This document shows positions 1 through 64,000 of a DNA stretch of 64,000 nucleotides, piece by piece. Source of the stretch: Natrononativus amylolyticus (GTDB lineage: Archaea; Halobacteriota; Halobacteria; Halobacteriales; Natrialbaceae); the NCBI RefSeq assembly GCF_024362525.1, contig NZ_CP101459.1, forward strand, positions 372,001 through 436,000, read 5' to 3'. How positions within the stretch are numbered: the stretch's first letter is position 1; each line of letters starts with the position of its first letter. A program made the position numbers and the translations under genes. A model generated the notes under the pieces. That model was not told the origin of the DNA. It worked only from the letters and a program-made list of their open reading frames with translations, and ran no database searches.

Positions 1-823
1 CGTAGAAGCCGACGCGGCGGCGCTCGCTTCGATAAAACATGTCGGCGTAAGCGACCGCGAATCCCCCGATCGCGACCGCCTGGAGCACCGCCCCGATGCG
101 GAACGTCGCCCCGCCGAGGAAGTCGGTCGCGAGAAGCGCGGGCGCGAGCGCCCCCGCAGGGAGGACGAGCGCGACGAGTGCGAATCGTGGCGTCGTCACC
201 AGAAACCGCGGGAGCAGCCGAAACCCGATCGCGAACACGAGCAACGCGCCCGCCCCCGCGGCGAGAAGGTGGGTCGCCGCCGGACCGCCCGCAGGAAGCG
301 GGGACGGGTCGAACCCGACCGACTCGAGGACGGGAACCGCCGAACCGGCCAGCAGGTAGGCCACGACGACGGGGACAAACGCGTTGGCGAGGCGATCGAC
401 GCGCCGGCGGTGGGCGTTCGCCTCGCCGGTTCCCGTCTCGCCTCCGAGGAGGTTGTCGCGGACGGTCCAGCCGATCGCGCCGACGAAGACCAGACAGCCG
501 CCCAGCCAGAGGCCGGCTCCGAGCGAGCCGGCCTGTGGTGGCCCGACCCCGATCGAGTCAGCGGCGAGCCCCGCCGTCCCGAGGAGCGCCAGGGGCAGGT
601 GGACGGCTGGCGCGCGGGGAAACGCGAGCGAGCGGGCGAAGTACGACGGAATCAGGGCGTAGGCCTTCCCGAATACGACGTGGAAGACGAACCCGTACAG
701 CCCGAGGACGATGGCGAGTCGGCGGCCGCTCCCCGCCACGACCGCGAGCTGCCAGGCGACGAAGAACAGGACGCCGGCCGCTACGAACGCCCGCGACCAG
801 CGGGTGACGGTCGCCGAGGTCAT
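1..823 (-). CDS. NnrS-like polytopic membrane protein (C-terminus outside window)
   Basis: The frame is open from an ATG at 823 to the left edge, so 274 N-terminal residues are visible. It is almost entirely hydrophobic, with about seven to eight membrane segments. Two stretches recall NnrS, a haem/copper membrane protein found with denitrification genes: a helix with FHVVFGKAYALIPSYF, and a later helix beginning THLLAAGAGALLVFAIGFR. NnrS has a comparable H-x2-FG...P and H-x-L-x2-G pattern. It lies 62 nt downstream of the MIP18-like gene on the same strand, so the two are probably one operon. The nos cluster 7 kb away supports a role in nitrogen-oxide metabolism, but that role is inferred. 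A more general haem-copper-oxidase-like membrane protein is an alternative. Confidence 0.55.
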   Translation of the reverse strand, partial: MTSATVTRWSRAFVAAGVLFFVAWQLAVVAGSGRRLAIVLGLYGFVFHVVFGKAYALIPSYFARSLAFPRAPAVHLPLALLGTAGLAADSIGVGPPQAGSLGAGLWLGGCLVFVGAIGWTVRDNLLGGETGTGEANAHRRRVDRLANAFVPVVVAYLLAGSAVPVLESVGFDPSPLPAGGPAATHLLAAGAGALLVFAIGFRLLPRFLVTTPRFALVALVLPAGALAPALLATDFLGGATFRIGAVLQAVAIGGFAVAYADMFYRSERRRVGFY

Positions 824-885
824 CGCTCACCACCTCGCGGGCGAGCCACGTAAACGCTCTCCCCGTTCGACACGTTCCCGTCCGC

Positions 886-1404
886 TCAGATCGGCGCCTC
901 CCTCGACTTCGATGGCTCGAGCGTTCCGGACTCGGCCAGCCGGTGCTCCTCCCGCTCGAGGACGTCGTTGATCACCGTCGCCTGGAAGTGCATCGGGTGG
1001 ACGCGCACCCGAACGAGGTCGTACTCGTGGCGGTCGGCGAGGCCGTTCCACGCCCGGAACGACCCCTTCGTCAGGGCGTCCGCCTGCGGGCAGAACGGCG
1101 TCGTCGGCGTGAACTCCGCGCGCAGCACCGCCGGCTCGCTCTCGAGTGCGTACCGGTAGCCGGCGTCGGGGTGTCGGCGGTCGAGGTTGAGTCGGGCGAG
1201 ATTGTAGCCGAAGGTGGCGTCGTAGACGCCGCGTTCCTCGAACAGGTCGCGGGTCACGGCGTGAAACGCGACGTGGGCCGCCCCCTCGAGGAGGTCGTGA
1301 CGCTCGAGGAAGGGCCCTGGTTCAGGGAGGTGATCGGGAACGAAGGCGTCCCACTCGTCGAACTGGTCGTCTCGGTCGGCGCGGCGGGGAACGAAGGGGT
1401 TCAT
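886..1404 (-). CDS. MIP18/CIA2-like conserved protein, denitrification-associated
   Basis: A 172-aa soluble protein with no signal peptide. Its N-terminal half is not recognisable. Its C-terminal half carries RAEFTPTTPFCPQADAL, then a basic/aromatic helix, then VRVRVHPMHFQATVINDVLE. This order (FTPT-x-P-x-C, A-x-L, a V-x-V strand, H, N-x-x-L-x2-E) resembles the C-terminal half of eukaryotic MIP18/FAM96 proteins, which target Fe-S clusters to apoproteins and are related to DUF59/PaaD. It is the first gene of a probable operon with the NnrS-like gene, and a NarO-type inverted repeat lies about 50 bp upstream. A metal- or cluster-handling job in denitrification fits the context but is unproven. 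Confidence 0.55.
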   Translation of the reverse strand: MNPFVPRRADRDDQFDEWDAFVPDHLPEPGPFLERHDLLEGAAHVAFHAVTRDLFEERGVYDATFGYNLARLNLDRRHPDAGYRYALESEPAVLRAEFTPTTPFCPQADALTKGSFRAWNGLADRHEYDLVRVRVHPMHFQATVINDVLEREEHRLAESGTLEPSKSREAPI

Positions 1405-1451
1405 TCGGCTTCTCGAGTGGACGGACGGCGGCCGGTTCCGTGTAGGTCGTG

Positions 1452-1465
1452 CCGAACGTGTTCCG
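1452..1465 (-). promoter_or_regulatory. Candidate NarO-type inverted repeat upstream of the MIP18-like gene
   Basis: CCGAACGTGTTCCG contains the arms CGAAC and GTTC around two central bases. It lies about 48 bp upstream of the ATG at 1404. It closely resembles the inverted repeat at 7489-7502 before nosZ, and the CGAAC/GTTCG type of element described before haloarchaeal denitrification genes. No convincing TATA box is visible between it and the gene. Confidence 0.4.
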
Positions 1466-1589
1466 CCGGTTCTCGGAACGTCGATTCACGCCGGTTCGGG
1501 GACTCGAGCCGTTCCGCCGAGAGGAATCAGTGCAATCGGTGAGCGTGACGAGAGATGAAGAAAGAGGCCGAAGAACGGAGTGACGTCGC

Positions 1590-2156
1590 TTAGCCGAGGA
1601 CGTACCGCAGCTTCGGGTACTTCTCGACCAGCGTCTGCTGGCCGACCTGGAGTTGTTCGATGTAGCGGTCGACGCCGAGGATCCGTCCGGCCCCGAACGC
1701 CGCCAGGGCCAGGAACAACACGGCGTAGATCAGCGTCGAGTCGAACAGCGCCAGGACGTCGCCCTCCCACCCGCCGAGGTAGAACGCCGACATCTGGAGC
1801 GCGCCGCCCAGCGCGGCCAGGCGGAGGAAGCCGCCGACGAGCAACGCGACGCCGATCAGGACCTGCGTCACCGGGATCACGACGTTGATCACCTCGAGGA
1901 AGACTGCGCTGCTCGCCATGGTTGCGTAGAGACCGCTGACTGGACTGGCGGGGTCGACGCCGTGGACCAGGAAGCCGCTAGCGTCGAACGGTTCGCCGCT
2001 GACGATCGCGAGTTTACCGAGTCCGGCGAACAGTATCATGCCGCCCAGCAGTAATCGTAGCGTGACGACGAACCACGCCGTCAGGGCGTGGGGGTGGCCT
2101 TCGAGTGTGATTCCCGCGTAGCGGCTTTCGAGTCTGTTGTCGGTAGTAGTGGACAT
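1590..2156 (-). CDS. DoxX family membrane protein (paralogue 1)
   Basis: A 188-aa protein with four predicted membrane helices in the DoxX arrangement. The first helix has RLLLGGMILFAGLGKL, and the family signature GAGRILGVDR lies near the C-terminus, which ends PKLRYVLG. The start at 2156 is chosen because an AAGGAG-like ribosome site precedes it; a start 15 codons upstream would add an unconserved tail. DoxX proteins are small quinone- or thiosulfate-oxidation-associated membrane subunits of mostly unknown biochemistry. The neighbouring gene upstream on the same strand is a clear paralogue with the same C-terminal signature, so this is a tandem duplication. The nearby denitrification genes suggest, but do not prove, a respiratory role. 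Confidence 0.8.
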   Translation of the reverse strand: MSTTTDNRLESRYAGITLEGHPHALTAWFVVTLRLLLGGMILFAGLGKLAIVSGEPFDASGFLVHGVDPASPVSGLYATMASSAVFLEVINVVIPVTQVLIGVALLVGGFLRLAALGGALQMSAFYLGGWEGDVLALFDSTLIYAVLFLALAAFGAGRILGVDRYIEQLQVGQQTLVEKYPKLRYVLG

Positions 2157-2345
2157 GTTCGGTCGTCTCCTTATGTCTGAACGATAGGGCGACTCACCCA
2201 TGAGCGGATACCCACATTCCCGCGGCCCAGGAATCGCCGTTCAGCCGCCGACCTGGACATGCAAGGCACCCGCTACCGCTACTTCGCCGACGCGCACGCA
2301 AAAAGTGACAACCTGACGGGGTCGGTCCCTCGAGCGGGGGTCCCG

Positions 2346-2927
2346 CTAGCCCAGGAGGTAGCGGAGCCACGGGTTATCCCTCACTAGCTGGGTCTCCTCG
2401 AGCCGGCGATCGACGCCGAGGAGTCGGCCCGCGCCCCACGCGCCGAGACCGAACAGCAACAGCATGTACACGAACGAGCTGTCGATGACGTAGCCGTTCT
2501 CGACGGGGAATCCCTCCGCCAGCCCGCCCTGCCAGGCGGCCGTCCAGAAGAACAGCATCTGGAGCGCTCCCATCATCGCGGCGAACCGGAAGAACACGCC
2601 GAACAGGAGCGCCAGTCCGATCAGGATCTGTCCGAAGATCACCAGCGGATCGACGATCGCCGCGTAGTCGGCGAACGTCAGGAACAGACCGTGAAGCGGA
2701 TTCGCCTCGGCGACGGCGTTCTGTAAGAACCCGGCCGACGACCAGGCCAGTGGATCGCCGACCCCGCCCTCGAGCAGTTTCTCGAGCCCCGCCTGTAAGA
2801 ACACCCAGGCCATCACGAGCCGAAGGCCGAGCATCGAGTACGCCAGCCAGGTCTCCGAGTAGTTGAACGTCACTTCGCGACCCATGAGCTCCGAGTGGAG
2901 CGTCTGTTCCGCCGGTTGTTTTGCCAT
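2346..2927 (-). CDS. DoxX family membrane protein (paralogue 2)
   Basis: A 193-aa protein. A 30-residue polar N-terminus is followed by four hydrophobic helices. Helix 1 contains LRLVMAWVFLQAGLEKLLEGG, and the tail has GAGRLLGVDRRLEE and ends WLRYLLG, matching the downstream DoxX paralogue. A ribosome site (GGAGA) sits 6-10 nt before the ATG, and a TATA box lies at about 2968-2979. The second DoxX gene follows after 189 nt and may be co-transcribed. Function beyond membership in the DoxX/quinone-associated group is unknown. Confidence 0.8.
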   Translation of the reverse strand: MAKQPAEQTLHSELMGREVTFNYSETWLAYSMLGLRLVMAWVFLQAGLEKLLEGGVGDPLAWSSAGFLQNAVAEANPLHGLFLTFADYAAIVDPLVIFGQILIGLALLFGVFFRFAAMMGALQMLFFWTAAWQGGLAEGFPVENGYVIDSSFVYMLLLFGLGAWGAGRLLGVDRRLEETQLVRDNPWLRYLLG

Positions 2928-2966
2928 TGTCGTGTCTCCTCAGTGAGGTGTATGGATTTGAAGCGT

Positions 2967-2980
2967 GAAATAAATAAGGC
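2967..2980 (-). promoter_or_regulatory. TATA promoter of the DoxX pair
   Basis: On the minus strand the region reads CCTTATTTATTTC. It is an AT-rich archaeal TATA box about 40-50 bp upstream of the ATG at 2927, leaving a short leader that contains the GGAGA ribosome site. Confidence 0.6.
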
Positions 2981-3085
2981 ACAGTTCTCAGCAATGAGGA
3001 ACCGAGGGCTACCGGATCGTCTACCGCGAGCGCAACGACACACCCGTTCGTGGCATCGTTCGCATCGACGCCGCTCGCCGCGGCC

Positions 3086-3094
3086 AATATAAAT
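3086..3094 (+). promoter_or_regulatory. TATA box of the GNAT gene
   Basis: AATATAAAT lies about 60 bp before the ATG at 3153 in the divergent spacer. It implies a transcription start near 3118 and a leader of roughly 35 nt. Confidence 0.5.
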
Positions 3095-3152
3095 CCCCCA
3101 CTCATGATCGGGCGAACGACGATTCGGGTCGGCCGCGTACGTCTACCCAGTC

Positions 3153-3746
3153 ATGACCACCAACGCCTGCGGGCTCTGGACGGCCGACGGCTGCGACGGG
3201 ACGCCGTACTGTCCGCCGCGGTGTCCCCAGTTCGTCGACAGAGACGGCGACGCGTACCTGATCTTGCCCCTCGAGGACGAGGGCGTCGACGTCCTCGTCT
3301 CGATGTACCGCACGTTCGACCCCGGGTCCCGCGCGATGGGGCTGCCGCCGCTGGCCGAGTCGGCGATTCGCGACTGGCTCGAGCGCTCCCACGATCGAGG
3401 AACGAATCTGGTCGCCTGGACCCGCGACCGCGATCGGATCGCCGGCCACGTGGGCTACGTCCCGGACGGCGATCCGGCTCCCGAGTTACTCGTCTACGTC
3501 CACCAGGAGTTCCACGGCCGCGGGCTCGGCACCGAGCTGGTCACCCACGCGATCGCACACGCTGCGGCGACTGGCCGCGAACGGCTCGTCCTCTACGTCG
3601 ACGGCCGGAACAAGCCGGCTGTCGCGGTCTACCGGAAGCTCGGCTTCGAGGTCGTCGACCGCCACGCGGGCGAACTCGAGATGCACCTGCCGCTGTCTTC
3701 GCCGATCGCGGACGACGCTCAGCTGGCACCCGCGGCGCGAGCGTAA
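3153..3746 (+). CDS. GNAT family N-acetyltransferase with a Cys-rich N-terminus
   Basis: A 197-aa protein. Residues about 5-30 carry a cysteine cluster (C at 6 and 14, then YCPPRCPQF), followed by a GNAT fold. The acetyl-CoA-binding motif A is seen as HQEFHGRGLGTELVTHAI, and the C-terminal GNAT strand as NKPAVAVYRKLGFEVVDRH. Substrate is unknown. The cysteine-rich head is repeated in the next reading frame, now a pseudogene, so the two N-termini are paralogous. In haloarchaea such GNAT domains occur beside ADP-forming acyl-CoA synthetase domains, which hints at a role in protein or CoA acylation. Confidence 0.85.
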   Translation: MTTNACGLWTADGCDGTPYCPPRCPQFVDRDGDAYLILPLEDEGVDVLVSMYRTFDPGSRAMGLPPLAESAIRDWLERSHDRGTNLVAWTRDRDRIAGHVGYVPDGDPAPELLVYVHQEFHGRGLGTELVTHAIAHAAATGRERLVLYVDGRNKPAVAVYRKLGFEVVDRHAGELEMHLPLSSPIADDAQLAPAARA

Positions 3747-3815
3747 CTGACACATGAATATGTTCGAACGCACGCCCATGCAGCCACGGACGAAACGGTA
3801 CACGAACGATCCCCC

Positions 3816-4756
3816 ATGAGCTCAGAGTACACCTGCCCGATCTGGCGCCCGTCCGACTGTTCGGGCAGTCCCGACTGTCCGCCGCGGTATCCGCGGTACG
3901 TCGCCGTGGACGGAACGACCTACACCGTCTACGCCGGCGGCGAGGCGCCGATACGAACCGAACTGAGCGACGGCAGCGAGCCCGGAGACGGAGTACCGGC
4001 GCCAGCGTCGACGGCGCGGAGGCTCACCGCCGTCGCGGACGGTCGCCTCGTCGGCGTCGCGATCTACACGCCGGCGGTCGATACGGCCACGGTAACGCTC
4101 GCGGACGGCGCTTCTCCCGCGGCCGGAACGGAGCTCTGCAGGCAGGTGATCGCCCGCGGCGTCGCCCTCGGCGGCGAGGCGATGGATCTCCTCGAGGCCT
4201 ACGGGGTCCCGACGCCCGAGGGTGCGGTCGTTCACTCGAGGCGCGTCGAGGTCGACGTGCCGGCCGAGGCGGTCGGCGACGTCTGTATGGAGCTGTTCGA
4301 AACGGTCCGGACGACGCCCCCGACGCGCGGAACAAGGGCGTACAGATCCAGGAGATGGCTCCCGAGGGCGTGGAGTGTCTCGTCGGCCTGACGCGCCACC
4401 CCCGGTTCGGCCCCCTCGTCACGTTCGGCCTCGGCGGCGTCCTCGTCGAGCACCACGCGGCGGTGTCCCACGCGCTCGCGCCGCTCTCGACGGGTGACGC
4501 CCGGGCCCTCGTCCGCGCGGCGGGCGTCGACTCCCTCCTCGAGGGGGTACGCGGAGGCGACGCCGTCGACGCTGACGCGCTCTCCGACGCGCTCGTCCGG
4601 CTCTCCTGGCTGGCCGTCGACGCTCCGGCGCTCGCGGAGTTCGAGGTCAATCCGCTGCTGGTCACCTCCGAGGGCGTGCTGGTGCTCGATTTCCACGGCC
4701 GACTCGAGACCGCTCGCGACGACGGGGCGGCGGGGACGGACGTCCCGGCGCGGTGA
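3816..4756 (+). pseudogene. Decayed GNAT-like/ATP-grasp (ADP-forming acyl-CoA synthetase beta-like) gene
   Basis: The N-terminus (CPIWRPSDC, then DCPPRYPRY) mirrors the cysteine head of the GNAT gene just upstream, followed by a shortened GNAT-like stretch. From about 4180 the text becomes an ATP-grasp start, DLLEAYGVPTPEGAVV. It then jumps straight to VDVPAEAVGDVCMELFETVR, so about 35 residues of the nucleotide-binding lobe appear to be deleted. At about 4311-4313 the frame shifts: the expected continuation APDARNKGVQIQEMAPEGVE lies in another frame and runs to a stop at 4756 through GLTRHPRFGPLVTFGLGG and FEVNPLLVTSEGV. Together these are an eroded acyl-CoA synthetase (ADP-forming) beta domain. 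It is unlikely to be functional. A sequencing error could explain the frameshift but not the deletion. Confidence 0.75.
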
Positions 4757-4844
4757 GTGGCGCCGCTGAAGCGTTCCCGATCTCCGCGGCGTATAAACGT
4801 CCCCGCATATCTTGGGTCACACCTCTCGTGGATGGGGGTAGTCT

Positions 4845-4857
4845 CTTTATTCGGAGG
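4845..4857 (+). promoter_or_regulatory. Promoter element of mini zinc ribbon 1
   Basis: CTTTATTCGGAGG combines a TATA-like TTTATT with CGGAGG, whose last base is 16 nt before the ATG at 4874. This spacing predicts a leaderless transcript. A near-identical arrangement precedes the paralogue at 14428. Confidence 0.5.
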
Positions 4858-4873
4858 CACACAAACGAGAGTC

Positions 4874-5011
4874 ATGGCCGAGTACGAGTTCACCTGCCCG
4901 GAGTGCGGGCAACAGATCGACGTCAACACCCCGATTCGTGAGGCGACGCTGACCCACGGCTGTCCGGTCTGCGGGACGTCCGTGTCTCGGGCGGATTTTA
5001 CGGCGCAGTGA
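4874..5011 (+). CDS. Mini zinc-ribbon protein (paralogue 1)
   Basis: A 45-aa protein with two C-x2-C knuckles: FTCPECGQQIDVNTP, then HGCPVCGTSVSRADF. These are four cysteine ligands for one zinc, with a conserved IDVN...R-x-A turn between them. It matches the haloarchaeal single-zinc-ribbon families sometimes labelled DUF7560. The start follows a promoter that predicts a leaderless mRNA. The paralogue at 14428 has the same knuckle spacing and the VSR-D-x-F ending. Partner and function are unknown; a transcription- or translation-associated zinc ribbon is only a guess. Confidence 0.8.
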   Translation: MAEYEFTCPECGQQIDVNTPIREATLTHGCPVCGTSVSRADFTAQ

Positions 5012-5064
5012 CTCTCGAGTGAGTGGTCCGCCGGGACGAAGAACGACGACGGGGCCGGCTCGGC

Positions 5065-5532
5065 TTACTCGTCGGTTCCGCCGCGGTCGATCTCGGTGTA
5101 CCGGCCGCTCAGCTCCGTCGGCTCGAACTCGTAGAGCTTGATGTTGAGGTCCTGTTTCGACTGTCCCCAGATCTCGAACAGCGGCCGCTTCGCCGCGCCG
5201 TACTGTTCGATGTGCTCGACGGTGAGTTCCTCCGGTGCGATCTCCTCGAGGGCGCCGACGGCGACGACGCTCCGATAGGTTCGCCCCGCGTCGTCCTCCT
5301 CGTAGACGACGAGCCGTGCCCGCGGCGAGGAGGCCAGGAACTGGCGCTTCTCGCTTTCGGGCGTCGAAACCAGCCGCATGTAGAAAACCGTCTCCGCGTT
5401 GTCGTAGCCGTACGAGATCGGGATCGCGTACGGCGTATCGGCGTCTGCAAGCGCCAGTACGCCCGTTTCGTGACGGCCGAGAAAGGCATCGATTTCCGCC
5501 GCCGTCATTTCGGTTTCCTCGGCAAGTGACAT
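5065..5532 (-). CDS. Pyridoxamine 5'-phosphate oxidase-like flavin-binding protein
   Basis: A 155-aa protein with the split-barrel layout of haloarchaeal PNPOx-like proteins. It starts with a helix (MTAAEIDAFLGRHETGVLAL), then beta strands YAIPISYGYDN and VFYMRLVST, and RARLVVYEED, with a C-terminal IWGQSKQDLNIKLYEFEPTE. Such proteins usually bind FMN or a related cofactor; the substrate cannot be read from sequence. A TATA-like AGTTTAACG lies about 35-40 bp upstream, so the leader is very short. It is monocistronic. Confidence 0.8.
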   Translation of the reverse strand: MSLAEETEMTAAEIDAFLGRHETGVLALADADTPYAIPISYGYDNAETVFYMRLVSTPESEKRQFLASSPRARLVVYEEDDAGRTYRSVVAVGALEEIAPEELTVEHIEQYGAAKRPLFEIWGQSKQDLNIKLYEFEPTELSGRYTEIDRGGTDE

Positions 5533-5711
5533 AGTCCTAGGTCGAGTGAATGAGCCCGGGACGTTAAACTATTCTACTATGGCCGAGCGATTCCGGTTGC
5601 GATCGACACCGCTGCCTCGAGTGAGGCGGCTCGCGGGACTGACGGCCCTGACGGCCCGCCCGAACTTCGCCGTGGCGAGCGAGGACGAGCCTCTCTGCGC
5701 CGCTCGAGGGC

Positions 5712-6521
5712 TCACGCGCACACTGCGGTCGTCTCGAGGTACCGGTTTTCGACGATCGCAGTTCCGTCGGACGTGCGATTGTAGCGGGTAAACACGTCCT
5801 CGAGGTCGTCCCGAAGGCGTTCTCGCGTCTTCGGATCGCTCAACTCGAGCGCGCGGATCGTCGGTCCGAAGTAGGTGCTGAACACCGACACCGCGTGGTC
5901 GATCGACCGGTAGTACTGAAGCGCCGTCCGTCGTTCGCTCTCGATCGAGCGGGTGCCGGAGCCGAGTAACTCCTCGAGTCTGTCGTCCGTTCCCCACAGG
6001 AGCGGCGACTGGACGTCAGGCGGCGGTGGAGCGTACCGTGCGTGGACGGCGAACCAGTCGCCGCTCCACCCCTCGGGAACCGGACTCGCCAGGCCGATCG
6101 TCCCGCCCGGTTTGCACACGCGAAGCAACTCGCTCGCCGCTCGCTCCTGGTCGGGTGCAAACTGCACTCCGTACACCGAGAGCACCGCGTCGAAACTGTC
6201 GTCGGGGAACGGCAGGTCCTGGGCGTCGCCGACGCGAAAATCGACGGATTGCCCGTTCGCCCGTGCACGCGCCGTCGCACGTTCGATCAATCCGGGGACG
6301 TAGTCGATGCCCGAAACCTCGCAGTAGCGCCGCTCCGCGACCAGCGCCGCCGTCCCGCTCCCGCAGGCCACGTCCAGCACGCGCTGTCCGGGGTGGGGAT
6401 CGACCGTCTCGCACAGCGCCTCCGCCATGACGACGTTCTGGCGCGCGATTTCGTTGAAATCTCCCGCGGACCACGTCTCCTGTTGGCTCCTCGTAACGTC
6501 AGTATAGTCTCTGTCGGTCAT
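5712..6521 (-). CDS. Class I SAM-dependent methyltransferase
   Basis: A 269-aa protein with motif I VLDVACGSGTAALV, the acidic strand-2 end VSGIDYVPG, motif II-like FPDDSFDAVLSVYGVQFA, and post-motif LLRVCKPGGTIGLASP. This is the UbiE/Methyltransf_11 type, acting on a small unknown substrate. The start at 6521 is preceded by an AGGTGA ribosome site; an upstream in-frame ATG at 6578 lacks one. A TATA-like GCATATACC lies at about 6609-6617. No neighbouring gene fixes the pathway. Confidence 0.85.
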   Translation of the reverse strand: MTDRDYTDVTRSQQETWSAGDFNEIARQNVVMAEALCETVDPHPGQRVLDVACGSGTAALVAERRYCEVSGIDYVPGLIERATARARANGQSVDFRVGDAQDLPFPDDSFDAVLSVYGVQFAPDQERAASELLRVCKPGGTIGLASPVPEGWSGDWFAVHARYAPPPPDVQSPLLWGTDDRLEELLGSGTRSIESERRTALQYYRSIDHAVSVFSTYFGPTIRALELSDPKTRERLRDDLEDVFTRYNRTSDGTAIVENRYLETTAVCA

Positions 6522-6756
6522 GTTTTCACCTCTTCCGTCGGTGGACCGCGATTCCGATCGTGGTACGCCCCGTCGCACTCTCGGTCACGACGCGAGTGCG
6601 GACTGGAAGGTATATGCTGTACGCTAACAACAGGCATAATACTGCTGGATACGGTGGCGGACGCGCCGAAGAACTGCGCGCGTCGCCGTCGGTGAACTCA
6701 GGCGACAGTGATTACGCCGGCAAATCGCGTCGGGACCACCGCAGACCGGCGACGCA

Positions 6757-7407
6757 CTACGTGTCGGCCTCGAGGACGTCCTCGAAGATCTTCCGCTGTG
6801 CGGCGACCAGGTGTTCGGTGAACGTCGACTGCGTGATTCCGAGCTCTTCGGCGACCTCCGTCGCGTTCGCACCCTTCGGCCGCTCGAAGTATCCGCGGTT
6901 GTAGGCCGTCTGTAACACCTCGAGTTGGCGGTCCGTGAGCTTGCCCCGGTTGACGAAGATCCGTTCTTCCGGCGTGCCCTCGAGCGGGGGCTGGAGCAGG
7001 CTCTGGACGTCGACGCTGGAGAAGCGATCCTGGAACTCCCCCATCACGTCCTGTAACTGCTCGAAGTCCGCCGCGTGGAAAACAAGGGTCACGTCGCCGT
7101 CGGCGGCGACGTACCGGTGGACGGGACAGCCGAACGCGCCAAGGGACGCACACGGACAGCGATCCTCGCCGTCGTGTGACCGCCGGTAGACGTTCGTCGT
7201 GCCGTAGGAGAACACCGGTCCCGTCACCGGGCCGTCCACCTCGTGGTCCGTTTCGGCAAGGAACTCGGTCGTCCCGTCCGTCTCGTCGGCGCTCGAGACG
7301 CTCGTCGAGACCTGGTTGATCGTCGTCTCGGTGGTTCTCGAGAACCGGGCGATCGGACACTCGTCCGCCGTCGAAACCTTCACCGTTGCTCGAATTCCCG
7401 ACGACAT
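6757..7407 (-). CDS. narO: NarO/DmsR-type cysteine-cluster HTH regulator
   Basis: A 216-aa protein. The N-terminal half has four cysteines spaced C-x66-C-x-C-x7-C (C17, C84, C86, C94, seen as CPCASLGAFGC). This is exactly the CXnCXCX7C pattern known for NarO, the Haloferax volcanii activator of denitrification genes thought to sense oxygen through a metal centre. The C-terminal half is a bacterio-opsin-activator type HTH_10: LTDRQLEVLQTAYNRGYFE, then NATEVAEELGITQSTFTEHL. It is divergent to nosZ, with a candidate binding site between them. The start could also be the ATG at 7476, adding 23 residues. DmsR-like regulators share the architecture, so the exact orthology is not certain. Confidence 0.8.
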   Translation of the reverse strand: MSSGIRATVKVSTADECPIARFSRTTETTINQVSTSVSSADETDGTTEFLAETDHEVDGPVTGPVFSYGTTNVYRRSHDGEDRCPCASLGAFGCPVHRYVAADGDVTLVFHAADFEQLQDVMGEFQDRFSSVDVQSLLQPPLEGTPEERIFVNRGKLTDRQLEVLQTAYNRGYFERPKGANATEVAEELGITQSTFTEHLVAAQRKIFEDVLEADT

Positions 7408-7488
7408 GCGTTTCACCGGAACGTCGGTGTGCGTCGCCTTGAAGCTAGTGGTGCGCGGTGGGCGTTCGGACCTCACCTCCCGTTTCCT

Positions 7489-7502
7489 CCGAACATGTAC
7501 GG
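7489..7502 (+). promoter_or_regulatory. Candidate NarO-binding inverted repeat before nosZ
   Basis: CCGAACATGTACGG is a near-perfect inverted repeat with one mismatched pair. It sits about 35 bp upstream of the nosZ TATA box, a typical place for a haloarchaeal activator. It resembles the CGAAC-x2-GTTCG type of cis element reported for haloarchaeal denitrification genes. It also lies within the upstream region of the divergent regulator gene. Confidence 0.55.
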
Positions 7503-7536
7503 ACGTCTTCTCACACTCAGGGATTCAGATACCCCC

Positions 7537-7543
7537 CATATAG
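7537..7543 (+). promoter_or_regulatory. TATA box of nosZ
   Basis: CATATAG predicts transcription starting at about 7565-7570. That leaves a leader of about 40 nt without a ribosome site before the ATG at 7609. Alternatively, an in-frame GTG at 7567 could be a leaderless start adding 14 residues. Confidence 0.45.
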
Positions 7544-7608
7544 TGGCAGTGTCCGAAGAACCAGTCGTGGAGACAGGGCAACCGGACTGCCCGTTCCCCG
7601 ATCAACCC

Positions 7609-9501
7609 ATGACCAACACACACACTGATGGTGGGGCGGTACCGACGACGGACGAAGACGACCGCGATCCGCTGTTCGCACGGATCCCGCGCCGCGATTT
7701 CATGAAAGCCGGTGTCGCCACCGGTGCCCTGACGTCGCTTGCCGGCTGTACGGGACTTCTCGAGGCAGACGAAACGACGGCCGCCGCGAGCGGGACGCTC
7801 GACCACGAGGTCCCGCCGGGCGAACTCGACGAGTACTACGCGTTCTTCTCCGGGGGTCACTCCGGCGAGGTGCGCGTGTACGGCGTCCCCTCGATGCGCA
7901 GCCTCATGCGCATCCCGGTGTTCAACCTCGAGGGCGCGCAGGGCTACGGCTACGACGACGAGACCCGCGAGATGCTCGAGGACGCCGGCGGCTACACCTG
8001 GGGTGACGTCCACCACCCCCGCGTGAGCCAGACGGACAACGAGTACGACGGCCGGTGGCTGTTCGTCAACGACAAGGCCAACGGCCGACTGGCGCGGATC
8101 GACCTGAAGTACTTCGAGACCGACGCCATCGTGAACCTGCCGAATCAGCAGGGAACCCACGGCGCCTGCGCGCTGATGCCCGACACGAAGTACATCTTCG
8201 GCGTCGGCGAGTTCCGCGTGCCGATGCCGAACGACGGCCGCGACGTCGACGACCCGAGCGAGTACACCTCGGTGCTCTCGGCGGTCGACCCCGAGACGAT
8301 GAACCCCGTCTTCGACGTGAAAGTCTCCGGCAACCTCGACAACGGCGACTCCGGAAAGAATGGACGCTGGTTCTTCTCGACTTCCTACAACAGCGAGGAG
8401 GGCGTTACCGAGGCGGATATGACCCAGGCGGATATGGACTGGGTCACCGCCTTCGACATGCCGGCCATCGAAGACGCCCTCGAGGCCGGCGACTACGAGG
8501 AGGTAAACGAGGTGCCGGTCATCGACGGGACGAAGGAGAGCCCGCTCAACGACGGCGACCGGCCGATCGTCCGCTACGTCGACGTCCCCTCGAACCCCCA
8601 CGGTGTGACCGTCACGCCCGACGGAAAGTACGCCATCGCGTCCGGAAAACTCGACAACACGTGTACGATCATGGAACTCGACCTCCTCGGCGAGGTCGAC
8701 GACCCGACCGACGCCATTGTCGGCCAGCCCGAAGTCGGGATGGGGCCGCTGCACACCCGCTACGACGACCGCGGCCACGCCTACACGTCGCTGTTCATCG
8801 ACTCGCAGGTCGTCAAGTGGGACATCGAAACGGCTGTCGAGTCCGAACCCGGCAGCACCGACGCTATCGTCGACAAGATCGACGTCCACTACAACCCAGG
8901 TCACCTGAACGCCTCACAGTCGTTCTCGTCCGATCCGAAGGGTGACTGGCTGATCTCGCTGAACAAACAGTCTCTCGACCGGTTCCTCCCCGTCGGGCCA
9001 ACGTTCCCCGTCAACGATCAGCTGATCTACATCGGCGACGACGAGGAGGGAATGCAACTCGTCAAGGACACGCCAACCTACCCCGAACCACACGACGCGA
9101 CGATCGTCCACCGGGACAACATCAACCCCGAGACGGTGTACGACCCCGACGACCTCGCGCTCGAGCCAGTCGGCGCGGGCGAGGACGACATCACCCGCGA
9201 GGACGGTCGGGTGGAAGTCAGAATGATCAACCAGCGAAACCGCTTCGGCTTCCAGGACATCACGGTCCAGGAGGGTGACGAGGTCGAGATCACGACGACG
9301 AACGTCGAAACCAGCGAGAACATCGTCCACTCGCTGGCGATCCCGCAGTACGACATCAACGTCAAGACCGCGCCGCAGGAGACGCGAAAGGTGACGTTCA
9401 CGGCCGACAAGCCGGGCGTCTACTGGATCTACTGCGCGTACTTCTGCAGCGCGCTCCACCTCGAGATGCGCTCGCGGCTGCTGGTCGAACCGGAGGACTG
9501 A
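7609..9501 (+). CDS. nosZ: Nitrous-oxide reductase NosZ (predicted Tat lipoprotein)
   Basis: A 630-aa multicopper enzyme reducing N2O to N2 on the outer face of the membrane. A twin-arginine signal (PRRDFMKAG, R28-R29) ends in the lipobox SLAGC, so C47 may be lipidated. The beta-propeller supplies the CuZ histidines: DVHHP (H135, H136), GTHG, NPHGV, GPLHT, the GHAY and/or PGHL region, and EPHDA. The C-terminal cupredoxin has the CuA set H574 (IVHSLAIP), C609 and C613 (CAYFCSALHLEM), H617 and M620. All ligands appear present. It is the first gene of nosZ-(membrane protein)-nosDFYL, facing the NarO-like regulator. The start at the ATG is preferred over an in-frame GTG at 7567. Confidence 0.97.
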   Translation: MTNTHTDGGAVPTTDEDDRDPLFARIPRRDFMKAGVATGALTSLAGCTGLLEADETTAAASGTLDHEVPPGELDEYYAFFSGGHSGEVRVYGVPSMRSLMRIPVFNLEGAQGYGYDDETREMLEDAGGYTWGDVHHPRVSQTDNEYDGRWLFVNDKANGRLARIDLKYFETDAIVNLPNQQGTHGACALMPDTKYIFGVGEFRVPMPNDGRDVDDPSEYTSVLSAVDPETMNPVFDVKVSGNLDNGDSGKNGRWFFSTSYNSEEGVTEADMTQADMDWVTAFDMPAIEDALEAGDYEEVNEVPVIDGTKESPLNDGDRPIVRYVDVPSNPHGVTVTPDGKYAIASGKLDNTCTIMELDLLGEVDDPTDAIVGQPEVGMGPLHTRYDDRGHAYTSLFIDSQVVKWDIETAVESEPGSTDAIVDKIDVHYNPGHLNASQSFSSDPKGDWLISLNKQSLDRFLPVGPTFPVNDQLIYIGDDEEGMQLVKDTPTYPEPHDATIVHRDNINPETVYDPDDLALEPVGAGEDDITREDGRVEVRMINQRNRFGFQDITVQEGDEVEITTTNVETSENIVHSLAIPQYDINVKTAPQETRKVTFTADKPGVYWIYCAYFCSALHLEMRSRLLVEPED

Positions 9502-9507
9502 TCGCCG

Positions 9508-10392
9508 ATGGCCCGCTCCGGACGACTCGCGACGATCGCCTCGCGCCTGACCGAACTCCGGCGGGCCCTTCCGCTGCTAGCGGCGGCGCTGTTGCTGATC
9601 GCCATCGCGTTACCGATGTGGCGGATCACGCTGACGGCCCCGCAGTACCCCGGTCGGGCGCTGCCGGTCGAACTGTACGCCTACCCGCGACTCGGCGGCG
9701 AGTACGCCGAGGTGCAACTGCTCAACCGGTACGTCGGCTTCTACTTCCCGGACCCGGTGCTGCTCGAGCCCAACTACGAGGTTCACGAGAACGCCGTCGC
9801 CGTCCCCGAGTGGTCGTTCGGTCCGCTCCCGTTCGTCGCGGTGGCCGCGACGGGCGTGTTCGTCGCGCTGGCACCCACCGTCCGGAAGCTCAAGCTGGGC
9901 CTGACCTGCCAGCTCCTCGGGACCGTCGCCGTCTTCGGCGGTATGTTCGCGGTCATCCAGTACCGGCTCTACCAGACCGGGCACTCGCTCGACCCGAACG
10001 CACCGTTGCGGGGCGTCGACGGCTTCACGCCGCCGGTTCTCGGCCCCTACGAGGTGGCGAACATCAGCGGCACCGCCTGGTTCGGTCCGGGCGGCTACCT
10101 GACGGTGGCCGCGATCGGGCTGCTCGTCGTCGCCTTCTTCCTTCGGGACTCCGAGGCGACGGTCCGGGACGTCCCGGCGCTGGTCCGCTCGATCCGCGAC
10201 CGCCTCGTGGGTCGCCTCCGCGGAGGCGGTGACGAATCGAACGACGGGCGGCCCGCACACCCGCCAACCGATCCCGACGTCGACGCCGCGCGCGTCGAAG
10301 CCGCCCGGAGCGACCGTGACACCGACGTGCGACTCGAGCGGGCGTCGCCGACCGAACGGGACGCGCTCGAGGCGAGAGGTGATCGGCCGTGA
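9508..10392 (+). CDS. Nos-cluster membrane protein of unknown role
   Basis: A 294-aa protein with four membrane helices: residues about 20-38, 110-125, 133-153 and 193-210. A roughly 75-residue outer loop lies between the first two, and the C-terminal tail is very acidic and Arg-rich. The first helix runs into MWRITLTAPQYP, a W-x-I-x-L-x-A-P-Q-Y-P motif seen in membrane proteins that follow nosZ in many clade II (non-proteobacterial) nos clusters. It starts 6 nt after nosZ and overlaps nosD by 4 nt, so it is translationally coupled to both. A role in electron transfer to, or membrane docking of, NosZ is a guess. Confidence 0.75.
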   Translation: MARSGRLATIASRLTELRRALPLLAAALLLIAIALPMWRITLTAPQYPGRALPVELYAYPRLGGEYAEVQLLNRYVGFYFPDPVLLEPNYEVHENAVAVPEWSFGPLPFVAVAATGVFVALAPTVRKLKLGLTCQLLGTVAVFGGMFAVIQYRLYQTGHSLDPNAPLRGVDGFTPPVLGPYEVANISGTAWFGPGGYLTVAAIGLLVVAFFLRDSEATVRDVPALVRSIRDRLVGRLRGGGDESNDGRPAHPPTDPDVDAARVEAARSDRDTDVRLERASPTERDALEARGDRP

Positions 10393-11777
10393 CGCGACTC
10401 GAGGCGTGGTTCGCCGGGGCGGCGGCGGTCGTGCTCGCGGTGCTCCTCGTGACGGCGATCGTCGCCGCGACGAGCGGCCCCGCGACGTCCGAGAGCGCCG
10501 CCGACTGGTCGCCGGACCTCCCGGACGTCCACGACGTCGACGAGCCGACCGAACCCGGAATCGCGACCGTCGGCGACGACCGCTTCGACTCCGTGCAGGC
10601 GGCGGTCGACGCCGCCGAACCGGGCGAGACGGTCGTCCTCGAGGGCCGGTTCGACGAACACGTCACCGTCGACACGGCCGGGCTGACGCTCGCCGCCGCC
10701 GACGGGGATGGCGCTGTGATCGACGGCGGCGGCGAGGGTACCGTCGTCGCGCTCGAGGCCCCGGACGTTACGGTCGAGGGCGTCTGGATCCGCGACACCG
10801 GCCACGACCGCGGCGGCGAGCACGCCGGGATCTTCGTCAACGGCTCGGCGGCGACGATCACGGACGTCCGGCTGACCGAGGTCAGCTACGGTATCTGGGT
10901 CAACGGCGTCGAGGGCGTCACCGTCGAGGAGTCGACGATCGCCGGCCGGGAGGACGTCTTCCCGCTGACCGACCGCGGCAACGGCATCCACCTCTGGGAC
11001 GCCGACGACGCCGTCCTGCGCGACAACCACGTCACGGCGGTCAGAGACGGCATCTACTACTCGTGGGCCGAGCGCGTCCACGCCGAGAACAACACGCTGT
11101 GGGAGATGCGCTACGGCGTCCACTACATGTACTCGAACGACAACCGCCTCGAGGGGAACGTCGCGTTCGACAACGACGTCGGCTTCGCGCTGATGGTTTC
11201 GGAGAACATCACGCTCGTCGACAACGTGGCGGCGAGCAACGACGGCACGAGCGCCCACGGCATCCTCCTCAAGGACGTCGAGCGAAGCGAGGTGCGCAGG
11301 AACGCGGTCGTCGCCAACGGCAACGGGTTCTACGTCTACAACGCCCAGGGCAACCGCCTCGTCGACAATCTCGTCCTCGAGAACCGCGTCGGAATCCACG
11401 TCACCGCGGGCTCGAGCGGCGAGGTCGTCGCCGGCAACAGCTTCATCGACAACGACGAGCAGGCGTTCGCGACGACGAACGCGCAGATCGCCTGGAACGA
11501 CTCCGAGACCGGGAACTACTGGTCCGACGCCCGCGCCGCCGACCTCGACGGCGACGGCACCAGCGAGATCCGCCACCAGCCGGCGGGAACCGTCGAGCGG
11601 CTGGTCCACGACCGGCCGCAGGCGGCCGTGTTCGCCGACAGTCCGGCGTTCGAGGCCGTCCGACTCGCCGAGAGTTCGTTCCCGGTCGTCGAATCCGCGG
11701 GGTTGATCGACCACCACCCGCTCTCGGAACCACCCCAGGAGAACTGGAGGGACTACTATGAAAATCACGATCACTGA
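10389..11777 (+). CDS. nosD: NosD, periplasmic-type beta-helix maturation protein
   Basis: A 462-aa protein starting at GTG. One N-terminal hydrophobic helix (residues about 7-28) acts as signal or anchor. It then has a right-handed parallel beta-helix with repeated short rungs of the form N-x-V...G-I-x-(V/L). The DNA-level giveaways are DSVQAAVDAAEPGETVVLEG at the entry and the exit motif NYWSDARAADLDGDG. NosD works with NosF and NosY to build the CuZ [4Cu:2S] centre of NosZ. It overlaps the previous gene by 4 nt and nosF by 20 nt, so the module is tightly coupled. Confidence 0.93.
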   Translation: MTRLEAWFAGAAAVVLAVLLVTAIVAATSGPATSESAADWSPDLPDVHDVDEPTEPGIATVGDDRFDSVQAAVDAAEPGETVVLEGRFDEHVTVDTAGLTLAAADGDGAVIDGGGEGTVVALEAPDVTVEGVWIRDTGHDRGGEHAGIFVNGSAATITDVRLTEVSYGIWVNGVEGVTVEESTIAGREDVFPLTDRGNGIHLWDADDAVLRDNHVTAVRDGIYYSWAERVHAENNTLWEMRYGVHYMYSNDNRLEGNVAFDNDVGFALMVSENITLVDNVAASNDGTSAHGILLKDVERSEVRRNAVVANGNGFYVYNAQGNRLVDNLVLENRVGIHVTAGSSGEVVAGNSFIDNDEQAFATTNAQIAWNDSETGNYWSDARAADLDGDGTSEIRHQPAGTVERLVHDRPQAAVFADSPAFEAVRLAESSFPVVESAGLIDHHPLSEPPQENWRDYYENHDH

Positions 11778-12744
11778 CGTACACAAGCGATACGGCGACG
11801 TCGTCGCCCTCGACGGTCTCTCCCTCACGATACCGTCGGGGTCGACGTTCGGCGTCCTCGGGACGAACGGCGCGGGAAAGAGTACCCTGTTCGGGCTACT
11901 GGTCGGCCACGACCGCCCCGACGAGGGCACGATCGAAGTCGGCGGTCTCGACGTCGAGGAGGCGGGCCATCGCGTGCGCGAGCGCGTCGGCTTCCTGCCC
12001 GAGCACAGCGGCTTCCCGGCCTCGTTGACCGGCCGAGAGGTGCTCTCGACGCACGCCCGGATCCGCGGACTCGAGGACCGCCGCGAGCGAATCGACGAGG
12101 TGCTCGACCTCGTCGGTCTGGCCGACGCCGCCGATCGCGCCGTCTCCGGCTACTCGAACGGGATGGGGCGACGGCTCGGCCTTGCCGCCGCGCTGCTCCC
12201 GGAACCCCCGGTACTCGTCCTCGACGAGCCGACCGCCGGCCTCGACCCGCGCGGCGTGTCCGCGTTCCACGAGATCATCCGGCGGATCGGCCGCGAGACG
12301 GACGCGACCGTCGTTCTCTCCTCGCACGTCCTCGACGAGGTCGAGCGCCTCTGCGACGAGATCGCCGTCCTCCACGATGGCCGGCTCCGAACGGCCGGAG
12401 CGGTCGACGAGCTGTGTGCCACCGACAGCACCGTCACCGTGCGCGTGTGGGCGCCGGACGGCGAGGCTAAACCGCGGCTCCGTGAGGCCGTCGCGACGTA
12501 CCTCGAGGAGACGGCGGCCGGCGGCGACCTCGAGGCGACCGGCGGGGCGCTCGAGGTCACCTGCGAGCGCGACCTCGCGTTCGACCTCGTCTCACGGCTC
12601 GAGTCGGACCTGGTCGGGCGCTTCGAGGTCCGCGAACCGGGCCTCGAGGCGGCGTTCCACCGCGCGCTGGACGATTCGCCCGATGCCGGGACGGTTACCA
12701 CCGGGACGGTGGGCGCCGCCGAGGCGGCGGAGGTGAGCCGATGA
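11758..12744 (+). CDS. nosF: NosF, ABC transporter ATPase
   Basis: A 328-aa ATPase with Walker A GTNGAGKST (residues 35-43), the ABC signature as SGYSNGMGRRLG near 135, Walker B VLVLDEPTAGLDP near 152, and an H-loop in VVLSSHVLDEVE. A C-terminal extension of about 100 residues follows the ABC domain, as in other NosF/YhbH-like exporters. It energises NosY for supply of sulfur or another factor to NosD and apo-NosZ. It overlaps nosD by 20 nt and nosY by 4 nt. Confidence 0.93.
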   Translation: MKITITDVHKRYGDVVALDGLSLTIPSGSTFGVLGTNGAGKSTLFGLLVGHDRPDEGTIEVGGLDVEEAGHRVRERVGFLPEHSGFPASLTGREVLSTHARIRGLEDRRERIDEVLDLVGLADAADRAVSGYSNGMGRRLGLAAALLPEPPVLVLDEPTAGLDPRGVSAFHEIIRRIGRETDATVVLSSHVLDEVERLCDEIAVLHDGRLRTAGAVDELCATDSTVTVRVWAPDGEAKPRLREAVATYLEETAAGGDLEATGGALEVTCERDLAFDLVSRLESDLVGRFEVREPGLEAAFHRALDDSPDAGTVTTGTVGAAEAAEVSR

Positions 12745-13652
12745 CGTACACGAGCGAGTACGAGGGCGACCTCGAGGCCGCCGAGCCGATCGAGGCCGCC
12801 GAACGTGGCGCGATTGCGGCGGTGCTGCCGACGGCGGAATCGGGCGTCGTCGCCCGCCAGCTCGCGGTGCTCGCGGGCTCCGAGTACCGCCTCGCGGTGC
12901 GAAGCCGCTGGGCGGTCGCCCTCACCGGAATCTTTGCCGCGTTCGCGCTGGGGCTGACGACCTTCAGCGGCGCGAGCGTGAGCCCCGAGGGGTTCGACCG
13001 AACCGTCGCGAGCCTCGCCGTGCTCGCGGTGTACCTCGTCCCGCTGGTCGCGCTGGCGTTCGGCTACGACGCGATCGTCGGCCGCGAACAGAGCGGCTGG
13101 CTCCAGACGCTGTTCGCCCTGCCGGTCTCGCGGGCGTGGATCGTCGTCGGGACCGCCCTCGGTCGGGGCGCCGTGCTGGCGAGTGCGACCGTCGTCGGCT
13201 TCGGGATCGCGGGCGGCCTGCTGTTGCTCGAGTTCGGCCTCGCCGGGTTCGACACCTACGTCGCGTTCCTGCTCGCCGCCGTGGCCCTCGGACTGGCGTT
13301 TCTCGCCGTCGCCGTCCTCCTGTCGACGCTGGCTCGCGAGAAGACCCACGCGCTCGGGCTGTCGCTGTTAGTGTGGGGCTGGTTCGTCCTCGTCCACGAC
13401 CTGCTCGCGCTGGGCGTGCTCTCGGCGTTCACGCTGCCCGACGCCGCCCTCTCGGCGGTGTTGCTCGCCAACCCGACGAGCGTCTTTCGGGCACTCGTCC
13501 TCGGCAGCACTGGCGCCGCCGGCGACGCGGGATTCGCCGCGGTGCTCGCCGACGCCGGGCTCTCGACGCCCGTCCTCGTGGGAGCACTCCTCGCCTGGAT
13601 CGTCCTGCCGATCGCGCTCGCGGCCGTCTGCATCGGCCGACGGAGGGTGTGA
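12741..13652 (+). CDS. nosY: NosY, ABC-2 type permease
   Basis: A 303-aa protein. A 50-residue soluble N-terminus is followed by six hydrophobic helices: the first at about 55-72 (WAVALTGIFAAFALGL), the last at about 280-298 (LLAWIVLPIALAAVCIG). The VGREQSGWLQTLFALPVSR segment between helices 2 and 3 is characteristic of ABC-2/NosY permeases. It forms the channel driven by NosF and partnered by NosD. The stop overlaps the nosL start region. Confidence 0.93.
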   Translation: MTYTSEYEGDLEAAEPIEAAERGAIAAVLPTAESGVVARQLAVLAGSEYRLAVRSRWAVALTGIFAAFALGLTTFSGASVSPEGFDRTVASLAVLAVYLVPLVALAFGYDAIVGREQSGWLQTLFALPVSRAWIVVGTALGRGAVLASATVVGFGIAGGLLLLEFGLAGFDTYVAFLLAAVALGLAFLAVAVLLSTLAREKTHALGLSLLVWGWFVLVHDLLALGVLSAFTLPDAALSAVLLANPTSVFRALVLGSTGAAGDAGFAAVLADAGLSTPVLVGALLAWIVLPIALAAVCIGRRRV

Positions 13653-13654
13653 TC

Positions 13655-14248
13655 GTGTCGCGACGTTCACGACGGGCTGACTGCCACCGATCGCTCGGCT
13701 CGGCCTCGAGACGGCGCGTACTCGCCGGAATCACCTCCGCCGCGGCGGGCGGGCTCGCCGGCTGTCTCGCCGCCGACGATTCGTCGCCGCCGGCCGAGCC
13801 GATCGACCTGACCGGCGGCCGCGAGTGCGCCGTCTGCGGGATGGTCGTCGAGGATCACTACGGCCCCGCCGGTCAGATCTTCTACGACGACGGCCGCCCC
13901 GACGGCGGCGACGGTCCGGTCGCCTTCGACAGCGTCGCCGAACTCCTCGTCTACGACGACGAGCAGCGGATCCGGGGGCTGGAGGACCGGGCCGTGTTCG
14001 TCACCGACTACTCGAGCGTCGACTACGAACTCGAGGACCGAGACGGCGTCCACTACGTCTCGACGCACGCCGAGAGGGAGGCTTTCGCCGACGCGACGGA
14101 GCTCTACTACGTCGTCGACAGCGAGATCCGGGGGGCGATGGGCCCCGACCACCTGCCGTTCTCCCGGCGGTCGGACGCCGACGATGTCTCGAGAGAGTAC
14201 GGAGGCGCGGTCCGAAACTGGGGTGAGCTCTCGAATGCCTCCGAGTGA
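13655..14248 (+). CDS. nosL: NosL, copper chaperone lipoprotein
   Basis: A 197-aa protein with a Tat-like signal SRRRVLAGITSAAAGG and lipobox LAGC (C37). Next comes the NosL metal site ECAVCGM (C58, C61, M63), then the conserved GQIFYDDG...VAFDS pattern. NosL delivers Cu(I) to NosZ. The GTG at 13655 is preferred because GGAGG sits 8 nt upstream; a GTG at 13649 would be too close to that ribosome site. It abuts nosY and closes the nos cluster. Confidence 0.9.
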   Translation: MSRRSRRADCHRSLGSASRRRVLAGITSAAAGGLAGCLAADDSSPPAEPIDLTGGRECAVCGMVVEDHYGPAGQIFYDDGRPDGGDGPVAFDSVAELLVYDDEQRIRGLEDRAVFVTDYSSVDYELEDRDGVHYVSTHAEREAFADATELYYVVDSEIRGAMGPDHLPFSRRSDADDVSREYGGAVRNWGELSNASE

Positions 14249-14359
14249 GAGCCGACACCCGAACGGATCGAGAACGCCTGAGTTTCGAACACGCCTCGGC
14301 AGCGACAGGGCTGTTCTCCCCCGCCTCCGATCGGACTCCGCTCGCGCGGAGCGTTTCGA

Positions 14360-14379
14360 GGGGGTATTCTCACACCCCC
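14360..14379. repeat. Hairpin GGGGGT / ACCCCC between nosL and zinc ribbon 2
   Basis: A 6-bp inverted repeat with an 8-nt loop lies about 18 bp before the TATA element of the second zinc ribbon. A shorter hairpin (CTCCG, 14336-14340, with CGGAG, 14347-14351) lies just upstream. It could end the nos transcript or act as an operator; no T-tract follows, so a terminator is the weaker reading. Confidence 0.35.
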
Positions 14380-14396
14380 GGAACGAGAGGACGTCA

Positions 14397-14410
14397 CTTA
14401 TTAGCGGAGG
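14397..14410 (+). promoter_or_regulatory. Promoter element of mini zinc ribbon 2
   Basis: CTTATTAGCGGAGG matches the CTTTATTCGGAGG element before zinc ribbon 1. The CGGAGG block ends 17 nt before the ATG at 14428, against 16 nt in the other copy. A leaderless transcript is predicted. Confidence 0.5.
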
Positions 14411-14427
14411 GTGTATTACAACATATC

Positions 14428-14592
14428 ATGAGCACCAGTGAGGACTACACCTTCGTCTGTCCGGGCTGTTCGCAGTCCATCGCGGTCAACGCCTCGATGC
14501 GGGACGCGCTCGTCGAGAACGGGTGCGCGATCTGTGGCACCCCCGTGTCTCGAGACGCGTTCGAACCCGACTCTCCGACGGCCGCACAGTAG
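14428..14592 (+). CDS. Mini zinc-ribbon protein (paralogue 2)
   Basis: A 54-aa protein with FVCPGCSQSIAVNASM and NGCAICGTPVSRDAF: two C-x2-C knuckles separated by about 22 residues. Knuckle spacing and the C-terminal VSRDAF match the 45-aa protein at 4874, so the two are paralogues flanking the denitrification region. Translation starts at the ATG placed by a leaderless-type promoter. Function is unknown. Confidence 0.8.
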   Translation: MSTSEDYTFVCPGCSQSIAVNASMRDALVENGCAICGTPVSRDAFEPDSPTAAQ

Positions 14593-14730
14593 CCCGATCC
14601 GCGCGGAACGGTACCGATCGACGATCGACACTCGAGTCGTCCTCACGTGCGACGACGGTTCGTCGCCGTCGGCGGTGTGACCCTCGTTCTCACGCTCCAG
14701 AGTGCCGCTACGGAGCGATTTTTACCGGAG

Positions 14731-14763
14731 TATATAAACACCCCACGATATCGGTGGTGCACA
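14731..14763 (+). promoter_or_regulatory. TATA box and possible operator of the small HTH gene
   Basis: TATATAAA (14731-14738) is a strong TATA box. It is followed at 14738-14759 by an imperfect inverted repeat CACC...CGATATCG...GGTG that would span the transcription start. This suits autoregulation by the encoded HTH protein, but that is inferred. Confidence 0.45.
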
Positions 14764-14793
14764 CTGGTTGCGCTCCGACCGGTACACAGAGGT

Positions 14794-15186
14794 ATGAGTC
14801 AGTCACAGTATGCGGTTCACGGAACGTCTCCCGGATTTTCGAGCGGCCCGGACGTCCTCTCACTCGAGACCGGCGCCCGAGAGATCCTCAGCGCGTTCGA
14901 CGACGCAGACTGCCGCACCATCCTCGAAGTGGTCGGTGACGACGACGGACTGTCGGCCAGCGAAATTTCCGACCGCAGCGACGTCCCGCTGTCGACGACC
15001 TACCGCAAACTCGAGACGCTCACCGAGGCCGGACTCCTCGACCAGCAGCTTCGCATCCGCCGGTCGGGCAAGCACACCCGCGAGTACACCCGCCGAATCG
15101 AGGACGTTCGCATCTCGGTCGACGACGGGGGAATCGAACTCCACGTTTCCCGTTGTGCTGACAGTTCGTCGCCGCTGTTCGCCTAG
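14794..15186 (+). CDS. Winged-helix transcriptional regulator
   Basis: A 130-aa protein with an N-terminal tail of about 30 residues. A winged helix-turn-helix follows: ILSAFDDADCRTILEVVGDD, LSASEISDRSDVPLSTTYRK, and wing RSGKHTREYTRRIEDVRISV. The recognition helix pattern (VPLSTTYRKLETLTEAGLL) fits the haloarchaeal ArsR-like repressor group. An AGAGGT ribosome site precedes the ATG. It lies upstream of the YeiH-type transporter unit on the same strand and could regulate it or itself. A trailing cysteine (SRCADSS) is the only obvious thiol besides C44. Confidence 0.8.
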   Translation: MSQSQYAVHGTSPGFSSGPDVLSLETGAREILSAFDDADCRTILEVVGDDDGLSASEISDRSDVPLSTTYRKLETLTEAGLLDQQLRIRRSGKHTREYTRRIEDVRISVDDGGIELHVSRCADSSSPLFA

Positions 15187-15271
15187 GTCGTCTCGGATGG
15201 GTGCAACATTTTCCGGCATCTCGGACGTGATCGACAAGCGTTAAGTGCGCCGCTCGGAAGGCTTCGAACGA

Positions 15272-15412
15272 ATGTCGATCGATGGATGGCGCCCGGTCGT
15301 CTCGGACGTCCGGGCCGCCTGGACGCGTCTCGAGCGTGACTGGCAGAGCGTCGTCGTCGGCGCGGCGATCGTCGCGCTGACGGCCGCGTTCGGGGTCCAG
15401 ATCCCCTGGTAA
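15272..15412 (+). CDS. 46-aa single-helix membrane protein
   Basis: A short gene ending 4 nt before the YeiH-type transporter. The protein has a polar N-terminal half (DGWRPVVSDVRAAWTRLERD) and a C-terminal hydrophobic helix, VVVGAAIVALTAAFG, ending VQIPW. A TATA-like GCGTTAAGTG at 15236-15245 predicts a leaderless start at the ATG. The tight spacing suggests co-translation with the transporter and possibly a small accessory subunit. Codon use matches the neighbours. It is too short for homology to be judged by eye. Confidence 0.65.
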   Translation: MSIDGWRPVVSDVRAAWTRLERDWQSVVVGAAIVALTAAFGVQIPW

Positions 15413-15416
15413 CGAC

Positions 15417-16406
15417 ATGAGCCTTCGTCGGTTTCTTCCGGGCCTCGCGGTTCTCTGTCTCGGTGCGCTGCTCGCACGCAGCGTCGAACTCGCCGTCGGT
15501 CTCAACCACCTGCTCGTCGCCATCGCCATCGGCTTCGTGCTGGCCAACGCCGTCGGCGTGCCGACCCGGTTCGAGCGCGGAATCGCCACCCACAAGCTCT
15601 GGCTGGGCGCCGGGATCGTCCTCATGGGCGCGTCGTTGACCCTCGAGACCGTGCTCGAGGTCGGTGGTCTCGTCCTGCTCGTGGTCGTGGCGATCACCGC
15701 GCTCACGATCGTCGTCGTCGAACTCCTCGCGCGAAACGTCTTCGGGCTCGCGGATCACCTCGGCTCGCTGCTCGCCGCAGGATCGGGAATCTGCGGGGTG
15801 TCGGCGGTCGTCGCCGTCGCCGGCGCGATCCGAGCACGGGAGGGCCAGATCGCCTACGCGGCGGCGACGGTCCTGCTGTTCGACGCGATCACGCTCGTCG
15901 TCTACCCGATCGTCGGCGACGCGCTGGGCCTCTCGAGCGTCGTCTTCGGCGTCTGGGCCGGCGTCAGCATGTTCTCGACGGGACCGGTGGTCGCGGTCGG
16001 CTTCGCACACTCCGAGGTCGCCGGCCAGTGGGCGACGATGACGAAACTCTCCCGAAACGCGCTCATCGGCGTCGTCGTCCTCGCGTACGCGAGCTACTAC
16101 GCCCGAACGGGGTCCGCCGGCCGGCCGTCGCTCCGGTCGCTCTGGGAGGAGTTCCCGAAGTTCGTCCTCGGTTTTCTCGCGCTCGTGGCGCTCGCGAGCC
16201 TCGGCGCGTTCTCGCCGGCACAGCAGGCGTCGATCGAGAACGCCTACAGCTGGCTGTTCCTGCTCGCGTTCGTCGGGCTCGGGACGGAGATCCGACTCGC
16301 GGAGCTTCGCAACACCGGAGTGGCGCCCGCACTCGTCGTGTTGCTGGCGTTGCTCGTCGCCAGTACGGTTTCACTCGGCGTGCTCACGCTGCTGTTTGGC
16401 GCGTGA
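15417..16406 (+). CDS. YeiH family (putative sulfate exporter, UPF0324) membrane transporter
   Basis: A 329-aa protein with about 10 membrane helices. It has the family signature GSGICGVSAVVAVAGAI around residues 123-139, the preceding LLARNVFGLADHLGSLLAAG, and the later FSTGPVVAVGFAH. YeiH proteins are annotated as putative sulfate/sulfite exporters on weak experimental grounds. It follows the 46-aa membrane protein by 4 nt. Substrate in this organism is unknown. Confidence 0.85.
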   Translation: MSLRRFLPGLAVLCLGALLARSVELAVGLNHLLVAIAIGFVLANAVGVPTRFERGIATHKLWLGAGIVLMGASLTLETVLEVGGLVLLVVVAITALTIVVVELLARNVFGLADHLGSLLAAGSGICGVSAVVAVAGAIRAREGQIAYAAATVLLFDAITLVVYPIVGDALGLSSVVFGVWAGVSMFSTGPVVAVGFAHSEVAGQWATMTKLSRNALIGVVVLAYASYYARTGSAGRPSLRSLWEEFPKFVLGFLALVALASLGAFSPAQQASIENAYSWLFLLAFVGLGTEIRLAELRNTGVAPALVVLLALLVASTVSLGVLTLLFGA

Positions 16407-16557
16407 GCCGCCGTGACACGACCGCTCTCACCGGTGTGGGAGGTCCGTGTGACCGCGTCTCGAGCTTCGCGGAGAATGTTTCCTGTGTCCGATTGCGTAC
16501 CGAATTCTTGCTGAGTAACGAGTTCTAATACGCGTCTGGCTGTTACGGGGGTACAGC

Positions 16558-17535
16558 ATGGAACGTGGCTACTCGCGTCGGTCCACCCTGCGCGCGCTCG
16601 GTGCCGGCTCTGCGGTCGCCCTCGCCGGGTGTCTCTCGTCTGCGGACTCTAACGGAGGAACGACGATCCGGGTGTCCGGCGGCGTCGGCCCGCTGCCGAT
16701 GGTACAGGTGTGGGCGGACATGTACGAGTCCGAGACCGGCGTCAGTCTCAACGTCTCGGGCGGCGGCACCGGCGTCGGCGTCTCCGACGTCCTGAACGGG
16801 CAGGTCGACATCGCGATGATGGGGCGGGACCCCGACGACGCGGAGATCGAAGAGGGGCTGTTCGCCGTCGCGATGCTCATCGACACCGTCGTCGGCACGG
16901 TCAACGTCGACAACCCCGTCTACGACGAGATCCGAGACCACGGGCTCACTCGAGGCGACCTCGAGGCGATCTTCACCAAGGAGGTGGCCAACTGGGGCGA
17001 CGTCGTCGACGCGGACGTCGACGAACCGATCTACGTCTACGGGCGCTCGGACTCCTCGGCCGCATACAAGCAGTGGGGGGAGTTCCTCGGCGGCTACACC
17101 GAGAACGAACTCGAGAGCCTCGCCGACGGGAACTTCGACGGCGACCAGCCGGTCGCCCAGGCGATCGACAACGACTCCCACGGCATCTCGCTGAACAACA
17201 TCAACTACGTCTACGACTTCAACACGGGCGGCCTCGAGATGAACCTCCGGCCCGTCCCCCTCGACCTCGACGAGGACGGCACGCTCTCCGCGGAGGAGGA
17301 CTTCTACGACAATCGAGACGAATTCCTCACGGCCGTCGAGAACGATCTCTACCCGGCACCGCCGGCCCGCGAGATGTTCCTGGCGGCCGACGAGGAGTTC
17401 GAGGACGAGGCCGAGGCGTTCGTCGAGTGGGTCCTCACCGACGGCCAGGAACACGTCCGGGAGAACGGTTACGCGCCGCTCGACGACGACCGACTCGCGG
17501 AGCAACGGGAGACGCTGGCGACGGGTGAGTACTGA
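16558..17535 (+). CDS. pstS: PstS, phosphate-binding lipoprotein
   Basis: A 325-aa protein with a Tat signal SRRSTLRALGAGS and lipobox ALAGC (C25). The periplasmic-binding fold contains SGGVGPLPMVQVWADMY, GGGTGVGVSDVLNGQVDIAM, and GRSDSSAAYKQWGEF, where the phosphate-contacting Ser/Asp residues lie. It captures inorganic phosphate outside the cell for the PstCAB importer, whose genes follow directly. A TATA-like TTCTAATACG at 16522-16531 gives a nearly leaderless mRNA. The pst operon order is S-C-A-B; no phoU is visible. Confidence 0.9.
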   Translation: MERGYSRRSTLRALGAGSAVALAGCLSSADSNGGTTIRVSGGVGPLPMVQVWADMYESETGVSLNVSGGGTGVGVSDVLNGQVDIAMMGRDPDDAEIEEGLFAVAMLIDTVVGTVNVDNPVYDEIRDHGLTRGDLEAIFTKEVANWGDVVDADVDEPIYVYGRSDSSAAYKQWGEFLGGYTENELESLADGNFDGDQPVAQAIDNDSHGISLNNINYVYDFNTGGLEMNLRPVPLDLDEDGTLSAEEDFYDNRDEFLTAVENDLYPAPPAREMFLAADEEFEDEAEAFVEWVLTDGQEHVRENGYAPLDDDRLAEQRETLATGEY

Positions 17536-17536
17536 G

Positions 17537-18472
17537 ATGTCGACGGGAACGCAGACCGAACGCGGCGACGGGACGCGACTCGAGCGCCGGTTACTCCTCG
17601 AGCGCCTGAGTAGCTACTGGCTGCTCGGCGCCGGACTGTTCGCGGTCGCGCTCTTCTCGCTGATCGTCCTCACGCTGGTCCAGCAGTCGATCCCGATCGT
17701 CTCCGAACACTCCCTGGTGCAGATGCTGACCTCCTCGAACTGGGACCCCGCCCAGGAGGAGTTCGGTTTCCTGCCGGCGATCGTCGGCACGCTGTACGTC
17801 ACCGCGCTCTCGATGGCTCTCGGCACGCCGATCGCGATCCTCGCGGCGATCTACATCGCCGAGTACGCCGAGGGACGGCTGAAGATCGTCGTCTCGTCGT
17901 TCATCGACGTCCTCGCGGCGATCCCGAGCGTGATCTTCGGGCTGGTCGGGCTGATCGTCGTCGTCCCGTTCGTCGGCGACTACCTCGCGCCGGCGGTCGG
18001 CGCCCACAGCATCGGCCTCGGGATCGTGACGGTCAGTCTCGTGATGGCGATCATCGTCACGCCCTTTATGATCTCGCTGTCGGTCGAGTCGCTCGAGGCC
18101 TTGCCCGACGAGCTACGGGAGTCCTCGCTCGGCGTCGGCGCGACGAAGTGGGAGACGACCCGGTCGGTGCTGCTGCGGGCCGCCGGCCCGGGCATCTTCT
18201 CGGCGATCCTGCTCGGGTTCGGCCGCGTCTTCGGCGCGACGATCGTCCCCGCGATGCTCATCGGCGGCCAGACGACGATCCCGGAGAGCCCGTTCGACGC
18301 CGCCGAGACGCTGCCGACGCTGATCGTCAACGACTTCGGCGAGCTGATGTCCATCCCGCTCACCCAGTCGGCGCTGATCTTCGTCGGGCTCATGTTGCTC
18401 GTGATCGTCTGGCTGTTCAACTTCGGTGCGATGCTGATCCGCCGTCGGCTCCAGCGGAGGTGGCAGTACTGA
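17537..18472 (+). CDS. pstC: PstC, phosphate ABC permease
   Basis: A 311-aa protein with six membrane helices and the permease EAA-like loop SLEALPDELRESSLGVGATK. IDVLAAIPSVIFGLVG is typical of PstC/PstA. It starts 1 nt after pstS and its stop shares a base with the pstA ATG. An upstream GTG at 17525 would overlap pstS and is less likely. Confidence 0.9.
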   Translation: MSTGTQTERGDGTRLERRLLLERLSSYWLLGAGLFAVALFSLIVLTLVQQSIPIVSEHSLVQMLTSSNWDPAQEEFGFLPAIVGTLYVTALSMALGTPIAILAAIYIAEYAEGRLKIVVSSFIDVLAAIPSVIFGLVGLIVVVPFVGDYLAPAVGAHSIGLGIVTVSLVMAIIVTPFMISLSVESLEALPDELRESSLGVGATKWETTRSVLLRAAGPGIFSAILLGFGRVFGATIVPAMLIGGQTTIPESPFDAAETLPTLIVNDFGELMSIPLTQSALIFVGLMLLVIVWLFNFGAMLIRRRLQRRWQY

Positions 18473-19332
18473 TGGACCGGTACGCAGAACAGCGCCTGTT
18501 CGGCCTGCTCGCCCGCGGCAGCGCCGCCCTCGTCGTCGGCGTCCTGTTGCTGGTCGTCGGCGTGACGCTCTACCGGGGCGGGATGGTGTTTCTCACCGAT
18601 CCGGCGGTCGTGATCACGCCGCCCGGCTCGCGGTACATGCTCGACGGCGGCGGCGGCTTCCTGCACGCGATCCTCGGGAGCGTCTTTATCGTCGTGCCGG
18701 CGACGGTGATCGCGACGACGCTGTCGCTGTCGACCGCGATCTACCTCCAGAGCGACTACTCGAGCGAGCGCACCTCGGACGTGATCAACATGTTCCTGAA
18801 CGTGCTCTGGGGGACGCCGCCGATCGTCTACGGCGTGTTCGTGCTGACGATCATCATCGCGGTCGGCGCCCAGACGAGCCTGATCTTCGGGACGATCGCG
18901 ATCGCGATCTTCCAGTACCCGATCATGACCCGGTACGCCGACGAGGCGCTGCGGGCCGCCCCCGACGCGGTCAAGCAGGCGTCGTACGGCCTCGGCGCGA
19001 CGCGGTTCGAGAGCGCACGGATGACGGTCCGCGCGGCCCTACCGGGCGTCATCGCCGGGATCATCATGGGCTTCGCCCGCGGGATCGGGGACGCGGCGAC
19101 GGTGCTGTTCACGGCCGGCCGAAGCACCCAGATGCCCGGCGGCCCGTTCGATCCCGCGACGACGCTGCCGATCCTGATCTTCGAGCAGGCGGCGTCGTTC
19201 AACGCCGAAGTCCGCTCGCACGCCTACGCGGCGTCGTTCGTCCTCATCGTCGCCGTGCTGTCGCTGATCATCGTTTCGAAGCTACTCGCGGGGCGGTTCG
19301 CCCGCTTCGCACCAGGAGGGAGACACTCATGA
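18472..19332 (+). CDS. pstA: PstA, phosphate ABC permease
   Basis: A 286-aa protein with six helices. MFLNVLWGTPPIVYGVFVL is the PstA counterpart of the PstC P-S-V/I-F segment, and EALRAAPDAVKQASYGLGAT is the EAA loop contacting PstB. The start ATG overlaps the pstC stop (TGATG), and the stop overlaps pstB (ATGA). Confidence 0.9.
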   Translation: MDRYAEQRLFGLLARGSAALVVGVLLLVVGVTLYRGGMVFLTDPAVVITPPGSRYMLDGGGGFLHAILGSVFIVVPATVIATTLSLSTAIYLQSDYSSERTSDVINMFLNVLWGTPPIVYGVFVLTIIIAVGAQTSLIFGTIAIAIFQYPIMTRYADEALRAAPDAVKQASYGLGATRFESARMTVRAALPGVIAGIIMGFARGIGDAATVLFTAGRSTQMPGGPFDPATTLPILIFEQAASFNAEVRSHAYAASFVLIVAVLSLIIVSKLLAGRFARFAPGGRHS

Positions 19333-20189
19333 GCCAACAGACTGCGATCCGAACGGAGAACCTCGAGGTAACGTACACCGGAAACAGGGACGTGACCGCA
19401 CTCGACGGCGTGAGCGTCGACTTCGCAGAAAACCGGTTGACGGCGATCATCGGCCCGTCGGGCTGTGGCAAGTCCACGCTGTTGAAGTCGCTGAACTGCC
19501 TCCACGAGATCACGCCGAGCGCGGCGGTTACCGGCGAGGTGTACCTCGGCGACGAGGCGGTCTACGACACGGACGAACCGCTCCCCGAGATCCGCCGCCG
19601 GGTCGGCTACGTCCCGCAGACGCCGACGCCGCTGCCGCTATCGATCTACAACAACGTCGCCTACGGCGCGAAGCTCCACGGGAACTACTCGCGGGCGGAA
19701 CTCGACGAACTCGTCGAGACGTACCTGCGGAAGGTCGACCTCTGGGAGGAGGTCGCAGACCGCCTCGACGCCCCCGGCGCGGAGCTCTCGACCGGCCAGA
19801 TCCAGCGGCTCTGTCTCGCCCGCTCGCTCGCCGTCGAACCCGAGGTGTTGCTCTGTGACGAGGTGACGTCGGCGCTCGATCCGATCTCGGCGGAGCGGGT
19901 CGAGGCGACCCTCGAGGGACTCAAAGAGGAGTACACGATAATCATGGTCACCCACAGCATGGAGCAGGCCAAGCGCCTCGCCGACGACGTCGTCTTCCTC
20001 TACCTCGGGGAGGTGATCGAGGAGAGCGACACGCGATCGTTCTTCGAGAACCCACAACACGAACGCACGGAGGAGTTCGTGAAGGGACACGCGGCGGTCG
20101 ACTACGACGGCGACGACGGTTCCGAGGGGTCGACCGGCGCGAGCGACGTCGAACCGGCCGACCCGATCGCGGCCGACCGCCAGACGTGA
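19329..20189 (+). CDS. pstB: PstB, phosphate ABC ATPase
   Basis: A 286-aa ATPase with Walker A GPSGCGKSTLLK, signature LSTGQIQRLCLARSL and H-loop MVTHSMEQAKR. Walker B reads VLLCDEVTSALDP; the usual DEPTSALD has V for P here, and the catalytic Glu is kept. The PstB-like YNNVAYGAKLHG loop is present. A 40-residue acidic tail follows. It ends the pst operon and is convergent with the MmgE/PrpD gene 20 bp away. Confidence 0.9.
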   Translation: MSQQTAIRTENLEVTYTGNRDVTALDGVSVDFAENRLTAIIGPSGCGKSTLLKSLNCLHEITPSAAVTGEVYLGDEAVYDTDEPLPEIRRRVGYVPQTPTPLPLSIYNNVAYGAKLHGNYSRAELDELVETYLRKVDLWEEVADRLDAPGAELSTGQIQRLCLARSLAVEPEVLLCDEVTSALDPISAERVEATLEGLKEEYTIIMVTHSMEQAKRLADDVVFLYLGEVIEESDTRSFFENPQHERTEEFVKGHAAVDYDGDDGSEGSTGASDVEPADPIAADRQT

Positions 20190-20209
20190 CTGACGTTCCT
20201 TCCGGCTCG

Positions 20210-21559
20210 TCAGCGGAGTAACGCCGTTAACTCCGACACGTCGTACTCCTCGAGCCCGCGTACCGTCTCGACGATCTCGTCGCGCCGGTCGTCCTCGAGT
20301 CGCCCCGCCGTGACCGCGTCGAACTTCGCCTCGAGGTCGTCCCACCCCATCGGATCGCGGGGGTGGCCGCGAAACGCCGACTTCTCGACGCGGTAGGTGG
20401 TGCCGTCGTCCATCACGACGTCGATGACGGCGGGCAGCTCGCCCGCCTCGAAGCGCTCCGTGAGATCGGGGTCCTCGCGGACGTCGACGATCCGCAGTAA
20501 CTCCTGGACGTCCGCCCGTCGGAGCCGCTCGGAGGCGTACTGGGCGGGCGAGAGCTCGCGGTCGAGCAGCGCCGCCGCGAGCACGTAGGGGAGCGAGTGG
20601 TCCGCCTGCGCCCGCGTCTCGACCTCGTAGCGGTTCCCCTCGCCGCCGCCGAGGGCGCGCTTCGCGCCGGCGAACGTCTCGAGCGTGACGCCGCTGATCG
20701 ACTCCGGATCGAGGTCCTCGGTCTTCGCCAGTTCGATCACGCCCTCGACGGCAGACTGGGCGTACGTCGCCGCGGCGTACCGCCCGGTCGCCACGTCGTG
20801 GACTCGTTCACCCGGCGTCAGGTCGACCTCGAACGGCCCCGAGATCACCTCCTGCCAGCCGTGCTGTCCCTCGAAGACGTTCCGCGGTCCCGCCGTTCCG
20901 TGTTTCGCGAGGAACGCGGCGTACACCGCGTTTCGCGCCGCGTTCGCCGAGGCGACCGCCTTCCACTCGTTGATCTCGCCGGTCCGTGCCACCCGGAGGG
21001 CGTTGTGACCGGTGCCCGCGATGGCGATCGCGTTCCGTGTCGCCTCGAGGTCGAGGTCGAGGAGGGTCGCAGCCCCCGCAGCCGCGGAGACGACGGTGTG
21101 GGTGACGTAGTCGAACCCCTTCGACCGGACGGGTGCGTTCCAGGCGAGTTCGCCCTGAATCTCGTCGGCGACCGCCAACCCGGCGAGCAGTTCCGCCCCG
21201 GAACGGTCCGCGTACTCCCCGCAGGCGACGGCCGCCGCGAGGTTGTCGCTCGGGTGGACCGTTTCGCCGGGCGCGAGATACGAGTCCGCGTACTCGAGCG
21301 AGCGAATGAGCGCGGTGTTGTGCATCGTCGCGCCGACCGGCGAAGCGGCCGCGTCGCGACCCCAGAGCGTACAGGCGCCCCCGGACTCGAGGTCGCGGAC
21401 GGTTTCGAGAACGGTTCGTGGCGGTCCGGCGTCCGTTGCGGCGACCGCGACCCCGACGGTGTCGAGAACGCGCCGTTTCAGCGCGTCGCGAACCGCGTCG
21501 GAGAGATCGTCGTACGTCGTTCGCTGAGAGAACTGGGCCAGTTCGCGCGTCGTCGTCAT
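20210..21559 (-). CDS. MmgE/PrpD family protein
   Basis: A 449-aa protein of the MmgE/PrpD fold (2-methylcitrate dehydratase-like): LKRRVLDTVGVAVAATDAG near the start, LIRSLEYADSYLAPGETVHP, SAAAGAATLLDLD, and GQHGWQEVISGPFEVD. Members dehydrate 2-methylcitrate, act on itaconate pathways or have unknown substrates; none can be assigned here. The start at 21559 is chosen because the long upstream extension of this frame runs antisense through tupA and has no family similarity. Confidence 0.85.
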   Translation of the reverse strand: MTTTRELAQFSQRTTYDDLSDAVRDALKRRVLDTVGVAVAATDAGPPRTVLETVRDLESGGACTLWGRDAAASPVGATMHNTALIRSLEYADSYLAPGETVHPSDNLAAAVACGEYADRSGAELLAGLAVADEIQGELAWNAPVRSKGFDYVTHTVVSAAAGAATLLDLDLEATRNAIAIAGTGHNALRVARTGEINEWKAVASANAARNAVYAAFLAKHGTAGPRNVFEGQHGWQEVISGPFEVDLTPGERVHDVATGRYAAATYAQSAVEGVIELAKTEDLDPESISGVTLETFAGAKRALGGGEGNRYEVETRAQADHSLPYVLAAALLDRELSPAQYASERLRRADVQELLRIVDVREDPDLTERFEAGELPAVIDVVMDDGTTYRVEKSAFRGHPRDPMGWDDLEAKFDAVTAGRLEDDRRDEIVETVRGLEEYDVSELTALLR

Positions 21560-21692
21560 ATCGGTGGTTCCACCAGCACGATAAAACGTCTTGGCGTGAC
21601 CCCGCTGTGAGCACACACTCGGTTTCGATTCCACTCGAAAGTAACTAACTGTGGTTCCCCCCGAACCTCGAAACGGGCCAGATTGGCGTTGT

Positions 21693-21720
21693 AGGGGCGA
21701 TTTGGCACCATGTCGCCCCT
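21693..21720. promoter_or_regulatory. 8-bp inverted repeat upstream of tupA
   Basis: AGGGGCGA (21693-21700) and TCGCCCCT (21713-21720) are perfect complements separated by 12 bp, in the spacer between the divergent MmgE/PrpD and tup genes. It is a candidate operator or an RNA hairpin. It lies 33 bp upstream of the tupA TATA-like TATCTATTTGG. Confidence 0.45.
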
Positions 21721-21723
21721 CTG

Positions 21724-21743
21724 CGTAATCGGATCTGGTTACG
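21724..21743. promoter_or_regulatory. CGTAA/TTACG inverted repeat upstream of tupA
   Basis: Arms CGTAA (21724-21728) and TTACG (21739-21743) flank 10 bp, just before the TATA-like element at about 21754-21764. Bacterial ModE boxes have CGTTAT/ATAACG arms, so this is a candidate site for the ModE-type regulator encoded at the end of the operon. The match is short and could be chance. Confidence 0.35.
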
Positions 21744-21787
21744 GGGAATCCAGTATCTATTTGGCGGTCGCCTCCTTCGTGGTATCT

Positions 21788-22708
21788 ATGGCGATACAAC
21801 GACGCCCGTTTCTCACCGCTGCCGGCGTCGTCGCCGCCGGACTCGGCGGCTGTCTGAGCAGCGACGAGGGCGGAAACGCCGCTCCCGAAATCGCGGGGAC
21901 GACGCTCACGCTGACGACGACGACCAGCACGTACGATACGGGGCTGCTGGACGATCTCAACGCGCCGTTCGAGGATCGCTACGGCGTCACCGTCAACACC
22001 ATCTCGCAGGGTACGGGAGCGGCCCTCGAGACCGGGCGGGCGGGCGACTCCGACGTCGTGATGGTCCACGCCAGATCGCTCGAAGACGAGTTCCTCGAGG
22101 AGGGCTACGGCGTCAACCGGCGGGATCTCATGTTCAACGATTTCGTCGTCGTCGGGGGGAGCGACGATCCCGCGGGGATCGCCGGCGGTGACGACGCCGC
22201 CGAGGCGTTCGAGACGATCGCGGAGGCTGAATCGACGTTCATCTCTCGGGGCGACGACTCCGGCACCCACGCGAAGGAGCTGGCGATCTGGGAGGAAGCG
22301 GGGATCGACCGCGGCGGCGACTGGTACCTCGAGGCGGGCGACGGAATGGGGCCGGTGCTCACGCAGTCGGACCAGCAGGGCGCGTACACGCTCGCCGATC
22401 GCGGAACGTACCTCTCGATGCAGAACGAACTCGACCTCGAGATTCTGGTCGAGGGGCCGATCGAGGGGGGTTCCGAGTTGCTCGCGAACCCCTACGGAAT
22501 CGTCGCCGTCAACCCGGCGGTCCACGACACCGTCGAGTACGACCTGGCGATGGCGTACATCGGCTACCTCACGAGCCTCGAGGGCCAGGAGCGAATCGAG
22601 GAGTACACCGTCGAGGACGAACAGCTGTTCTTCCCCGAATCGCTCTCGGAGAACCCCAACTTCCGGCAGTACGTTCCCGAGGGGTGGAGCGACGACGATG
22701 GGGCGTAA
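21788..22708 (+). CDS. tupA: TupA, tungstate-binding lipoprotein
   Basis: A 306-aa protein with a Tat signal [15 protein letters not shown] and lipobox LGGC (C22). The mature part starts with the TupA hallmark [16 protein letters not shown] (the Thr/Ser oxyanion-contact motif). [35 protein letters not shown] and [10 protein letters not shown] follow. TupA binds tungstate with very high affinity for the tungsten or molybdenum cofactor enzymes. Molybdate binders (ModA/WtpA) lack the [11 protein letters not shown] motif. The gene starts near a TATA-like element, so it is nearly leaderless. Confidence 0.9.
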
Positions 22709-22759
22709 CCGCCTCCAGGGTGCCCGCGCCACTCGAGAGCGGACCGCGAGACTCACACC

Positions 22760-23470
22760 ATGATCCCCCCGACGATGGTCGCGTTGGCGGCCGAGTTCCC
22801 GTTCGAGTGGACCTACATCCGGAGCATCATCGAGGTGTCGCTATACGTGAGCCTCACGGCCGTCGCGATCAGCACGCTCCTGAGCGTTCCGATCGCGCTC
22901 GTCGTGGGAGTCAAAGAGTTCCGCGGGAAGGGGCTGTTGACGTCGATCATCACGACCGGAATGGGCTTTCCGAGCGTCGTCGTCGGCCTCGTCGTCCTGT
23001 TCACCGTCTCGAACCAGGGGCCGCTTGGCTCGCTCGAGCTCGTCTTCACCCCCGAAGCGATGATCCTCTCACAGATCGTCCTCGCCGCGCCGGTCATCAC
23101 GGGGGTCAGTCTCGCTGCGGTCTCGAGCGTCGAGCGGGGGGTGCGCGAGGCGGCGTTCGCGATGGGCGGCACCCGCCTCGACGTCGCCCTCGTGACGATC
23201 AAGGAGGCCAGGTACGGCATCGCGACGGCGGTTTTGGCCGGGTTCGGGCGCGCGATCAGCGAGGTCGGCGGCGTCCTCATCGTCGGCGGGAACATCGCCG
23301 GCGCGGACGGCGAGTCCTACACCCGGACGCTAACGACGGCGATCCAGCTCGAGGCCCGCCAGGGGCGGTTCGAAACGGCGATGATTCTGGGCGCGATTCT
23401 GGTCGCGCTGGTGTTGCTCGTCAACGCGATCGTGGTTCGGCTGGGCGACGGAGGTGGTGGCTACCGATGA
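22760..23470 (+). CDS. tupB: TupB, tungstate ABC permease
   Basis: A 236-aa protein with five to six membrane helices and the permease loop [21 protein letters not shown], the TupB/ModB EAA motif. The N-terminal helix region contains [18 protein letters not shown]-like sequence. It is 51 nt after tupA and overlaps tupC by 4 nt. Confidence 0.88.
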
Positions 23471-24234
23471 CGCTCCGCGCCACCGCCCTTGAACACGGCT
23501 ACGGGGGCGAGACGGTCCTCGAGGACGTCACGCTCTCCGTCGACCGAGGTGAGGTCGTCGCGATCATCGGCCCCTCCGGCGTCGGCAAGACGACGCTCCT
23601 CCGGATGCTCGCGCTGTTCGAACGCCCGCACGAGGGGAGCCTCGAGTTCGGGGAGACGGACGTCTGGCGGGTAACCGAGCGGACCAGACTCGAGTGTCGG
23701 CGGCGGATCGGAATGGTGTTCCAGGAGGCGAACCTCTTCGACGGGAGCGTCCGTCGAAACGCCGAGTACGGCCTGCACGTTCGCCGGTCGTGGGGCGACC
23801 GGCTGCGCCGGGAGGTCGCGGACGTCCTCGGACTGCGAAACGGTACGAGCAGCGCGATGGAGGCCCTCGAGATCGTCGGCCTGGGGGATCGACTCGAGCA
23901 GCCGGCGAGTTCGCTGTCGGGGGGCGAGGCCCAGCGGGTCGCGTTCGCCCGCGCGCTCGCGTACGATCCCGACTACCTTCTGCTCGACGAACCGACGTCC
24001 GACCTCGATCCGCGGAACACGGCCGTCATCGAGGAGGCGGTCCTCGAGGCGCGCCGGCGCGGCCTCGGCGTGGTCGTCGCGACGCACGACATGCACCAGG
24101 CTCGTCGGATCGCCGACCGGGTGGGGGTCCTGCTGGGCGACGGGATCACCGAGATCGGCCCGACGGAGCGGATCTTCGAGAACCCTGACGACGACCGAAC
24201 GCGAAAGTTCATCGACGGAGAGTTGATCTACTGA
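23467..24234 (+). CDS. tupC: TupC, tungstate ABC ATPase
   Basis: A 255-aa ATPase with Walker [15 protein letters not shown], signature [17 protein letters not shown], Walker [13 protein letters not shown] and H-loop [16 protein letters not shown]. The short linker after Walker A and the absence of a C-terminal TOBE domain fit TupC rather than ModC. It overlaps tupB by 4 nt. Confidence 0.88.
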
Positions 24235-24271
24235 TGGCTCCGACCGTACAGTTCCAGCGGTGTTCAGACCC

Positions 24272-24967
24272 ATGACCGTCGAGAAGGGCTACCGGACCGA
24301 GCTGTCGATCGACGACGTCACGGTCGATCGCCGGGACGTCGAGATGTTCGAGGCGATCGACCAGCACGGGTCGATCCACGCCGCGGCCGACGCGCTCGGC
24401 CGCTCGTACGCCCGGTTGCAGGGTCGGATCGTCGAATTAGAGGGGGCCCTCGGCGAACTCACGGAGCGCCAGCGCGGCGGCGCCGGCGGCGGAGGAACCG
24501 AACTCACCGCGACGGCCAGAAGGCTGCTCCGGCGGTTCGAACGCCACCAGACGGCGCTCGAGGGCGTCGCCCGCGTCACCGAGTCGGTGTTCACCGGACG
24601 GGTCGTCGAGCGAACCGGCGAACTCGGGACGGTCGAAACGCCGGCGGGGCGGGTAGTCGCGCTGGTACCGGAGGGGGCAACCGAGGTGCAGATCGGCGTC
24701 CGCTCGGACGCGGTCGTCCTCGCGACGGCTCCGACGGAGGACGACCGGACTAGTTTTCGAAACCAGTTCGTCGGCACCGTCTCCTCGCTCGAGTCGGGAG
24801 CGGCGATCGCCAGCGTCACGCTCGCCCTCGACGGCGGGGTCGAACTCGGGACGGTCATTACGACCGCGAGCCTCGAGCGTCTGGGGCTCGCGGTCGGCGA
24901 ATCCGCCGTCGCGTCGTTCAAGGCCACGGCCGCGCGGGCGATCCCGCTCGCGGACGAACCCGAGTAG
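24272..24967 (+). CDS. ModE-type molybdate/tungstate-responsive regulator
   Basis: A 231-aa protein. The N-terminal winged helix has the ModE pattern HGSIHAAADALGRSYARLQG followed by the Gly-rich GGAGGGGTELTATARRL wing. A C-terminal TOBE/Mop-like half starts about residue 160: RNQFVGTVSSLESGAAIA, and LERLGLAVGESAVASFKATA. ModE proteins sense molybdate or tungstate and repress the importer genes. It follows tupC by 37 nt in the same direction, consistent with feedback. A GTG at 24260 is an alternative start. Confidence 0.85.
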   Translation: MTVEKGYRTELSIDDVTVDRRDVEMFEAIDQHGSIHAAADALGRSYARLQGRIVELEGALGELTERQRGGAGGGGTELTATARRLLRRFERHQTALEGVARVTESVFTGRVVERTGELGTVETPAGRVVALVPEGATEVQIGVRSDAVVLATAPTEDDRTSFRNQFVGTVSSLESGAAIASVTLALDGGVELGTVITTASLERLGLAVGESAVASFKATAARAIPLADEPE

Positions 24968-25062
24968 CCTTCGGCCGGCGAGCGGCGGGTGCGGTTGCTC
25001 GCGCTCTCTCCGGCACGAATGACACTCTTTACCACACATTGGTATCCGAGTTTAATTTTGTG

Positions 25063-25073
25063 AAATATAATGG
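25063..25073 (+). promoter_or_regulatory. TATA box of the five-repeat secreted protein gene
   Basis: GAAATATAATG lies about 25-30 bp before the ATG at 25097 and predicts a leaderless mRNA. The ATG inside it (25070) is therefore an unlikely start. Confidence 0.5.
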
Positions 25074-25096
25074 TCCAGGACGCCGTAGCAGTGGCT

Positions 25097-28000
25097 ATGC
25101 GCCGACGGCGGTACCTCCTGGGAGTGGGCGCGGGGGTTGGTGGCCTCGTACTGGGGCGTGAGCGGATCGCGACGGCCGACGCCGAGACAATCTCCGTCAG
25201 CATCGTCGAGACGAACGACCCGATCGAGGCGGGTGAATTCCTCGAGATCGTCGGCGAGGTCGAAAACGCCGGCGCCGATGAGGTGCAGGCGGACCTCGAG
25301 TTGCTCGTCGGCGGCGAGCCGACCGCCGCACGACGGAGCTTCGGGCTCGAGGCGGGGGAGACGCGCACGGTCGAGTTTCACCACCGGACGTATCCCGTCA
25401 GGCGGGACAGCACGTTTCCGGTGGGAATCGCGGGACCAGACGGCACTGCAGAGCGCACCGTCGAGGTGTACGGCATCGGAGAGTTAGCGGTCGAAGCCGT
25501 CCGCCCGGAGACGCCGCTCACCGTCCAGCCGGGGTCGACAGTGCTGTTCGAGGTCGCGCCGGACGACCTTGGCGAGTTCGGCGGCCGAACTCACTGGTAC
25601 CTCGACGGCGCCTACGCAGGCCACTCGAGCGGCCCGTGGTTCGCGGCCTACGCGCTCGCACAGGGGGCTGACTTCTGGCGACACACCTTCGAGACGTCGG
25701 GCGAGACGACGGTGACCGCGGTCGTCGTCGGCGAGGACGAGAACACCACCGCGCGGTGGTCGGTTGACGTCGCCGACGACGGCGCCGCCGCGCCGACGAT
25801 CGACGACGCGTCCCCCGATTTCGGCCCGATCGACGCGTCCGAATCGTCGTCCGTCGAGCTGGAACTCGCGGTGTCCGATCCAGCAGGCGGACTGGATCGC
25901 GTCGTCTGGTGGCTCGAGCAGGCCGACCGCGTGCTGGACGTGAGCGACGTCGACGGAAGCGAGGACACGGCCACGCTCTCGGTCGACGGCGGGGAGCTGT
26001 GTCACACCTGCGCCGTCGTCCCCTGGGTGATCTCCGAGTCGGGGCTCGTCACCGAGGCGAGCGGCTGGACGGCGAACCGGGCGTTCGACGGCGACCTCGA
26101 GGTGACGATCGCGGAGACGAACGACCCCGTCGAGGCGGGAAGCGTCCTCGAGGCGACCGTCGACGTCGAAAACCGCGGCGCCTCGGCGGCCAGTCAGGAG
26201 CTCCGCCTCGAGGTCGGCGGCGAGGTCGTCGACAGCGAGTCGGTCGACCTCGAGGGCGGGGAGACGGACCGGCTCTCGCTCGGTTACGAAACTTACCCCG
26301 TTCGCCAGGACGTCCGGTTCCCGATCCGGGTCGTCTGCGAGGACGATTCGGACACCCGAACCGTCGACGTCTTCGCGGGTGACGTCGGATCCACGCGGGT
26401 TCGAATCCTCGAGACGAACGCCCCGGTCGGGGCGGGCGAGTTCCTGGAGGTGGTCGCCGAACTCGAACACGTCGGCGAGGCGACGGTCACGCGCGCGGTT
26501 CACCTCGTCGCCGGCGACCGCGTCGACACCGCAGAGGAAACGCTCTCACCGGGGGAAACCACGACCATGACGCTCGGCTACGAGACCTACCCAGTCCGCC
26601 GGGACGTCGAGTTCCCGGTCGTCGTCGAGACGGCGGACTACCGCGACACGCGCACCTTTCGCGTCTTCGCCGACGGCGTTCCCTCGTTTCGCGTGACCGG
26701 TCTCGAGGCGGACGACCCGGTCGACGCCGGCGAGTTCCTCGAGGTCGTCGCCACGCTCGAGAACGCCGCCGAGGGGGAGCGCACCGACGAGGTTCGACTC
26801 GTGGTCGGCGGCGAGGTCGTCGATTCGACGGACGCGACGATCGGCGGCGGCGACACCGCGGCGGTCGAACTCGGCTACGAGACGTATCCCGTCCGCCAGG
26901 ACGTCTCGTTTCCCGTGACGGTCGCGACCGACGCCGACGACGCCGCGGTCACCGTCGACGTCCTCGCCGACGGAGACGACGACCCGGACCTCGAGGTCGA
27001 GTTCGAGAGCTGTCGGCGCGCGGTCGTCACCGGGGCGTTCGACGACGGCGAGACGCTCTCGGCGAACACCGGCTTCTACGACCTCGCCGGCTACGGCAAC
27101 ACGGTCGGCGAGGACTGGCTCACCGTCGGCGACCACGTCGAGGCGCCGTTCGAGGGTACCGTCGTCTTCGAAGTCGGCGAGGACGACGGCGTCTCCGTCG
27201 ACGGCGACGAGGCGGTCGTCACCGTCCGCGAGTCCGGGCAGTTCGGCACCGCGATCTCCGGCGTCCGAACGCCGGACGCCGAGGGGGTCGTGGGGGCCAA
27301 CCACGAGAACCCGCACGACTGCCTCGACGAGATCAGACCGGAACCGCCCGAACTCTCGGTGGCCGACGTGGCGCCGCTCGAGGACGGGGACCTCGAAGTG
27401 ACGTTCGAGGCGGCGAACCCGACGGACGTCGACATCCCCGTCGAGAGCGCGTTCGTCGGAGCGACGACCGACGAGCCGCCCGCGGAGCTCGAGGCGGGGA
27501 CGACGGCCGCCACCGCCGAGTGGACGCCCGACTCGGGGGACGAGCGACTGGCCTGGGAGGTCGACTTCTCCCGGTTCGAGTACGAGGAGCCGATCCGGGC
27601 GGAGACCGAACCCGCGGAGACGTACCTCCCCGAGGCAGACCTCGCCGTCAGCGTCGTCGACGCGAACGACCCGGTCGACGCGGGCGAGGTCCTCGAGGTG
27701 ACCGCCGAGGTCACGAACGACGGCGCCAGCGAGGTGACGGAGACGCTTCGGCTGGTCGTCGGCGACGAAGCGGTCGATACCGCGTCGGTGACCGTCGCCG
27801 GCGGCGAGACGGAGACGGTTTCCCTCGGCTACCGGACCGCGACGGTCGCACGGGACGTCCAGTTCACCGTCGTCGTTGAGGGCGAGACCGATTCGGACGA
27901 GCGAACGGTCGACGTCCGTGGCGGACAGCCCGAGGACGGGGACGAGACGGACGAAGCCGACCCGCCCGCGAACGACGACCCATCGGAAAACGGTGATCCG

Positions 28001-28165
28001 CCGGACGGCGATGAGACCCAGGGGGACGACCCGCCTGACGAGACGACAGCCGACCCGCCGGAGAACGACGAACCGGCCGATAGCGGCGATGGCGACGGGT
28101 CGGCCGACGAGACTGCGCCACCCGACGGCGAGACGGAGACCGGCGCCGATAACGACTCGGGGTAA
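25097..28165 (+). CDS. Large secreted protein with five CARDB-like repeats
   Basis: A 1022-aa acidic protein. A Tat-type signal (MRRRRYLLGVGAGVGG) lacks a lipobox, so the protein is probably released or held by other contacts. Five copies of an approximately 90-residue domain carry NDP(I/V)(E/D)AGEFLE, a VVGGEVVD strand and a YETYPVR(R/Q)DV turn. They lie at residues about 32-125, 335-430, 434-528, 531-625 and 850-945; an Ig-like stretch fills about 130-330 and another about 630-845. The pattern is CARDB-like, as in cell-adhesion or surface proteins. The C-terminal 70 residues are Asp/Glu/Pro-rich with no sorting motif or membrane helix. Partner unknown. Confidence 0.75.
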   Translation: MRRRRYLLGVGAGVGGLVLGRERIATADAETISVSIVETNDPIEAGEFLEIVGEVENAGADEVQADLELLVGGEPTAARRSFGLEAGETRTVEFHHRTYPVRRDSTFPVGIAGPDGTAERTVEVYGIGELAVEAVRPETPLTVQPGSTVLFEVAPDDLGEFGGRTHWYLDGAYAGHSSGPWFAAYALAQGADFWRHTFETSGETTVTAVVVGEDENTTARWSVDVADDGAAAPTIDDASPDFGPIDASESSSVELELAVSDPAGGLDRVVWWLEQADRVLDVSDVDGSEDTATLSVDGGELCHTCAVVPWVISESGLVTEASGWTANRAFDGDLEVTIAETNDPVEAGSVLEATVDVENRGASAASQELRLEVGGEVVDSESVDLEGGETDRLSLGYETYPVRQDVRFPIRVVCEDDSDTRTVDVFAGDVGSTRVRILETNAPVGAGEFLEVVAELEHVGEATVTRAVHLVAGDRVDTAEETLSPGETTTMTLGYETYPVRRDVEFPVVVETADYRDTRTFRVFADGVPSFRVTGLEADDPVDAGEFLEVVATLENAAEGERTDEVRLVVGGEVVDSTDATIGGGDTAAVELGYETYPVRQDVSFPVTVATDADDAAVTVDVLADGDDDPDLEVEFESCRRAVVTGAFDDGETLSANTGFYDLAGYGNTVGEDWLTVGDHVEAPFEGTVVFEVGEDDGVSVDGDEAVVTVRESGQFGTAISGVRTPDAEGVVGANHENPHDCLDEIRPEPPELSVADVAPLEDGDLEVTFEAANPTDVDIPVESAFVGATTDEPPAELEAGTTAATAEWTPDSGDERLAWEVDFSRFEYEEPIRAETEPAETYLPEADLAVSVVDANDPVDAGEVLEVTAEVTNDGASEVTETLRLVVGDEAVDTASVTVAGGETETVSLGYRTATVARDVQFTVVVEGETDSDERTVDVRGGQPEDGDETDEADPPANDDPSENGDPPDGDETQGDDPPDETTADPPENDEPADSGDGDGSADETAPPDGETETGADNDSG

Positions 28166-28233
28166 GGACCCTCACCCCTTCTCTGCGTGTCCCCGAACGG
28201 AGATACGGTCGATCAGTCACCCTCACCGCAAAC

Positions 28234-28260
28234 CCTATATTAGGTCGCGCTAATATTAGG
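28234..28260. promoter_or_regulatory. Inverted-repeat operator and TATA of arsR-arsM
   Basis: CCTATATTAG (28234-28243) and CTAATATTAGG (28250-28260) form a near-perfect inverted repeat around GTCGCG. The repeat overlaps the likely TATA box and ends 10 bp before the arsR ATG. This is the expected position for an ArsR repressor to block transcription. Confidence 0.6.
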
Positions 28261-28270
28261 AATAGCTAAA

Positions 28271-28630
28271 ATGGCTCTGTCCCACGACACCGACGATTCG
28301 AACGCCGCGTCGGCCTGCTGTTCGGCGTCCCACCCGCTGACCGAGCGCGAGCTTGTAGCGGACGTCCGACTGCTCGGGGCGGTCGGAAACGACACCCGGT
28401 ACGAGGCGCTTCGGCTCATCGCAGGCGTCGAAGACGGCGTCTGCGTCTGCGAACTCGAGCCCGCCCTCGGCGTCAGTCAGGGCGCGGTCAGCCAGGCGCT
28501 CTCGCGGCTGTACGCCGCCGGCTTGCTCTCGAGGCGCAAGGAGGGGCGCTGGCGGTACTACAGCGCGACGCCGCGGGCGGAACGCCTCCTCGAAACGCTC
28601 GACGAGATCAGATCATCCGACGATGAGTGA
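28271..28630 (+). CDS. ArsR family arsenic-responsive repressor
   Basis: A 119-aa winged-helix protein. The As(III) site of type-1 ArsR proteins is seen as VCVCELEPALG, followed by recognition helix VSQGAVSQALSRLYAAGLL and wing RRKEGRWRYYSA. An extra Cys pair near the N-terminus (SACCSASHP) may help metal binding. It is 8 nt overlapped with arsM, so the repressor and the detoxifying enzyme are one operon controlled by the inverted repeat upstream. Confidence 0.88.
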   Translation: MALSHDTDDSNAASACCSASHPLTERELVADVRLLGAVGNDTRYEALRLIAGVEDGVCVCELEPALGVSQGAVSQALSRLYAAGLLSRRKEGRWRYYSATPRAERLLETLDEIRSSDDE

Positions 28631-29465
28631 CGACAGCACACCACCCGACTCCGGCAGCACCGCTCCCGACGCGGCGGAACGGCGCAGGGCCGTCCGGGAC
28701 CGCTACGCGGCGATCGCGGCGGAGCCGTCCGGTTGCTGCGAGACGGAGCCGTCGCCTCGCGGCGAGAGCGACTCCGGCGAGGCCGATCGGGTCGACAACT
28801 CGAGCGAGATGGGGTACTCGACCGCCGACGTCGAATCCGTCGCACCGGGGGCGAACCTCGGTCTCGGCTGTGGCAACCCGACCGCGATCGCGAACCTCGA
28901 GAGCGGCGACACCGTCCTCGATCTCGGCTCCGGCGCCGGTTTCGACTGCTTCCTCGCAGCCCAGGAGGTGGGCGACTCGGGGCGCGTTATCGGCGTCGAC
29001 ATGACGCCCGAAATGATCGAGCGGGCCCGCGAGAACGTCGCGGCCAACGACGCGACGAACGTCGAGTTCCGCCTCGGCGAGATCGAACACCTCCCCGTCG
29101 CCGACGGGTCCGTCGACGTTATCATCTCGAACTGCGTCATCAACCTCTCCCCGGACAAACCGCAGGTGTTTCGCGAGGCCTTCCGCGTCCTCCGACCGGG
29201 CGGGCGGCTCGCGGTTTCGGACGTGGTGGTGACCGCACCGCTACCCCCGGCGCTGCGGGCGGACATGGAATCCGTCGCCGGCTGCGTCGGTGGCGCGTCG
29301 TCGATCTCGGAACTCGAGTCGATGCTGACGGACGCCGGGTTCGTCGACGTCTCGCTCGAGCCGAAAGAAGACAGCGCGGCGTTCATCCGCGAGTGGGACG
29401 ACGAGCGGGACCTGAGCGAGTTCCTCGTCTCCGCGCGAATAGCCGGGCGAAAGCCCGCCCCGTAG
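28623..29465 (+). CDS. arsM: ArsM, arsenite methyltransferase
   Basis: A 280-aa SAM-dependent enzyme with motif I VLDLGSGAGFDCFLA. The four ArsM cysteine positions appear kept: CC of PSGCCETE, LGCGNP, SNCVINL and AGCVGGA. The arsenite-binding region LSPDKPQVFREAFRVLRPGG is typical. It converts As(III) to methylated forms using SAM, detoxifying arsenic in the cytoplasm. It overlaps arsR by 8 nt. Confidence 0.9.
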   Translation: MSDDSTPPDSGSTAPDAAERRRAVRDRYAAIAAEPSGCCETEPSPRGESDSGEADRVDNSSEMGYSTADVESVAPGANLGLGCGNPTAIANLESGDTVLDLGSGAGFDCFLAAQEVGDSGRVIGVDMTPEMIERARENVAANDATNVEFRLGEIEHLPVADGSVDVIISNCVINLSPDKPQVFREAFRVLRPGGRLAVSDVVVTAPLPPALRADMESVAGCVGGASSISELESMLTDAGFVDVSLEPKEDSAAFIREWDDERDLSEFLVSARIAGRKPAP

Positions 29466-29548
29466 GGCGTCTCTGTCCGTGAATCGTGCACAACGTCTGT
29501 CGCCGACACCGACAGTTATCCCGCCGGCCATCGTACAGCCGACGCACC

Positions 29549-30220
29549 ATGTCAGTCGAACACGCGGGACTCACGATCGAGCGGCTGGGCCACGCGAGCG
29601 TCCGGCTCGAGACCGCGGACGGAACGGTACTCTACGTCGACCCCTGGAGCGAGGTCCTCGAGGGCGAACCGGGCGACGGCGACGTCGTCTTCGTGACCCA
29701 CGACGACTTCGATCACTACGACCCCGAGGCGATCGCCGCCGTCGCCGACTCGGGGGCCACGGTCGCGGTCTACGAGGGGATCGACACCGCCGACCTCGAC
29801 CTCGACCTCGAGACGGTGTCGCTTCCGTACGACGGGGAGCGAACCGTCGACGGAATCGAGGTCAGAACGGTCCCGGCGTACAACGATCCCGCCGGCGACC
29901 ACGTCGACGACGAGGGCGAGCCGTTCCACGCCGACGGCGAGGTGATCGGGCTCGTGCTCTCGATCGGCGGGACGAGCGTGTTCGTCCCGTCGGACACCGA
30001 CTTCCTCGAGCACCACGAGTCGATCTCGGCGGACGTCTTCCTGCCGCCGATCGGCGGCCACTACACGATGGATCGCCACGAGGCCGCCGACTTCGCCCGG
30101 AGCGTCGACCCCGACCTCGTGTTGCCGATCCACTACGACACGTTCGAGGCCATCGAAACCGACGCCGAGGCGTTCGCCGCCGACCTCGAGGACGACGGCA
30201 TCCGCGTCGAGCTGTTCTGA
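29549..30220 (+). CDS. MBL-fold metal-dependent hydrolase (UlaG-like)
   Basis: A 223-aa protein of the beta-lactamase-fold UlaG branch: LGHASVRLETADG, THDDFDHYDPEAI, the His/Asp motif PPIGGHYTMDRHEA and a late PIHYDTF. In this group the metal ligands lie in the HxxFDH-like and GHY segments; THDDFDHYD keeps most of them but not the full HxHxDH signature. Substrate is unknown. It follows arsM by 83 bp on the same strand but has its own start. Confidence 0.8.
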   Translation: MSVEHAGLTIERLGHASVRLETADGTVLYVDPWSEVLEGEPGDGDVVFVTHDDFDHYDPEAIAAVADSGATVAVYEGIDTADLDLDLETVSLPYDGERTVDGIEVRTVPAYNDPAGDHVDDEGEPFHADGEVIGLVLSIGGTSVFVPSDTDFLEHHESISADVFLPPIGGHYTMDRHEAADFARSVDPDLVLPIHYDTFEAIETDAEAFAADLEDDGIRVELF

Positions 30221-30236
30221 CGCCGGCGGCTCGAGG

Positions 30237-31526
30237 TCACTCGAGGAGCCGGCTCGTCGCGCCCAGTCTCGAGGCGAGATAGGCGCCGACGGCGACGGAA
30301 CCGAAGAGACAGATCACGGCGGCGACGGCGCCACCGAGCGCGTAGACGTCCGCGGTCACCCGGAGCAGGTCCGGAAAGCCGGTCAGCCGGACGGCCGCCT
30401 CGTTGACGCCCGCGGCGAGGACCGGCGTCGCCGCCAGGCCGACCAGCCCGCCGAGAGCGCCGAGGACCAGCCCCTGTACGAGCACGACGCCGGTGAGCGT
30501 CCACCGGGAGACGCCGAGCAGCTGTAACGCGACGAACTCCCGCGACTGCTGGACGACCGAGAGGACGAGCACGTTCAGCGCCAGCGCGCTGCCGACGAGG
30601 ACGGCGAGGACGACCAGCGTGACCGCACTCGCCATCACCAAGACGTGGGACTCGAGCATCCGTTCGAACTGCTCCTCGTTCGAGCGGACCTCGTACTCCG
30701 GGTGCTCCTCCTGGATCGCCGCCTGAGCGGCCGCAGCGTCGGCCCCGTCGGCGAGCGCGACGGTGACGAACGTGGCGCGGTCGGATTCGGTCGTTCCCGC
30801 GAGCGCCTGGAGTTCGCTGAGCGGCATCGTAACGGTCGGCGTTCCGAGGAACTGCGAGTACGTCGAGGAGATTCCCACGACGGTCACCGCCCGCCCGCCG
30901 CCGTCGGCGCTCGAGGAGACGACCACGTCGTCGCCGACCTCGAGGCCCAGCGCGTCGGCCGTCGACCGGTCGACGATGAGTTCGTCCGTTCGCGGCCCGT
31001 CGTAGCCCCCGTCGGCGTAGTGGAGATCGCCTCCCTCGAGCGGTTCACCCGCCTCGAGGTCGAGTCCCGCGTGGGTGCCGGGGAGCCCGACCGCGGTCAC
31101 GAGCTCTCGATCGTCCCCGTGCTCGACGTAGACGCCGTGGAACGCCAGCGGCGCGGCCGTCTCGACGTCGTCGCGGGCCTCGAGCGACGCCGAAATCTCG
31201 TGGGCGCCGACGATGGGGTTCTCGAGCCCGCCCTGGGGAGTTACCTCCACCGAGCCGCCGGTGATCCAGAGGTCCCGGTCTGCCGCCGCGAAGCGCTCCT
31301 GTCCGGTCTCGAGGACGCCGAAACCGGTGCTCGCCAGCAGCGTCACCGCCAGCACGGCGAGGGCGATCCCGAGCACCGACAGCGCGGTCCGCACCGGGGT
31401 GTGGCGAACCTGCGCGGCGGCCAGACCGACGACTCCGCGGGCGCGTGAAAGCGCCCGCAACGAGCGAGCGCGCTCGGCTTCAGGCCCGGTTTCGATTCCC
31501 GTTCGGGTGTCGTCTCGAGCGACCAC
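30237..31526 (-). CDS. ABC transporter permease, FtsX/MacB-like
   Basis: A 429-aa protein. An N-terminal helix (VRTALSVLGIALAVLAVTLLA) is followed by a large extracellular domain with GDDVVVSSSADG and the FtsX hallmark TVTMPLSELQALAG. Three C-terminal helices follow, in LVLGALGGLVGLAATPVLAAG and later. These MacB/LolCE-type permeases move lipids, peptides or proteins rather than small nutrients. It is the last gene of a three-gene minus-strand operon, 1 bp after its sister permease. Confidence 0.85.
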   Translation of the reverse strand: MVARDDTRTGIETGPEAERARSLRALSRARGVVGLAAAQVRHTPVRTALSVLGIALAVLAVTLLASTGFGVLETGQERFAAADRDLWITGGSVEVTPQGGLENPIVGAHEISASLEARDDVETAAPLAFHGVYVEHGDDRELVTAVGLPGTHAGLDLEAGEPLEGGDLHYADGGYDGPRTDELIVDRSTADALGLEVGDDVVVSSSADGGGRAVTVVGISSTYSQFLGTPTVTMPLSELQALAGTTESDRATFVTVALADGADAAAAQAAIQEEHPEYEVRSNEEQFERMLESHVLVMASAVTLVVLAVLVGSALALNVLVLSVVQQSREFVALQLLGVSRWTLTGVVLVQGLVLGALGGLVGLAATPVLAAGVNEAAVRLTGFPDLLRVTADVYALGGAVAAVICLFGSVAVGAYLASRLGATSRLLE

Positions 31527-31527
31527 G

Positions 31528-32817
31528 CTATCGCCCCAGCTCCTCGAGGACGGACGTTCGAGCGGCGAGCAACAGCGGGTACGGCGCGGCCAGCAGCGCG
31601 GAGACGACGGCGACGCCCAGGGCGTACGGTACCGCCCAGGATCCGAGCGAGACGACCGGCTCGCTCGTGACCGTCGCCTGGGCGATCGCGTTGACGAGCG
31701 CGACGCCGAGGGCGCCGACGACGACCCCGCAGAGCGCGCCGGCGACGGTCAGCGCCAGCACCGTCACCCCGACGATCCCCAGCCGGGCGCCACGCGAGAA
31801 CCCGAGCGCCGCGAGCACGGCGATCGTCCGGCGGTCGCCGTCGACGGCCAGCCCCGTCGTCGTCGCGACGAACAGCACGCTGAGCCCGATCCCCACGATG
31901 GCCGCGGAGCCGCTGAGCGCCAGGGCGAGATCGTCGCTGCGAAGCGTCTCGAGGTCTGACCCGCCGGCCTCGACCACCGTCGCTTCCGGGAAGACTGACT
32001 CGAGATCCGAGCTGACGTCGCCGTCGGCCCGGACGAGGACCTGGTCGGCGAGGTCGCCGTCGTCGGCCCCCGAGACGGCCTGGAGCTCGCTCAGACGGAA
32101 GACGACGATCGGGAGGCCGTCCCCGACGGTCTGTCCCGAGGGGGTGTCGATGGCGCGGACGACGTGTTCGTCGTCGCCGGTCGAACCCGTCGTCCCGCTG
32201 CGAAACGAGACCGGGTCGCCGGCCGAGGCGTTCAGCTGTTCTGCGGCCGCCTCCGAGAGGAGGAGGTCGCCGGTGTACTCGCCGTCGTAGCTCCCCTCGG
32301 CGTAGTGGGGATCGCCTCCCTCGAGCGCGCCCGGCTCCATCCCCGCGACCGTCGGCGCCTCCTCGTCGGGCACGACGCCGACCGCGAGCGCGAAGATCGG
32401 GCCGTCGCTGTCGGGCGTCTGGACCCTGATCACGTCGACGAGCACCGGGGTCGCGCTGGTGACGTCCTCGCGCGCCTCGAGGTCGGCCGTCCGGTCGTGA
32501 ACGTTTCCGAGCCGCGGTCCGTCGACGTCGACCACGGTCGACAGCGACGCGCCGTCCTCGGGTAACACGAGGTAGTCGGCGTCCGCGCTCTCGATGCCGG
32601 GGTCGTCCGCGAGGGCGATCGAGACGCCGGTGACGACGAGCAACAGCGTCACGGCGAGTGCGACGACGCCGACCGTCGCCAGCGTCTGTCTGGCTTCGGT
32701 GCGCCGCGTCCGCCACAGAAGCCGACGCAGAGCGAAGCGGGCGATCGTCGCCCACCGGATCGGACGCGAGCGCGCTTCCGGTCGCGTCGGGGCGTCGGGA
32801 GGGCCCTCAGCCGTCAC
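31528..32817 (-). CDS. ABC transporter permease, FtsX/MacB-like (second subunit)
   Basis: A 429-aa protein with the same fold as the downstream permease: an N-terminal helix near residues 48-70, a large outer domain with [12 protein letters not shown] and [12 protein letters not shown], and three C-terminal helices. Identical length and similar [12 protein letters not shown] and HYADGGYDGPRT motifs show the two arose by duplication. It overlaps the ATPase gene by 11 nt. Confidence 0.85.
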
Positions 32818-33559
32818 CGTGGATCACCCGCCCGTCGCGGAGTTCGACGACGCGGTCGGCGACGGCCAGCGCGTACTCGTCGTGGGAGGCGATCACCACC
32901 GTTCGCTCGCCGGCTGCGGCGGTCAGCACCTCGAGAACCCTCCTGCCGGTCTCCGTGTCGAGTTCGCCGGTCGGTTCGTCGGCGAGGACGACGGCGGGAT
33001 CGGTCGCGAGCGCGCGGGCGATGGCGACGCGCTGTTGCTCGCCGCCGCTGAGCGCTCCCGGAAGGTGCGTTCGCCGATCTGCCAGCCCGACCGCCTCGAG
33101 CAGCGCGTCGGCGCGCCGGCGGCGCTCCCGTTTCGGAACCCCGAGCTGGACGAGCGGCACGGCGACGTTCGCCCGGGCGGAGAGCGACCGGAGGAGGTGA
33201 AAGCGCTGGAAGACGAACCCGACGGTTTCGCGGCGGATTCGGGCCCGTTCCCGCCCCGACGCGGCGGTGAGATCCGTTCCACACAGCTCAACGGTCCCCG
33301 AGGTCGGAACGAGCAACCCGCCGACCACGTGGAGGAGCGTGGACTTGCCGCTCCCGCTCGGCCCGGCGAGGCCGACGACGTCGCTGGGCCGGGTTTCGAA
33401 GGAGACGCCTCGAAGTGCATCTACCGGCGTCGCCGACGGCTCGGGCGGCCGGACGCGCCTCCGGAACCGGCCGGCGCCGTGGGCGCTCCCGAACTCGTGG
33501 GAGACGTCCGAACACCGGATCGTCCGCTCGACCGCCGTGTTTCTCGGTTCCCTTTCCAT
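32807..33559 (-). CDS. ABC transporter ATPase (MacB/LolD-like)
   Basis: A 250-aa ATPase with Walker [14 protein letters not shown], signature [15 protein letters not shown], Walker [13 protein letters not shown] and H-loop [11 protein letters not shown]. The Q-loop [11 protein letters not shown] is typical of the LolD/MacB group. It is the first gene of the three-gene exporter operon. The start at 33559 removes an unconserved extension. Confidence 0.88.
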
Positions 33560-33798
33560 CGTGCGTGACAACGTAACAGCACGGCGGGACGCCCCGTTCG
33601 GGGTTTGTTTTGCTGTCCCTACTCCGCCCCACCGGTCGGCTCGTCGGGGGCAATCAGGTGTTGTGAGCGGCGAGTTCGAGCGACTTTCGGACGATCGCCT
33701 CGCGGAGAAACGCGAGAGTCTCTCCTCCCGATAAACGTTCCGTTGGTGCGGCTCCCTCGAGCCCCAAACGGCTTTACTCGGCGCGCCAATACACTCCC

Positions 33799-34314
33799 AT
33801 GGCCGAGGAAAACGGGGACCCCCTGTCGACCGACGAGTTCGTCGAGTACTGCCGGACGCAGGCGGGGCTCCTCGCGGGGTCCGTCGAGACGATCGGGGCG
33901 GAGATCGGCGAGTTGCTCGACGAGATCGACGACGAGATGGCTGAGATCCGATCGCTGCTCGAGGAGCGCGAGGAGACCGCGGGGCCGACGGCGCCCTCGT
34001 CGCCGACGGGTCCCGACGCCGGCGCGGTCGACGTCGCGACGATCGAGGAACTGGAGGCGGGGCTCGAGACGAAGCAGTCGCTCGTCGAGGCCAAACAGGC
34101 CCGGATGAACGCCTTTCAGGAACTCGCCGCGGACTATACGGAACTCGCCGAGTCGCTCCCGTCGGAGGCCGACGACGGCCGGGAGGCGATGGAACTCGTC
34201 GTACGATTCGAACTCGAGCGCGACGCCCCGGCGTACTTTCCGGACCGACAGACGGTGTGTGAGGCGGCCGCAGCGGCGGCGGACGACGAACCGTCGGAGC
34301 GGCGTTCGACGTGA
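33799..34314 (+). CDS. Coiled-coil protein of unknown function
   Basis: A 171-aa very acidic protein rich in heptads (GEIGELLDEIDDEMAEIRSLL and EELEAGLETKQSLVEAKQA), broken by a Ser/Pro/Thr linker at about residues 58-75. No signal or membrane helix. A TATA-like GCTTTACTC about 30 bp before the ATG suggests a leaderless transcript. I do not recognise the family. Confidence 0.65.
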   Translation: MAEENGDPLSTDEFVEYCRTQAGLLAGSVETIGAEIGELLDEIDDEMAEIRSLLEEREETAGPTAPSSPTGPDAGAVDVATIEELEAGLETKQSLVEAKQARMNAFQELAADYTELAESLPSEADDGREAMELVVRFELERDAPAYFPDRQTVCEAAAAAADDEPSERRST

Positions 34315-34429
34315 CGTGTTCTGTGTGCTCGCCACACGGTGACCCGACCGAACGCGGGTACTGTTTCTGCAAGACACATTGCATTAAACGCCAATTAAGT
34401 ATTTGCCCGGCCCTCCCAGATCTACCACT

Positions 34430-35194
34430 GTGGCGTACGAGTATTCGCGGTCTGCAGTGCTAACGGAACTCTGGATTGCCCTCGCGACGCTCTTGCTGCT
34501 GGGCGTCGCGAGTGCCTCGCTTGGCGTCGTGTTACACCTCAACGGCTCGCTCGCCTCCGTCGGCGCGTTGATCGGTTCGAGCGACGCCGTCGACGCCTGG
34601 CTGATCGTACTCTTTCTGGGGGCCGTCGCCGGCGCCGCGTTCATCGTCGGGATGAACCTCGTCTCCGAACTGCTCGAGTGGACCGACACGGCGGACGGCC
34701 TGGTGTACAACCCGCTCGCCGGCACGTTCTTCGGGATGGCGTTCGGGCTCGTCCTCTGGACGGTCGGCGTGGCGATCGCCGCGCCGCTCGGAATGGAGTA
34801 CCTCGCCGGCCAGCAGCGGCCGTTCCCGTACTTCCACCACGAGAGTCTCGCCGGTTTCATGGTGTACAGCATCGTCATCGGCGTCGGCTACCCCGTGATC
34901 CGGTGGTGGGAACGCGACATGATGGTCTACTACGGAGCCGAATCGAGCCCGGTGACCCAGATCGACGCGGAGTACGAACCCACCCCCGAGGACGAAGCGG
35001 TGCTCGAGGTCCTTCAGGACGGACGCGACAGCGGCGCACCCTGGGGGCGGGCGAACCAGCGGTGGCTCCGCGAGGAGACCGACCTCGGCAAGCGGGAGGT
35101 CGAATCGTCGCTCCGGGCGCTCCAGAACGCGGGCTGGATCCGCGAGATCGCTCGCGACTGTTACGAGTTCGTCAAAGACCCGCGGACGGACTGA
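34430..35194 (+). CDS. Membrane protein with C-terminal winged helix
   Basis: A 254-aa protein. Four membrane helices lie at about residues 10-38, 55-85, 95-120 and 140-160. After a 30-residue linker comes a cytoplasmic winged-helix-like domain: EDEAVLEVLQDGRDSGAPWG, WLREETDLGKREVESSLRAL, then AGWIREIARDC. It could be a membrane-embedded one-component regulator. GTG at 34430 is chosen; a TTG at 34403 would add an unlikely start. Confidence 0.6.
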   Translation: MAYEYSRSAVLTELWIALATLLLLGVASASLGVVLHLNGSLASVGALIGSSDAVDAWLIVLFLGAVAGAAFIVGMNLVSELLEWTDTADGLVYNPLAGTFFGMAFGLVLWTVGVAIAAPLGMEYLAGQQRPFPYFHHESLAGFMVYSIVIGVGYPVIRWWERDMMVYYGAESSPVTQIDAEYEPTPEDEAVLEVLQDGRDSGAPWGRANQRWLREETDLGKREVESSLRALQNAGWIREIARDCYEFVKDPRTD

Positions 35195-35311
35195 CTCGCC
35201 GATCGCTCTCGAACCGTTCTACCGTCGTGCGAGGCACCGCTTCGCTCGAAGTTTTGTAACGGCCGGCCGAACGAGGCGTATGGATCCACAGAGACGCCCG
35301 CGGAGGCTGCG

Positions 35312-35722
35312 ATGAAGCTCACCGGTATCGACCACTTCGTGCTCACCGTCGAGGACGTCGACGCGAGTTGCGCGTTCTACGGAGAACTGGGTGCCGACGT
35401 CGTAACGTTCGGCGCGGGCCGAACCGCGATACGGTTCGGCGACCAGAAGATCAACCTCCACCCGACGGATGCCGACGTCGACGTCGTCGCCTCGAGGCCG
35501 ACGCCCGGCGCCGGCGACTTCTGTCTCGTCACCGAGACGCCCATCGAGGAGGTCGAACGGGAGTTACGCGAGCGTGGTATCGAGATCGTCGAAGGACCGG
35601 TCACCCGGACCGGTACCAGGGGGCCGATCACCTCCCTCTACTTCAGAGACCCGGACGACAACCTCGTCGAGATCGGCTCGTACGAGGACGCCCGAGCCGG
35701 GACCACCGGCTGCGAGCGGTAA
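35312..35722 (+). CDS. VOC family (glyoxalase-like) protein
   Basis: A 136-aa protein with the vicinal-oxygen-chelate fold: GIDHFVLTVEDVDASCAFYG, KINLHP, FCLVTETPIEE and FRDPDDNLVEIGSYED. Metal ligands would be H8, a mid-protein His and the late Glu (LVEIGSY). Function is unknown, though the fold often isomerises or lyses small electrophiles. Confidence 0.85.
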   Translation: MKLTGIDHFVLTVEDVDASCAFYGELGADVVTFGAGRTAIRFGDQKINLHPTDADVDVVASRPTPGAGDFCLVTETPIEEVERELRERGIEIVEGPVTRTGTRGPITSLYFRDPDDNLVEIGSYEDARAGTTGCER

Positions 35723-35737
35723 GGAGCTGTTGACCGT

Positions 35738-36751
35738 TCATCCGAACCGATCGGCGAAGTCGAGTTCGAAGTGAAACTCGCTGGCGGCGTCGGTTCGGTA
35801 CTCCTCGAGCCAGGGCGAGTACGTTTCGACCTCGATCCGGTCGGGGTCGTCGGTCGTCGTCGGAACGAACCGTATCAGCCGGAGCCAGCCGTTCCCGCCG
35901 TTCGGAAAGTGCTGGTAGTTCGCGAACAGCTCGTACAGCCTCGAGCCGTCGCGCGTCGACGACACCTGGTGATACGCTCCGGCGTCCGTGTCGTGGTAGT
36001 TCGCGCTCAGAATCATGAACACCTGCGGGTTCGGGTACAGCAACGTCTCGAATATCTCCTGCCCGGAGTTGCCGTCGCCGGATCGCTCTTCGACCGCTCG
36101 AGACCGTCGCCCGCCGTCCCCGTCTCGCAGGTACGAGTGGGTCGTGACGATCGTCGGCAGGTCGGCGTGATTCTCGAGGACGGTCTCGGCCCACTCGAGG
36201 GCCGCGTCGGGCGCTTCCCACTCGAGGGTGAGGTGGACGAACTCGTAGGCGCCGCCCGTCACGTACTGGTAGCTGCTGCGTTCGTTCGGACCCGCCCCGC
36301 CGAAGTACTCCTGACCCGCGAAGCGGGCCGGACCGACGTACTCCCGGTAGTGCTCGGCGCCGCTCTCGCGGTCTTCCTCCGCGGCGTAGTCGTGATCGCC
36401 GATCGCGACGGCGTAGGGGACCGCACCGTTCAGGCGCTCGAATACCGGCTCCATTCGCTCCCACTCCTCGACGCTGGAGCCGTCCGAGACGACGTCGCCC
36501 TTGTGGACCGCGAAGACGATGTTCCGTGCGTCGGCGTTGTCCGCGATCCACGCCGCCTGCGCCCGCGGAATCTCGAGGAGCTCCTCGTCGACCGCGTAGT
36601 TCTGGGTGTCGGGCAGCGCCGCGATCGTCCAGCTCCCTTCCGGCATCGACTCGTCCGCCCCGGTACCGCGCTCGGCGCTCTCCTCGAGACAGCCGACGAC
36701 GCCGGTTCCGATGGCCGTCCCGACCGCGGCGAGTACGGTTCGACGACGCAT
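35738..36751 (-). CDS. Lipoprotein calcineurin-like metallophosphatase
   Basis: A 337-aa protein. A Tat-like signal (RRRTVLAAVGTAIGTG) ends in the lipobox VVGC (C21). The metallophosphatase motifs are PDTQNYA, VHKGDVVSDG, AIGDHDY, TTHSYLRDG and SANYHDTDAG, which supply the two-metal Asp/His set. GDHDY replaces the usual GNHD (Asn to Asp). It is probably a surface phosphodiesterase of unknown substrate. It converges with the VOC gene 15 bp away. Confidence 0.8.
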   Translation of the reverse strand: MRRRTVLAAVGTAIGTGVVGCLEESAERGTGADESMPEGSWTIAALPDTQNYAVDEELLEIPRAQAAWIADNADARNIVFAVHKGDVVSDGSSVEEWERMEPVFERLNGAVPYAVAIGDHDYAAEEDRESGAEHYREYVGPARFAGQEYFGGAGPNERSSYQYVTGGAYEFVHLTLEWEAPDAALEWAETVLENHADLPTIVTTHSYLRDGDGGRRSRAVEERSGDGNSGQEIFETLLYPNPQVFMILSANYHDTDAGAYHQVSSTRDGSRLYELFANYQHFPNGGNGWLRLIRFVPTTTDDPDRIEVETYSPWLEEYRTDAASEFHFELDFADRFG

Positions 36752-36984
36752 ACCCTCGGTAGGTCCGGATCGCGGAAACCTGTTCCGCCAGCACGTCGTC
36801 CCGACAGCCTGCTCAACCAACGACGTCCCTGGGTTTTCGGCGGTACGGTGATACCGACGACGCCGACAGCGGTAACGGTACTGTCGATGGTCTCGACTGT
36901 ACACGTACGATAGTGGATTTGATACTGCTCTTACTGCTCTAGTCGTGCGGACTGGCTCGAGGGACGAGCCGCCGGTCGCGGACG

Positions 36985-37494
36985 TTATCGGCCGTGAGCC
37001 GGGTGCGACTCCGACCGTCGCCGGTCGGCGAACCGTACGCCGGCGGCGACGAGCAGTGCGACGAGCGCCGGCCATCGATCGCTGCTGAGGTACAGGCTCG
37101 GCGTCGGCGGGTGGTACTGCGTGAGCGGCCACAACACGAGGTAGGAGTGTCCCGACAGTCCGACCAGGAGGAGGTCCAGCGCGTGGTGAGAGAGCATTCC
37201 CAGGAGCGCGACGAGGAAGACCCGCCGGCGGTATCGAGCCGGGACGACCAGCGCGCCGAGACAGACGACGAGTAGCGATCCCCCGAGCGTGTGCATCGCC
37301 CCCCAGTCGAACGGAACGCCGACCACCGTCTCGACCGCCGCTCCGGGAACGAGCAGGCCGATTCGATTCAGGTCGGGGATCATCGCCGCGGCCATCGCGA
37401 CGGTCACGTAGCGGGGGGTGAGCCACTCGTAGCGCCACGAGAGGGCCGTCGCGCACGCGTACGCCACGAGGACGTGAGTGAGCAGTTCAGCCAT
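36985..37494 (-). CDS. Metal-dependent hydrolase-like membrane protein (YdjM/DUF457-like)
   Basis: A 169-aa protein with about four membrane helices and conserved histidines: the N-terminal H7 (ELLTHVLVAY), then AAMIPDLNR, MHTLGGSL and MLSHHALDLLL. This arrangement matches YdjM/LexA-binding inner-membrane metal hydrolases. The start at 37494 fits a GCGAGG ribosome site and overlaps the upstream gene by 8 nt; an ATG at 37503 is possible. Confidence 0.75.
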   Translation of the reverse strand: MAELLTHVLVAYACATALSWRYEWLTPRYVTVAMAAAMIPDLNRIGLLVPGAAVETVVGVPFDWGAMHTLGGSLLVVCLGALVVPARYRRRVFLVALLGMLSHHALDLLLVGLSGHSYLVLWPLTQYHPPTPSLYLSSDRWPALVALLVAAGVRFADRRRSESHPAHGR

Positions 37495-38017
37495 CGTACT
37501 CATCCTCGCTCGAGGCGTCCGCCCCGCCGATCGTCAGCCCCCACACCGTCAGCGGTCGATCCCGCGGAACGACGCCGACGCTCGGATCGAGTCGCCAGTG
37601 TCGAATCGCCCGCAGGAGAACCCAGAGGGCCGCGAGCGCGGAGATGCCGTACATGTAGGCGAACTCCCAGCTATCTCTGACGAGGGTTCCTTCCGCGACG
37701 ACGGTCGTCTCGTCGGTGAGCGGTCCAAACACCCTGAGGTTCTGTCCCTTCTCGACCGGCGGCGCGTCGACAACCCGTAGCTCGGTCGTCCCATACTCGG
37801 AGTTCACTTCGATGCGAACGGGGTCAGTCCCGACGACGGTACCGCTCGTTTCGACGTCCTGCCCGACGTACCGCTCTGCGTCGGTGACGAGTTCGTCCCC
37901 GCCGGGGTAGTGGTGTCGGTCCGGCGCCGGCTCGAGGGCGCCGAACCAGACGAACAGCCCGAGGAGTGCGCCGAGGCAGACGACGATCGCGAGCCCACGA
38001 GACGGGGAGGTGAGCAT
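37487..38017 (-). CDS. Membrane-anchored OB-fold protein
   Basis: A 176-aa protein. Helix 1 (AIVVCLGALLGLFVWFGAL) is followed by a soluble OB-like barrel: YVGQDVETSGTVVGTDPVRI, LRVVDAPPVEKGQNLRVFG and VVAEGTLVRDS. Helix 2 (YMYGISALAALWVLLRAI) lies near the C-terminus. Such barrels are seen in NfeD-like and cytochrome-maturation-like proteins, but identity is unclear. It is upstream of, and overlaps, the YdjM-like gene. Confidence 0.6.
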   Translation of the reverse strand: MLTSPSRGLAIVVCLGALLGLFVWFGALEPAPDRHHYPGGDELVTDAERYVGQDVETSGTVVGTDPVRIEVNSEYGTTELRVVDAPPVEKGQNLRVFGPLTDETTVVAEGTLVRDSWEFAYMYGISALAALWVLLRAIRHWRLDPSVGVVPRDRPLTVWGLTIGGADASSEDEYDG

Positions 38018-38147
38018 TCCGCTCGAGTCGTCGCACTCGAGGGGGAAAACGGTCGTGTTTCCGCGTGCTACCCACGTGTACGTTTCTCACACTCACGCAC
38101 TGTAACGACCAGAATGTATATGTCAGTCGGCCTGTCACAGTAAGCCT

Positions 38148-38879
38148 ATGAAAGCTGTCGTGCTCGCTGGCGGGGAGGGGACGCGTCTTCGACCGCTGAC
38201 GGAGGACAAACCGAAGGGGATGGTCGAGGTCGACGGGAAGCCGATCTTGACCCACTGTTTCGACCAGCTGGTCGAGTTAGGCGCCGACGAGTTCGTCGTC
38301 GTCGTCGGTTATCTGAAAGAGCGGATCATCGACCACTACGGCGACGAGTATCAGGGCGTCCCGATCACGTACTGCCACCAGCGCGAGCAGAAGGGGCTGG
38401 CCCACGCGTTGCTCTGTGTCGAAGAGCACGTCGACGACGACTTCATGCTGATGCTCGGCGACAACATCTTCCAGGCGAACCTGGGCGACGTCGTCCGCCG
38501 GCAGGCCGAAGAGCGCGCAGACGCCGCGTTCCTCGTCGAGGAAGTCCCGTGGGAGGAGGCCTCCCGCTACGGGGTCTGTGATACGAACCAGTACGGCGAG
38601 ATCACCGACGTCGTCGAGAAACCAGAGGAGCCGCCGTCGAACCTGGTGATGACCGGCTTTTACACGTTCACGCCGGCGATCTTCCACGCCTGTCACCTCG
38701 TCCAGCCCAGCAATCGCGGCGAGTACGAGATCAGCGAGGCGATCGACCTGCTGATCCGCAGCGGGCGGACGATCGACGCGATCGGTTTAGATGGGTGGCG
38801 TATCGACGTCGGCTACCCCGAAGACCGCGACGAGGCCGAGAAACGACTGCAGGAACTCGAGTCCACCGCGTCCGCCTGA
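38148..38879 (+). CDS. Sugar nucleotidyltransferase (glucose-1-phosphate uridylyl/thymidylyltransferase-like)
   Basis: A 243-aa protein with GGEGTRLRPLTEDKPKG, VVVVGYLKERI, LMLGDNIFQANL and DVVEKPEEPPSNLVMTGFYT, the RfbA/AglF-type nucleotidyltransferase. It activates sugars for glycan synthesis, plausibly for N-glycosylation of surface proteins such as the giant protein nearby. A TATA-like GTATATGTC lies about 30 bp upstream. Confidence 0.85.
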   Translation: MKAVVLAGGEGTRLRPLTEDKPKGMVEVDGKPILTHCFDQLVELGADEFVVVVGYLKERIIDHYGDEYQGVPITYCHQREQKGLAHALLCVEEHVDDDFMLMLGDNIFQANLGDVVRRQAEERADAAFLVEEVPWEEASRYGVCDTNQYGEITDVVEKPEEPPSNLVMTGFYTFTPAIFHACHLVQPSNRGEYEISEAIDLLIRSGRTIDAIGLDGWRIDVGYPEDRDEAEKRLQELESTASA

Positions 38880-38903
38880 GCGGGGTCTGAACGGAGAACC
38901 GGC

Positions 38904-39623
38904 TCAAGAGTCGGGCACCGGCGCCCGTTCGGGGCTCCCCTCGAGGGGCGACACGTCGTCGACGCTGCGAATCTGGGTTTCGAAGAACTCCAGATGTGCC
39001 CGGATTTTGTCGCCGTCCCACTCCCACCACGCCGTCTCGAGGAGCGCCTCCCGGACCTCTCGAGGGAAGCGCCAGCCGATCCGCTCGGCGGGGGTACCGG
39101 CGACGACCGCGTACGGTTCGACGTCGCTCGTCACGACCGAGCCGGCGGCGACGACCGCCCCGTGGCCGATCGTCACCCCGGAGAGAACGATACATCGGGT
39201 TCCGAACCAGACGTCGCTTCCGACCGTGATCGTGCCCTTGGAGGTGTAGGCAATCTCGCTGTCGAGTACCGTCTGATACAGCCGGCGCTGGATCGACGGC
39301 CTGTTCATATCGTGGTTCGTCTGCTGGAACGTGGTGTTGCGGGCGACCGCACAGTAGTTGCCGATTTCGACGGCGCCCACGAGCTCACAGCCGGGCTCGA
39401 GGTTCGTGTACCGTCCGACGGACACGTCGCCGTTGAGCACGCACTTCGTGCTCAGGCGTACGCCCGACTCGAGGACGACGTCCCCCCGTAGTAGGCACAG
39501 CGGGGCGATCTGCACCGATTCAGCGATCTCGAGCGTCGTCCGGTCACTCATCGCGTTGAGAAGCCCGTGGGTGTACCGCGGATACCCCATCGCAGACAGC
39601 GCCGCCTCGCTTACGGAGTTCAT
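38904..39623 (-). CDS. Hexapeptide-repeat acyltransferase (CatB/VAT-like)
   Basis: A 239-aa left-handed beta-helix protein with repeated hexapeptides (VVLESGVRLSTKCVLNGDVS, IGNYCAVARNTTF) and the active-site region QTNHDMNRP. A second block, ITVGSDVWFGTRCIVLSGVT, is followed by IGHGAVVAAGSVVTSDVEPY. This is the CatB/VAT O-acetyltransferase type, often modifying sugars. It is convergent with the nucleotidyltransferase gene. Confidence 0.85.
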   Translation of the reverse strand: MNSVSEAALSAMGYPRYTHGLLNAMSDRTTLEIAESVQIAPLCLLRGDVVLESGVRLSTKCVLNGDVSVGRYTNLEPGCELVGAVEIGNYCAVARNTTFQQTNHDMNRPSIQRRLYQTVLDSEIAYTSKGTITVGSDVWFGTRCIVLSGVTIGHGAVVAAGSVVTSDVEPYAVVAGTPAERIGWRFPREVREALLETAWWEWDGDKIRAHLEFFETQIRSVDDVSPLEGSPERAPVPDS

Positions 39624-39862
39624 CCCGGTGTCCCTGTTACCGCGGGCCGGTAAACGCCCACTCGATCGTTCACGGGTGTTGGGCGCGGATACCGCCCCGA
39701 AGCGTGGTGAAAAGCATACCCTATCCTCGAGCGACCGGCGGTCGTGCTCGAGGCACCGTGTTCAAATACCGGTCCCTTCTGTAGACCGGCCCTACGGTCC
39801 GAAACCGACGTCTTCTCACGTACTTCCGTGAGGCTTCGGCTGCGTTCTTCACCGTCGGCGAT

Positions 39863-40084
39863 TCACTCCACTCGGGCTCTGAACGCCCTCACGTACCGAT
39901 ACGCGGCGGTCAGAGCCAGCGTGTTCGTGCAGATGCTCGAGAGCAGGAGGAACTGATTCCGGCGTACCGCCCACCTCGAGTGCTGGGCGTCGGTACCGGC
40001 CCGTCCGGCGGTAAGGTGTGAAACGATCGCACCGAACCAGCCGCCGAGAGCGAGCAGCGCCAGCGCGCGTCGAAAGCGACTCAT
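39863..40084 (-). CDS. Small membrane protein
   Basis: A 73-aa protein with two helices, ALALLALGGWFGAIVSHL and LLLSSICTNTLALTAAYRY. The start at 40084 is chosen because upstream sequence in the same frame lacks hydrophobic or conserved character. It sits 105 bp downstream of the giant surface gene on the same strand. Function unknown. Confidence 0.5.
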   Translation of the reverse strand: MSRFRRALALLALGGWFGAIVSHLTAGRAGTDAQHSRWAVRRNQFLLLSSICTNTLALTAAYRYVRAFRARVE

Positions 40085-40189
40085 GGCCGCTATACGGACC
40101 GGCGCCTCATGACCGTTCGCCAGCTTCGTTTGACGGACCGAACCGACGACGAGCCGTTCCCACAGCTGAAGAACCAAGCTCTCTCGCGG

Positions 40190-43100
40190 CTACGACCGGG
40201 AGCGCTGCCGGCGGCCGAGAACCACCGCACAGACGAGGATCACGCCGACGGCGGTGAGGACGCTGAATCCGGGGATCGTGTCGGCGTCGTCGCTGTCGTC
40301 TCGGTCGTCGCTGTCGTCGTCTCGGTCGTCGGTGACGGTATCGTCGGGATCGGTCGGTGCGTCACCCGTACCGTCCGATGTGTCGTCTCGCTCGGCGGGC
40401 GTGTCGTCGTCAGGCTCGCCATCACCGTCGGTTTCACACGGATCGGTTCTGTCATCCTTTTCTTTCGCTGGGCAATCGTCATCGACGTCCGACTCATCCG
40501 GCTCCGGGCCGTCCGAACCGGAGTCATCTGAACCGTCGTGATCGTCCGAATCATCAGAGTCGTCCGAACCGTCCGAATCGTCCGAATCATCAGAGTCGTC
40601 CGAATCGTCGGAGTCGTCCGTCGCAACTACAAACGTGGTCGTGTACGTCTCCTCGTTTCCGCCGTTGTCAGCGACGGTGAGTTCGACGCTGTACGACTTC
40701 CCGTCCTCGAGGCCGAGTTCGAAGGTCGTCTCCGCGGACGTGATCTGCGTTCGGTCGTCGTCGGTCACGTCGACACCGTTGAGTTCCAGGGTGATCGAGC
40801 CCACGTCGACGCCCGAGAGTTCGTCCTCGTAGGCGAAGTGAACGGTGGTTTCGTCGGTGCCCGCCGGGAGTTCGTCCCCGTCGGCGGGCGCGACGCCGGT
40901 CAGCGTCGGCGGCGTCTCATCTATCACGAGGACGCCGTACGTCGAGAACCCGGTGACGTCGGCGACGACGAACGGCTCGTCGTCGATCCACGCGACGTTC
41001 GAGTCGACGGAATCCCACGTGCCGGTGCTATCGTCGTAGTGGTACATGGCGGCGTCGTTCACGTCGGCGCCGCCGAGTGCGTCCTCGTCGGCCGCCAGCG
41101 TGACCGTCGCGCTCTCGATCGTTCCCTGCTCGAGGTGGTAGTCGATAAACGAATCGAGTTCGGCCGTCAGGAAGCCGCCGCCGAGGTGGCCGCCCTCGAG
41201 GTTCGAGTTGACGGTGTTCTCCGAGAGTGCGACGAACAGCTCCTCGCTTTTGATCGCCTCGTCGGCGTCGTCGACGACGTCGAACTCGACGGTCGTTCCC
41301 GTCGCATCGATCTCGATGACGCCGTCTTCGAGCGTGAACCGCGTGTCGATGGCCACAGAGGCGGTGTTCTCTCCCTCGTTACCGGCGCGGTCGGTTCCGA
41401 CGGCGGTGACGGTGTAGTTGCCCGACTCGTCGAACTCGAGCGTGCCGGTGAACCGCGTCGCGTCGGTCGTCGCGGGGTCCACGGTCACCGTTGCGGGCGA
41501 TTCGGTGCCGTCGGCCTCCTGAACCGTCGCCGAGACTTCGGGGACGTCCGCGAGCGGCTCGGTGCTCTCGACGACGACCGTCGCCGACTCGCTGTCGACG
41601 TCCTCGACGGTGACGGCCATGTCGGGCGCCTCGCGGTCGATCACGAGCGTTTCGGTGGCCTGGGCCATCCCGCCGTTGTCGCGCTCGTCGGCGGCGACGG
41701 CCGTCAGTTCGTACCGGCCGTCGTCGGGGATGTCCACGACCGGAATCTCCGCGACCCAGATGTCGCCCTCGAGGGTCGCCTCGACCGGGACGCTGTAGGT
41801 CGTCTCGAGCGAACTGACGAGCACCGTCACCTCGTCGACCGGGTGGTCGGCCTCGACGGCCACCTCGACGGTGGCCTCGTCGCTCGCGTACACGAACTCG
41901 TCGTTTGCCTCGAGGACGTCGCCGTCGGCCGTGACGAGATCGCTCGCCGTCGAGTGGCCCTCGACGGCGACGATCGTCGGCTCGACGGTCGCCTGGGTCA
42001 CGACGAGCTGGCCGGCGGACCGGTCTCCCAGATCGAGGTCGTAGGTACCTGGCTGCTCGAGTGTCGCGCTGACGTTGAGCGCGCCGAGGTGGTACCAGCC
42101 GGGTTCGAGCGTCACTTCTTGACTGCCGAGAACGTCGGTTTCGCCGGTGTCGACGTTCGTGGCGGTGAGTTCGATCTCCTCGGGACCGTCGACGGTGCCG
42201 GCCTGGTAGATGCTTCCGGTAACGTAGAACTCCTGCCCGTCGGCGACCTCGACCGCAGAGACGCCCGCGGCGATCACCTGGATGTCTGATTCGGCGGAGA
42301 CGACCTCGATCGTCCCGGCGTGGCGGTCGCCCAGCTCGAGGTCGTACGTGCCCGCCTCTTCGGGCGCGTACGTGACATTGAGCGCGCCGAGGTGGTACCA
42401 GCCGGGTTCGAGCGTCGCCTCTTGGCTCCCCACCACCGCGGACTCGCCGGTGTCGACGTTCGTGGCGGTGAGTTCGATCTCCTCGGGGCCGTCGATGTTG
42501 CCAGCCTGGTAGATGCTCCCGACGACGGACAGTTCCTCGCCCTCGACCAGTTCGATCTCGGAGGCGGAGGCGGCAATCACCTGGATGTCCGACTCGGCTG
42601 GCTCGACCTCGATCGTTCCGGCGTACCGATCGCCCAGCTCGAGGTCGTACGTGCCGGGTTCGGCGGGTGCGTACGTGACGTTGACCCCGCCGAGGTGGTA
42701 CCAGCCGGGTTCGAGCGTCACTTCCTGGCTACCCACGACCGTCGTCACGTTGGTGTCTGTGTTCGTGGCAGTGAGTTCGATATCTTCGGGGCCGTCGATG
42801 GTTCCGTTCTGGTAGATGCTGCCGGTGACGTGGATCTCCTCGCCGTCGACGAGTTCGACCGCAGAGACGCCCGCGGCGATCACCTGGACGTCCGATTCGG
42901 CGGAGACGACCTCGATCGTGCCGGCGTGGCGGTCGCCTAACTCGAGGTCGTACGTACCCGCCTCGTCGGGCACATAGGTGATGTTGAGCGCGCCCAGGTG
43001 GTACCAGCCGGGCGTGAGCGTTTCCTCCTGTGTCCCAACGACCTCCGTTTCACCGGTGTCGACGTTCGTGGCGGTGAGTTCGATCGTCTCGGTTCCCTCG

Positions 43101-46100
43101 ATGTTGCCGGCCTGGTAGATACTCCCGACGACGGACAGCTCCCCGCCTTCGACGAGTTCGATCTCCGAGACGGAGGCGGCAATCACCTGGATGTCTGACT
43201 CGGCGGCGACGACTTCGACCGTGCCGACGTCCCGTTCGCCGAGGACCAGGTCGTAGGTGCCGGGTTCGTCGGGAACGAACGTCACGTTGAGCGCGTCGAG
43301 GTGGTAGTAACCGGGCTCGAGCGTCACGTCCTGACTGTCGACCACGGTGCTCTCCCCGGTCTCCTGATTGATCGCGGTGAGTTCGATCGTTTCCGTCGCT
43401 TCGTCGCTGCCGTTCTGGTACACGCTTCCGGTCACGTGGACCGGCTCGCCCTCGACCACTTCGACCTCCGAGAGCGACGATCCGATCACCTGGATGTCGG
43501 TGGCGACTTCGTTGACGGCGATCGTCGCGACCTCCCGGTCGCCCAGCTCGAGGTCGTACTCTCCGGGTTCGTCGGGCGCGTACGTGACGTTGAGCGCGCC
43601 GAGGTGGTAGTAGCCGGGTGCGAGCGTGACCTCCTGACTCCCCACGACCGCTGTTTCGTTGGTCTCGGTGTTCGTGGCGGTGAGTTCGATCTCCTCGGTT
43701 CCCTCGACGTTGCCGGCCTGGTAGATGCTCCCGACGACGGACAGCTCCTCGCCGGCGGTGACTTCGACCGCCGAGGCGGAGGCGGCGATCACCCGAATGT
43801 CGGATTCGGCGGGCTCGACCTCGATCGTCCCAGCAGTACGGTCTCCCAGCTCGAGGTCGTAAGTGCCGGGTTCCGGGACAGCGGTGACGTTGAGCGCACC
43901 GAGGTGGTAGAAGCCGGGTTCCAGGGTTACTTCCTGACTGCCGAGAACGTCGGTTTCGCCGGTATCGACGTTCGTGGCGGTGAGCTCGATCGTTTCGGGC
44001 CCATCGACGTTCCCGCCCTGGTAGATGCTCCCGATGACGTGCAACTCCTCGCCTTCGACGAGTTCGACGGCCGAGGTGCCGGCGGCGATGACCTGGATGT
44101 CCGATTCGGCGGGCTCGACATCGACCGTGCCGGCGTGGCGGTCGCCCAGCTCGAGATCGTACGTGCCGGGTTCTGGAACGTAGGTGACGTTGAGTGCCCC
44201 GAGGTGGTAGAAACCGGGCTCGAGGGTTACCTCCTGGCTGCCCACCACCGTCGTCTCGTTGGTCTCGGTGTTCGTGGCGGTGAGTTCGATTTCTTCGGGC
44301 CCGTCGACGTTGCCGGCCTGGTAGACGCTCCCGACGACGGACAGTTCCTCGCCTTCGACGAGTTCGATCTCCGAGGCGGAGGCGGCGATCACGGTGATAT
44401 CCGATTCGGCGGGTTCGACATCGATCGTTCCGGCGCTTCGGTCGCCTAGCTCGAGGTCGTAGGTGCCTGGCTCGGACTCGAACGTAATATTGAGCGCCCC
44501 GAGGTGATAGAAGCCGGGCTCGAGGGTCACCTCCTGACTGCCGAGAACGTCGGTTTCGCCGGTATCGGTGTTCGTGGCGGTGAGCTCGATTTCTTCGGGC
44601 CCGTCGACGTTTCCGGCCTGGTAGATGCTCCCGGTGACGGACAACTCCTCGCCCTCGACCGCCTCGACGCTGGAGACACCAGCGGCAATTACGGTGATAT
44701 CCGACTCGGCGGGTTCGACATCGATCGTTCCGGCGCTTCGGTCGCCTAGCTCGAGTTCGTAGGTGCCGGGTTCGGCGGGCGCATACGTGACGTTGAGCGC
44801 GCCGAGGTGGTAGTAACCGGGTGCGAGCGTGACCTCCTGACTCCCCACGACCGCCGTTTCGTTAGTTTCGGTGTTCGTGGCGGTGAGTTCGATCGTCTCG
44901 GTTCCCTCGATGGTGCCGGCCTGGTAGATGCTCCCGACGACGGACAGCTCCTCGCCTTCGATCAGTTCGATCTCGGAGGCGGAGGCGGCGATCACCTGGA
45001 TGTCCGACTCTGCAGGTTCGACTTCGACCGTGCCGGCGTTCCGGTCGCCCAACTCGAGGTCGTATGATCCGGCGTCGTCCGGCTCGAACGAGGCGGTGAT
45101 GTTGAGCGCACCGAGGTGGTACCAGCCCGGTTCGAGCGACACCTCCTGACTGCCGAGTTCGATCGGGTCGCCGCCGTCGGTCGGGGTGGCAGTTAACGTA
45201 ATCTCCTCTGGCCCCTCGATAGTGCCTGCCTGGTAGATGCTCCCGACGACGTGGAACTCGTTGCCCCCGACGACCTCTGTTTCGGAGGTGGAGGCGGCGA
45301 TCACCTGAATATCCGAGTACCGGTGCTCGAGCGAGACGGTGTCGACGACAAGGCCGTTGAGCGTGATCGTAACCTCGTCGCTGTCGACGTCGCCGGGGAG
45401 TGCGTCCTCCGTCGGCGTCCACTCGAACTCGACGCCGTCTCGGTCGAGACCGGGTTCGACCGTAACCGTCTGGTTCATCTCCTCGTCGACGTGCTCGCCG
45501 CTGATCGTCAGCGCGACGGCGACGTCACCGGCGGCGTCGCCGCCGTTGTAGAGGTCGCCGCTGATCGTCACGGTCTCGTCGACGCCGACGTCTGTGTGGC
45601 TCACGGAGCCGCCGTAGACGAAGATGTCCGCGCCCTCGAGGACGGTCACCGTCCCCGCGTGGGTGCCGCTCACGCTCACGTCGAAGGTTCCCGCGTTCTC
45701 GAACGCGTGCGTGAACGCGACCTGGTCGGTGTCGCCCGCCTCGAGCCGGATCGTTTCGGTGGCGACGCTATCGCCGTCGACCTCGAGCGCGACGGTGACG
45801 TCGCCGTCGGCGTCGCCCGCGTTTTCGACCGTCGCCGTGACCGTCGCGGACTCGCCTGCGACGAGTTCGTCGGCGTCCACGGCGGCGTCGGTCACCTCCG
45901 CAACGGCGTCCGGTTCGTCGCTGAACACGCCGAAGGTGCCGAACGCGTCGATGTTCGTGGCGTAGACGTACCCTTCGGTCGTGTTCACCCCCGAGTCGTA
46001 GGACTCGTCGGCCGGCGACGACCAGGACTCGCTCAGCCGCCAGAACTCGAGCGTCGATTCGTCGACGCTGGCCAGGTCGGCGGGATCGTAGTGGACGAAC

Positions 46101-49100
46101 AGCGAACTGACGTGCGCGTCCTCTCCCGTCGCGCTGACGGTGACGTACGCGCCGAGCGGGTGGACGTCCGCCGGCAGATCGTCCGGTTCGTCGGCGGCGT
46201 TTAGCTGGACGTCCTGGGCCTCGAACGAGAGGGTGACGCCGTCCAACTCGAGGTTCGAGACGGTGTTGTCCGTCGCGCCCTGGAACGACTGGAAGCCGGA
46301 GCCGCTCTCGGTGACCGTCGCGGTGTCGACGGTGTTCCCCGAGGCGTCCGAGAAGACGATGCCCGCGGCCTCGCTGTTCGTTACCGAGAGACCGGTTATC
46401 GTGTTGTCGTGACTGTCCGGTCCGGCGTAGAACCCGTGCGAGCCGCTGTCTGTGATCGTAACGTCGGTGAACGTGTTCTCGCTCGAGCGACTGGCGAGGC
46501 TGAGCGCGTTGCCGTCGTTGTCGTGCAACTCGAGGTCGTGGAACTCGCTGTCGTCGGCGACGCTCAATTGAATCCCGCTGTCAGCGTTGTCGGTGGCGGT
46601 CACGGAGTGGAAGACGTTTCCGGTTACCGGCGTGTTCCACCGCGTGTCACCCATGAGGAGGACGCCGACGCCGTCGTTTTCGACGGCAGTGACGTCCGTC
46701 AGCAGGTTTCCATTACTGTCGTCGACGATGATGCCGTTCCAGCCGTTTCTGGCGACGCTAACGTTCTCGAAGGCGTTGCCCTGGTTGCTCTCGAGGTTCA
46801 GCCCGTACATCGAGTTGTCGTCGGCGACGACGTCGGTGAACGTGTTCGACGAGCCGGTCGTCCGCAGACCGGCGCGGTTCGAGGAGGCGTTCAGCCCGAC
46901 GAACTCGTTGTTCGTCGACCCCAACGTCACCTGTACTGCACCCGGATAGAGCGCACTTCCACTGATTTCGTTCCCGTACGCGTGGACATCGGTGAACGTG
47001 TTGCCGTGGCTCGAGCCGCCGCCCCAGCCGACCTGGAGTCCGCGGTTGTCGTTGTACCGAGTCGTAAGGTTCGAGACGTCGTTGTCGTTGGCCGCACGGA
47101 GGTTGAATCCGGCTCCGTTGTACTCGGTGACGACGTCGCTGACGACCCCGTTGCTGGCCTCGTTATAGTGCAACCCGACGTCCCAGCCCGAGACCGTCAC
47201 GTTGCTGACCGTGACGCCGTCGGCGCCGGTGACCGCGATCCCGTACTGGGTTCCGTCGTCGTCGAGGTTTTCGCCCTGGACGGTGTGTCCCATCCCGTCG
47301 AGAACCACGTCGTCTGCGGTGATCTCGAGGCAGGTTGCGCCGCCCTCGAGGTCGCCGGCTAGCACGTAGTTTCCGGGTGTATCGATGACGGTACAGGCGT
47401 CGATTTCGACGACGCCCGCCGGGAGTATCGACACCTGTTCGGCGACCGAATCGTCGGCGCTCCGTACGGTGACGTAGTTCTGACCGACGTCCTCGGGCGT
47501 CGTCGACAAGGTGAGCGCCAGGTTGTCGCTGCCGCCGCCGTCCAGGGAGAGCTCCCCGGAATCGACGACCGTTCGGTCGAAGTCCTCGAGTTCGATCGTT
47601 CCGGTCCCCTCGAGGTCACCTGCGTTGGTGACCGTGACGTCGACCACGAGATCCGTCCCTGCATCGATCGGCGAGTTCGTCGAGACGGTCGCGATCTCGA
47701 AGAAGGCGGGATCAGGGGTGTCGTCGAGGGGATCTTCGTCAAGGAACGGTTCGAAATCGATCGCCGATCCGACCGAGTCGCCCTGGCCAGTTCCCTCGCC
47801 GCCCGGTCCCCTCTCGTGACCCCACCAGTTGTTCGTCGCGTTCAGACACGGTGGGTCGTTCCAGCCAGTACAGGAGTCAACTGCATAGGTTACACCCGCT
47901 CCGTTGCCCGTAATCGCGTTCCAGTGAAGCTGGACATCGGCCTCCTCATCTGGCTCACCGTGTACCTGAATTCCAGCCCCCGTATTGTCTCTAATGGCGT
48001 TTTCGGTGACGGTGACCTCATCAAAGGTCGGACTGAACCCACCGGAGACATCTAGTGAAAGTCCGTCCTGATTGTTCGAGATCGTATTCGCCTCGATTTC
48101 CATTGTACTCCCGGATCCGCTCTGCTCCAGGTCGAGTCCGTAACCGGTGTTCTCGCTGATCTCGTTGCCGGAGATCGTCAGCTGCCTCAATGCGGTTCCG
48201 TAGATTCCATCACCGGAATTCTCCGTGATCTCGTTGCCGATCACCTGCAGTCCCGTGGCGACAACCACGTCGACCCCGTCGGCGTTTCCGTTTATTGTGT
48301 TGTCTTCGACGTGGACATTGTTGGATCGGGAAAGGGACAAACCGACCCCTTCGTTGTCGAGAATTTCGTTTGCCGTCAGCTGGGCTCCGTCGACCGACTG
48401 GTGGGAGTGCTCGCCCAGTACGACCCCGTCACCACCGTTTTCGCTGACTGAAGTGTTCGTCACGACGGGTTCAAGGGCACTCAACAGGCCCAACCCGTCG
48501 CCCTCGTTTCCGCCGATCGTATTGGTGGTGATGACGGCGTAGTCGGACTCCTCGACCCAGACCCCCGTTGAGTCTCCGTCGAACACCTCGTTGTCGTGGA
48601 CGAACGGGGCGTCCGTTGAGTAGAGATGAATGCCGGTACCGCCTCGCTCGGATATCGTGTTGTGCGATAGATCCGTGTCGCCGACCTCCTGAATCCGAAT
48701 GCCGTCTCCGGTGCCGGCGTCGATTGTCGCGTTCGAAATCGTCGTTGCATCCGCCGTATCGACGTAGATGCCGGCAACCGTCCCGCCCACCACGTTGGTG
48801 TCCGCTACGGAGACGTTTCGGGCCTCGGTGACGTGTAGTCCAAGCCCGTCCTCGAGAGTGAAGTCGCTGATATCGACGTCACCACTGGCGACGATCTGTA
48901 TCGACGCCAGTTCGTCACCGACGTCCTCTCCTGTCAGTTCGACGCCGTCAGCGAACGCCAGGATTAGCTGTCCTGCGTCGGGATCGATGTCGTCGATGTC
49001 GTCTTCCAGAACGACCTGAATGGGGCCACCGTTGACGGTCGTATGGTCGAACTCGTGTTCGAAGTAGGTGGCGTCATTCCCCTCAATGAGCACCCCCGAC

Positions 49101-52100
49101 TGGAAGTCGTTGTCCAACACGCGGCTGTTCGGCGCTTGGTCTAACAACAGATCAGCCCGATTTCCAGCGGCGTAATTGTGTTCGACTCGAGTATCCGCCT
49201 GGTTCGAGACGGCGATGCCGTAGCCGTCGTTGTCGGTGACCTCGTTCCAGATGACGTGGGATTCGTCGAGCCAGGACACCTCGGAGTTAGCGATTCGAAT
49301 CCCATCCTCCCCGCTGCCGGAAATCGCGTTGTCGCGGACGACGGCTTCCGGTGCGCTCGAAACGGCGATCCCGCTGCGGGCGCTGTCGGTGATCGTGTTG
49401 TCGCGGACGACCGCGTCCGGAACGTGTGAGGCGCCGACCGTCCTCGTGACCCGGATGCCGTCCTCGCCGGCTCCCTCGACCGTATTGTCGACGATCGTCG
49501 GATTTCGTGCGTTCAGCGCGAGGATGTTGTCCTCGGCGCTGCCGGTGACGGTGTTGTTCTCCACCCGCGGGTCGCTCGGTCGCGTCGTTTGGGCCGACTG
49601 GGAGCCGATCTGAATGCCCGCAACCGAAAGGGACTGGGAGTACTCGTGGCTGCTGTTTGTAACCACGTTGCCCCGAATAACGGCGTCGTCGGGGGCGCCG
49701 ACACCGATGTCGGAAGAGCCGACGAGGTAGATTCCGCGCCAGCCGTTGGCGTCGATGGTATTCACTTCCACGAGCGCGTCGTCGGCGTCGGCGACGAGGC
49801 GGAGACCGGTAATAGCGTTGTTCGAAATCGTGTTTCCGACGACGTGTGCGTCACTCGACGATCGAACGACGATTCCATCCGAGTTCCCGGTCGCCTCGTT
49901 CTCCTGGACGAGCGCACCAACCCCGCCGTTCAGTTCGATCCCGTTGCGGTTGTCGTGAGCCTCGTTGTTTCGTATCTCCGGGGCGTTCGAGGATCGTAGC
50001 TCGATACCGATCCCCTGGTTCGAGGCGTCGTGGTCGAGCACCGTGTTCGCCTCGAGCAGCGCCCGGTCCGTCTCGACCAGACTGATCCCGTACCGGTTGT
50101 CCGACGCGGTGTTGGACTCGAGTTCGACGTCGTCGGAATCGACGAGGCGGATCCCGTGGAACGCGTTCTGCGTCACCGTGTTCTCCCGAAGGGACGCGTC
50201 GTTGGAGCCGCGAACGGTGATCCCGCCGGGGTGGGTCGCCATGTACGCCTGACTGGCGCTCGGTTGGGTGGTCAGCGTGCTGTGGGTAACCGTGTTCTCA
50301 GAGATCTCCGCACCGTCGCTGAACGCGACCTGAATGCCGACCGCCACGCCCTCGAGGTCGTGGCCCGAGACGTCGACGTTCGTCGAATCGACGACGAACA
50401 CCTGTGCGACGCCGTCGGGGATCTCCGGGGCGTCGGTGTCCTTCACGTAGAACAACTCCTCTCCGCCCACGGTGTTTCCGTCGACCTCGTGTTCGAAGTG
50501 GGCGAACTCCTCGCCGTCGACGAACAGCCCGGTCTCGAACGTGTTGTCGAAGACGTCCGCGTTGGTCGACTCCTTGAGGATCAGGTCGGCTTCGTGTCCG
50601 GCGGCCGCGTTCTCCTCGACGGCCGTCCCGTCCGACTGGTCGACGACGATCGCCGCGAAGTCGTTGTCGGCGATATCGTTGTTCTCTACGCGCGTATCCT
50701 GGGACTCGAGGACGATGATCCCGCTCCCCTGCGAGAGCGTGCCGGAGTTCTCCCGGACGTCGTTATCGACGACGTCGACGGCACTCGAGTCCTCGACGAC
50801 GATCCCCTCGGTGTTGTCCGAGACGTCGTTGTGTTCGACGGCCGTTCCGGTCGAGCCGACGACGTGGACGCCGTAGTCGCTGCCGGTCGCGACCGTGTTC
50901 GTCACCGAGCCACCGGTGGAGTCGGCGACCGTGACGCCGGTTTCGCCGCTGTCCGAAACGGCGTTGTCGTCGACGACCGTCCCGTCCGACCCGGAGACGC
51001 CGACCCCGCTGTCTCCGTTTCCGGTGGCGTCGTTCCCGGTCACGGAAACGTCGTCGGAGTCCGTTACGTGGATGCCGTCCCCGTCGTTGTCGTCGGCGAC
51101 GTTGCTCGAGACCGCCACGCCGGAGCCGTTCGAAACGGCGATTCCGTGTCGATCGTTTGCTGTGACGTGGTTGTCGACGACGACCGTACTGTCGGAATCG
51201 GCGACGAGGATGCCGTCATCTGCGTTGTCCGTTGCCGTGTTGTTCTCGACGGTGCTCCCAACGTCGTTCACGACGTGAATCCCGATGTCGTTCCCGGAAG
51301 CGGTGTTTGCCTCGAGTGTCGCTCCCGTCGAGCCGCCGACCTGTATCCCCGCAAACCCGTTGTCCGTCGCCGTGGCGCCTTCGACCAGCGCGCCGTCCGA
51401 GCCGACGACGTGCAGGCCGACGTGGTGCGTGTTCGTCACCTCGAGATCGGTGAGCTGTGCCCCGTCGCTGAAGGCGATCTGGAGACCAACGGCGACGTCC
51501 TCGAACGACTCGTCCGAGAGCGCGACGTCGCTCGAGTCGACGATAACCGCCTGGCGTGCATCATCCGGAACGGCCGGCTCGTCGGTACCCGAGACGTAGT
51601 AGAGCGTTCCGTCGCCGACCGCGTTGTTCGAAACCGTGTGGTCGAAGTGGGCGAGTTCGTCGCCGTCGAAGAAGACGCCCGAATCGAAGATGTTGTCCGC
51701 GAGCGTCAGGTCCGCCGAGGACTCGAGGAGGAAGTCGATCCCGGCCCCGCTGGCGGTGACGGTGTTGTTCTCGACGTGCGCCCCGTCCGAGGCGTTCAGG
51801 TGGAGGCCGTACTCGTCGACAGCCGTGATTTCGTTGTTCGTTACGACGGCATCGGCCGCATCCTCGAGGACGACGCCACCGCGCTGGTTGCCGAGGACGT
51901 TGTCCGAGACGGTGACGCCGAGAGAACTCGAAATGACGACGCGAGTGCCGTCTCTCTGTGTATTGTCGCTGATCTCGTTGTCCGCCATCACCAGACCGTC
52001 GGCGTTCGAAATCGAGACGTCGTGACTGTTACCGGTGATCGTACTGTCCCGCAGTTCGACGCCCGTCGAGTCCGAAATCGTCAGCGTCGACTCAGCGTTC

Positions 52101-52654
52101 CAGTCCGTATGCCCCGAGACTTCGGTCCCCGAAATGAGGACGTTATCGGAGTCGTGAACCGCGATTCCCTCTCGATCGTTGTTCCCGACGGTGAGGTCCG
52201 TCAGCACCGTTCCGGGCGCGTTCTCGAGCAGAATTCCGTACTCGTCGAAGTGTTCGACGGCAACGTTTTCGATCGTGACCCCGTCGACCCCGTTCAGGTG
52301 TATCCCGCGATCAGCACCCCAGGGAGCAGAGAGCACCGGTTTCTCGCTTCCGACCCCGACGAGAGCGACCTCGTCGGTCGTAATCACTAGCTCCTCGGTG
52401 TAGGTTCCGGATTCGATACAGATCGTCTCCCCCGGTTCGGCAGCGTCTATGGCCTCCTGTATCCCATCGTCCGCCGAGACGACGGCACAGCCCTCGAGGT
52501 CGGGGCCGACGGCCGACTGCGCGCCGGTGCTCGAGGCGGTTGCCGGCTCTGCTGCGACGCCGAACGGGACGAGTACAGAGCTGATCATCAACACCGAACA
52601 CACGATCGCAAACAGCCGAATACGTACAAGATTTCCCGACAATATTCGATTCAT
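40190..52654 (-). CDS. Giant secreted surface protein: beta-helices, 11 tandem repeats, Ig-like domains, PGF-CTERM
   Basis: A 4154-aa protein (one frame, 12.5 kb). A Sec-type signal (residues about 1-36) leads into a right-handed parallel beta-helix from about 45 to 1630. The entry motif is SADDGIQEAIDAAEPGETI, hundreds of N-x-V...G-I rungs follow, and the exit motif is NNWWGH. A second beta-helix spans about 1750-2170. Two CARDB-like domains come next, then 11 tandem ~101-aa repeats (about 2445-3556), Ig-like/Big-type domains, a long Asp-Ser linker, and a PGF-CTERM anchor. Numerous N-x-S/T sequons suggest N-glycosylation. A TATA box 25 bp upstream of the ATG makes a leaderless mRNA likely. 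Probable cell-surface adhesin or matrix protein; ligand unknown. Some beta-helix enzymes are lyases, so enzymatic activity is possible. Confidence 0.85.
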   Translation of the reverse strand: MNRILSGNLVRIRLFAIVCSVLMISSVLVPFGVAAEPATASSTGAQSAVGPDLEGCAVVSADDGIQEAIDAAEPGETICIESGTYTEELVITTDEVALVGVGSEKPVLSAPWGADRGIHLNGVDGVTIENVAVEHFDEYGILLENAPGTVLTDLTVGNNDREGIAVHDSDNVLISGTEVSGHTDWNAESTLTISDSTGVELRDSTITGNSHDVSISNADGLVMADNEISDNTQRDGTRVVISSSLGVTVSDNVLGNQRGGVVLEDAADAVVTNNEITAVDEYGLHLNASDGAHVENNTVTASGAGIDFLLESSADLTLADNIFDSGVFFDGDELAHFDHTVSNNAVGDGTLYYVSGTDEPAVPDDARQAVIVDSSDVALSDESFEDVAVGLQIAFSDGAQLTDLEVTNTHHVGLHVVGSDGALVEGATATDNGFAGIQVGGSTGATLEANTASGNDIGIHVVNDVGSTVENNTATDNADDGILVADSDSTVVVDNHVTANDRHGIAVSNGSGVAVSSNVADDNDGDGIHVTDSDDVSVTGNDATGNGDSGVGVSGSDGTVVDDNAVSDSGETGVTVADSTGGSVTNTVATGSDYGVHVVGSTGTAVEHNDVSDNTEGIVVEDSSAVDVVDNDVRENSGTLSQGSGIIVLESQDTRVENNDIADNDFAAIVVDQSDGTAVEENAAAGHEADLILKESTNADVFDNTFETGLFVDGEEFAHFEHEVDGNTVGGEELFYVKDTDAPEIPDGVAQVFVVDSTNVDVSGHDLEGVAVGIQVAFSDGAEISENTVTHSTLTTQPSASQAYMATHPGGITVRGSNDASLRENTVTQNAFHGIRLVDSDDVELESNTASDNRYGISLVETDRALLEANTVLDHDASNQGIGIELRSSNAPEIRNNEAHDNRNGIELNGGVGALVQENEATGNSDGIVVRSSSDAHVVGNTISNNAITGLRLVADADDALVEVNTIDANGWRGIYLVGSSDIGVGAPDDAVIRGNVVTNSSHEYSQSLSVAGIQIGSQSAQTTRPSDPRVENNTVTGSAEDNILALNARNPTIVDNTVEGAGEDGIRVTRTVGASHVPDAVVRDNTITDSARSGIAVSSAPEAVVRDNAISGSGEDGIRIANSEVSWLDESHVIWNEVTDNDGYGIAVSNQADTRVEHNYAAGNRADLLLDQAPNSRVLDNDFQSGVLIEGNDATYFEHEFDHTTVNGGPIQVVLEDDIDDIDPDAGQLILAFADGVELTGEDVGDELASIQIVASGDVDISDFTLEDGLGLHVTEARNVSVADTNVVGGTVAGIYVDTADATTISNATIDAGTGDGIRIQEVGDTDLSHNTISERGGTGIHLYSTDAPFVHDNEVFDGDSTGVWVEESDYAVITTNTIGGNEGDGLGLLSALEPVVTNTSVSENGGDGVVLGEHSHQSVDGAQLTANEILDNEGVGLSLSRSNNVHVEDNTINGNADGVDVVVATGLQVIGNEITENSGDGIYGTALRQLTISGNEISENTGYGLDLEQSGSGSTMEIEANTISNNQDGLSLDVSGGFSPTFDEVTVTENAIRDNTGAGIQVHGEPDEEADVQLHWNAITGNGAGVTYAVDSCTGWNDPPCLNATNNWWGHERGPGGEGTGQGDSVGSAIDFEPFLDEDPLDDTPDPAFFEIATVSTNSPIDAGTDLVVDVTVTNAGDLEGTGTIELEDFDRTVVDSGELSLDGGGSDNLALTLSTTPEDVGQNYVTVRSADDSVAEQVSILPAGVVEIDACTVIDTPGNYVLAGDLEGGATCLEITADDVVLDGMGHTVQGENLDDDGTQYGIAVTGADGVTVSNVTVSGWDVGLHYNEASNGVVSDVVTEYNGAGFNLRAANDNDVSNLTTRYNDNRGLQVGWGGGSSHGNTFTDVHAYGNEISGSALYPGAVQVTLGSTNNEFVGLNASSNRAGLRTTGSSNTFTDVVADDNSMYGLNLESNQGNAFENVSVARNGWNGIIVDDSNGNLLTDVTAVENDGVGVLLMGDTRWNTPVTGNVFHSVTATDNADSGIQLSVADDSEFHDLELHDNDGNALSLASRSSENTFTDVTITDSGSHGFYAGPDSHDNTITGLSVTNSEAAGIVFSDASGNTVDTATVTESGSGFQSFQGATDNTVSNLELDGVTLSFEAQDVQLNAADEPDDLPADVHPLGAYVTVSATGEDAHVSSLFVHYDPADLASVDESTLEFWRLSESWSSPADESYDSGVNTTEGYVYATNIDAFGTFGVFSDEPDAVAEVTDAAVDADELVAGESATVTATVENAGDADGDVTVALEVDGDSVATETIRLEAGDTDQVAFTHAFENAGTFDVSVSGTHAGTVTVLEGADIFVYGGSVSHTDVGVDETVTISGDLYNGGDAAGDVAVALTISGEHVDEEMNQTVTVEPGLDRDGVEFEWTPTEDALPGDVDSDEVTITLNGLVVDTVSLEHRYSDIQVIAASTSETEVVGGNEFHVVGSIYQAGTIEGPEEITLTATPTDGGDPIELGSQEVSLEPGWYHLGALNITASFEPDDAGSYDLELGDRNAGTVEVEPAESDIQVIAASASEIELIEGEELSVVGSIYQAGTIEGTETIELTATNTETNETAVVGSQEVTLAPGYYHLGALNVTYAPAEPGTYELELGDRSAGTIDVEPAESDITVIAAGVSSVEAVEGEELSVTGSIYQAGNVDGPEEIELTATNTDTGETDVLGSQEVTLEPGFYHLGALNITFESEPGTYDLELGDRSAGTIDVEPAESDITVIAASASEIELVEGEELSVVGSVYQAGNVDGPEEIELTATNTETNETTVVGSQEVTLEPGFYHLGALNVTYVPEPGTYDLELGDRHAGTVDVEPAESDIQVIAAGTSAVELVEGEELHVIGSIYQGGNVDGPETIELTATNVDTGETDVLGSQEVTLEPGFYHLGALNVTAVPEPGTYDLELGDRTAGTIEVEPAESDIRVIAASASAVEVTAGEELSVVGSIYQAGNVEGTEEIELTATNTETNETAVVGSQEVTLAPGYYHLGALNVTYAPDEPGEYDLELGDREVATIAVNEVATDIQVIGSSLSEVEVVEGEPVHVTGSVYQNGSDEATETIELTAINQETGESTVVDSQDVTLEPGYYHLDALNVTFVPDEPGTYDLVLGERDVGTVEVVAAESDIQVIAASVSEIELVEGGELSVVGSIYQAGNIEGTETIELTATNVDTGETEVVGTQEETLTPGWYHLGALNITYVPDEAGTYDLELGDRHAGTIEVVSAESDVQVIAAGVSAVELVDGEEIHVTGSIYQNGTIDGPEDIELTATNTDTNVTTVVGSQEVTLEPGWYHLGGVNVTYAPAEPGTYDLELGDRYAGTIEVEPAESDIQVIAASASEIELVEGEELSVVGSIYQAGNIDGPEEIELTATNVDTGESAVVGSQEATLEPGWYHLGALNVTYAPEEAGTYDLELGDRHAGTIEVVSAESDIQVIAAGVSAVEVADGQEFYVTGSIYQAGTVDGPEEIELTATNVDTGETDVLGSQEVTLEPGWYHLGALNVSATLEQPGTYDLDLGDRSAGQLVVTQATVEPTIVAVEGHSTASDLVTADGDVLEANDEFVYASDEATVEVAVEADHPVDEVTVLVSSLETTYSVPVEATLEGDIWVAEIPVVDIPDDGRYELTAVAADERDNGGMAQATETLVIDREAPDMAVTVEDVDSESATVVVESTEPLADVPEVSATVQEADGTESPATVTVDPATTDATRFTGTLEFDESGNYTVTAVGTDRAGNEGENTASVAIDTRFTLEDGVIEIDATGTTVEFDVVDDADEAIKSEELFVALSENTVNSNLEGGHLGGGFLTAELDSFIDYHLEQGTIESATVTLAADEDALGGADVNDAAMYHYDDSTGTWDSVDSNVAWIDDEPFVVADVTGFSTYGVLVIDETPPTLTGVAPADGDELPAGTDETTVHFAYEDELSGVDVGSITLELNGVDVTDDDRTQITSAETTFELGLEDGKSYSVELTVADNGGNEETYTTTFVVATDDSDDSDDSDDSDDSDGSDDSDDSDDHDGSDDSGSDGPEPDESDVDDDCPAKEKDDRTDPCETDGDGEPDDDTPAERDDTSDGTGDAPTDPDDTVTDDRDDDSDDRDDSDDADTIPGFSVLTAVGVILVCAVVLGRRQRSRS
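40193..40273 (-). other. PGF-CTERM archaeosortase signal of the giant protein
   Basis: The last 27 residues are PGF, a hydrophobic helix (SVLTAVGVILVCAVVLG) and an Arg-rich tail (RRQRSRS). This is the tripartite signal cleaved by archaeosortase A, with lipid attachment of the protein to the membrane. Confidence 0.85.
40274..40630 (-). repeat. Asp/Ser-rich linker of the giant protein
   Basis: A low-complexity DDSDDSDD-type tract of about 115 residues, with the DNA unit TCGTCCGAA/TCGTCAGAG repeated at 40548-40620. It acts as a spacer lifting the protein off the membrane and through the S-layer. The 9-bp repetition is a likely site of length variation. Confidence 0.75.
41985..45322 (-). repeat. 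Eleven tandem ~300-bp repeats in the giant protein
   Basis: Each unit of about 101 aa has SDIQVIAA..S, GEELSVVGSIYQAGN, IELTATN.(D/E)T, SQEVTLEPGWYHLGALNVTY, then PGTYDLELGDR..GTI. Units 2-5 and 8-11 alternate between an AASASEIEL head and an AAGVSAVEL head, so a two-unit (about 600 bp) higher-order period is visible. The DNA copies are close enough that unequal crossing-over is expected. Confidence 0.85.
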
Positions 52655-52671
52655 GAACGTACCACTCATCC

Positions 52672-52684
52672 ATAATACGTATAC
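52672..52684 (-). promoter_or_regulatory. TATA box of the giant gene
   Basis: On the minus strand TATACGTATTAT lies 18-30 bp before the A of the ATG at 52654. It is a palindromic TATA element that supports a leaderless start there and argues against the ATG at 52669. Confidence 0.55.
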
Positions 52685-52792
52685 TCGCGCTAACACCCGG
52701 GTGAGTGAGTAAGAAACCTCGAGGTAAGTGCACACTAAAAATGGCCACTGGCTACTCGCGCCGCGAGAACGGGACGCGACTCGGCCGCCGGA

Positions 52793-53917
52793 CTACGGTT
52801 CCCGATCCGAGATCCGCGACAGCGTGACGGTGACGCGCGCTCCGCGCGGGTAGTTGTCGCCTATCTCGAGGCGCCCGTCGAACGCCTCGAGCAGGTTCGT
52901 CACCAGATAGAGGCCGACGCCCATCCCCGAGCGACTGTCCAGACGTGCGTCGGGGTCGGCGAGCAGTTCCTTCTGGGCGTCGGGGATGCCGACGCCGTCG
53001 TCCGCGATTTCGACGGTCGCGCGGTCGGCCGTGGCGGCGGTCGTCACCGCCACCCGGGGCGTGGCTCGATCCGAGTGATCCACGGCGTTCTCGAGGAGGT
53101 GCGTGAACACGGACTCGAGCATCGGCGACGCGGACACGATTATCGGCTCGTCTTCGACCCCGGAGCGGTCGACGTCGATCTCGAGGTTGCGGTCGCGCCG
53201 CAGTCGTGCTACCGCCGACTCGAGGACGGCGAGCAGGTCGCAGGGCTCGCGCTCGAGGTCGTCGCCGGCGATGACGTCGATGACTTCCGCGGCGGTATCG
53301 GTGAGATCGACGGCGTGGTGGGCGGCCTCCAGGAGCGCCTCGATCGCGTCTTCGTCTGCCGGATCGGCGCGCGTCCGGAGCTGGTCGCCCAGGCCGACGA
53401 TCATGCTCACGTCGTTCCGGATGTCCTGTCTGACGATCTGGTTCAACAGTGCGAGCCGGTGGTTTCGGTCGACGAGCGTGCGCTGGTGTCGGGCGCGCTC
53501 GATGGCGTACCGAAGGGTCCGTACAATCAGTTCGCCGGTCGCGGTTCCCTTGTTCAGGTAGTCCTGTGCACCGCGCTGGATGGCCTCGACGCCGACGCTC
53601 GTCTCGTTCTGTCCGGTCAGGACGACGACCGGGACGTTCGGCGCGTGCGCGACCATCCGGTCGACCGTCTCGAGACCTCTGCTGTCCGGCAGCATGAGAT
53701 CGAGGAGAACCACGTCGGGCGCCGTCGTCCGGACCCGCTCGAGCCCGTCGGCGAGGCGGTTTACGTGGACGACGTCGACGACCTCGATCGGACCGCGCTC
53801 CCCGTCCGGATCGCGCGCCGATTGGTGTTCGTGAATGAGTCGTTCGACGAACCGCGCGTCCGCGTCCCTGTCTTCGACGAGGAGTAATTCGACGCCGGCC
53901 GTCGCGGTGGTCGTCAC
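52793..53917 (-). CDS. Receiver-histidine kinase with Gln at the H-box
   Basis: A 374-aa protein. The receiver has acidic residues at VEDRDAD, phospho-acceptor D73 (VLLDLMLPDSRG), T in VVVLTGQNE and K in YLNKG. Then comes a dimerisation region where the usual RHDIRND box reads VRQDIRNDVSM, so the phosphorylatable His is Gln. The HATPase is intact: HLLENAVDHSD, IADDGVGIPDA, GMGVGLYLV. GTG at 53917 is chosen with a GAGGTGAG ribosome site. Loss of the His suggests a non-autophosphorylating or atypical signalling role. It is divergent to the HxlR-receiver gene. Confidence 0.8.
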   Translation of the reverse strand: MTTTATAGVELLLVEDRDADARFVERLIHEHQSARDPDGERGPIEVVDVVHVNRLADGLERVRTTAPDVVLLDLMLPDSRGLETVDRMVAHAPNVPVVVLTGQNETSVGVEAIQRGAQDYLNKGTATGELIVRTLRYAIERARHQRTLVDRNHRLALLNQIVRQDIRNDVSMIVGLGDQLRTRADPADEDAIEALLEAAHHAVDLTDTAAEVIDVIAGDDLEREPCDLLAVLESAVARLRRDRNLEIDVDRSGVEDEPIIVSASPMLESVFTHLLENAVDHSDRATPRVAVTTAATADRATVEIADDGVGIPDAQKELLADPDARLDSRSGMGVGLYLVTNLLEAFDGRLEIGDNYPRGARVTVTLSRISDREP

Positions 53918-54058
53918 GCGCTCACCTCGCGGGCGGCGAGCGTCAGTTGATCGACACTGTACGACCGGACCGGCCCGGCCAGGTGCGGCGGTCTGGGACG
54001 AGTGTGCGGAAGAGACATGCGAGTGTGCCGGCGGTGGCACCCGAACGTGTGCTCAACA

Positions 54059-54070
54059 GTTATATTATTT
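54059..54070 (+). promoter_or_regulatory. TATA box of the HxlR-receiver gene
   Basis: GTTATATTATTT lies 18-29 bp before the ATG at 54088, giving a leaderless mRNA. The divergent kinase-like gene begins 142 bp to its left. Confidence 0.5.
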
Positions 54071-54087
54071 CACCGAAAACGGGTGGC

Positions 54088-54897
54088 ATGGTTCGCCATG
54101 ACAGTGGCGTTTCGGTCGACGACCGCGTCGCACTGGACGTGCTCTCGTTGCTCTCGGGGAAGTGGCACCCGGTCGTCGTTCTCACTCTCACGCGCAACGG
54201 GCCGATGGGGTTCAACGAACTGCTCGAGGCCATTCCCGACGTCTCCGGAAAGGTGCTCTCGGGGACGCTCGAGGCGCTGTCCGACGCCGGGTTAGTCAGG
54301 CGACGCGTCGTCAGCGAATCCCCGCTGCGAGTCGAGTACACGCTCACCGCGGCCGGACGGGACACGGAGTCGATCTTCGCGGAACTCACGCGGTGGGGCG
54401 GGCGTCACCTCGAGTCCACGACGCCGAGCGTGGTGCTCGCGGACGGCGACCGGCGGATCACCGACATGTACGGCGAGTGGCTGACCGACCGGTACACCGT
54501 CTTTCGAACGCACAACGGCGACGAGCTCGGGTCGCACCTCGAGGAGACGACGGACGTCGTGATCTTCGACGAGGGGCTTCCCGGCGTCGATCCGCGGGAC
54601 GTTCCGGACATGGTCGGCTCGACCTGCCGGACGATCGCACTCGTCGGGGACCGCCCCGGCGCTGGGCTTCTCGAGATCGAGTGCGACGACGTCCTCCGGA
54701 AACCGGTCGTCCGGGAGACGGTTCTCGAGGCGATCGACGAGCAGCTGCGCCGCCGCGGCGAACCCGCCGCCCGACGCGACCGGGCGGCGCTGGCCGCGAA
54801 ACTCGAGCTCCTCGAGTCGATCCATCCGCGTGAGCGGCTTCGGACGGCCGAGGCGTACGTCGACGCGCGCGAGCGACTCGCCGACCTCGCGGAGTAA
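54088..54897 (+). CDS. HxlR-type winged helix fused to receiver and HalX domains
   Basis: A 269-aa protein. Residues about 12-108 are HxlR-type: LSLLSGKWHPVVVLTLTRNG, FNELLEAIPDVSGKVLSGTL, ESPLRVEYTLTAAGR. Residues about 114-210 form a receiver domain: acidic pair in LADGDRR, D161 in VIFDEGLPGV, and K205 in VLRKPVV. Residues about 225-269 are the HalX helix (KLELLESIHPRERLR). HxlR proteins respond to small electrophiles or redox; here the DNA-binding head is joined to a phospho-receiver. It is between the atypical kinase and the 7TM kinase, so a shared circuit is likely. Confidence 0.8.
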   Translation: MVRHDSGVSVDDRVALDVLSLLSGKWHPVVVLTLTRNGPMGFNELLEAIPDVSGKVLSGTLEALSDAGLVRRRVVSESPLRVEYTLTAAGRDTESIFAELTRWGGRHLESTTPSVVLADGDRRITDMYGEWLTDRYTVFRTHNGDELGSHLEETTDVVIFDEGLPGVDPRDVPDMVGSTCRTIALVGDRPGAGLLEIECDDVLRKPVVRETVLEAIDEQLRRRGEPAARRDRAALAAKLELLESIHPRERLRTAEAYVDARERLADLAE

Positions 54898-55010
54898 CCG
54901 ACCTCCTCGACGGCCTCTCCGGGGGCCGGGTCTTACCGCGCCCGTTCGACCGTTCGGTCGAAACAGTATTCGACACAATATATTTCACGCTGCTCTCCAA
55001 TCTGGAGGAC

Positions 55011-57017
55011 GTGCCACACGAGTTCACGACGGGACACGCGCTGAGTCTCCTCGTCGTCGGACTTCTGAATCTCGCACTCGCCGCCTACATCCTCCGGACG
55101 CGCTCGAGGCACGACGTGATCCCGCTCGGGATTTTCCTCGTGGGGATTGCGCTGTGGACGATCCCACAGGGTCTGCTCCTCGTCGAAACCGACCCCGCGG
55201 TCGGGTTCGCGCTGGCGAAGACGGTCGACTCCGGCGCCGTCATCATGTCGACCGGACTGTTTCACTTCGCGATGGCCTACGCCGGCCGCGAGGACTGGCT
55301 CCGCCTCCGTCGGCTCGGAGCCGTCTACGCGATCACCGGCGCCTGGGTCGTGCTGACGTGGACGAACCCCGCCCACGGGCTGATGCACGATCCGATGCAG
55401 TTCACCGAGGTTCTGCTCCCGGTCGAAGAGTACCAGAACCCGATCTACTGGGTGTACGTCTTTTACAACTGGACGCTCTCGGGCGCGGGGATCTACGTGT
55501 TCTTCCTCGAGTATCTCGACGCCAGGGGTAGCGACGTCTACCACAAGCAGGCGCGGCTGGTTCTGCTGGCGCCGCTGATTCCGGGCGTCGCGAACGTGCT
55601 CGCGTTCAACGAGACGACGGCGATCAACTACTCCGTCTGGGGCTTCGGCGCGACCGGCATCCTGATCGCCGTCGCCCTCTATCGGTATCGCTGGCTCGAC
55701 CTCGTTCCGGTCGCGCGCGATCGGGTCATCGACGGGATGCAGGACGGCTACCTCGTCGTCGATCACAAACGGCGCGTGGTCGATCTCAACCCCGCGGCGC
55801 GAACGCTGCTCGAGGACGACAACGTCGTCGGCAGCCCGATCGACACCGTGTTGCCGGAGTGTCGCCCCCTCCTCGACGGCGAGACGCGCGAGGTGACGAT
55901 CACCAGGAATGGGGCCGTCGTCGACGCGAGCGTCTCCGCTCTCGCGGACGACCGGATCGACGGGTTCGTGTTGATGCTCAGGGACGTCACCGAGCAGCGC
56001 CGGGCCGAAAAGCGCTTTCAGGCGCTCATCGAGAACGTCTCCGATCTGATCACGGTCGTAGACGACGACGGACGGGTCACATACGCCAGCCCGTCCGTTC
56101 GCCCCGCCATCGGCTACCGGCCCGAGGAACTCGCCGGCGAGTTCCTCCTCGAGTTCGTTCACGCCGACGACCGGTCCGACGCAGCCGAGGCGTTCGCCGC
56201 GCTTCGAGACGGACCGGCCGCCGAGACGCGCTTCGAGTACCGTCTGCGCCACCGCGACGGGTCGTGGGTCGTCCTCGAGGGCGTCGCCGTCGACTTGCTC
56301 GAGAACGACATCGTCGGCGGCATCGTCATCAACTCCAGGGACGTCACCGAGCGCAACGACCGCGAACGCGAACTCGAGCGAACTAACCGGCGCCTCGAGG
56401 AGTTCGCGGGCGTCATCAGTCACGACCTGCGGACGCCGCTGCGGATCGCCAAAACGTACGCGGAGTTCGCCGAAGCCTCCGCGAAGGCGGACGACTTTCG
56501 GGCGGTCTCCGACGCACACGACCGCATGGAGCGGATGATCACGAGTCTGCTGACGATGGCCCGGACGGGAGTCACGCTCGAGGAGCCGTCGCCCGTGGTC
56601 CTGGCGGCGGTCGTCGAGGACGCGTGGGAGATCACCCGCCGGGACGGGGCGACGCTCGACTGCGATCTCGATCTCGACTGGTCGGTCGTCGGCGACCGCG
56701 ATCAGTTGCTCCACGTCTTCGAGAACCTCTTTCGGAACGCGATCGAGCACAACGACGCGCCCGTCGCGCTCCGGGTGAGTCACCTCGGGGACGATCCCGA
56801 CCGCGGATTCGCCGTGGCGGACGACGGCGTCGGTATCCCGCCGGAGTACCGGGAACTGGTGTTCGAACGCGGGCAGACGACGAGCGAGGAGGGCGCCGGA
56901 TTCGGCCTCGCGATCGTCCGCGACGTGGTCGAAGCTCACGGCTGGACGATCGACGCCTGCGAGAGCCGCGACGGCGGCGCTCGGTTCGAAATCACGTTCG
57001 ACTCGCCGACGGCCTGA
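55011..57017 (+). CDS. 7TM-PAS-PAS sensor histidine kinase
   Basis: A 668-aa protein. Seven N-terminal membrane helices (residues about 8-225) are the histidine-kinase 7TM sensing type, followed by a PAS domain (VIDGMQDGYLVVDHKRRVVD). A second PAS domain (FQALIENVSDLITVVDDDGR) precedes the canonical kinase core: H471 in VISHDLRTPLRI, N-box NLFRNAIEHND, G1 VADDGVGIPPE, and G2 GAGFGLAIV. GTG at 55011 is preceded by GGAGG 4-8 nt upstream and a TATA box (CAATATATTTC). With a functional His it could phosphorylate the receiver of the upstream HxlR fusion. Confidence 0.88.
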   Translation: MPHEFTTGHALSLLVVGLLNLALAAYILRTRSRHDVIPLGIFLVGIALWTIPQGLLLVETDPAVGFALAKTVDSGAVIMSTGLFHFAMAYAGREDWLRLRRLGAVYAITGAWVVLTWTNPAHGLMHDPMQFTEVLLPVEEYQNPIYWVYVFYNWTLSGAGIYVFFLEYLDARGSDVYHKQARLVLLAPLIPGVANVLAFNETTAINYSVWGFGATGILIAVALYRYRWLDLVPVARDRVIDGMQDGYLVVDHKRRVVDLNPAARTLLEDDNVVGSPIDTVLPECRPLLDGETREVTITRNGAVVDASVSALADDRIDGFVLMLRDVTEQRRAEKRFQALIENVSDLITVVDDDGRVTYASPSVRPAIGYRPEELAGEFLLEFVHADDRSDAAEAFAALRDGPAAETRFEYRLRHRDGSWVVLEGVAVDLLENDIVGGIVINSRDVTERNDRERELERTNRRLEEFAGVISHDLRTPLRIAKTYAEFAEASAKADDFRAVSDAHDRMERMITSLLTMARTGVTLEEPSPVVLAAVVEDAWEITRRDGATLDCDLDLDWSVVGDRDQLLHVFENLFRNAIEHNDAPVALRVSHLGDDPDRGFAVADDGVGIPPEYRELVFERGQTTSEEGAGFGLAIVRDVVEAHGWTIDACESRDGGARFEITFDSPTA

Positions 57018-57149
57018 CCGACTCGTCCACGCCGCCGGCCGACCCTCGCGCACGAGCGCCGTTTGCTCATCGGGCCGACCCGACCGGGCCGGTGCGTCGT
57101 GCACCGTTTTCAGACCCGATTCAACGGCACGAGCGGGGCGCAGGGTGGC

Positions 57150-58142
57150 TCACAGTCCGCGCTGGCCTCGAGTCGGTGTCAGCGGTTGCTGAGTCGCGTC
57201 GGAGTCGGGATCGCCCCCCTCGGTTTCGGCTTTCCGGACGAGTTCGCTGAACTTCTCCGACCGCGCCGCGATTCGGTCCGCCGTCTCGCTGTCGGGAGTG
57301 TCGTCGCGCGCCTCTACGAGGAACGTGGTGATCACGACTGTTTTCACCCAGGGCTTGATGAACCCCGTGTAGGCGGTGAGTACCACCCCGGCGACGACGA
57401 CCCAGCCGACGACCTCGAGCGTACTCGAGAGGCCGCCGAGGACGCTCGCCAGCGGCGTCATCGCCAGCAGGAAGGCGAACGTTACCGCGTACATCCCCAG
57501 GACGATCAACAGCGTCGAGCCGAGGACGGGCTTCCAGTTCTTTCCGTAGAGGACGACGCCGTCTCTGGCCGCTCGCCAGGGGTTCTCCTCGTCGACGGTG
57601 AACATGTAGGCGATGATCGCCTCGTCGATGTAGGACGCGGCGACGGCGACCGCCCGCCCGAGCAGGCGGATGAGGTTTCGCAGCCCCGAGGAGAACGAAA
57701 ACAGGCTCGAGACCGACACGACGCGCCCGTTGAACTGCTTGATGACCGCCTTTACCAGCTGATCGATTGCGAACAGCGCGCTCGCTTCCACGAAGTGCGA
57801 TCGAACCTGCGATTTTCCGTAGCGGAGCTGTCCCGAGGGGACCTCTCCGGTGTCGATGATGTGTGCGATAACGGCGATGTGAGCCGCTTTGATCATGTAC
57901 AGGACGTACCTGCTGAACAGCCGCCAGGCGCCGACGAAGATCGCGATCGCGACGAGCAAGCCGACGACTGCGATCCATCCCGAAATCGTTCCCCAGTCGA
58001 GGAGCGTGAGTCCGAGCCAGACGACGACCCCGAAGTAGAGGATCGAAAGCAGGCCGAGCAACACGCCGACTCCCATGCGTAACAGGACGAACGGCATCGT
58101 CCTGACGAAAATCCCCGTGGCCTTTCCGAAGTGGAGTACCAT
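57150..58142 (-). CDS. Polytopic membrane protein of unknown function
   Basis: A 330-aa protein with about six membrane helices, in two groups: FVLLRMGVGVLLGLLSILYF and WIAVVGLLVAIAIFVGA early, then LGSTLLIVLGMYAVTFAFLL and VVGWVVVAGVVLTAYTG late. The conserved central segment (AHIAVIAHIIDTGEVPSGQL) contains His residues, followed by a polar loop. No family is recognised. The start at 58142 discards a non-hydrophobic extension of the frame. Confidence 0.65.
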   Translation of the reverse strand: MVLHFGKATGIFVRTMPFVLLRMGVGVLLGLLSILYFGVVVWLGLTLLDWGTISGWIAVVGLLVAIAIFVGAWRLFSRYVLYMIKAAHIAVIAHIIDTGEVPSGQLRYGKSQVRSHFVEASALFAIDQLVKAVIKQFNGRVVSVSSLFSFSSGLRNLIRLLGRAVAVAASYIDEAIIAYMFTVDEENPWRAARDGVVLYGKNWKPVLGSTLLIVLGMYAVTFAFLLAMTPLASVLGGLSSTLEVVGWVVVAGVVLTAYTGFIKPWVKTVVITTFLVEARDDTPDSETADRIAARSEKFSELVRKAETEGGDPDSDATQQPLTPTRGQRGL

Positions 58143-58345
58143 GTCAGTGCGAATGGTTCTCAACCAGCAAAAACAATCACGAACGTGAGGGTAACCGACG
58201 CGGTTACGCGGTAGTAACCTTCCCTCGACGGCTGCCAAAGCGGTTTGCGACCGGACGGTGGTATCCGCTCGAATGCCTCCCGGCGGATTCGGGTCCTGAC
58301 TCTCCGTCCCAGTACACACTTGCGACTGGGACTCGAAATTACGGT

Positions 58346-58630
58346 ATGGATCCCGGCTCTACCGACGGCGTCCGCGTGTGGCTCGTCGAACGAACCTACT
58401 CGGACGACGAACAGAACCTCATCATCCTCACGTACGCCACCCCCGACGGCGACCGGTACTTCCGCAAGGAGCGCGCGCTCACCTCCTTTACCGACGCTCG
58501 AGAGACGACCGCCGCCGTCGACGCCGCGCCGGAGAACCTCGGTGCCGTCGACGATCCGGAACAACGGGCCGAGTACGCCGCTGAAGCCCAGCGGATGGCC
58601 GCGGCCCACGACCCCGACGACGCCGTCTGA
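58346..58630 (+). CDS. Small conserved-type acidic protein
   Basis: A 94-aa acidic protein (VWLVERTYSDDEQNLIILTY, TPDGDRYFRKERALT, then an Ala-Glu helix). No signal or membrane helix. It lies between the membrane protein and the aminotransferase, with the latter having its own promoter. No function recognised. Confidence 0.6.
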   Translation: MDPGSTDGVRVWLVERTYSDDEQNLIILTYATPDGDRYFRKERALTSFTDARETTAAVDAAPENLGAVDDPEQRAEYAAEAQRMAAAHDPDDAV

Positions 58631-58712
58631 GCGCACTCGTCGCCCGTACGGGAGTGGAGACCGCGTTTTCCGGCATCCAACACCTTTTAGAGCCGGTCTT
58701 CCTGGAAGTGGT

Positions 58713-59870
58713 ATGCCCACGCCCACCGACCGAGTTCGCGGGGCCGACCGCTCGAGCATCCGCGTGATGTACGATCTCGCCCAGCGCCAGGGCGGCGACC
58801 TCGTCCGCCTCGAGGTCGGCGAACCCGACTTCGACACCCCGGAGCACGTCATCGACGCCGCCGCTCGCGCTGCGCGTGAGGGCGCGACCCACTACACCTC
58901 GAACGCGGGGCTGCCGGCGTGTCGACGCGCGATCAGCGAGACGCTGGCCGAACGCTACGGCGTCCGCCACGACCCCGACGAGATCGTCGTCACCGTCGGC
59001 GGGATGGAGGCGCTTCATCTCGCGGTTCTGGCGACGGTGTCTCCCGGCGAGGAGCTCGTCGTTCCCGGACCGACGTGGCCGAACTACGAAACGCAGGCCC
59101 GGCTCGCGGACGGCTCGCTTCGCGAGGTGGCGCTCCCGGCGGCGACGGGATTCGATCTCGATGCGGATCGCGTCATCGAGGCCATGGGCGACGAAACCGC
59201 CGCGGTGATCCTCACGACGCCGTCGAACCCGACCGGCCGGGTGTTCGACCCCGACGAGTGCCGGGCGATCGTCGAGGCCGCGGCCGACCACGACGCCTAC
59301 GTGATCGCCGACGAGGTCTACCTGGGACTCACCTACGACGGTCCGGCGGATGGGATCGCCGCGTACACCGACCACCCCGAGCACGTGCTGACGATCGGCT
59401 CCTGTTCGAAGGCGTACGCGATGACCGGCTGGCGCCTCGGCTGGCTCGCCGGTGACAGCCACGTCATCGAGGACGTCCTCACCGTCCGTGAGTCGACGAC
59501 GGCGTGCGCCTCGAGCGTCGCCCAGCACGCCGCGATCGCAGCCCTGACGGGGCCACAGGAGCCGTTCGAGGAGATGCACGACGCGTTCCGCGAACGGCGC
59601 GACCTCGTCGTCGACCGCGTCGACGCCATCGACGGGCTCTCCTGTCCGCGCCCGGAGGGGGCGTTCTACGCGTTCCTCGATCCGGGCGTCGACGACGATA
59701 GCCTCTCGATCGCGACGCGCCTGCTCGAGGATCACGGCGTCGTCCTCGCCCCCGGTGACGGCTTCGGCGAGACGGCACCCGGTCGGCTTCGCCTCTCCTT
59801 TGCGAACTCCCTCGAGCGACTCGAGGAAGGGTTCGACCGCCTCGAGGACGGGCTGGCGACGATGCGGTGA
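58713..59870 (+). CDS. Aminotransferase class I/II (PLP-dependent)
   Basis: A 385-aa fold-type I aminotransferase: VGEPDFDTPEHVIDA, TVGGMEALHLAVLATVSPGEE, TPSNPTGRVFDPDE (Asn contacting PLP), DEVYLGLTYDG, and SCSKAYAMTGWRLGW with the PLP lysine K233. Arg near the C-terminus (PGRLRLSFANS) would bind the substrate carboxylate. Aspartate- or aromatic-type specificity is not decidable. A TATA-like CCTTTTAGAG 25 bp before the ATG gives a leaderless transcript. Confidence 0.9.
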   Translation: MPTPTDRVRGADRSSIRVMYDLAQRQGGDLVRLEVGEPDFDTPEHVIDAAARAAREGATHYTSNAGLPACRRAISETLAERYGVRHDPDEIVVTVGGMEALHLAVLATVSPGEELVVPGPTWPNYETQARLADGSLREVALPAATGFDLDADRVIEAMGDETAAVILTTPSNPTGRVFDPDECRAIVEAAADHDAYVIADEVYLGLTYDGPADGIAAYTDHPEHVLTIGSCSKAYAMTGWRLGWLAGDSHVIEDVLTVRESTTACASSVAQHAAIAALTGPQEPFEEMHDAFRERRDLVVDRVDAIDGLSCPRPEGAFYAFLDPGVDDDSLSIATRLLEDHGVVLAPGDGFGETAPGRLRLSFANSLERLEEGFDRLEDGLATMR

Positions 59871-59879
59871 GTCGAGCGA

Positions 59880-60722
59880 CTACGCCTCGGAACGTATCCG
59901 AAGCCGGACGTCGTCGGGATCGCGAATCTCGAGCCCGCCGTCGACGTCGCGAACGTCCACCTCGACTTCTCGGAGGCCGCGGCGGACGGCCTCGAGCGTC
60001 GCTTCGTCGGGGACGAGCAGTTCGACCCAGGCCAGTCCGCGCCCGCCCGCCGGTTGCGACCGGCCGGCCCACGTGTTCAGGCCGAGGTGGTGGTGGTAGT
60101 CCCCCGCGGCGAGAAACAGCGCCGCGCGGATCTCCGTCTGGACGCCCAGCCCGAGGGTATCGGCGTAAAATTTCCGCGCATTCTCGAGCGAGGTGACCTC
60201 GAGGTGAACGTGTCCGACGGTCGTCTCGTCCGGTACGGCGGCGGCACCGTCGGAGTGTGCCGCGACGGTTTCGAGATCGAGCGGGACGGTCCCGATCCGG
60301 ATCGTGCCGTCGTCGCGTCGCGGCCACTCGGCGCGGGGCAGGTCGCGGTAGATCTCGACGCCGTTCCCCTCGGGATCGGTGACGTAGAGCGCTTCGCTCA
60401 CGTAGTGATCGGACGCGCCGTCGAGTTGCCAGCGGTACCGAATCCGTTCCAGCGCGGCCCCCAGGGCCGCCCGCGACGGCACGAGAACCGCGGTATGAAA
60501 CAGCCCCGCCTGGTCGTGGCTTCGCGGTGAAGCACTCGCGTCGCGGTGTAAGACGAGCAGGGGCGTCTCTCCTGCCCCGAGCGTCGCCGTCGCGTCGCTT
60601 CGCGAGAGGACCGCCAGCCCGACGACGTCGCGGTAGAACTCGAGGACGTCCTCGAGGTTCTCGACGCGCAGCGAGACGCGGCCGATTCGTGTCGTTTCCG
60701 GAATAATAGGTGCGTGAGTCAT
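59880..60722 (-). CDS. VOC/catechol-2,3-dioxygenase-like (CatE-type) protein
   Basis: A 280-aa two-domain VOC protein: GRVSLRVENLEDVLEFYRDV with a GLFHTAVLVPS strand and VEIYRDLPRAEW, then a second copy with VGHVHLEVTSLENARKFYADT and YHHHLGLNTW. The His/Glu iron-ligand pattern is consistent with an extradiol dioxygenase or glyoxalase, as in haloarchaeal CatE. It is convergent with the aminotransferase, 9 bp away. A true ring-cleaving activity is unproven. Confidence 0.8.
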   Translation of the reverse strand: MTHAPIIPETTRIGRVSLRVENLEDVLEFYRDVVGLAVLSRSDATATLGAGETPLLVLHRDASASPRSHDQAGLFHTAVLVPSRAALGAALERIRYRWQLDGASDHYVSEALYVTDPEGNGVEIYRDLPRAEWPRRDDGTIRIGTVPLDLETVAAHSDGAAAVPDETTVGHVHLEVTSLENARKFYADTLGLGVQTEIRAALFLAAGDYHHHLGLNTWAGRSQPAGGRGLAWVELLVPDEATLEAVRRGLREVEVDVRDVDGGLEIRDPDDVRLRIRSEA

Positions 60723-60857
60723 TAATCGTATCTTCGGCCACCGGCCGTCGACAGGCGCGGTATTGCGGCTGACTGGGACGGTGATGGGCCGCAACTGCTT
60801 CGGTTCGATGTACGCCGGTCGCGAGGATATAGCTTCGCGAACGCGAGGGTTATCGAG

Positions 60858-61010
60858 TTACGTCGATGTAATCTGTCGTCCCCCGGTGTAGACTCCGCGA
60901 ACTCGCCACAGCGCAGCGACGAACTCGGCCATGACGCGATTGAACCGCTCGGGCTCCTCGAGGGTCGGACAGTGGCCGCTCGACTCGAAGTACTCGACGC
61001 TCACACCGTT
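60858..61010 (-). pseudogene. Alpha/beta-hydrolase C-terminal remnant
   Basis: The 392-bp spacer has no full gene. On the minus strand a frame ending at 60858 encodes VSVEYFESSGHCPTLEEPER then FNRVMAEFVAAL. This is the typical C-terminal strand, catalytic His (SSGHCPTLEEPERF) and last helix of an alpha/beta hydrolase. No start, nucleophile elbow or upstream body is present in frame; before it the frame hits low-complexity Pro/Ala sequence and a stop at about 61060. It is most likely a decayed gene fragment. Confidence 0.6.
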
Positions 61011-61114
61011 TCGCCGCGGTGGTGGTGCTCTTGCCGGCGGTGGCGTACTATCGAGGGCGTGTCAGGTAGAGCAAAGACCAGAGATATGGTAGGTCCGTTC
61101 GAACACCCGGGCAG

Positions 61115-61639
61115 ATGAACGCTGATATCGATGAGCGAGACGTCGAGATCCTGCTCGCGATCGCCACCGAACAGTCACCGAGCACCGAGACGATCCACGA
61201 GGCGACCGGTATCCCCAAGTCGACGGTCCACTACCGTCTCAACTCCCTCAGGGAGGACGGCGTCATCGCGAACGACCTGTTCGAACTCGACCTCGAGCAG
61301 GTCGGACTCGAGATCACGATCATCTCGGAGGTCTGGGCCGAGTTCGACCAGGGGTACCACGACCGCGTCGGGCGGACGCTGAGCGAGATCGAGGGAGTCA
61401 ACCAGGTCTACTTCACGATGGGCGATACTGATTTCGTCGTCATCGCGCGGCTGTCCTCCCGGGACACCGTCGTCGACCTCGTCGAGGAGTACGAGTCGGT
61501 CGACGAGATCACGCGGACGAGTTCGAAGTTCGTCATCACGGCGATCAAAGACCAGACGCCGATCGGCCTGCTGGCCGATTACGAGAAGGAAACCTTACTC
61601 GAGGCACACGGCATCGAAGCCGACGTCTCGGCCGAGTGA
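61115..61639 (+). CDS. Lrp/AsnC family transcriptional regulator
   Basis: A 174-aa protein. Winged helix DERDVEILLAIATEQSPSTE and GIPKSTVHYRLNSLREDGVI lead to an RAM-like ligand domain: IISEVWAEFDQGYHDRVG, VYFTMGDTDFVVIARLSSRD, and TSSKFVITAIKD. Such proteins usually sense amino acids or acyl-CoA metabolites. Placed opposite the CoA-transferase/acyl-CoA dehydrogenase genes, it may regulate that operon, but this is not shown. Confidence 0.88.
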   Translation: MNADIDERDVEILLAIATEQSPSTETIHEATGIPKSTVHYRLNSLREDGVIANDLFELDLEQVGLEITIISEVWAEFDQGYHDRVGRTLSEIEGVNQVYFTMGDTDFVVIARLSSRDTVVDLVEEYESVDEITRTSSKFVITAIKDQTPIGLLADYEKETLLEAHGIEADVSAE

Positions 61640-61684
61640 CGGCCGCGCCGTCGCCGCTCCGGCGAAAACCGGCCGCGCGACGGA

Positions 61685-62917
61685 TCAGACGACGCCGTCG
61701 GCCTCGAGCGCGTCGATCTCGTCGTCGTCGTACCCGAGTTCGGCGAGGACGGCCGCCGTGTGTTCGCCCAGATCCGGGGGGTGCCGGTCGATCTCGGTCG
61801 CGGACGCCGAGAAGTGCATCGGACTGCCCGCCATCTCGATCGGGCCGACCGACGGGTGGTCGACGCTCACGCGCATCCCCCGAGCGTCGGTCTGCGGGTG
61901 GTCGAAGACCGCCTCCATGTCGTTTATCGCTCGAGCGGGGACGTCCGCGGCGTCGAGCAGGTCGGTGATCGCTGCGGTTTCGTAGGCGGCGAACTCCGCC
62001 TCGAGGATCGCCTCGAGGGCCTCGCGGTTGTCGACCCGGTCGGCGTTGGTCGTGAACCGATCGTCCTCGAGGAGGTCGGGGCGCTCGAGGGCATCACACA
62101 GGTTCGACCAGAGCTTCTCGGAGGCCGCGGCGACGACGACGTAGCCGTCCGCCGTCGGAAACGCCTGGTAGGGAACGATCGTAGGGTGTCTGCTGCCCAT
62201 CCGGCCCGGGGACTCCCCCGTCGCGAAGTAGCTACTGGCCATGTACGACATCCAGGCGACCTGTCCGTCGAAGAGGCTGACGTCGATCTTCTGGCCGCCC
62301 GCATCGGCGAACGCCCGGCGAAAGAGCGCGGCCAGGATCGCCTGGGTAGCGTACATCCCCGCGCCGATGTCGGCGACGGCGACGCCGACACGAACCGGCG
62401 GGCCGTCCTCGGGGCCGGTGATACTCATCAGGCCGCTTTCGGCCTGCATGATCAGGTCGTAGGCCGGTTTCTCGGCGTACGGCCCCCACTCACCGTAGCC
62501 CGACAGCGCGCAGTAGACGAGGTCCGGATTGTCCGCGCTGAGGTCCTCGTAGCCGAGTCCCCACTCCTCGAGCGTGCCCACCCGGAAGTTCTCGACGAAG
62601 ACGTCGGCGTCCGCGATCAGCGACCGAAGGACGTCCCGTCCCCGGTCGCGCTTGAGGTTGAGCGTGATCGAGCGCTTGTTGCGGTTGACGCTGGCGTAGT
62701 AGGCGCTCACGCCGTCGTCGCCCGCGCCGAACTGCGGGGGATACCAGCCGCGGGTCTGATCGCCGACGCCCGGCCGCTCGACTTTGATCACGTCCGCGCC
62801 GAGGTCCGCCAGCTGCATCGTACAGAACGGCCCGACGAGGACCTGCGAGGCGTCGACGACGGTGACGCCCTCGAGCGGCCCCTCCTGCGTTTCCGACTCG
62901 CGTGCTTCTCCGACCAT
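61685..62917 (-). CDS. Class III CoA-transferase (CaiB/BaiF family)
   Basis: A 410-aa protein with LEGVTVVDASQVLVGPFCTM, QLADLGADVIKVERPGVGDQ, and FVENFRVGTLEEWGLGYEDL. The catalytic Asp of the family lies in KPAYDLIMQAESGLMSITG. It moves CoA between carboxylic acids. It lies 27 nt after an acyl-CoA dehydrogenase on the same strand, so the pair is probably an operon; dicarboxylate (glutarate-type) CoA metabolism is the natural reading. The specific acceptor cannot be told. Confidence 0.88.
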   Translation of the reverse strand: MVGEARESETQEGPLEGVTVVDASQVLVGPFCTMQLADLGADVIKVERPGVGDQTRGWYPPQFGAGDDGVSAYYASVNRNKRSITLNLKRDRGRDVLRSLIADADVFVENFRVGTLEEWGLGYEDLSADNPDLVYCALSGYGEWGPYAEKPAYDLIMQAESGLMSITGPEDGPPVRVGVAVADIGAGMYATQAILAALFRRAFADAGGQKIDVSLFDGQVAWMSYMASSYFATGESPGRMGSRHPTIVPYQAFPTADGYVVVAAASEKLWSNLCDALERPDLLEDDRFTTNADRVDNREALEAILEAEFAAYETAAITDLLDAADVPARAINDMEAVFDHPQTDARGMRVSVDHPSVGPIEMAGSPMHFSASATEIDRHPPDLGEHTAAVLAELGYDDDEIDALEADGVV

Positions 62918-62944
62918 CTATCGAGTATCGTGACCGCTCATGTA

Positions 62945-64000
62945 TTAGTCATACGCCGGGATGCCGGTGAGGTCGTGACCGAGGACGAGGGTGTGGATGT
63001 CGTGGGTGCCCTCGTAGGTGTAGACGGTCTCCATGTTGGCCATGTGGCGCATCGGCGAGTAATCCGTCGTGATGCCGTTGCCGCCGAGCATCTCGCGGGC
63101 GACGCGCGACTGGTCGCGAGCCATCCGGACGTTGTTGCGTTTGGCCATCGAGACGTGCTGGGGCCGGAGGTCGCCGCGCTCTTTGAGTTCCGCGAGGCGG
63201 TACGCCAGCAGCTGTGCGAGGGTGATCTGGGTCGCCATCTCCGCGAGTTTGTCCTGCTGGAGCTGGAACCGGCCGATCGGCCCGCCGAACTGCTCTCGGT
63301 CTTTGGCGTACTGGCGGGCCTCCTCGAAGCAGTCTCGAGCCGCGCCCACCGCACCCCAGGCGATGCCGTACCGGGCCTGCGTTAAACAGGAGAGCGGCCC
63401 CTTCATCCCCTCGACGCCCGGCAGCACATTCTCTTCTGGAATCCGCACGTCGTTGAGGCCGATCTCGCCGGTGATCGAGGCGCGAAGCGAGAGCTTCTCG
63501 GTGATCTTGTTCGTCGAAACGCCGTCGCGGTCGGTCTCGACGAGGAAGCCTCGAACCGGGTTATCGTCGGCGGAGCGATCTCTGGCCCAGACGACGGCCA
63601 CATCGGAGATGGGGGAGTTGGTGATCCAGGTCTTCGAGCCGTTGAGCACGAAGCCATCCGCGTCGCGCTCGGCGTGCGTTTCCATCCCCGAGGGGTTCGA
63701 ACCGTGCTGGGGCTCCGTGAGGCCGAAGCAGCCCACGGCCTCGCCCTCCCCCAGCTTGGGGAGCCACTCTTCTTTCTGGTCCTCGCTACCGTAGGCGTGG
63801 ATCGGGTACATGACCAGCGCGCCCTGCACGGAGGCCATTGATCTCAGTCCCGAGTCGCAGGCCTCGAGTTCCTGCATCAACAACCCGTAGGCGGTCTCGG
63901 AGACGCCCGGCGAGCCGTAGCCCTCGAGGTTCGGCGCGTAAAATCCCATCTCGCCCATCTCGGGGATCAGCTCGGTGGGGAAGGTGCCGTTCTCGTAGTG
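62945..64000 (-). CDS. Acyl-CoA dehydrogenase, glutaryl-CoA dehydrogenase-like (N-terminus outside window)
   Basis: The frame runs to the right edge, giving 351 C-terminal residues. FAD/substrate motifs are GCFGLTEPQHGSNPSGMETH, then WITNSPISDVAVVWARD, LSLRASITGEI, and LAQLLAYRLAEL. The catalytic-base region VYTYEGTHDIHTLVLGHD is the glutaryl-CoA dehydrogenase form. It oxidises an acyl-CoA with decarboxylation if it is a true GcdH. It is transcribed ahead of the CoA-transferase with a 27-nt gap. Confidence 0.85.
   Translation of the reverse strand, partial: HYENGTFPTELIPEMGEMGFYAPNLEGYGSPGVSETAYGLLMQELEACDSGLRSMASVQGALVMYPIHAYGSEDQKEEWLPKLGEGEAVGCFGLTEPQHGSNPSGMETHAERDADGFVLNGSKTWITNSPISDVAVVWARDRSADDNPVRGFLVETDRDGVSTNKITEKLSLRASITGEIGLNDVRIPEENVLPGVEGMKGPLSCLTQARYGIAWGAVGAARDCFEEARQYAKDREQFGGPIGRFQLQQDKLAEMATQITLAQLLAYRLAELKERGDLRPQHVSMAKRNNVRMARDQSRVAREMLGGNGITTDYSPMRHMANMETVYTYEGTHDIHTLVLGHDLTGIPAYD

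Follow-up and report, generated by a model that had tools for sequence, protein, structure and literature searches.

The regulator P0001 of Natrononativus amylolyticus is ordinary as a domain fusion and doubtful as a phospho-switch, and we rate the chances as evenly balanced that this DNA-binding protein is controlled through contact and not through phosphorylation of its own receiver. The wider proposal, which we hold somewhat more tentatively, is that P0001 and its neighbour P0002 have both given up phosphotransfer at their shared interface, so that the phosphate stops on the receiver of this pseudo-kinase and contact signals to the transcription factor. This would be a stable archaeal mode, present in at least 41 gene pairs, of controlling giant surface proteins. 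Across the clade, a pseudo-receiver regulator is combined with a His-less receiver-kinase, a live sensor and, in many cases, the gene of a surface protein. This variant is unexpected and can be tested, and the locus is well suited for studying how 'dead' signalling proteins can still function. The window, that is, the whole stretch of DNA analysed, is 64,000 nucleotides long, and the features discussed are collected in Table 1.

The fusion is real: P0001 joins the winged helix of HxlR proteins to a receiver fold and, C-terminally, to a helical tail that resembles HalX. Pfam calls the HxlR domain with confidence (Table 1), while its receiver (E 0.066) and HalX (E 0.2) matches stay under their respective cut-offs. 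The AlphaFold2 model, made from a 78-sequence alignment (mean pLDDT 92.1, pTM 0.63), contains a winged helix, a receiver at residues 114-221 and two C-terminal helices (227-245 and 255-268). With Foldseek its first part was found to resemble YodB/HxlR structures and its second part CheY-like receivers. For the HalX-like tail the support comes mainly from the relatives: at E <= 0.001, all 42 rows of alignment A1 match HxlR, 17 match HalX and 10 match Response_reg (rows of alignments A1 and A2 that were taken from loci end one residue short, which leaves the positions discussed unaffected). The fusion noted by the first-pass annotation stands, its HalX part being less certain than the other two. 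P0001 is one of four HxlR matches in its own genome.

Table 1. Features of the P0001 locus, in coordinates of the window.
Feature	Position	Strand	Basis
Giant secreted beta-helix/NosD repeat protein, 4154 aa, presumed target	40190..52654	-	
P0002, REC-DHp-ATPase pseudo-kinase, 374 aa from likely start (in-frame start at 54040 possible)	52793..53917	-	
Gln codon in place of the P0002 phospho-His	53426..53428	-	
Divergent intergenic region, presumed control region	53918..54087		inferred from gene order
TATA-like box, ~28 nt before the P0001 start codon	54060..54069	+	sequence
P0001, HxlR-(pseudo)receiver-HalX regulator, 269 aa (ATG 54088, stop 54897)	54088..54897	+	Pfam, AlphaFold2, Foldseek
HxlR winged helix, P0001 residues 21-110	54148..54417	+	PF01638 E 8e-22; YodB/HxlR fold
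Receiver fold with incomplete active site, P0001 residues 114-221	54427..54750	+	alignment, AlphaFold2, Foldseek
Gly120 codon (metal-binding acid DD2 in complete receivers)	54445..54447	+	alignment columns
Asp161 codon, phospho-acceptor column retained	54568..54570	+	alignment columns
Val186 codon (Thr or Ser in complete receivers)	54643..54645	+	alignment columns
Lys205 codon, retained	54700..54702	+	alignment columns
HalX-like helical tail, P0001 residues 227-268	54766..54891	+	AlphaFold2 helices; PF08663 E 0.2; relatives
P0003, 7TM-PAS-PAS-HisKA-HATPase kinase, H, N, G1 and G2 boxes intact	55011..57017	+	Pfam, motifs

It is important to note that the architecture itself is already in print. 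The table text of Galperin et al. 2018 (PMC5847659) has the entry 'HalX, REC-HalX, HxlR-REC-HalX' for Halobacteria, the same domain order and archaeal class as P0001. The earlier suggestion that such a fusion is out of the ordinary for HxlR was therefore dropped, and P0001 was set aside as a novel domain fusion. The entry lists proteins by architecture only, and the available part of that paper mentions neither the pseudo-receivers nor the His-less partner of the P0001 clade. A functional study of HxlR-REC-HalX proteins was not found in the literature searched, subscription journals being largely outside it. The HxlR/YodB proteins of known structure (PDB 7bzd, 5hs7) share the winged helix with P0001 at ~32% identity over ~100 residues, but their chains of ~100-130 residues have neither receiver nor HalX tail.

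A domain search for HxlR-REC-HalX combinations, as the same annotation had proposed, returned full-length relatives in the family and in the order, so the fusion is more than chance. Among 125 genomes of the Natrialbaceae there are 42 full-length matches including P0001, a second group of 16 and the outlier L094, and from an order-level profile search of 392 genomes 28 further members were taken. The 87 regulator sequences, P0001 included, were aligned, and a tree was built without the five catalytic columns. L005 is a duplicate of L046 on the same contig and was left out before counting, and L004 and L006 were likewise unused. Viral copies of the regulator were considered and rejected, the two loci concerned matching part of the HxlR domain only. 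The named plasmids that carry members of the regulator family belong to Natrialbaceae.

According to the available text of PMC12632262, a receiver has five catalytic residues (DD, D, T and K), of which DD2 is the direct metal ligand, and a receiver without one or more of them is a pseudo-receiver. The corresponding columns in P0001 hold D119, G120, D161, V186 and K205. D161 and K205, the two residues singled out by the first-pass annotation, do align with the D and K of canonical receivers. The second metal acid and the Thr/Ser are absent, and by that definition the receiver is therefore, as judged from its residues, a pseudo-receiver. P0001 belongs to a clade of 44 members (SH-aLRT 100 in the regulator tree, which like the kinase tree below is a quick search without bootstrap), and at least one of the five residues is gone in every one of them: DD2 is acidic in 3 and the Thr/Ser is present in 5, while the D is kept in 40 and the K in all 44. 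In three members (L066, L071 and L077) DD2 is Glu and the Thr column alone is at fault, the next residue being a Thr. Neither P0001 nor any other clade member thus has the complete set of a canonical phospho-receiver, whereas 37 of the 43 relatives outside the clade do, the other 6 being pseudo-receivers. As to the phospho-controlled HxlR switch that had been proposed, the coupling of HxlR to two-component signalling is supported, but phosphorylation at D161 by the kinase next door is not the preferred reading for P0001; such a design fits the sister groups. A second lineage (L080, L088, L089 and L093) has Ala for the receiver Asp and Asp for the Lys, and the partner kinases of L080, L088 and L093 have lost the N-box Asn and kept the His.

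The alternative that survives best, although we regard it as unlikely, is that P0003 phosphorylates D161 of P0001 directly and that the phospho-receiver switches the HxlR domain. With D161 and K205 still conserved, some residual phosphorylation of P0001 is possible, the relatives mostly have complete receivers, and a live kinase is encoded next door: the downstream 7TM-PAS kinase had been described as intact, and it does carry HisKA-HATPase with the phospho-His motif HDLRTP. Yet, within the stretches covered, a P0003-like 7TM kinase was found at only 19 of the 44 clade loci (with H, N, G1 and G2 boxes intact in all 19) and at none of the others (0/16 and 0/27, that is, 0/43). The transfer would moreover have to take place on a receiver without DD2 and Thr/Ser, in a clade with no complete receiver, and it would leave P0002 without a clear role.

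The clade also has residues of its own. At the position three after the Thr, where E, Q or D prevails among the relatives, it has Arg (Arg189) in 42 of 44 members. A Cys at position 199 is shared by 35 of the 44. Both residues are rare or absent among the relatives outside. One can thus consider that the pseudo-receiver itself senses a ligand or a redox state, for example via Cys199, and that P0002 is a mere neighbour. YodB structures of the HxlR family have, by their titles, been solved diamide-treated and quinone-bound, which is in line with this option, but Cys199 lies outside the HxlR domain and the co-inherited, co-decayed partner kinase would be unexplained. We consider it slightly less probable than direct phosphorylation.

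Conservation along the receiver bears on a further option, in which the receiver is only a dimerisation scaffold and the regulator is always on, controlled by its amount. The loss of the catalytic residues would agree with this, as would the free variation of alpha2 (2.64 bits in the clade vs 1.51 outside) and alpha3 (2.90 vs 1.94). The docking helix alpha1, however, varies less among clade members (1.23 bits) than among the relatives outside (1.59 bits), with R123 and W131 present in 44 of 44 members, and the partner is retained adjacent at 41 of the 44 loci, which makes a mere scaffold improbable. D121 is found in 43 of the 44 members.

The divergent upstream gene product P0002 was noted earlier as an atypical kinase, and it is indeed a REC-HATPase protein with Gln at the His site. 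Pfam and comparison of structure models give the domain order Rec-DHp-CA with a complete receiver. In Foldseek the best match is LvrB of Leptospira (PDB 8vc9), followed by complexes of HK853, with DivL of Caulobacter (PDB 4q20) lower. LvrB has the same Rec-DHp-CA order, and phosphorylation of its Rec reshapes the dimer, as stated in the available part of PMC13269768; it does, however, have a catalytic His (H161), where P0002 has Gln. DivL, in the portion of PMC4211667 at hand, is an inactive kinase core that binds a response regulator via the docking face. Judged by sequence and fold, P0002 is a pseudo-kinase of the same type, a kinase core without the catalytic His. The difference is that DivL binds a phosphorylated canonical regulator, while P0002 is presumed to pair with a pseudo-receiver and would carry the phosphate on its own receiver.

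When the loci were searched with a kinase profile, a P0002-like kinase was located at 41 of the 44 in the clade, the exceptions being L058, L063 and L070. The kinase's own receiver is complete (ED, D, T, K) in all 41, and the phospho-His is lost in 38, with Q, T, S, K, R or E instead; in the other three (L066, L071 and L077) the His is kept and Glu replaces the N-box Asn. This Asn is kept in 32 of the 41 and lost in 9. Among relatives with a found partner, group 3 retains the His throughout (16 of 16) and group 2 everywhere except at L078 and L087. L089 was scored as live via its second kinase, while its true partner looks broken, and this cell is not to be counted. The least probable of the alternatives, in which P0002 serves another response regulator as phosphatase or phosphate sink and is paired with P0001 for co-regulation only, is at odds with the loss of the N-box Asn in those 9 kinases, with a paired regulator that is unlikely to carry phosphate, and with the mirrored trees described below, which indicate P0001 as the partner.

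As a control, the P0002 kinase profile was run on 41 genomes of the family. It gave 27 long matches (E 5e-85 or better), of which 25 adjoin an HxlR-REC-HalX gene; of the remaining two, that in G123 begins at a contig end and has Arg for His, and that in G013 is unpaired and keeps the His. The next 18 rows, the best unpaired DHp-ATPase matches, cover that half of the kinase only, and all 18 keep the His (16 identified by pattern, two by eye). In these genomes, His loss therefore marks the paired kinases and is no general trait of kinases of this kind.

Regulator and kinase also appear to have been inherited together. The clade kinases form one group in the kinase tree (41 rows, SH-aLRT 100), and the pairwise identities of regulators and kinases correlate with r = 0.72 (41 members, 820 pairs). 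In four genomes with two copies each, the paralogues agree in 48 of 52 comparisons, which are not independent of each other. The two trees thus match in broad outline. The agreement is imperfect, since L064, L067, L069, L072 and L073 have kinases that stay near P0002's although their regulators belong to a far-diverged subclade (these five with L063, L070, L075 and L076). A strict rule of joint decay of both partners was considered as well; it holds in the pseudo-receiver clade and was rejected because of exceptions in groups 2 and 3. Outside the clade, L078 and L087 have a His-less partner and L083 an N-box-less one next to complete receivers, and L091 and L137 have an incomplete receiver with an intact partner. 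Residue covariation between the clade regulators and their kinases gave a distribution of the top 60 pairs close to expectation. When all 71 regulator-kinase pairs were used, receiver-DHp pairs were in slight excess (12 vs 6.4 expected), which the split between clades can explain.

The neighbourhoods, which cover ~6 kb per side with several contigs ending sooner, contain a giant beta-helix gene at 21 of the 44 clade loci (19 by similarity to the protein in the window, L059 and L073 by Pfam) and at none of the 43 relatives. Within these limits, the beta-helix gene and the 7TM kinase are each present at fewer than half of the clade loci; the Fisher p-values of 4e-8 and 3e-7, respectively, ignore relatedness. 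At L051 and L062, both in the clade, large beta-propeller proteins stand in place of the beta-helix. The genome itself has only five beta-helix genes, matches in one frame being counted as one gene; a second, smaller one (464-residue frame, 10824-11402, plus strand) is in the same window, ~30 kb away. The C-terminus of the 4154-residue protein looks like a PGF-CTERM sorting signal, and the PGF-CTERM model is not among its NCBIfam matches at E <= 0.1. Annotated plasmids of Natronorubrum bangense, Natrarchaeobaculum sulfurireducens and Natronosalvus rutilus hold the island in altered gene order, the first with the beta-helix gene, a 7TM kinase, a response regulator and a divergent winged helix.

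Many of the clade upstream regions have a TATA-like box similar to that of P0001, the position of which presumably means a leaderless transcript. No conserved operator dyad was found in the 40 of 44 regions upstream of the regulators that were scanned: the top dyads occur in 3 of 40 (5-base arms) and 1 of 40 (6-base arms), while shuffled sequences reached up to 3 and 2, respectively.

In the mechanism that we propose, P0003 or another kinase would phosphorylate the receiver of P0002. The DHp-ATPase part would then change its state, much as LvrB does when its Rec is phosphorylated. This part, from which no phosphate transfer is possible, may hold or release the pseudo-receiver of P0001 via the old kinase-regulator docking face, and the HxlR domain would then act as a switch on the divergent promoter region, through which the surface-protein gene would be controlled as well.

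Several results favour this contact model. The pseudo-receiver is the rule in the clade (44/44) and the exception among the relatives (6/43), the partner is retained with its own receiver complete and its kinase part broken, and the His loss is limited to paired kinases whose tree mirrors that of the regulators. A live 7TM kinase and a beta-helix gene recur near the clade and near none of the relatives, alpha1 is more conserved while alpha2 and alpha3 are looser, and LvrB and DivL provide precedents as far as the available text on them goes. There are also points against it. Pure contact control need not require D161 and K205, which stay conserved, and D121 might help to bind metal. The losses are not tightly coupled outside the clade, L066, L071 and L077 keep both an acidic DD2 and the partner His, the covariation and operator searches gave no support, and the 7TM kinase and the beta-helix gene each occur at under half of the loci within ~6 kb.

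Compared with the bacterial pseudo-receivers in the available part of PMC12632262, P0001 is similar in its missing catalytic residues, DD2 being most often non-acidic there too. Only 2 of the 20 bacterial cases are not orphans, while P0001 is archaeal and has an adjacent, co-inherited partner kinase. The same text calls the on/off switching of bacterial pseudo-receivers a mystery and states that, to the authors' knowledge, nothing has been published on what the archaeal ones do. In the literature that we searched, the subject led to this review and a Clostridioides study, and no archaeal pair of pseudo-receiver and pseudo-kinase was found. The present regulator occurs in cultured haloarchaea together with a conserved adjacent partner, a live sensor and a candidate target, and pseudo-receiver control is therefore directly testable here.

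Finally, some members of the other groups are also found near genes for the cell surface. L078, L126 and L177, all outside the clade, adjoin polysaccharide genes: deacetylase-like and glycosyltransferase genes at L078 and L126, and a polysaccharide cluster in Halorientalis. The whole HxlR-REC-HalX family may therefore serve the cell surface. Downstream of P0003, the window encodes a 388-residue protein without Pfam match (57153-58319, minus strand), a relative of which adjoins the regulator at L045. At L153 an HxlR domain ends a 304-residue frame (6589-7500, minus strand) that may be an overlong reading frame. At L134, L138-L145, L149 and L150, which belong to other families, the regulators abut or overlap a downstream kinase frame of ~800-1980 residues in an operon-like arrangement.
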